Below are positions 1 through 21,751 of a stretch of DNA of 21,751 nt, piece by piece. Below the pieces are notes generated by a model. It saw only the letters and a program-made list of their open reading frames with translations. It was not told where the DNA came from and searched no databases. The stretch spans positions 1,856,001 through 1,877,751 of the forward strand of contig CM035317.1 of NCBI GenBank assembly GCA_000497125.2. The letters run 5' to 3'. Each line of letters starts with the position of its first letter. The stretch's first letter is position 1. The position numbers and the translations under genes were made by a program. Source of the DNA: Spironucleus salmonicida. Taxonomy: Eukaryota; Fornicata; Diplomonadida; Hexamitidae.

Positions 1-3000
1 ATTGATCTAATGGGCATTTCGTCACCAAATTTTATCAACCTTAGAGAGTCATTAATTGTAAAGAAGTCATTCTAGGAAATGATGTCAGATCTTACAAAAT
101 ATACTACGTTGGAAGTATTTAGAGAGAAACTCTACTAGTTTCTCCTTATGCTGTACAACCCGCGTGGGATCGAGACTATATTCTGGCGAAACATTTCTTT
201 TGTTATGAATTAAGGAGCTGATACTATCAGTTCATTTCATAAGTTAATCGAGGTTAAAGATAAACTAAACGAATATTTGGGCGAATAGTTTGGTACAGAA
301 GAACCGTACATAAAATTCTTCAAGAATATATATGCTATTACTATAAAATTCCCTATATTGAATGTTTATTAGGAAATACCCTTTATCTCAGTAAAAGTAA
401 CTCACCTCCTGGCTGCAGGAACTGATCTAGCCCTTATAAACTTCCTCAGATAAAATTAGTTTCTTTATACTTCCGAAAATAGTAGAGGTAAAACTCCGTA
501 TACACAGTCGAATATCCTTGGCACCTCCTAGATGCACCCTTCTTGTCTGACCTAAAGCTACTACAGGGATATGCGAATTACCACTCAAACAAACAAATCT
601 ATGATAGAATAGGTAAACGATAAGGTAAAAGATATGAGCATCAAGGACTTCTACCTCACGATGATGCCAGAGCTAGCTGCAGAGCTGCAGTTCCTATGCC
701 CCTTGGTGTGCCCATAGATAATTATTAATGAGAGTGCAACTAAGTACCTTTTCAATTCCACATACTAATTCTAGTTAATTATTAATTCAAAGTCTATTCT
801 TTTGAATTAGATTTCTTCTCATATGTAAATTCACAATTCATTGTTCATAATGAGGAATAAGGATTTAGTTGGAGCTAATTAGTTAATAAATTAAGAAAGC
901 AAAACGGAATTGTTAAAATTGTAGTCAATTGCAGAATTTAATTAACAATTACATCTCACTTCATCTTCATCGCTGAATCGAGATGTGGTGTTCGTATTAC
1001 ATTTCTTAGCAAGCTAGAGGTTTCTAGATACGCTTACCATGCTTAATGGAGAATCGGATTAAGCCTAACTTAGCCAGTTATGCACTACAGGACAAATCGA
1101 AGGCATGTTTAAATAGCAGCAGATATCAGAAATTTCATCCGCAATAATCCTTGTTATATCCTTGTGTAGATAGTACCCTACTCATATGAGTGGATTAACT
1201 AAGCTTTTTAAATAGATTATCAAGTATTCACAGTATCTGGAGATTTATGTGAATCCACTGTAGGTCTAATAGAATAATATCACCACGCTGAAAGAAATTT
1301 ATACAGAGTTTTAGTCGCTTTTTAAAGGTGCATTTTTCATGTTTTTACAAAAATCTTTCGATAAATACTGGAACGTCGATACGCCAGATATAGATATGTA
1401 CATTCGTGACGCTATTCAGAACGCCAGCGTTTGCTATGTAAAGCTAAAACAACTAGGTCTACTATAGAAGGATGAGAAACTTGCGATCGTAACTATTACT
1501 GATAAAACTTGCATTTCGAATCTATTTTTTGAGACATCTCCGCCGATGCCGGATTATCTAATTTCACTATTCGGGGTGGAGGATACAATAAGAGATTCAT
1601 TTTCTAACAAAAAAATGCTATCAATTAAGACCCATGACGTGGATGAAGAGAAAGTTTCAAGCATTAATCTGTTGATGGATTCAGGAAACCACACTGGGGA
1701 AGAAATGTTTAAAAAATAAAAAGATACCGGGATTGCAACATGTTTCCAGGTAACAAATAAATACCAGCAAAACTTCAAGTAGATTTGCCTGCACCACTAG
1801 GTGAGTCCATAATATGAAGCAAGAACGGAAAAAGTAGAAGCATACTAAGCACAGAAAGAGGTGAAGGTTTTAAGTGAAGTAAAAGCCAAAGTAGAATAGC
1901 TGAATAATGATGTAGCCCAAGCAAATGATAAAGTAGAATAGCTGAAGAACGAAGTAGACGAAGCTGAAGCAGAACTAACTACAGCTAAATTAAAAGTAAA
2001 GGAATTAAAGGTTGAAGTCAACCAAGCGGAAGCAGAACTAACTACAGCTAAATTAAAAGTAAAGGAATTAAAGGTTGAAGTCAACCAAGCGGAAGCAGAA
2101 TTAACTACAGCTAAATTAAAAGTAAAGGAATTAAAGGTTGAAGTCAACCAAGCGGAAGGAGAACTAGATACAGCCAAAACCAAAGTTAATTAAGCAGAAA
2201 CAGAACTAACTACAGCCAAAACCAAAGTTAATTAAGCAGAAACAGAACTAACTACAGCCAAAACCAAAGTTAATTAAGCAGAAACAGAACTAACTACAGC
2301 CAAAGCAAAAGTCAACCAAGCGGAAGCAGAATTAACTACAGCTAAATTAAAAGTAAAGGAATTAAAGGTTGAAGTCAACCAAGCGGAAGCAGAACTAACT
2401 ACAGCCAAAGCCAAAGCAAGCTAACCAAATATAGATGCTAAAAATATAGTTATTTAGTACGAAAAACGGTAAGAATACGCAATGTTAAATGCAGTGTAAG
2501 AGATTGAAAAAGCAGAAAAAGCATTACTATATGCATAATATGCATCAGTTTCTCCAAGAAAATAGTTTAATATTGAATAGGCAGAGATATAGTTATAATA
2601 AGCAAAAGATTGGTAATAAATACTAACAGAAAATACTAATAAAGATAATGATATTGAAAAAGCGGCCATAAAAGCGTAAGCTGAGTTTGAAATGTTATAA
2701 GCAAAGTATGATAATATTATTCATTCATAATAAATAAAGCATATGGCAGAAAAAGTAATAAATGTAAATTATTAAACTGAATTATTAACGTAGAATTAAA
2801 CAGAAGCTATGAACATGACTGCGACTGCGAAATAACGGGTTGAAGACGCTTAAACAGATTTAACATCCAAATAAATTATATCAAAAGAACGCGAAGATTC
2901 TGTAAATGCCGCCAGGAATAAACTGAACAGATTAATAGAAATATTGAAGAAAAAAAAGGAACGGTAATCTACGACACAGGAAGAAACTACATTATTAATA

Positions 3001-5010
3001 TAACAGGCTAGTAAAGAATTTGAATAGGTATAAGAAAACGCTAAGTAGCCAACAGCAGACACATTAGTTGCTACATAAAAACATTAAAGTGCAGTGGCAG
3101 ATTAGAGTTTTGTTGATAAAATGCTAACATGTATAAAAGGTGAGTTACTATTAGGAGAGAAATCATAAAAGGATGTACAAATCTAAATAGGGAAACAATC
3201 ACCTTAAGACTAAGTTGAAATTTAATAATATATGAATATATGGAACTAGGCGATAGGATTTTAAACACCAACTAACGAATCTGAAACAAATTACGAAGAC
3301 GTAGGACTATCGGTACTAGACTAGTAACTTGTGTTTGATATGCTCGAATTATGTTAGCTATTTGATTAATTATCTTAAATTTAGTTGGCAAAAGAATCGA
3401 GTTGCTAATAGTAAATTCTAACCGCATCAAAATATGCGGCACTATCCGTAATACGACTAACAGAATAATATAACTAAGGCAATAACAGAAAAGTATTATA
3501 ATAGCATGGCGGTGCAACTCCGAATTAGGTAAAAGTAATGTCAAAAGAGGAGAATAAGTAGTTACAAAACGTAATATCAGAATGGTGCACTAGCGTTCTA
3601 AAGAAAGGATAATAAGCATAAATCGAGATTAGTGATTTTATCACTTAGTGGAAAAATCTGTTCGGAGTGCCATAAATCATAGTTCATTTTGCGTTTAAAG
3701 TGTTATTAAGAAAGATAAAATAATTACTATAGTAATTAAAAGATTAACTACAATTGCAGTAAAATATTTAAGATAAGAACGCGAAATCATATTACGGAAC
3801 AAAAAATACAATTGTAGCTAATTAATTATAATAACCAGAAGAAAAATAATAGTACTAGAAAAACAAATAGTTATTCAATGATAAATTTTTCTGTCTTGAC
3901 ATTTTCTACTTTGTGAACTGTAAACGCAACAGTACTTCTTCTATGTTTTGCATAGATTATCTAAGAAATATAGAAAATTAGACTGTTAAGAAGATTATCT
4001 AATAAAAAGATTTAAACCATTAGAAGAAAAAGACAGAAGAGCCTGCTAAATAATAAACGGAGGCTTAACCGTAAGTAGATCTTGAAATAAATCAATCCTA
4101 TATATATTTCAAATTTAACTTACCTATAGAAGCAATTAAAGTTATATTCGTAGGAAAAACTATATAAGAAAAAAATAATTATTTTTATTTTAAAAAATAA
4201 AATGATTAAACTATAGAAAGCGTGTTACTTTAGGCAACGATTCCAATTAAATGTGGAAAATAGGTTACTAAAGTAGTTACTAAGTAATAGGGTAAAATAT
4301 TTATAAGTATCATTTAATTTAAATATGAGTCATATTTTCGTTAATTTGGTAATTTCTACTCACTAGATAACTCCATAATTAAAGGTATTAATGGTATTGA
4401 TACCATGTGGATTTCAAATAATTACTACTCAGGGACTATCAACGCTAGAAAGTTTACAAATGATTTTTTGTTCTAAATTCTAGAGAAAATAAATTAATGT
4501 TTACTTGATTCAGCTATAACCTATAAGATACTGGCCAATGAAATTACTATAAAATAAGTTATTGATAACAAAGATATTATTGGATTTTTGCTTAAAAATC
4601 ATCTTTTCCCAGTCTCTATCGATGGAACTACTTTAATCGTTGATTGTCTAACTGAGGACTGTCAAACATTCTTGCCAATTTTATCAAAGTACGAAATTCT
4701 ATGTAAGATTGCAATCCTAAAGTATAGAAACGCGCTTTCAGAGCGCTAAATCGGATTCCTGCAAAAGAAGGAAAACGAGGTGTTTGATGCAGCATGCAAG
4801 TTGATAGAATATAAAGATGGAATTTTGACATTTAAAGTAAAACATTTACGCGAAAGTTCTATTGTAGAAGGGTAGAAAGGATATTTTGAGGAGTATTGTT
4901 TTGAAGTTTTTTAAACATCCAAAGAGAACTTAATGGATACGTTAACACAGCTGAATGCGGTGATAGTGGCCATCGAGGAAGGCTACCTCCACGTGATAAT
5001 TCTTAAGTGA
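1..5010 (+). CDS. Giant coiled-coil protein A (5' partial), genetic code 6
   Basis: With TAA/TAG read as Gln, frame 1 is open from the first base to TGA at 5008-5010 (1,669 codons, more than 100 of them TAA or TAG). No start codon can be assigned; alignment with its paralogue at 16022-21256 suggests about 640 residues are missing upstream. Visible order: a helical/mixed region (window codons 1-600) with anchors LYNPRGIETIFW (from codon 51), AGTDLALIN (139-147) and MMPELAAELQFLC (221-233); a long, almost pure coiled coil rich in Glu/Lys/Ala/Gln (about 600-1040) built partly of heptad-phased repeats; a Gln-rich helical stretch (about 1060-1360); a mixed alpha/beta C-terminal domain ending HVIILK. 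No signal peptide or membrane segment is seen. I do not recognise the family. The architecture suggests a cytoskeletal or scaffold role, which is inference only. Tryptophan is always TGG, so TGA is a true stop here. Confidence 0.9.
1948..2412 (+). repeat. In-frame 63-bp and 42-bp tandem repeats coding coiled coil
   Basis: Near-identical 63-bp units (21 residues, three heptads) lie at 1948-2010, 2011-2073 and 2074-2136. A partial unit follows, then three 42-bp units (14 residues, two heptads) at 2182-2223, 2224-2265 and 2266-2307, then about one and a half further 63-bp-type units to 2412. Both unit lengths are multiples of seven residues, so expansion keeps the coiled-coil register. The 63-bp units encode VNQAEAELTTAKLKVKELKV-like sequence with Gln as CAA. 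The 42-bp units encode VNQAETELTTAKTK with the matching Gln as TAA. The first unit is the most diverged, as is usual at the edge of a tandem array. Confidence 0.93.
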
Positions 5011-5049
5011 AAGTGAGGGTCTATTTGTTATATTGCTTGAGGTCACTGC

Positions 5050-5697
5050 ATGGGAAACTGGTGGGCTAAATAACTGCTTATTTATATTATCTGTTTCGTA
5101 TATATTATATTGTAGAATTTTGAACGGCTTCCTTAAGCTGGAAATAAGGAATTCCTAAATAAGTAAATTTTTAAGAATAGGTCGAACCTCTGTAAAACAT
5201 CTCAGTGTTCAGATAATTTTTAAGCATTCTGGCTACATGATATTTTATAGGAATTACTTTGCTTCAGCGCTTCAATTGCTAAATATTGGATGCTACATTT
5301 GATGTGTATTGTGATCGTTGTTTAGAATGATGAATGTCCTGGATCGAGTGTGCTAAACATTCTTCTGCACTGGTCTTTTTGCGTCTTAAGATGGCGCATA
5401 TTTCCATTATGGCGTCAAAAAAGTTTGTTCATTTCCGTTTCAAGCGCATTTACCATCTTAACTCAAACTGCCGATCAAGTGATAAAAGACAGCCTGGGCC
5501 GGCAAGCCGGTCTGCAGTACAATGTAGATACCCAAAATAGGTAAATGTGCGGTTTATGTTATTTTGAAAAATGGAATTACTGTGCTGAAAGTCTAGCTTC
5601 ATGTACTACTCCGGGAGTATTAACAGAGTGGTATGGCATTTTGAGCTGGACCAGTAGCGCATCTGCAAATTTAAAAAATTTAGGATAGTGGTGCTGA
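5050..5697 (+). CDS. Weak candidate ORF, possible membrane protein (215 codons)
   Basis: This ORF is open in code 6 from ATG 5050 to TGA 5695-5697, in the same frame as giant gene A but separated from it by several TGAs. The predicted product begins MGNWWAKQLLIYIICFVYII, which would be a hydrophobic N-terminal segment. A second hydrophobic stretch follows around residues 80-110, and a Cys-rich part (CGLC, YC, SC) lies near residue 170. No homologue is recognised. With TGA as the only stop, runs of this length are expected by chance a few times in 11 kb of AT-rich DNA, so this is listed only as a candidate. Confidence 0.15.
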
Positions 5698-5808
5698 ATT
5701 TAAGCTTAACATATATTGGTGCCTGCAATTTCAATTAGAAGGAGTAGTGATTTAATACGATAGTGTATTTTGCTGATTAAAGTGGTTGCAAATGCACCAT
5801 ACTGACAT

Positions 5809-7793
5809 AGAGCTGATTTATGGTATATTAATGATGACACATTATATCTGCACTTTTCGCCATTAGCAGAGATCTTCGTTCCTGGGACTACTAAGACATC
5901 GAGTCCTTTTATATTTCTTGGTTGAGGCTGGCCATAACTTCTAGGTTTGGGTTAACAGTCAGTGTTATTATTATGTAACATGACTTTGACAGATCAAAAT
6001 AGCTGGATATCCTTCGTAATACTTAAAACACAGTCATGTAAACTATTTGCCAATAGGTAGCTGTAGGTTAATAGAGCAGACAAATTATTTCTAGCAACAG
6101 TAACTTGTTTCCGTATGCTAGTATTGCGATAGCGTAAGGAGTTAATATAATGACTAAGTATGCTACGTATTATTAGAAGATTATAATTCCTATAATTCTC
6201 GCCTCCTGGAATGTACCTCGATTCTGGAGGTAAAACCGATATACAAGACACACCATGTGACGTTCCTGACCATATTCATACTTAGTGAATCTGAAACTAT
6301 TATTTGGCGATCGGTCGATCAGTAATGATGTTATCAAAGGATGTAGGAAGTTTCACCCCGCCTAATTGCAGTTATGTTACTTACAACTTAAGTAAGAAAT
6401 AATGCTACAGGCATACTATGATGATACTCAGGTAAGTCAAATTACCATAATAGTGGAAGAGAATCTGGTTAGGAGGCCCCGTGACGCAGAAGCATATTAC
6501 AGCAATAAACTGGACAGCGCGAAATCCATAATTATTGTAGAAACGAATTCCAGCATACCATGCATAGTACACAACTTATGGGTTGAGCAGCGGGTAGCTG
6601 ATGACTGTTGTGAGATGGCCTTTCTTCCTCCGAAGATACACGTGGCCTTTTAATAAAATTACAGACTACATCCGCTGACAGTGGTTAGGAATGCTGAATA
6701 CCAACGCAGATAATGTAGTAGTGCAGTAGATGAAGATACACATGGCAAATGTAGATAGGCAGCAGGTAGTGTATATTGTAGTACTTCTGAGGAGTTATAT
6801 GTTATTTAAAACTTTTAAACGACTTGCATTCATATACTTTTCAAGTTTTTGAACACAAACCGCCACGTAGGAGTTGTAGCATGTTTACTATACCAATTTA
6901 TATTGTATGTTAGCGTAGAATAAGATCTAGCTCTTCAGTGTTGCGACTGCACAGCCTGCAAGCTTGCAAATTATCAGGATAGAGGATTGTGTAAAGAGGC
7001 GCATACACAGACTCTCGACTGGCATCTCAAAGCGAGGAAATATATAATTTCGCTGTCGTATGGTGGTAGCGCGTGTCTATTGGTTGTCAGCTTTCCTCGA
7101 GCAGTATCTAGCGGTACAAGATACTGTGCCAAGAAATATTAGATCTATAAAGAAGCATATTGATCATAAATATCTATGAATATTAGCTACTACGAAAGAG
7201 GAAATAAATAAAATTTTGTCATGCAAGGAGCAGCTGGAAGTATGGACTCCAAGGGCCATGCCAATAAAGTTGGTTAGAGCGGAACTGACTGATAATACAT
7301 TGTCGAGTACAAAGCTAATTGGGCGAATAATAAGAAATCATATCAACTATACAAGTACAATCACCTAGAATACCAAGCAACACGCAGTTTATCTTTGTAT
7401 ACAAGTACCAGTAAGTAGGCTGGACAGATAGAACTGTCAGCAGTAGCGAAGGAAGAAAAATATATAATCTCACATTTGGATCAGTTTTGTAGTTAGAGGT
7501 GTATTGATCAGGCTTGGCAAGGCTATCAGTACACTTAGAACCAGGTTTGCTTTTTCATAATCTTACGATAATTGCGAAATTCAAATTCAAATCGCGAATA
7601 ACAAGAATAATACTTACATATGTCATATTATCTCGATAATAGTATGCAGGTTTTGAAATTTTTATAATTAAATTTAGGTACTCTAATATAATTATATTCA
7701 GATAAATATATAGCATCCTATTACATGAAATAGCTATACTTGGAGAAATTGCTATTGAAGGAACATACTTATTTGCTATATAATAGTTATTGA
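5809..7793 (+). pseudogene. Possible decayed Ty1/copia-type polyprotein fragment
   Basis: Two successive + frames give protein-like sequence with few TGAs. Frame 1 (about 5806-5922 and on to 6150) has LWYINDD, then after one TGA GWPQLLGLG and a later FVILKTQSCKLFA. The spacing resembles the copia aspartic protease (W-x-x-D-S-G, then G-x-x-x-x-x-G-x-G, then the 'VLYVP..NL' strand), but the catalytic DSG reads NDD. Frame 3 (6270-7793) holds about 507 codons with TGA only at 7161 and 7290. It contains a YYDD tetrad (6414-6425) where reverse transcriptase has YxDD, and near 7311-7490 ANWANNKKS followed by SKQ and IELSAVAKEEKYI. That is the order of copia RNase H (DADWA, SK.Q, VALS..EAEYI). Integrase and LTRs were not found. 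Each match is weak alone, and the assignment is inference. Confidence 0.22.
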
Positions 7794-8617
7794 TAGAAAT
7801 ATTTAAAAAGATTATACCGAAACATCGTCACTAGTCTTTTTTAGCCTATTAAGTCATCGCATACATGAGGTAATAAACTATGCAAACTATAAAAATTATT
7901 GCTTATTTAACCTACGGGTAGATTATTACTGACGCAACAACGACTTCTACTACTCATAATAGTTATATCCACGAAATACGTTATCTGAAACGCTATATAT
8001 CAATAATTTAACCTAAATTTTTCAAAAGCTTATCAATAACTGCTCAACTATTTATGCACCCATTTGTGCGTTTAATAATGTAAAATAATAACCATTGGTG
8101 CTTTCAAAAATATTGAGCACAATTTCATTTTCCAAGCAATATTCTTGAAACAGTTTGAGTTCTAGATACAAATTATAATGGATCAAAAACTTGTAATACA
8201 TAGCAGTGATGTATTTTTTGGACAGTTTCATACTTAATAATATCACGATTTTGAGTATATATCATTTAAATATTTGTAGATAGAGATGGATAGAGTGGTA
8301 TTATTTGCATATCATTTTATAGGCTTTATCGTAAAATACTGTATTTAACGCAACTGGATTGGGTTTCTTCTAATATGAAATTTATGTTAGGATAAATTAA
8401 TTGATTTTGCTATATATGAACATTACTAACAATTTGTATGGTGTGGGAATGTTCGAGCATAGTAACATATTTATATAACAAAAGAGCACTAGTCTAGAAA
8501 CAGTACGAATGCCTTTTCAAGAATGTTAAGGCTTATTAGAATGTAAATACTAATGTAATTAGTACAGATGCATATTGGTGACGACTACTAATGTATTTAT
8601 AATAGTTATTGGTAAAG
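7794..8617. other. AT-rich stretch with only a small minus-strand ORF
   Basis: The stretch is strongly AT-rich with frequent TGA in all frames of both strands. The only item noted is the 69-codon minus-strand ORF at 8022-8231, listed separately. I see no tRNA-like fold, no long direct repeat and no recognisable regulatory motif. Confidence 0.5.
8022..8231 (-). CDS. Candidate small protein, 69 residues
   Basis: A minus-strand ORF runs from ATG (complement 8229-8231) to TGA (complement 8022-8024). One internal TAA is read as Gln, after the motif LLNAQMGA. An in-frame TGA lies a few codons upstream, which limits the start. The product is helical and hydrophobic/aromatic (KYITAMYYKFLIHYNLYLEL), with an acidic middle and no recognised family. 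The length is within chance expectation and the base composition matches the surrounding AT-rich DNA. Confidence 0.2.
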
Positions 8618-8788
8618 ATGAGTTTTGACAAGATTGCAGACTAAGCACAGTATATGGTGCAACATTATGAGTCATACATTATTTATAATGAAATTTTCTT
8701 AAGAGTAATTAGATAGTCTGGAATATCCTAAATTCAGCAGCGTATTAATTTTCTGCTGGTTTACCGCATATTACTGTAAGCGGATTGA
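8618..8788 (+). CDS. Candidate small helical protein, 56 residues
   Basis: This is a code-6 ORF from ATG 8618 to TGA 8786-8788 whose product starts MSFDKIADQAQYMVQHYESY. It is rich in Gln (TAA, TAG, CAG and CAA all used) and predicted to be helical throughout. It overlaps, on the opposite strand, the 3' end of the decayed gene at 8672-10719, so at most one of the two readings is real over 8672-8788. No family is recognised. Confidence 0.25.
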
Positions 8789-10719
8789 ATATTTAAGCAT
8801 GAACGAAAAACATAGCACTGAGTCACTTTTCTAAGACACTGCGCAAGCTACAACCTTTGAGCCGAAAATACCCTTAAGTACGGCATCGCACATCATAATT
8901 GGGGCCTTTACCACGCTAACCTTAGTTTCTTAGTTGCTTCTATGCGTTCATTTTTAGGGATAGGCTTGGAAAGCTATACAGTAAGTCTAACAGCTTCGCC
9001 ATTCTCAACTGCAGTAGATGTACAAAATGTTCTAAACGGTTCCACAATTTCTGGTTTAGCGTAGTTTATGCCGCCTTTGCATTAATTGATTGTGATCTCT
9101 TCAATCTCATTGGCATCCCGATTTTTACAAATATGGTATACCCATTGGGACATAGAACACAAGTGATCTATCTTTGAGATTTATCAATCGCCACTTCTTC
9201 AAACTTTTCAATGGCGACAGGTACATTACTAACTATTACTTTATACGAACGTGCAGCATCTCTGCTGGGACTGCGTGAGCAACCTCCGTCTCTCCCGCAA
9301 CTTGCATCTCCCAATAACCTTGCTAACACGCATGCTTATTGACTATGAATCGAGCTCTTACCAAGGAATTGCGGCGCAGAGAACAATATGTTTTCATCAG
9401 CTAGTACAACCGGTGTACCGGGGGCTGCAGATGTTTCCAAAAGAAGAGGGCCCTCTTCGGCAGCATCTTCCACCAAATTATGAACCTAAAGCAATTTCAG
9501 GCTGAAAGAAGCGCCCGCTAACAAGCTTGAACGAACCAGCCTCTATAGGCCTGGCTTTTGGATTAACTTTTCCACCCAAAGACACGGCAACTTTATCCTG
9601 AGGAATAAGGCCAACCGAGAGTGACAAACAGCCGCATTCGAGCCTTGTAGTTTTCGTGAGATCTGGCTGCAAAGTTACAGGATCCATCGGAGCAAGGTAC
9701 ACCGCGGCAACCCGAGTTTCCCCAACTAGATTTAAAGCCGTGGTTACCAGATGGAGCGGAATTCCGAAATCTGTTCAGCACTATTCGATATTTCGCTAAA
9801 GGCCAGAGCAGCGCGGTAAGAGCCCGTAGACGCCCAAAGCGCGCGCCCTCCAAAGTGCACCTGTGGACCATAGTCAGACCGATAGCGCCAGAACCCAGGA
9901 TTCCACGTTCTTCCCAGGCGGCTACCCGTCCATGTTGATCATTTGCTGCGCCGAGTACCGGAATGCTCGCTCCCCCTCACGGCAGCCGCTCCCGAAATCA
10001 ACACCTTTGCCGAGAAGTGCCGCACACAGAGGCCCCTCGTGACGGTCGAAATTGTGTACCCGCTGCCAGTTTCTGTGCACTGAAACACGAACGAGTGCAT
10101 AAGAATGCTCGAATTCGACTGAAGGCAGTCCGCCTCGAGCAGCTCCGCGTACTCTGGCCCGTGAGCTCCTGCTTGCACTTGCAGAACCCGAAGCCGCCGT
10201 GAATGCACTGCGCCAGAATTCACTACCAACGTGTGCTATTTTCTAGCACCAGACCCGCTTTTCCGAGTATCGTGGCCGTACGCTGCAGTAGCACCAGTCG
10301 AGATATTTCAGCACCGTTCGTTCCAGAGCGCGGAAGGCCCAGGTGAACATCAGCTTCCAATTGGTATCTTGCGTCTCCTTGCTTTCATCGAGTGGCACGT
10401 CATCTGTGCAGGCGTGTAACGCACGTTTCTGACGCGGGCTGCTCGCTCTGCGCGAGGTGCCGGAGGATTTCGCCCCAGCTCCCGTCCACCTCCTTCTGGA
10501 TCTCGAGCCCCAGCTGCTGCTTCTTGGCCCTGCATACCGAGTTTTTGGGCGAAACGCGGTGCGCGAAGTCCAGCACGAGCTGGTGCGAGGGCGCGATCAG
10601 CGAAGTTAGGAGTCTGTGAGCGTGATCTCAATATCTGTTGGCAACAACTGTGGGGGCAGCGCGAATGCTACGAAAATCGTAGTACTGGATTCCGAGATCT
10701 CGTATGACAGGGAAAGCAT
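8672..10719 (-). pseudogene. Decayed or frame-disrupted gene in a GC-rich island, unknown family
   Basis: The minus strand gives a series of protein-like segments in shifting frames. They start at ATG (complement 10717-10719, MLSLSYEISESSTTIFVAF) and end at a TGA (complement 8672-8674). Successive segments include HQLVLDFAHRVSPKN, NWKLMFTWAFRALERTVLK, VAAVYLAPMDPVTLQPDL (the longest clean part, about 9480-9740) and EIEEITINQCKGGINYAKPE (around 9080). Frame switches occur with no room for introns, for example at about 10605 and 8930, so simple splicing cannot rescue it. Composition (Val/Ala/Gly/Glu-rich, RNY-like codons) favours this strand over the Cys/Arg/Ser-rich opposite frames. G+C is about 55% at 9250-10640, against about a third in its surroundings. 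A beta-rich protein is likely and no family is recognised. In GC-rich DNA, TGA-free runs of 60-90 codons arise by chance, so the gene call is moderate. Confidence 0.4.
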
Positions 10720-10822
10720 TTTTCAAATGTGGCAGGGATAATATATAAGAATTAATGTATAATATTGTGTAAATGTTTATTCGTAAAACGTGTTTTGCTA
10801 TATTTTGTATATATCTTGAAAA
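10720..10822. promoter_or_regulatory. Divergent AT-rich spacer, putative bidirectional promoter
   Basis: These 103 bp separate the start of the decayed minus-strand gene (ATG at 10719) from the start of the C_GCAxxG-type gene (ATG at 10823). The composition drops sharply from GC-rich to very AT-rich at about 10735, with TATA-like runs (atatataagaattaatgtat). In compact protist genomes such short AT-rich divergent spacers commonly carry both promoters. No specific factor site is identified. Confidence 0.35.
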
Positions 10823-11074
10823 ATGAACTGTGCTCAGAAAGTCTCCGAAAAGGTAAATCCTTCATTAACGAATATCGTAAAATATGCAGGCGGTGGGAAT
10901 GCACCGTCGCATGTCTGTGGAGCCTTGTATGCAGTTTAGCTGGCAAATCCCAGTGTATAACCGTTATTGGAGGAATAATTCTCAAAAAAAATTGGAGGTG
11001 TTGAGTGCAGTGAGCTTTATGGGAAAATATCATGCGATGAATTAGTTGAGTATGCAGTCAGTTTAGTAAAGTGA
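10823..11074 (+). CDS. C_GCAxxG_C_C-type putative redox protein
   Basis: The ORF runs from ATG 10823 to TGA 11072-11074, 83 residues. An in-frame TGA at 10817-10819 fixes the upstream limit. Three Gln (39, 46, 52) are TAG, TAA and TAA, so it is open only in code 6. The product begins MNCAQKV and contains GGGN...HVCGALYA (residues 23-37), GGVECSEL (58-65) and KISCDELVEYA (68-78). Four cysteines at 3, 32, 62 and 71 match the order and context of the C_GCAxxG_C_C family: NCA near the start, a CGAxxG-like motif after a Gly-rich loop, then two C-terminal Cys. The last Gly of CGAxxG is Ala here. Family members are usually about 140-150 residues, mostly from anaerobic bacteria and archaea, and are thought redox-active without a defined reaction. 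This one is short, so an upstream exon or truncation is possible. Likely soluble; lateral origin is plausible. Confidence 0.72.
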
Positions 11075-11262
11075 TGATTCATTCGTTCTCTTCTAATGTC
11101 ATTAGAATTCTTTTCTTTGACTTATTGTTTAACTTAATAGATTCCGAGGTGACGAACTCAATTTTCAGTAACAGAAAATTTCGCCAGAATGATTTTCTAA
11201 ACCCTGGCTACTCCTATTTTTCCTGAACTTGATCTTTTTTTTTTTGTTTGGATCCTTTTGGA

Positions 11263-13651
11263 TCAGAAATATAGTTCTCTTGAAGCTGGTTAAATATTTT
11301 AAATAGTTTTCACTTCATCTTTAGTTAATAAATATTAGATTTGTTTATAGTATGAGCCAAATTGATATGTTTCAATCTTATTAATTATTACAAACTTACT
11401 ATAGTCTTGCTTAGTGCTAAGTACATCAGGAGTATAATAATAGTTCTATTTTTCAATTTCTTAAGGTAGTACAACTATTACTTCTCTATCTTTATTAAGC
11501 AATCTTATTTATTCAACTTTGCTACATACGTTATTACTTTCAAATTTCTATTTAGTACTAGCTTTCTTATTTATCTTTATGAGTTCATTATTTATTACTA
11601 ATTCGATGAAAGCTAGGTCATCTCTTTTTCTTCAATCAGCAGTTTTGCGTTTATGAACTTCACCATTTCTTTGGTTAAAAAATGAAGGTACTATCTTTTA
11701 AATATAGATAAAAATTAACAGATATTCACTTAACTTGCTTATCAAAGTTTATAAAGATCATTGGGTCTGGTTAAATAATTATATATAAAAAACTATATTT
11801 GAATTAGCCTCTCTTCGAATAGTCGTTTCCAAAATAATCAATTGATCTATATACAATTCAATAAACTATTTCTATTCGAATTCTTAACTTGTTATCCTTC
11901 CAATATCCTTAAAGATATCTTTTATATGTTCTTCCTTGAGACCGTTCATTAACAAGAAAGTTGTAAACAACTATCTAAAAGGTCCATACAGTATCTTAAT
12001 AGAATGTAAACATGAAATGGTTGCCCAAATCCAAGATATCTTCTTTAAAAATTAGTTTATAGAAATCAGATTCAGTTGTAGTTTGAAATACTGAACTTCC
12101 ACTCAAGTCATCTAATAATAAAACTATTTTTATATTCGTATCTAATATTTATTATAACGCAATCCAATTTATTCATACAGAATTACATATATAATCAACA
12201 ACATCACCTAAGCAATCTTTCTATAAAACTAAACATTCTTAATAATATTGCTTTACCCATTCGAATTGTGAAAGTATGTTTTTAAAAACTTGAAAGAATA
12301 GTTTTTGATCTCCATTTTTAATTTCTTTATCTTTTAAAGTAGTTCGTATCTAATCTTATGTTATCAATGATAGATTTATAATGGTTTTCATTTTCTATAA
12401 TTCTTGACATAACATTAATAACTTTTATTTTGAAGTCTTCCATTCGAATCAACAAATGGTATATTAATATATTGTCTTTGGTTTTTGATTTTTAATAAGT
12501 TTAATCACAATCGATAGTTGGACTTAAGAAGAATGTATGAGTTATAGCTCAATTGTTTAAATAAGGGTCATCTAAATTATACTTTGATAGTTTACTTTAA
12601 TCTAATATGCTTAATTTATTTTATTCATTGAATACGTTTTGACTGTTCCTGCTGAACCCATAAGTCCAAAATAACCATAACCATTATTTTAATTTAGACC
12701 TCCTGGGGTCCGGACGGTTGCATCCGAGTATTTTTTTGTTTTTTATATCAAAAATTGAATTTCGTCTGATTGTATATTGTACTCCATATATTTAATTGAA
12801 GCAAAAATAATAATAAATTAAATGAATGAATGTCACTTTAGCAAAAACCTACAAAATATATAAACTGATTCTTGTTAAACTTCTGCTTGTGATGCAACTC
12901 TTTTACTTTCAGTTTAATTTAAAATATTAAATGATAATTAATTAGTTCTATTTGTCATATCTTTGCAAACAAATATAGTTCGATTCAAAGGCTGCAGCAT
13001 TAAACTTTTAGATATTAAGATACTAATGGTTTCATCACATTAATTTGATTTTATATAAACTGTATTTAAGTGTCTAAAGAACTTAGCTGAATTAAGTTCA
13101 CTTGTAAGATATCTTTTAATAATTACTGTTGTTTTTGTAATCTCCAAATCTATCTTTGTTTAATAGCTGAAACATGCATTCAAATTTATATTTTTACTGT
13201 TGGATCAATAGTATACTTATCGAATTGTAATTTAAACTAATCATAAAACATCTTATATTCAACTTCAGGAAGGATGTGCTATTAATTATTGATAGGATCA
13301 TACGAATCTTAATAAACCAATTTAAAATATTTATAGTTTATTATTTGCAATGGTACTTTATCATTTCTAAAATCTGTTAAAATTTTATAATAAGTAATAT
13401 TTATATAGTATGTCAATATTGAACTTTATAAATTACATTACTTGTAAAAGATGAACATTTCAGATAGATTATCATTACCAGGGTTTAGTTACGATTAACC
13501 ATGGCCCTCTTAGGGATCAGTAGCCCAATAGGAGGTTACTGTCCTTCGTTTTGCCTCCGCTAGCAATAATCCCTTTTAATTGATCCTAATTAATAACCTC
13601 CTGTTAATTATGTTTTGAAAAAAATAGGGGCCTGTTGCCAAAAGCTGACAT
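11263..13651 (-). pseudogene. Decayed P-loop (kinesin-like?) gene, unknown N-terminal part
   Basis: The minus strand gives a chain of code-6 segments from ATG (complement 13649-13651, MSAFGNRPLFFSKHNQQEV) to TGA (complement 11263-11265), about 800 codons. It is broken by frameshifts (near 13520, 13185, 13135, 12840) and in-frame TGAs (for example near 12150, 11850 and 11632). Around 12635-12682 it reads GYGYFGLMGSAGTVKTYSM. This resembles the kinesin P-loop block (FAYGQTGSGKTYTM), with the last Gly before Lys changed to Val. About 60 residues upstream, VYIFCRFLL resembles the kinesin first strand (IRVFCRVRP). Kinesin switch motifs NxxSSRSH and DLAGSE are not clearly present; LLDDLSGSS and VNERSQGRT are only faint echoes. 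About 260 unrecognised residues precede the motor-like part. Several shifts lie in A/T homopolymers, so indel sequencing error is an alternative, though both 5-kb giants are error-free. Confidence 0.42.
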
Positions 13652-13701
13652 AGCACGATCTAGTATCTACTTTCTCTGGCTTGGAACATCCATGATAGTG
13701 T

Positions 13702-14427
13702 ATGATATACTATTATTTTAGTAGATAGGAGTTAGCAGAGCGAATCAGAGTAACAATAATAAAAGCAAGTGAAATTATTTGTGCAAGATGTATCAGTAGG
13801 TGCTCAGGATGTGAGATTCGCCAAGAGATGTAAAGAGATCTTACTAAATATATTATTCGTGTGGCTTTACAGGACTCTATGTATTTGAGAGGAGTGATCC
13901 TGCTATGTTGGGCTGCTAGAGCGCTTATTTTACTACTTGTGTATTTTATAACTATACAGATATATAATATATTAGCAAGGCGCGCAGTAGGTAATTAGCT
14001 GGCATACAGAAACTAAATACAAAATAGATTTCAAAGCTTTTTCCTTAATAAGTATATTTCGATGCAGTTGGTAATAATTACAATACTAGTTTAGGTAAAT
14101 ATCGTTTACTCAGTATTAGACATGATCTGCATGATGTATTTAACTTAACTAATCCTGCACAGTATCAAATTTATCCCTAGCACTATGCATTAAATTGTTG
14201 CTAATGCATTCCATAGGATATAAGGTTCTGGTTTTGAGTCACAAATATGCTATGAATTATAAGAATATTAAGTATTTAGAACTAATTAGTTTTAACCTGA
14301 GTTTTTGATCTAAAATAATGCTATATATTTGCAATATATATTAAATACTAATATTGTATACTCAGTAAACAAAAACCTACACAAGTAAATATAAATATAA
14401 CTAAATCTGCTCATATGTATAATTTGA
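13702..14427 (+). CDS. Weak candidate ORF with hydrophobic segments (241 codons)
   Basis: This ORF is open in code 6 from ATG 13702 to TGA 14425-14427. The predicted product has a Cys cluster (CARCISRCSGC, near residue 28) followed by hydrophobic helices (VILLCWAARALILLLVYFI, residues ~66-85, and one around 118-140), then a Gln/Asn-rich tail that looks like translated AT-rich noise. No family is recognised. Chance can produce a TGA-free run of this length here. Confidence 0.15.
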
Positions 14428-14520
14428 GTTTCCCTATATAATAACACTAGCTATGCTTATTTTTATAAAATATCATATTATATAATTTTAATTATCAGAG
14501 CAGTAATTTTAAAGCCTTAA

Positions 14521-14940
14521 ATGTCACAGCCTCTCATCGATAGCGGAAGCGCTTTAAAAATCGAGATTTCATATTTTATTATACATTAAATTTAATTAAA
14601 ATGCTATTCCTTCAAAATGCGTTCAATAAGTTACCCAGACAATTCACAAGCGCCATTTGGCTAATGCTATCCACTACATATCGAATGTACCTATCATACC
14701 TCCATTTATCACTATTTCATCATTTCTGATACCGCCAAGAGTAAATCCAAAGCACCCTGCAAGCCGATCATCAGAAGTTTAAAAGCAGCATCGTCAAGAT
14801 GTCCCCAAACGGTACGGTTTTTAATTCTGCAAAATCGCTCATTGAACCGATTTAAAGTTGATCGATTCGTGAAATTTCAGCGGAAATTTGGTCCATAACT
14901 GCATGGAATCTCGAGAGCGCGAGAGCGAAGTTTACACTGA
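14521..14940 (+). CDS. Candidate ORF with the same start context as giant gene B
   Basis: This ORF runs from ATG 14521 to TGA 14938-14940 (139 codons), beginning MSQPLIDSGSALKIEISYFI. The 12 bases ccttaaatgtca (14515-14526) around the start are identical to those around the start of giant gene B (16016-16027). Both N-termini read MS followed by a Leu/Ile/Glu-containing strand (ALKIEI here, GLSIEF in B), so this could be the stump of a third family copy. Past the first ~25 residues I see no similarity to B. It overlaps a minus-strand ORF (14771-15559), and both cannot be trusted. Confidence 0.22.
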
Positions 14941-15559
14941 AGGGAATTTTTTAGGGACGAAGTTGCATAAGCTGCACGAAATCTAGAGATTTGGGGGCGA
15001 AGAGGGCCTGCGAAAATGTGGTTATTAGGGGTGAGGAGATAGCGCTAGCTCGGTAGTCAGGACCCAGCGAGGTAGCAATATCATAATTTATCGGGAGCAG
15101 GGTTGAACTTATGCTAGCTTAGGCCTTCCACATTTTGGTGCTACGAGGCTGAGTTGCGGCTGTTGGCATAGTGAATAATGGCTTACTCTTCATATTTGGC
15201 ATAGGTGGCTGCTAGTGAAGTGGGTACCACTAGTACGGTACCCCAAGTATTTCCATAGACAGCACCACGGTAGGCGTGAGTGGTACTGGGATAGTGCTTG
15301 ACGACAATACAATACTATAGTATATATAGTAATAGCTTAAATGGAGTTTAATAGTATATATGCATTGGGAGTGGTGCCTATAAGGATATTTAGTATATAC
15401 TATTGTATCTATATAATACATTACTATACTTACTAATATATATTCACTTATGAGCCCAGGTACAAAGTAGCCTAAGAAGGCTATTCTTACCTGTAGAGTA
15501 CAAGCACAGGCTATGCCGAATACTGTATACATTCTATCTTTAATACCCGCATGATGCAT
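14771..15559 (-). CDS. Weak candidate ORF, 262 codons
   Basis: This minus-strand ORF runs from ATG (complement 15557-15559) to TGA (complement 14771-14773), with an in-frame TGA three codons before the start. The N-terminal 110 residues are Tyr/Ile-rich and look like translated AT-rich DNA. The C-terminal half, in more GC-balanced DNA (14750-15240), looks more protein-like (SISSTLLPINYDIATSLGP; AVMDQISAEISRIDQL). The + strand of that part gives equally protein-like segments, so the strand is undecided. No family is recognised. Confidence 0.22.
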
Positions 15560-16021
15560 AATCTATCAAACATGATACTCTGCAGTCTCACTCGGTATGC
15601 TGCTTAAGACCGAAGCATAGGGATGGATGAATGTTAGATGGTAACGACGACTCGCTAGGATGAGTTTTACTGAAGAGAAGCGACGTCAGCAGAAGATGAT
15701 ACTTATTGCATCTAGTAACGATAGGGATGCGTGGGATCATGCATAGAGTATGAGCTAATGTATTTTTAGGAAACTCCTATATTTACTAATAATGCGTGAT
15801 AGTTAAGTAGTATTGTATATTGTTAATTCCTTACTAGCGCTCAAATACAGATAGAAAAACTACATTAGTTTATTTGATACTTTTTGTTTCGTAAAACACT
15901 TAACATTCATTAATCATACTATTTATTAATATATAATAAAAATACATAAAGTTTTCAAAGGATAGCAAAGTATTTTATATAATAATACCCTATTTTACAT
16001 CTTACCTCTTTAACTCCTTAA
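15560..16021 (+). promoter_or_regulatory. Upstream region of giant gene B
   Basis: The first ~170 bp are GC-balanced and include a short, gene-like start (ATG 15660, MSFTEEKRRQQKMILIASSN) whose frame soon runs into AT-rich sequence. The last ~250 bp are very AT-rich and end acatcttacctctttaact followed by the shared start context ccttaa before ATG 16022. This is the expected place for the promoter and 5' UTR of gene B. No defined box is identified. Confidence 0.3.
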
Positions 16022-19000
16022 ATGTCATCAGGTTTATCTATTGAGTTTAAAGCTCTTCCATATTCAGTTGACTAGGGTTATAATGTAATAATTAATAAAA
16101 AGATTAAAAAGCTTAAATTTACTATAAGAGATAACGAAATTAGTTAATCTATCTAGCTTGATAGTGAATAGAAATATATTCTGTGCGCCAATGTTAGTAC
16201 TAAAGAACAACTTTGTGCTGTATAAATAGTGCTACTATACAAAAAGTTAAAAAAAATTATACCAAACTGTACTATATAGCTAGTATAAAAACATAAATTT
16301 TTTGCGTATGAGGATCTTTACTTCTGGAATAACATTGGAATTGTAGCTGCCCAAATGGGACTGAAGACCAAATCAATTAAGATATATAAAGACCATGAAG
16401 GGGAAAATTTAACACCAGATTTAGATCTTTATCTAGCAGAGATCAATTAGTACGATTTACAATATATTTCATTTTATGATAGCTTCGACACATTGACGAT
16501 TCTAAAACCAGAAGGTATAAACAAGTGTGCTTTTCATGAAAATTTAATACTGACCTAGTTAGCTGCAATCTAATACCAGCATACAGAAAAGTACCCGTTA
16601 ATATTGCCATTAGTTTTTGGATTTTCTGCATATCAGTTATATACTGACAGATTTGTTCAAATTTTTTAGAAAGCTGAAGTTGCATCAGCATAGGATCTTA
16701 AGCATTCTATTTTAAGAAAAATATTCGAATTGTCCAATATTGTTTATAACGAACAAGTATTACCAGATAAATTTAAAGTTATGAATCTGTTCCAACTACC
16801 TATCCACTTTATCGGGACTGGGATCAGTTTGTTCATGTTCCAGCAGCTCTGCCACGTGTCCTACCTCTTCAAGGCGGAGTATTTTGCATTATTCTCGTTG
16901 GTTAAAAATGATCTTAACGACACTCTTACGAATGCTGTCATAAGCCAGAGCTCCAGGTCTGGGAAAAGTGTAGCATTGTACACGCAGTATTTTTTCCACC
17001 TCCTGATGGGGAATGTTCCAATATTGCTTAATATGTAGGGTTCTACATTATAGCCTCTATACAAATACAAGACACACTCATTTCATCAGTAGCTAGTTGC
17101 TCAGTATAAAAATATATTCAAGTTGCAGGATTTAACGAACCTCAAGGAAACAGTGCTAGCTGATGTTTGTAAATTCCATACCTTTCAGTTGGAAAGCTTA
17201 GACTAAATGTCTTTTATTTACTAGACTATGATTATATTTATTAACAAAATTCAGGGCAACTTGTAATTAGTTCAAAAGCTAAAATACGATAATTCTATAT
17301 AGTTGCAATTCGATTAACTAAAACTAGCTTCTTTTTTCATTATAGATACTGCAAATATTATAAATGATATAGACTAAGTATTACTTGAATAACAAAGGCG
17401 AAATAATATATAATTGAAACACCCTATCATTTTGGTAGATGAGTGCTTGCAGTCATAGAAGGAGAAGTTTTCGAAATGCGTTAAGTTGTGTCAGTCGTTG
17501 TTCAAATATTACGAAGAGAAGCTGATAAAGTTAGGTAAAGATTAGTATATAGAGATACAAAGCACATTGGATAATGCAAAATTTTGGTAGATAGGTAGAT
17601 TAGGAAATATCAGAAATACCAAATATCATCTAGCTATCAATGTTATTTAACAACTTCTGAACACTGACTTACTTTTAGCTGTAAAAAGGAAACTGGATCG
17701 AATTAGTTGGAAGCTAAAATATGAATACTAGGATATTAGCTTGTACCAAACTGTTGAAAACATTTTAGCGAGTGTTTAATCACAAAATACAGATTAGAGA
17801 TTCAATACTATACACGCCAACTAAGAAATTATAGTGGAATATTTTAAATCTCTTAATAGTTTACTAGGAAAATCAGAATACATTCTCATAGCGATGGAGT
17901 ACCTTCACCTCGAGATTGATGATTACGACCTTCTCGACGAGCTAGTCGTTCACTCACCGCAGATACTGAATACTGGGAACAGAACAGATTTTAGAAAGAT
18001 ATTATTTTCGGGAATGTCGTCTTACAGGAATCGAGGACAGTACTACGAAGATTTTGAAGTGGATTTCTTCAAGTTTATTCTTTAATTATTTAACCCCAGA
18101 GGGGCCGAAACAGCATTTTGGAAAGCATTTTCAATTATTGCATTTAAGAAAATTGAACATAGCTAAGTGGATGACAAGTTATCTAAGGATAAAAAAGAAG
18201 AAAAAACTACTAGAGAGAATGCTTTCCCTATAAGTTAGCAGGGCATGCTAAAATAATATTGGTCTTCTTCAGTCCAGTCTTTAATATGTAAATATTTTAT
18301 GAATACAAATACAGATGATTTACATTAAGATCTATAACAGATGATTCTAAAACTGCCAAAAATGTCGGAATAATACAGTACTAAATACGAAATGCCTAAT
18401 TTTGACTATTTTACTGTTATAATGGCTGGAACAGATCTTGCCATCATCAATTGCCTTACTCTCAATTAATTTTGCTACAATACCATGTTAAGTAGAGGTT
18501 GGTTGCACTACATTAATACTTAAATATTAGGACATGTTCAGCCTCACGCGTCATTGCTGTCTAGCTTGCAGTACGAGCAGCGTCGGATGGTAGTGGATGA
18601 CAAAAGTTATAAGGATTCTATTAATAATATAGAATAATCAGTCAAGACATTTGCTAAAGACACCCCAATTTTGGTATCGCTACTGTACTCGATGATGACG
18701 GAGAAGTCGGTTGAGATGCAGTTCATGTGCTCATCGGTATGCCCGTCTATATGGTTTCAGTATAACTAAAAAATATTAAATTTCAATGCAACCAGCAGGC
18801 ATGTAGTCAGTTTTTGTGTAGAAGGTAAAAAGTTAATTCCAGAGCAAACTATGTATCAGTTTGATAGCCTCACCTAAACCTATAACAATATTATCATACA
18901 CAAAGGTGCTAATAAAAATACTAAATTTAAGCTCACAAAAGGATATGCTCATTTTGAATTACTACAAGATAATCAAAATTACAATATCAGCTGCATTGCA

Positions 19001-21256
19001 TCGTCGACTCTGAACTACGAGGTGGTCTCCGTTTTGAACTATTAGCTCATGCTTACATTTATAGAGTAGTATTAAACCTCAGAGATAAGTGTAGCATATG
19101 CTTAAGATACGCTATAACAAATGTCTAAATTATTCTAGAGAAGCGTGTTGCTTGAATTTATGCAGGTCATCCTGTTCATGGCGAAGCTTACCTGGCAGTC
19201 GGCAACCCTAAGTACGAACATTTCCCTGATTATGGGCTAAGTGGACACTGGGCATGTCTACGTCTAATACTTGCATGGTGGAAGTATTGATTCCGAGAAA
19301 AGCGAGAGTGTTTTTAGTTTGCTGAGAAGAACGTCCGTGCCGCATAAGTTTATGTTCCTAAACCCCACCTTTGACTACGCGTTCTAAAATTTTAATAAAA
19401 AATCATCTATTTCTATATATGAATAGGTACTGAAAGATTCGGTAGCAGCTGCGAAAGAAACTTTTCAGTTGCTGCGTTAGAGGCTACCAGTCTAGCCAGA
19501 AAGTACCACCAAAAAGGAAGAATCCTCCGCCAAAGAAGCCATTGTGGAGTAGGATGGTGGAGCTCAGGATGATGTTGGCAGCACATCCCCACCATAAGAG
19601 TGTTAACTACCTAAAACTCAGGATGAAGCGTAGGAAAAATTAAAAGACAAATAAACAGGCCCTATGCTAATTATCGTGATCCCTTTCGACAAGAAGATGT
19701 GCTTTACGGATAGTTTGGACAAAACAAAGCACAAAATATTTGACTTCATCGTCACGTTCCACGGGTACCCTGACCTCAGTTTGGAGACAAAAGATGGCTG
19801 CCAAGTGCTTCCGATAGAGTGTGGTCACCATATCCCCGAAGTGTTGGTCAAAAAGGTTAAAGCGTTCAAGCTTAATAATGTATTGCAGATTGGGCTTGAT
19901 AGGAAAGGAGCACACCTGATATTAGACGTTAACTATAAATCTTAAAATTGGTAATATAATTTGTAAAAAGCTGAAGATTTAGTAAAGCTGCAGTAATAAA
20001 CGGAAAAAGACAAAAATGTCAAACATGCTGAAATTTTACAATCAGAAAAATAAAAGATTGTAAAACACTCATTTTATAAAATAAGTTGCCGCTAAGATTG
20101 CTATACCGAAAGTTTTATTGAATTTTTAAAAATCAATATTCCATTCAATGTGTTTTAAGATTATGGATCTAATTTTATTTAAATAAAACAAGAGTTAGAC
20201 TAGACTGCTAAAGATAAATTAGATACAATGGAATAATTTTAGAAATGCATTAATTTTGATATTTAATTCTAACCATAAGGCATAACTTAATTTGAATTGG
20301 GTAGTACTACAATGAAAGCATAAACGAATGATAAATAGATTCGGCTGTCAGTTTTATTCATATAAGATAAATAAAGAATTATCTATCAATTAAGCCAGTT
20401 ATATCATATGCTAGGCTTTAACATATGCAATGACGAAATTATTAGTGTATTTTTCACTGTCAGTGTTGATATATACAAATTTTTAGAGAAATTGTAGCTT
20501 CGTCTCGTATTTGCATAAGGTGAAAATGATTATCAGTATTTATATGTAGAAAACAATCCTGACACGATACAATAGAAAGAAGAAGTATTGAGTGCATAAA
20601 TTTTGATGGATGCAAACCTAGCAGCTGTGTAAGCCTTAAATAACTAATAGAATTTTTCCGCAGATGCACGTAATCTTGTCATGTATACTGCCATAATTTT
20701 GTCATTCAAAGCAGATGTTAATATTAAGTGTTAGTATTAAGCCAAAAATTTTTAATTTACGATAACTTATAATGATTTACTTGAACAACTGTCCACTTTT
20801 GGTAGTATAATTTATTAATATAAAAATGGTACCTTATTCTTAAAAAATAGCAATATCCATTTGATTTCTATTTTCCGACTTAACTCACCTAGTTTTTAGA
20901 GTTTTTGCGAGGATGATTGGAAATATTTTAGCTTATTAACACAATTTTGCAATTAGTAAGAGAATACGAGGTAGTAGTTATTTTAATAAAAGTTCTAGAC
21001 ATACTTTGATTAAATTTCGAAGCTGCTTCAGAAAGTTACCGTCGATAAAGTTGTTTACTTTGGATTTTAATACGAATGTGAATAGATTACTTATGGCAAG
21101 CGTGAACAATTTAGTTAACGTTAATTTTTAAGCCCAAACAAGTTAGACAGTAAATAGTTGCTGAAGTTATTTGTGGAATCGAAAGTAATTATACTTAGTA
21201 CCAAATAAAAGATAACAAGAAGATAAAGTTTTGGTAAAAATTATTTTTTTGAGTGA
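16022..21256 (+). CDS. Giant protein B, complete paralogue of A (1,744 residues)
   Basis: The ORF runs from ATG 16022 to TGA 21254-21256 in code 6, with many TAA/TAG Gln codons and Trp always TGG. The first ~640 residues, lost upstream of A, contain hydrophobic helices and a Walker-A-like stretch, SSRSGKSV (310-317), that lacks the first Gly of GxxxxGK[ST]. Shared anchors with A follow in the same order: LFNPRGAETAFW (689-700), AGTDLAIIN (802-810), ILGHVQPHASLLSS (near 843), MMTEKSVEMQFMC (891-903) and HKFMFLNPTFDYAF (near 1110). A charged low-complexity linker occupies about 1161-1211. The C-terminal alpha/beta domain (about 1215-1744) includes IIYQYKNGTLFLK, which matches KLIEYKDGILTFK in A. 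Where A has ~430 residues of coiled coil, B has only a short Lys/Gln-rich helix (about 1310-1345). There is no signal peptide. I do not recognise the family and the function is unknown. Blocks of GC-rich codons alternate with AT-rich blocks. Confidence 0.92.
16730..17038 (+). other. GC-richer codon block in gene B around the Walker-A-like motif
   Basis: This 309-base block of gene B contains no TAA or TAG codon; its Gln codons are CAA or CAG. C/G-ending codons are frequent in 16790-16990. It encodes LPIHFIGTGISLFMF, the cluster CHVSYLFKAEYF and the SSRSGKSV segment. Similar blocks lie at 17834-18080 and 19664-19945. Flanking blocks use TAA/TAG for Gln every few codons. Confidence 0.8.
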
Positions 21257-21335
21257 AGCTTTATAATTTAGTAATTTCCAATTAACATGGCTAGGTAATG
21301 TAGTTGCCTTGATGATACTTAGTTCATAGTTAACT

Positions 21336-21367
21336 ATTTATTCATTTATATATATAAATGAATAAAT
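21336..21367. repeat. 32-bp perfect AT-rich palindrome downstream of gene B
   Basis: The sequence centred between 21351 and 21352 (arm tttattcatttatata) is identical to its reverse complement over 32 bases. It starts 80 bp after the TGA of gene B and just before the microsatellite. It could form a cruciform or an RNA hairpin in the 3' region of the transcript. A role in 3'-end formation is only a possibility. Confidence 0.9.
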
Positions 21368-21374
21368 TATTATA

Positions 21375-21751
21375 ATATAGTAATATTAGTAATATAGTAA
21401 AAATATAGTAATATAGTAATATAGTAATATAGTAATATAGTAATATAGTAATATAGTAATATAAAAAGTAATATAGTAATATAGTAATATAGTAATATAG
21501 TAATATAGTAATATAGTAATATAGTAATATAGTAATATAGTAATATAGTAATATAGTAATATAGTAATATAGTAATATAGTAATATAGTAATATAGTAAT
21601 ATAGTAATATAGTAATATAGTAATATAGTAATATAGTAATATAGTAATATAGTAATATAGTAATATAGTAATATAGTAATATAGTAATATAGTAATATAG
21701 TAATATAGTAATATAGTAATATAGTAATATAGTAATATAGTAATATAGTAA
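21375..21751 (+). repeat. Microsatellite (ATAGTAAT)n, runs to the window end
   Basis: An 8-bp unit, atagtaat, is repeated about 45 times. The start is irregular (21375-21410) and one interruption (ataaaaagtaat) lies near 21461-21472; the rest is perfect. It continues past the window, so its full length is unknown. The unit is unlike the G-rich telomere repeats known in protists with this code. Confidence 0.95.

What the first reader, a model, noticed from the sequence alone, without database searches (positions are those of the whole stretch)
16022..21256. Undescribed family of giant paralogues (A and B) sharing ordered anchor motifs
A (1-5010) and B share [LF][YF]NPRG-E-T-FW, AGTDLA-IN, ILG, MM-E---E-QF-C and a C-terminal YK-G-L-FK motif. 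The order is the same, with similar spacings (85 against 110 residues between the first two, 82 against 89 between the next two). Between the anchors they are strongly diverged. No known domain is evident. Two intact giants within 22 kb suggest an expanded, selected family.
Basis: partly seen in the sequence, partly recalled or inferred. Interest (0 to 1): 0.75.

Follow-up and report, generated by a model that had tools for sequence, protein, structure and literature searches.

The report
Giant chromosome-end ATPase-like protein family
A single-celled parasite of salmon carries dozens of copies of a very large, often reshuffled protein whose best-conserved parts look like an ATP-binding engine; many copies sit near chromosome ends and are read outward, an arrangement known from a trypanosome family whose job is also still unknown.

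Summary
The window is the end of a Spironucleus salmonicida contig. A is cut by the window: it is the last 1669 residues of a 2368-aa protein. I count 43 family places in the genome by hand (29 B-type, 14 A-type; broken and possibly duplicated contigs included); every named database relative found is from this species. Of 20 B-type places on the nine large contigs, 18 lie within 50 kb of a contig end, all 18 reading toward it. Pfam, PDB sequence searches and two low-confidence AlphaFold models name no family, so "P-loop NTPase" rests on motifs and their invariance. Best reading: a lineage-specific giant NTPase family with mosaic, fast-changing C-termini, organised like trypanosome RHS proteins; kinship to RHS could not be tested. 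A "Dynein heavy chain" label on one relative is unsupported.

The parts
16022..21256 (+). ORF B, 1744 aa in code 6, stop TGA included
   Evidence: dN/dS below 1 against sister copies
16022..16756 (+). B residues 1-245, N-terminal alpha/beta part
   Evidence: best-scored part of the AlphaFold model (blocks of pLDDT about 70-79 up to residue 90); A-type/B-type profile probability 96%
16859..16888 (+). SYLFKAEYFA (B 280-289), most conserved A-B window
   Evidence: score 0.89
16946..16969 (+). P-loop-like QSSRSGKS (B 309-316)
   Evidence: Q309, S310, S311, S313, G314, K315 invariant in 26 of 26; window 308-317 ranks second
17426..17446 (+). Walker-B-like IILVDEC (B 469-475)
   Evidence: L471, D473, E474, C475 invariant in 26 of 26; predicted strand 468-473; window 471-480 ranks third
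17471..18163 (+). helical insert, B about 484-714
   Evidence: mostly helix, many blocks of pLDDT 60-87, in the second model
18092..18121 (+). NPRGAETAFW anchor (B 691-700); R693 a conceivable arginine finger (inference)
   Evidence: P692, R693, E696, T697, F699, W700 invariant in 26 of 26; window ranks fourth
18416..18436 (+). VIMAGTD (B 799-805), sensor-1-like strand (inference)
   Evidence: G803 and D805 invariant, T804 nearly so; predicted strand 798-802
18524..18553 (+). ILGHVQPHAS anchor (B 835-844)
   Evidence: I835, G837, Q840, H842, S844 invariant
19616..21253 (+). B residues 1199-1744, fast-changing C-terminal part
   Evidence: identity to other B-types 23-94%; median dN/dS 0.515 in 48 pairs
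1..5010 (+). ORF A, last 1669 residues of a 2368-aa protein
1..1242 (+). part of A that aligns with B 638-1085
1816..2412 (+). A coiled coil
   Evidence: heptad phases 0 and 4 are 90% and 96% hydrophobic
1961..2346 (+). tandem repeats of 63 bp (3 heptads) and 42 bp (2 heptads) inside the coiled coil
15971..16019 (+). TATA-rich then C-rich stretch before B's ATG, judged by eye
   Evidence: against the promoter layout in PMC3916229 section 10
21373..21751 (.). TAATATAG satellite at the contig end, 117 bases after B

Best explanation
A and B belong to one giant, lineage-specific gene family of S. salmonicida. Members are intracellular-looking proteins (no hydrophobic 19-residue window above 1.6 in B or in full-length A) with an N-terminal alpha/beta part, a P-loop NTPase core (P-loop, helical insert, Walker B, long second helical insert, sensor-like strand) and a fast-changing C-terminal part; two A-types add a coiled coil built of repeats. 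Shown: homology, family size, invariant motifs, clustering near contig ends and outward reading of B-types, identity that jumps along the protein. Inferred: the core binds and hydrolyses ATP or GTP and drives a conformational switch that the variable C-terminal part delivers to a target; recombination or gene conversion between chromosome ends reshuffles the C-termini. The arrangement most resembles trypanosome RHS proteins, so a nuclear, chromatin- or transcription-associated NTPase role is my first guess, and a role in conflict with host, competitors or foreign elements my second. Separate odds: P-loop NTPase 0.85; works like RHS proteins 0.4; common descent with RHS/crinkler NTPases 0.2.
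For: Motifs: six P-loop positions and four Walker-B positions invariant in 26 of 26 aligned members although A-types are only 20-23% identical to B overall; windows ranked second and third in A-B conservation; 28 of 29 held members have the pair 60-300 residues apart (the miss, P0028, has only the Walker B and is probably cut short) against 0.15% and 0.1% of 2000 shuffles of B and P0022, with a pattern loosened after seeing the family. Predicted helix 314-329 after the P-loop and strands 332-336, 468-473, 798-802, 832-836. Placement: 18 of 20 B-type places on large contigs within 50 kb of an end, 18 of 18 outward. Mosaic: within one assembly, C7:1584446-1590109 is 55% identical to B over 1-375, 65% over 364-1190, 85% over 1158-1743, and C2:9446-14032 is 72% then 42%. 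Selection: median dN/dS 0.36-0.375 over N-terminal part and core. RHS parallels: ATP/GTP motif in the conserved part, variable C-terminus, mosaics, copies near telomeres, reading toward the telomere (passages).
Against: Walker A has Q instead of its first G. No Pfam, NCBIfam, PADLOC or PDB sequence match to any NTPase. AlphaFold models have mean pLDDT 48 and 53, the P-loop area is below 60, and no clear strand is predicted just before the P-loop; no fold match above noise. A-types are less end-bound: 8 of 14 within 50 kb, 6 of these outward. No expression, location or activity data were available. Some jumps in identity involve proteins of the 2014 draft (such as P0003) and could be assembly chimaeras.
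Confidence: 0.55

Rival explanations
1. Member by descent of the crinkler-RHS class: the core is that class's NTPase and the C-terminal parts are its effector or nuclease modules. This is a narrower form of the best explanation.
For: Same kind of layout as RHS; crinkler-type proteins commonly join a P-loop NTPase to a variable nuclease part and occur across eukaryotes (PMC5289972 passages). From memory only, the order P-loop, Walker B, SSPN-like, PR-containing motif also recalls RHS.
Against: No RHSP or Crinkler Pfam match in any scan; no relative outside S. salmonicida listed; no nuclease domain found. No RHS sequence was at hand for a direct comparison; the PF07999 genome search rang in no control either and says nothing.
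Confidence: 0.2
2. Not an NTPase: a scaffold or cytoskeletal protein whose GK[ST] and DE motifs are coincidental or relics.
For: No confident P-loop fold, first glycine of Walker A missing, coiled coil in some A-types, 'Dynein heavy chain' label on P0024.
Against: GK and DE invariant where the rest has diverged, in the order and with most of the secondary structure expected; no dynein domain at E<=5 in P0024 or P0026.
Confidence: 0.12
3. Passenger or selfish sequence: copies multiply because chromosome-end segments, or an element carrying the gene, multiply, with little benefit to the cell.
For: Flanks are duplicated along with the genes: 8 upstream flanks 88-94% identical to within 10 bases of B's ATG, and up to 5.3 kb downstream of A at 87-99%; some copies are broken, with in-frame TGA.
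Against: dN/dS well below 1 between paralogues; open frames of 1300-1900 aa in many copies; no transposase, reverse transcriptase or terminal repeats seen in the window (ten longest spacer ORFs only).
Confidence: 0.13

Closest known systems
Trypanosome RHS (retrotransposon hot spot) proteins, Pfam PF07999
   Same: ATP/GTP-binding motif in a conserved N-terminal part, highly variable C-terminus, mosaic genes made by recombination, copies next to telomeres, subtelomeric genes read toward the telomere, function unknown (PMC7563717 and PMC3418195, passages).
   Different: No sequence similarity shown; far larger proteins (1744 and 2368 aa); B-types more end-bound (18 of 20 here, 19-30% reported for T. 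cruzi RHS); no retroelement insertion hot spot shown; nuclear location untested.
Crinkler-RHS-type (CR) effectors
   Same: P-loop NTPase with variable C-terminal parts, in multigene families (PMC5289972, passages).
   Different: No ubiquitin-like header (Crinkler) or nuclease domain found by Pfam; secretion unknown. Zhang et al. 2016 itself was not held.
Dynein heavy chain (UniProt label of V6LLP0, P0024)
   Same: Giant, coiled coil, P-loop-like motif.
S. salmonicida CRMP1/CRMP2 surface proteins
   Same: Expanded family in the same genome; ends and CRMP regions are gene-poor and variable (PMC9509377 section 22).
   Different: CRMPs are cysteine-rich membrane proteins; B has 1.6% cysteine and no hydrophobic window above 1.6.

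Membership tests
P-loop NTPase | Walker A GxxxxGK[ST] | tested here: met
   QSS[RK]SGK[ST] in 26 of 26; met except that the first G is Q
P-loop NTPase | Walker B, four hydrophobic residues then D(E) | tested here: met
   IILVDE and variants, DE invariant in 26 of 26
P-loop NTPase | P-loop sheet fold | tested here: inconclusive
   models too poor; strand before the P-loop not predicted; fold searches at noise level
P-loop NTPase | nucleotide hydrolysis | not testable with these tools
   needs purified protein
RHS proteins | sequence similarity to RHSP (PF07999) | tested here: inconclusive
   no hmmscan match, but no RHS sequence for a profile-profile test; rang in no control
RHS proteins | conserved NTP-motif part and variable C-terminus | tested here: met
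RHS proteins | retroelement insertion hot spot near the NTP motif | not tested
   copies were not checked for insertions
RHS proteins | nuclear location | not testable with these tools
   needs tagged protein
Crinkler / CR effectors | Crinkler header or nuclease domain | tested here: inconclusive
   no Pfam match in the proteins scanned, single-sequence scans only
Dynein heavy chain | dynein motor and linker Pfam domains | tested here: not met
   P0024 and P0026 at E<=5, A and B at E<=1
RNF213-like ATPase | AAA and RING Pfam domains | tested here: not met
   no such Pfam match
CRMP / VSP surface proteins | cysteine-rich with a transmembrane segment | tested here: not met
   1.6% and 1.3% cysteine, no 19-residue window above 1.6 in P0001 and P0026

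The most novel reading that the evidence does not exclude
A previously unrecognised class of giant P-loop NTPases, arisen or diverged beyond recognition in one diplomonad lineage, that independently took up the RHS way of life: an invariant ATP-driven core carrying ever-changing C-terminal parts, stored near chromosome ends, read outward and reshuffled between ends, as a diversity-generating system for an intracellular rather than a surface function.
Probability: 0.35. Interest if true: 0.75.

Novelty: new variant of a known kind. Interest (0 to 1): 0.52.

Why it matters
Diversity near parasite chromosome ends is usually discussed in terms of surface antigens. A large family of intracellular-looking, P-loop-bearing giants with the same placement and reshuffling, in a lineage far from trypanosomes, would be a second case of the RHS puzzle and would make that puzzle testable by comparison. 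It would also give a working function class to several dozen 'hypothetical' genes of a fish pathogen and correct a misleading dynein label.

Tried and rejected
Known-domain searches without a usable result: Pfam (coiled-coil and chance matches under the curated cut-offs), NCBIfam, PADLOC, PDB sequences, Rfam, tRNA.

Relatives elsewhere: three searches of the large protein set, with B, with the 9-row core alignment A3 and with the 26-row alignment A1, listed 26, 6 and 26 proteins. All with a source name are S. salmonicida; P0001 and P0026 carry no name and lie on the window's own contig. Searches scored only the candidates sharing most words (7996 and 7992), so distant relatives can be missed.

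Dynein, RNF213 and surface-protein readings were dropped for want of domains, cysteines and hydrophobic segments. A caspase-like reading of the C-terminal TFHGY...PIEC block was dropped because the A-types I looked at lack that histidine (and P0026).

Limits of my numbers: dN/dS is simple Nei-Gojobori on frames chosen for being open, pairs limited to dS 0.05-1.5, pairs not independent; one of 86, one of 55 and one of 48 pairs exceed 1 in the N-terminal, 1011-1190 and C-terminal segments. Placement uses contig ends of the held assembly, not proven telomeres. Left out of the 20: five B-type places on small contigs (C14, C21, C22, C33, C36) and four B-type places seen later (C1:1915339, C7:1597531, C15, C16). 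Small contigs may repeat places on large ones: C33 and C7:1584446 give nearly the same scores. A 75-residue A-type piece on C31 is not in the 43. One search prints a binomial P value for placement; I do not use it, since duplicated ends are not independent. No formal recombination test was run.
Full report
Where it is. The window is G000:C2:1856001-1877751 and ends at the contig's right end. G000 has 14.47 Mb in 37 contigs, and the named relatives of B are all Spironucleus salmonicida, whose published assembly has 14.7 Mb and nine chromosomes and whose code has a single stop (PMC9509377 and PMC3916229, passages). The identification rests on these. The last 379 bases are an 8-bp satellite, TAATATAG, not the published telomeric repeat (TAGG)n. 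B ends 117 bases before it; on C1 the sister gene's last match ends about 120 bases before the same satellite.

The observation. Both frames, all five anchors and their order are as described, and A and B are homologous beyond chance (99 bits; at most 33.5 in 200 shuffles). Window A is the C-terminal 1669 residues of the 2368-aa P0026. With 6 A-type and 14-20 B-type sequences as profiles, the N-terminal part matches at 96% probability, the core at 100%, the stretch after the core at 1.5% and the extreme C-terminus at 37%.

Family size and placement. Searches of the genome with B, A and two divergent members give, merged by hand, 29 B-type and 14 A-type places, broken copies included. The tool scores only its best candidates, so true numbers may be higher; small contigs may repeat places, so they may also be lower. 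On the nine large contigs I tested the 20 B-type places: 18 within 50 kb of a contig end and 18 of 18 read toward it; the other two are internal on C5. Of 14 A-type places, 8 are within 50 kb and 6 of those read outward; the two that read inward are short matches at 31-32% identity. Eight upstream flanks like B's recur at 88-94% identity, reaching to within 10 bases of the start codon. Just before B's ATG there is a TATA-rich and then a C-rich stretch, by eye like the promoter layout of this species (PMC3916229 section 10).

What the proteins look like. The four best-conserved ten-residue windows between A-types and B-types are SYLFKAEYFA, SQSSRSGKSV, LVDECLQSQK and NPRGAETAFW. The second and third are P-loop-like and Walker-B-like and are invariant at their key positions in 26 of 26 aligned members. 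That is close to what an ASCE-type P-loop core should show, but no clear strand precedes the P-loop, the second model keeps only two of the four strands, and no fold search rose above noise. The assignment therefore rests on motifs and their invariance.

Evolution. Median dN/dS is 0.36 for residues 1-245 (86 pairs, 1 above 1), 0.375 for the core (133 pairs, none above 1), 0.566 for 1011-1190 (55 pairs, 1 above 1) and 0.515 for 1199-1744 (48 pairs, 1 above 1). Identity jumps along the protein: B is 98-100% identical to P0003 up to residue 1190 and 38% after 1199, but 94% identical to P0005 after 1199 and 56-58% before 860. P0003 comes from UniRef/EukProt, probably the 2014 draft, so that pair could be an assembly chimaera; jumps within the new assembly, such as 55%, 65% and 85% along C7:1584446-1590109, do not have that weakness. 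A's coiled coil is built of 63-bp and 42-bp units, whole heptads, and motif counts differ between P0026 and P0024.

What it is likely to do. Shown: a selected, end-clustered, mosaic family with an NTP-binding signature. Inferred: an NTP-driven switch or motor whose variable part changes what it acts on. The nearest way of life is that of trypanosome RHS proteins: ATP/GTP motif in a conserved part, variable C-terminus, mosaics, telomere-adjacent copies read outward, nuclear location, unknown function (passages of PMC7563717 and PMC3418195). I do not file it as RHS: no RHS sequence was available to compare, Pfam scans found none, and insertion hot spot and location are untested.

Already known? 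The proteins are in public databases as hypothetical or uncharacterised, one as 'Dynein heavy chain'. I found no account of the family in a listing of 25 of 115 papers on the species and 'genome', passages of three genome papers and one expression paper, with two sections read whole, a search by six gene identifiers (0 papers), one by 'subtelomer' (9 papers, listing; passages of one) and one by 'P-loop NTPase' (5 papers, listing). Supplementary files could not be read.

Noticed in passing
P0024 (UniProt V6LLP0), an A-type relative of the window's ORF A: Carries the public label 'Dynein heavy chain', but Pfam at E<=5 shows only tropomyosin-like, ATG16 and DUF6799 matches below the cut-offs.
   Followed up: yes
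window 5011-16021: Spacer between A and B: the ten longest ORFs have no convincing Pfam domain; it is repeat DNA shared with other contig ends. The stretch after A is 87% identical beside two mirrored internal A-type places on C6, where the protein itself is only 42-50% identical: the flank looks better kept than the gene.
   Followed up: partly
window 9001-11000: G+C of 48-51% in a genome-typical surrounding of 25-38%; origin unknown.
   Followed up: no
window 21203-21253: B's last residues differ from sister copies P0005 and P0006 before a shared YFF ending; looks like a short out-of-frame stretch, real or an assembly slip.
   Followed up: no
G000, TAATATAG satellite: The four-unit pattern matches 1962 times forward and twice in reverse (overlapping counts, listing capped): a strongly one-sided orientation.
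   Followed up: no
window 1961-2346: Minisatellite of 63- and 42-bp units inside A's coding frame, each a whole number of heptads.
   Followed up: partly
L006 542-1759: ORF upstream of the withheld stretch that looks, from recall only, like an FAD-dependent oxidoreductase.
   Followed up: no
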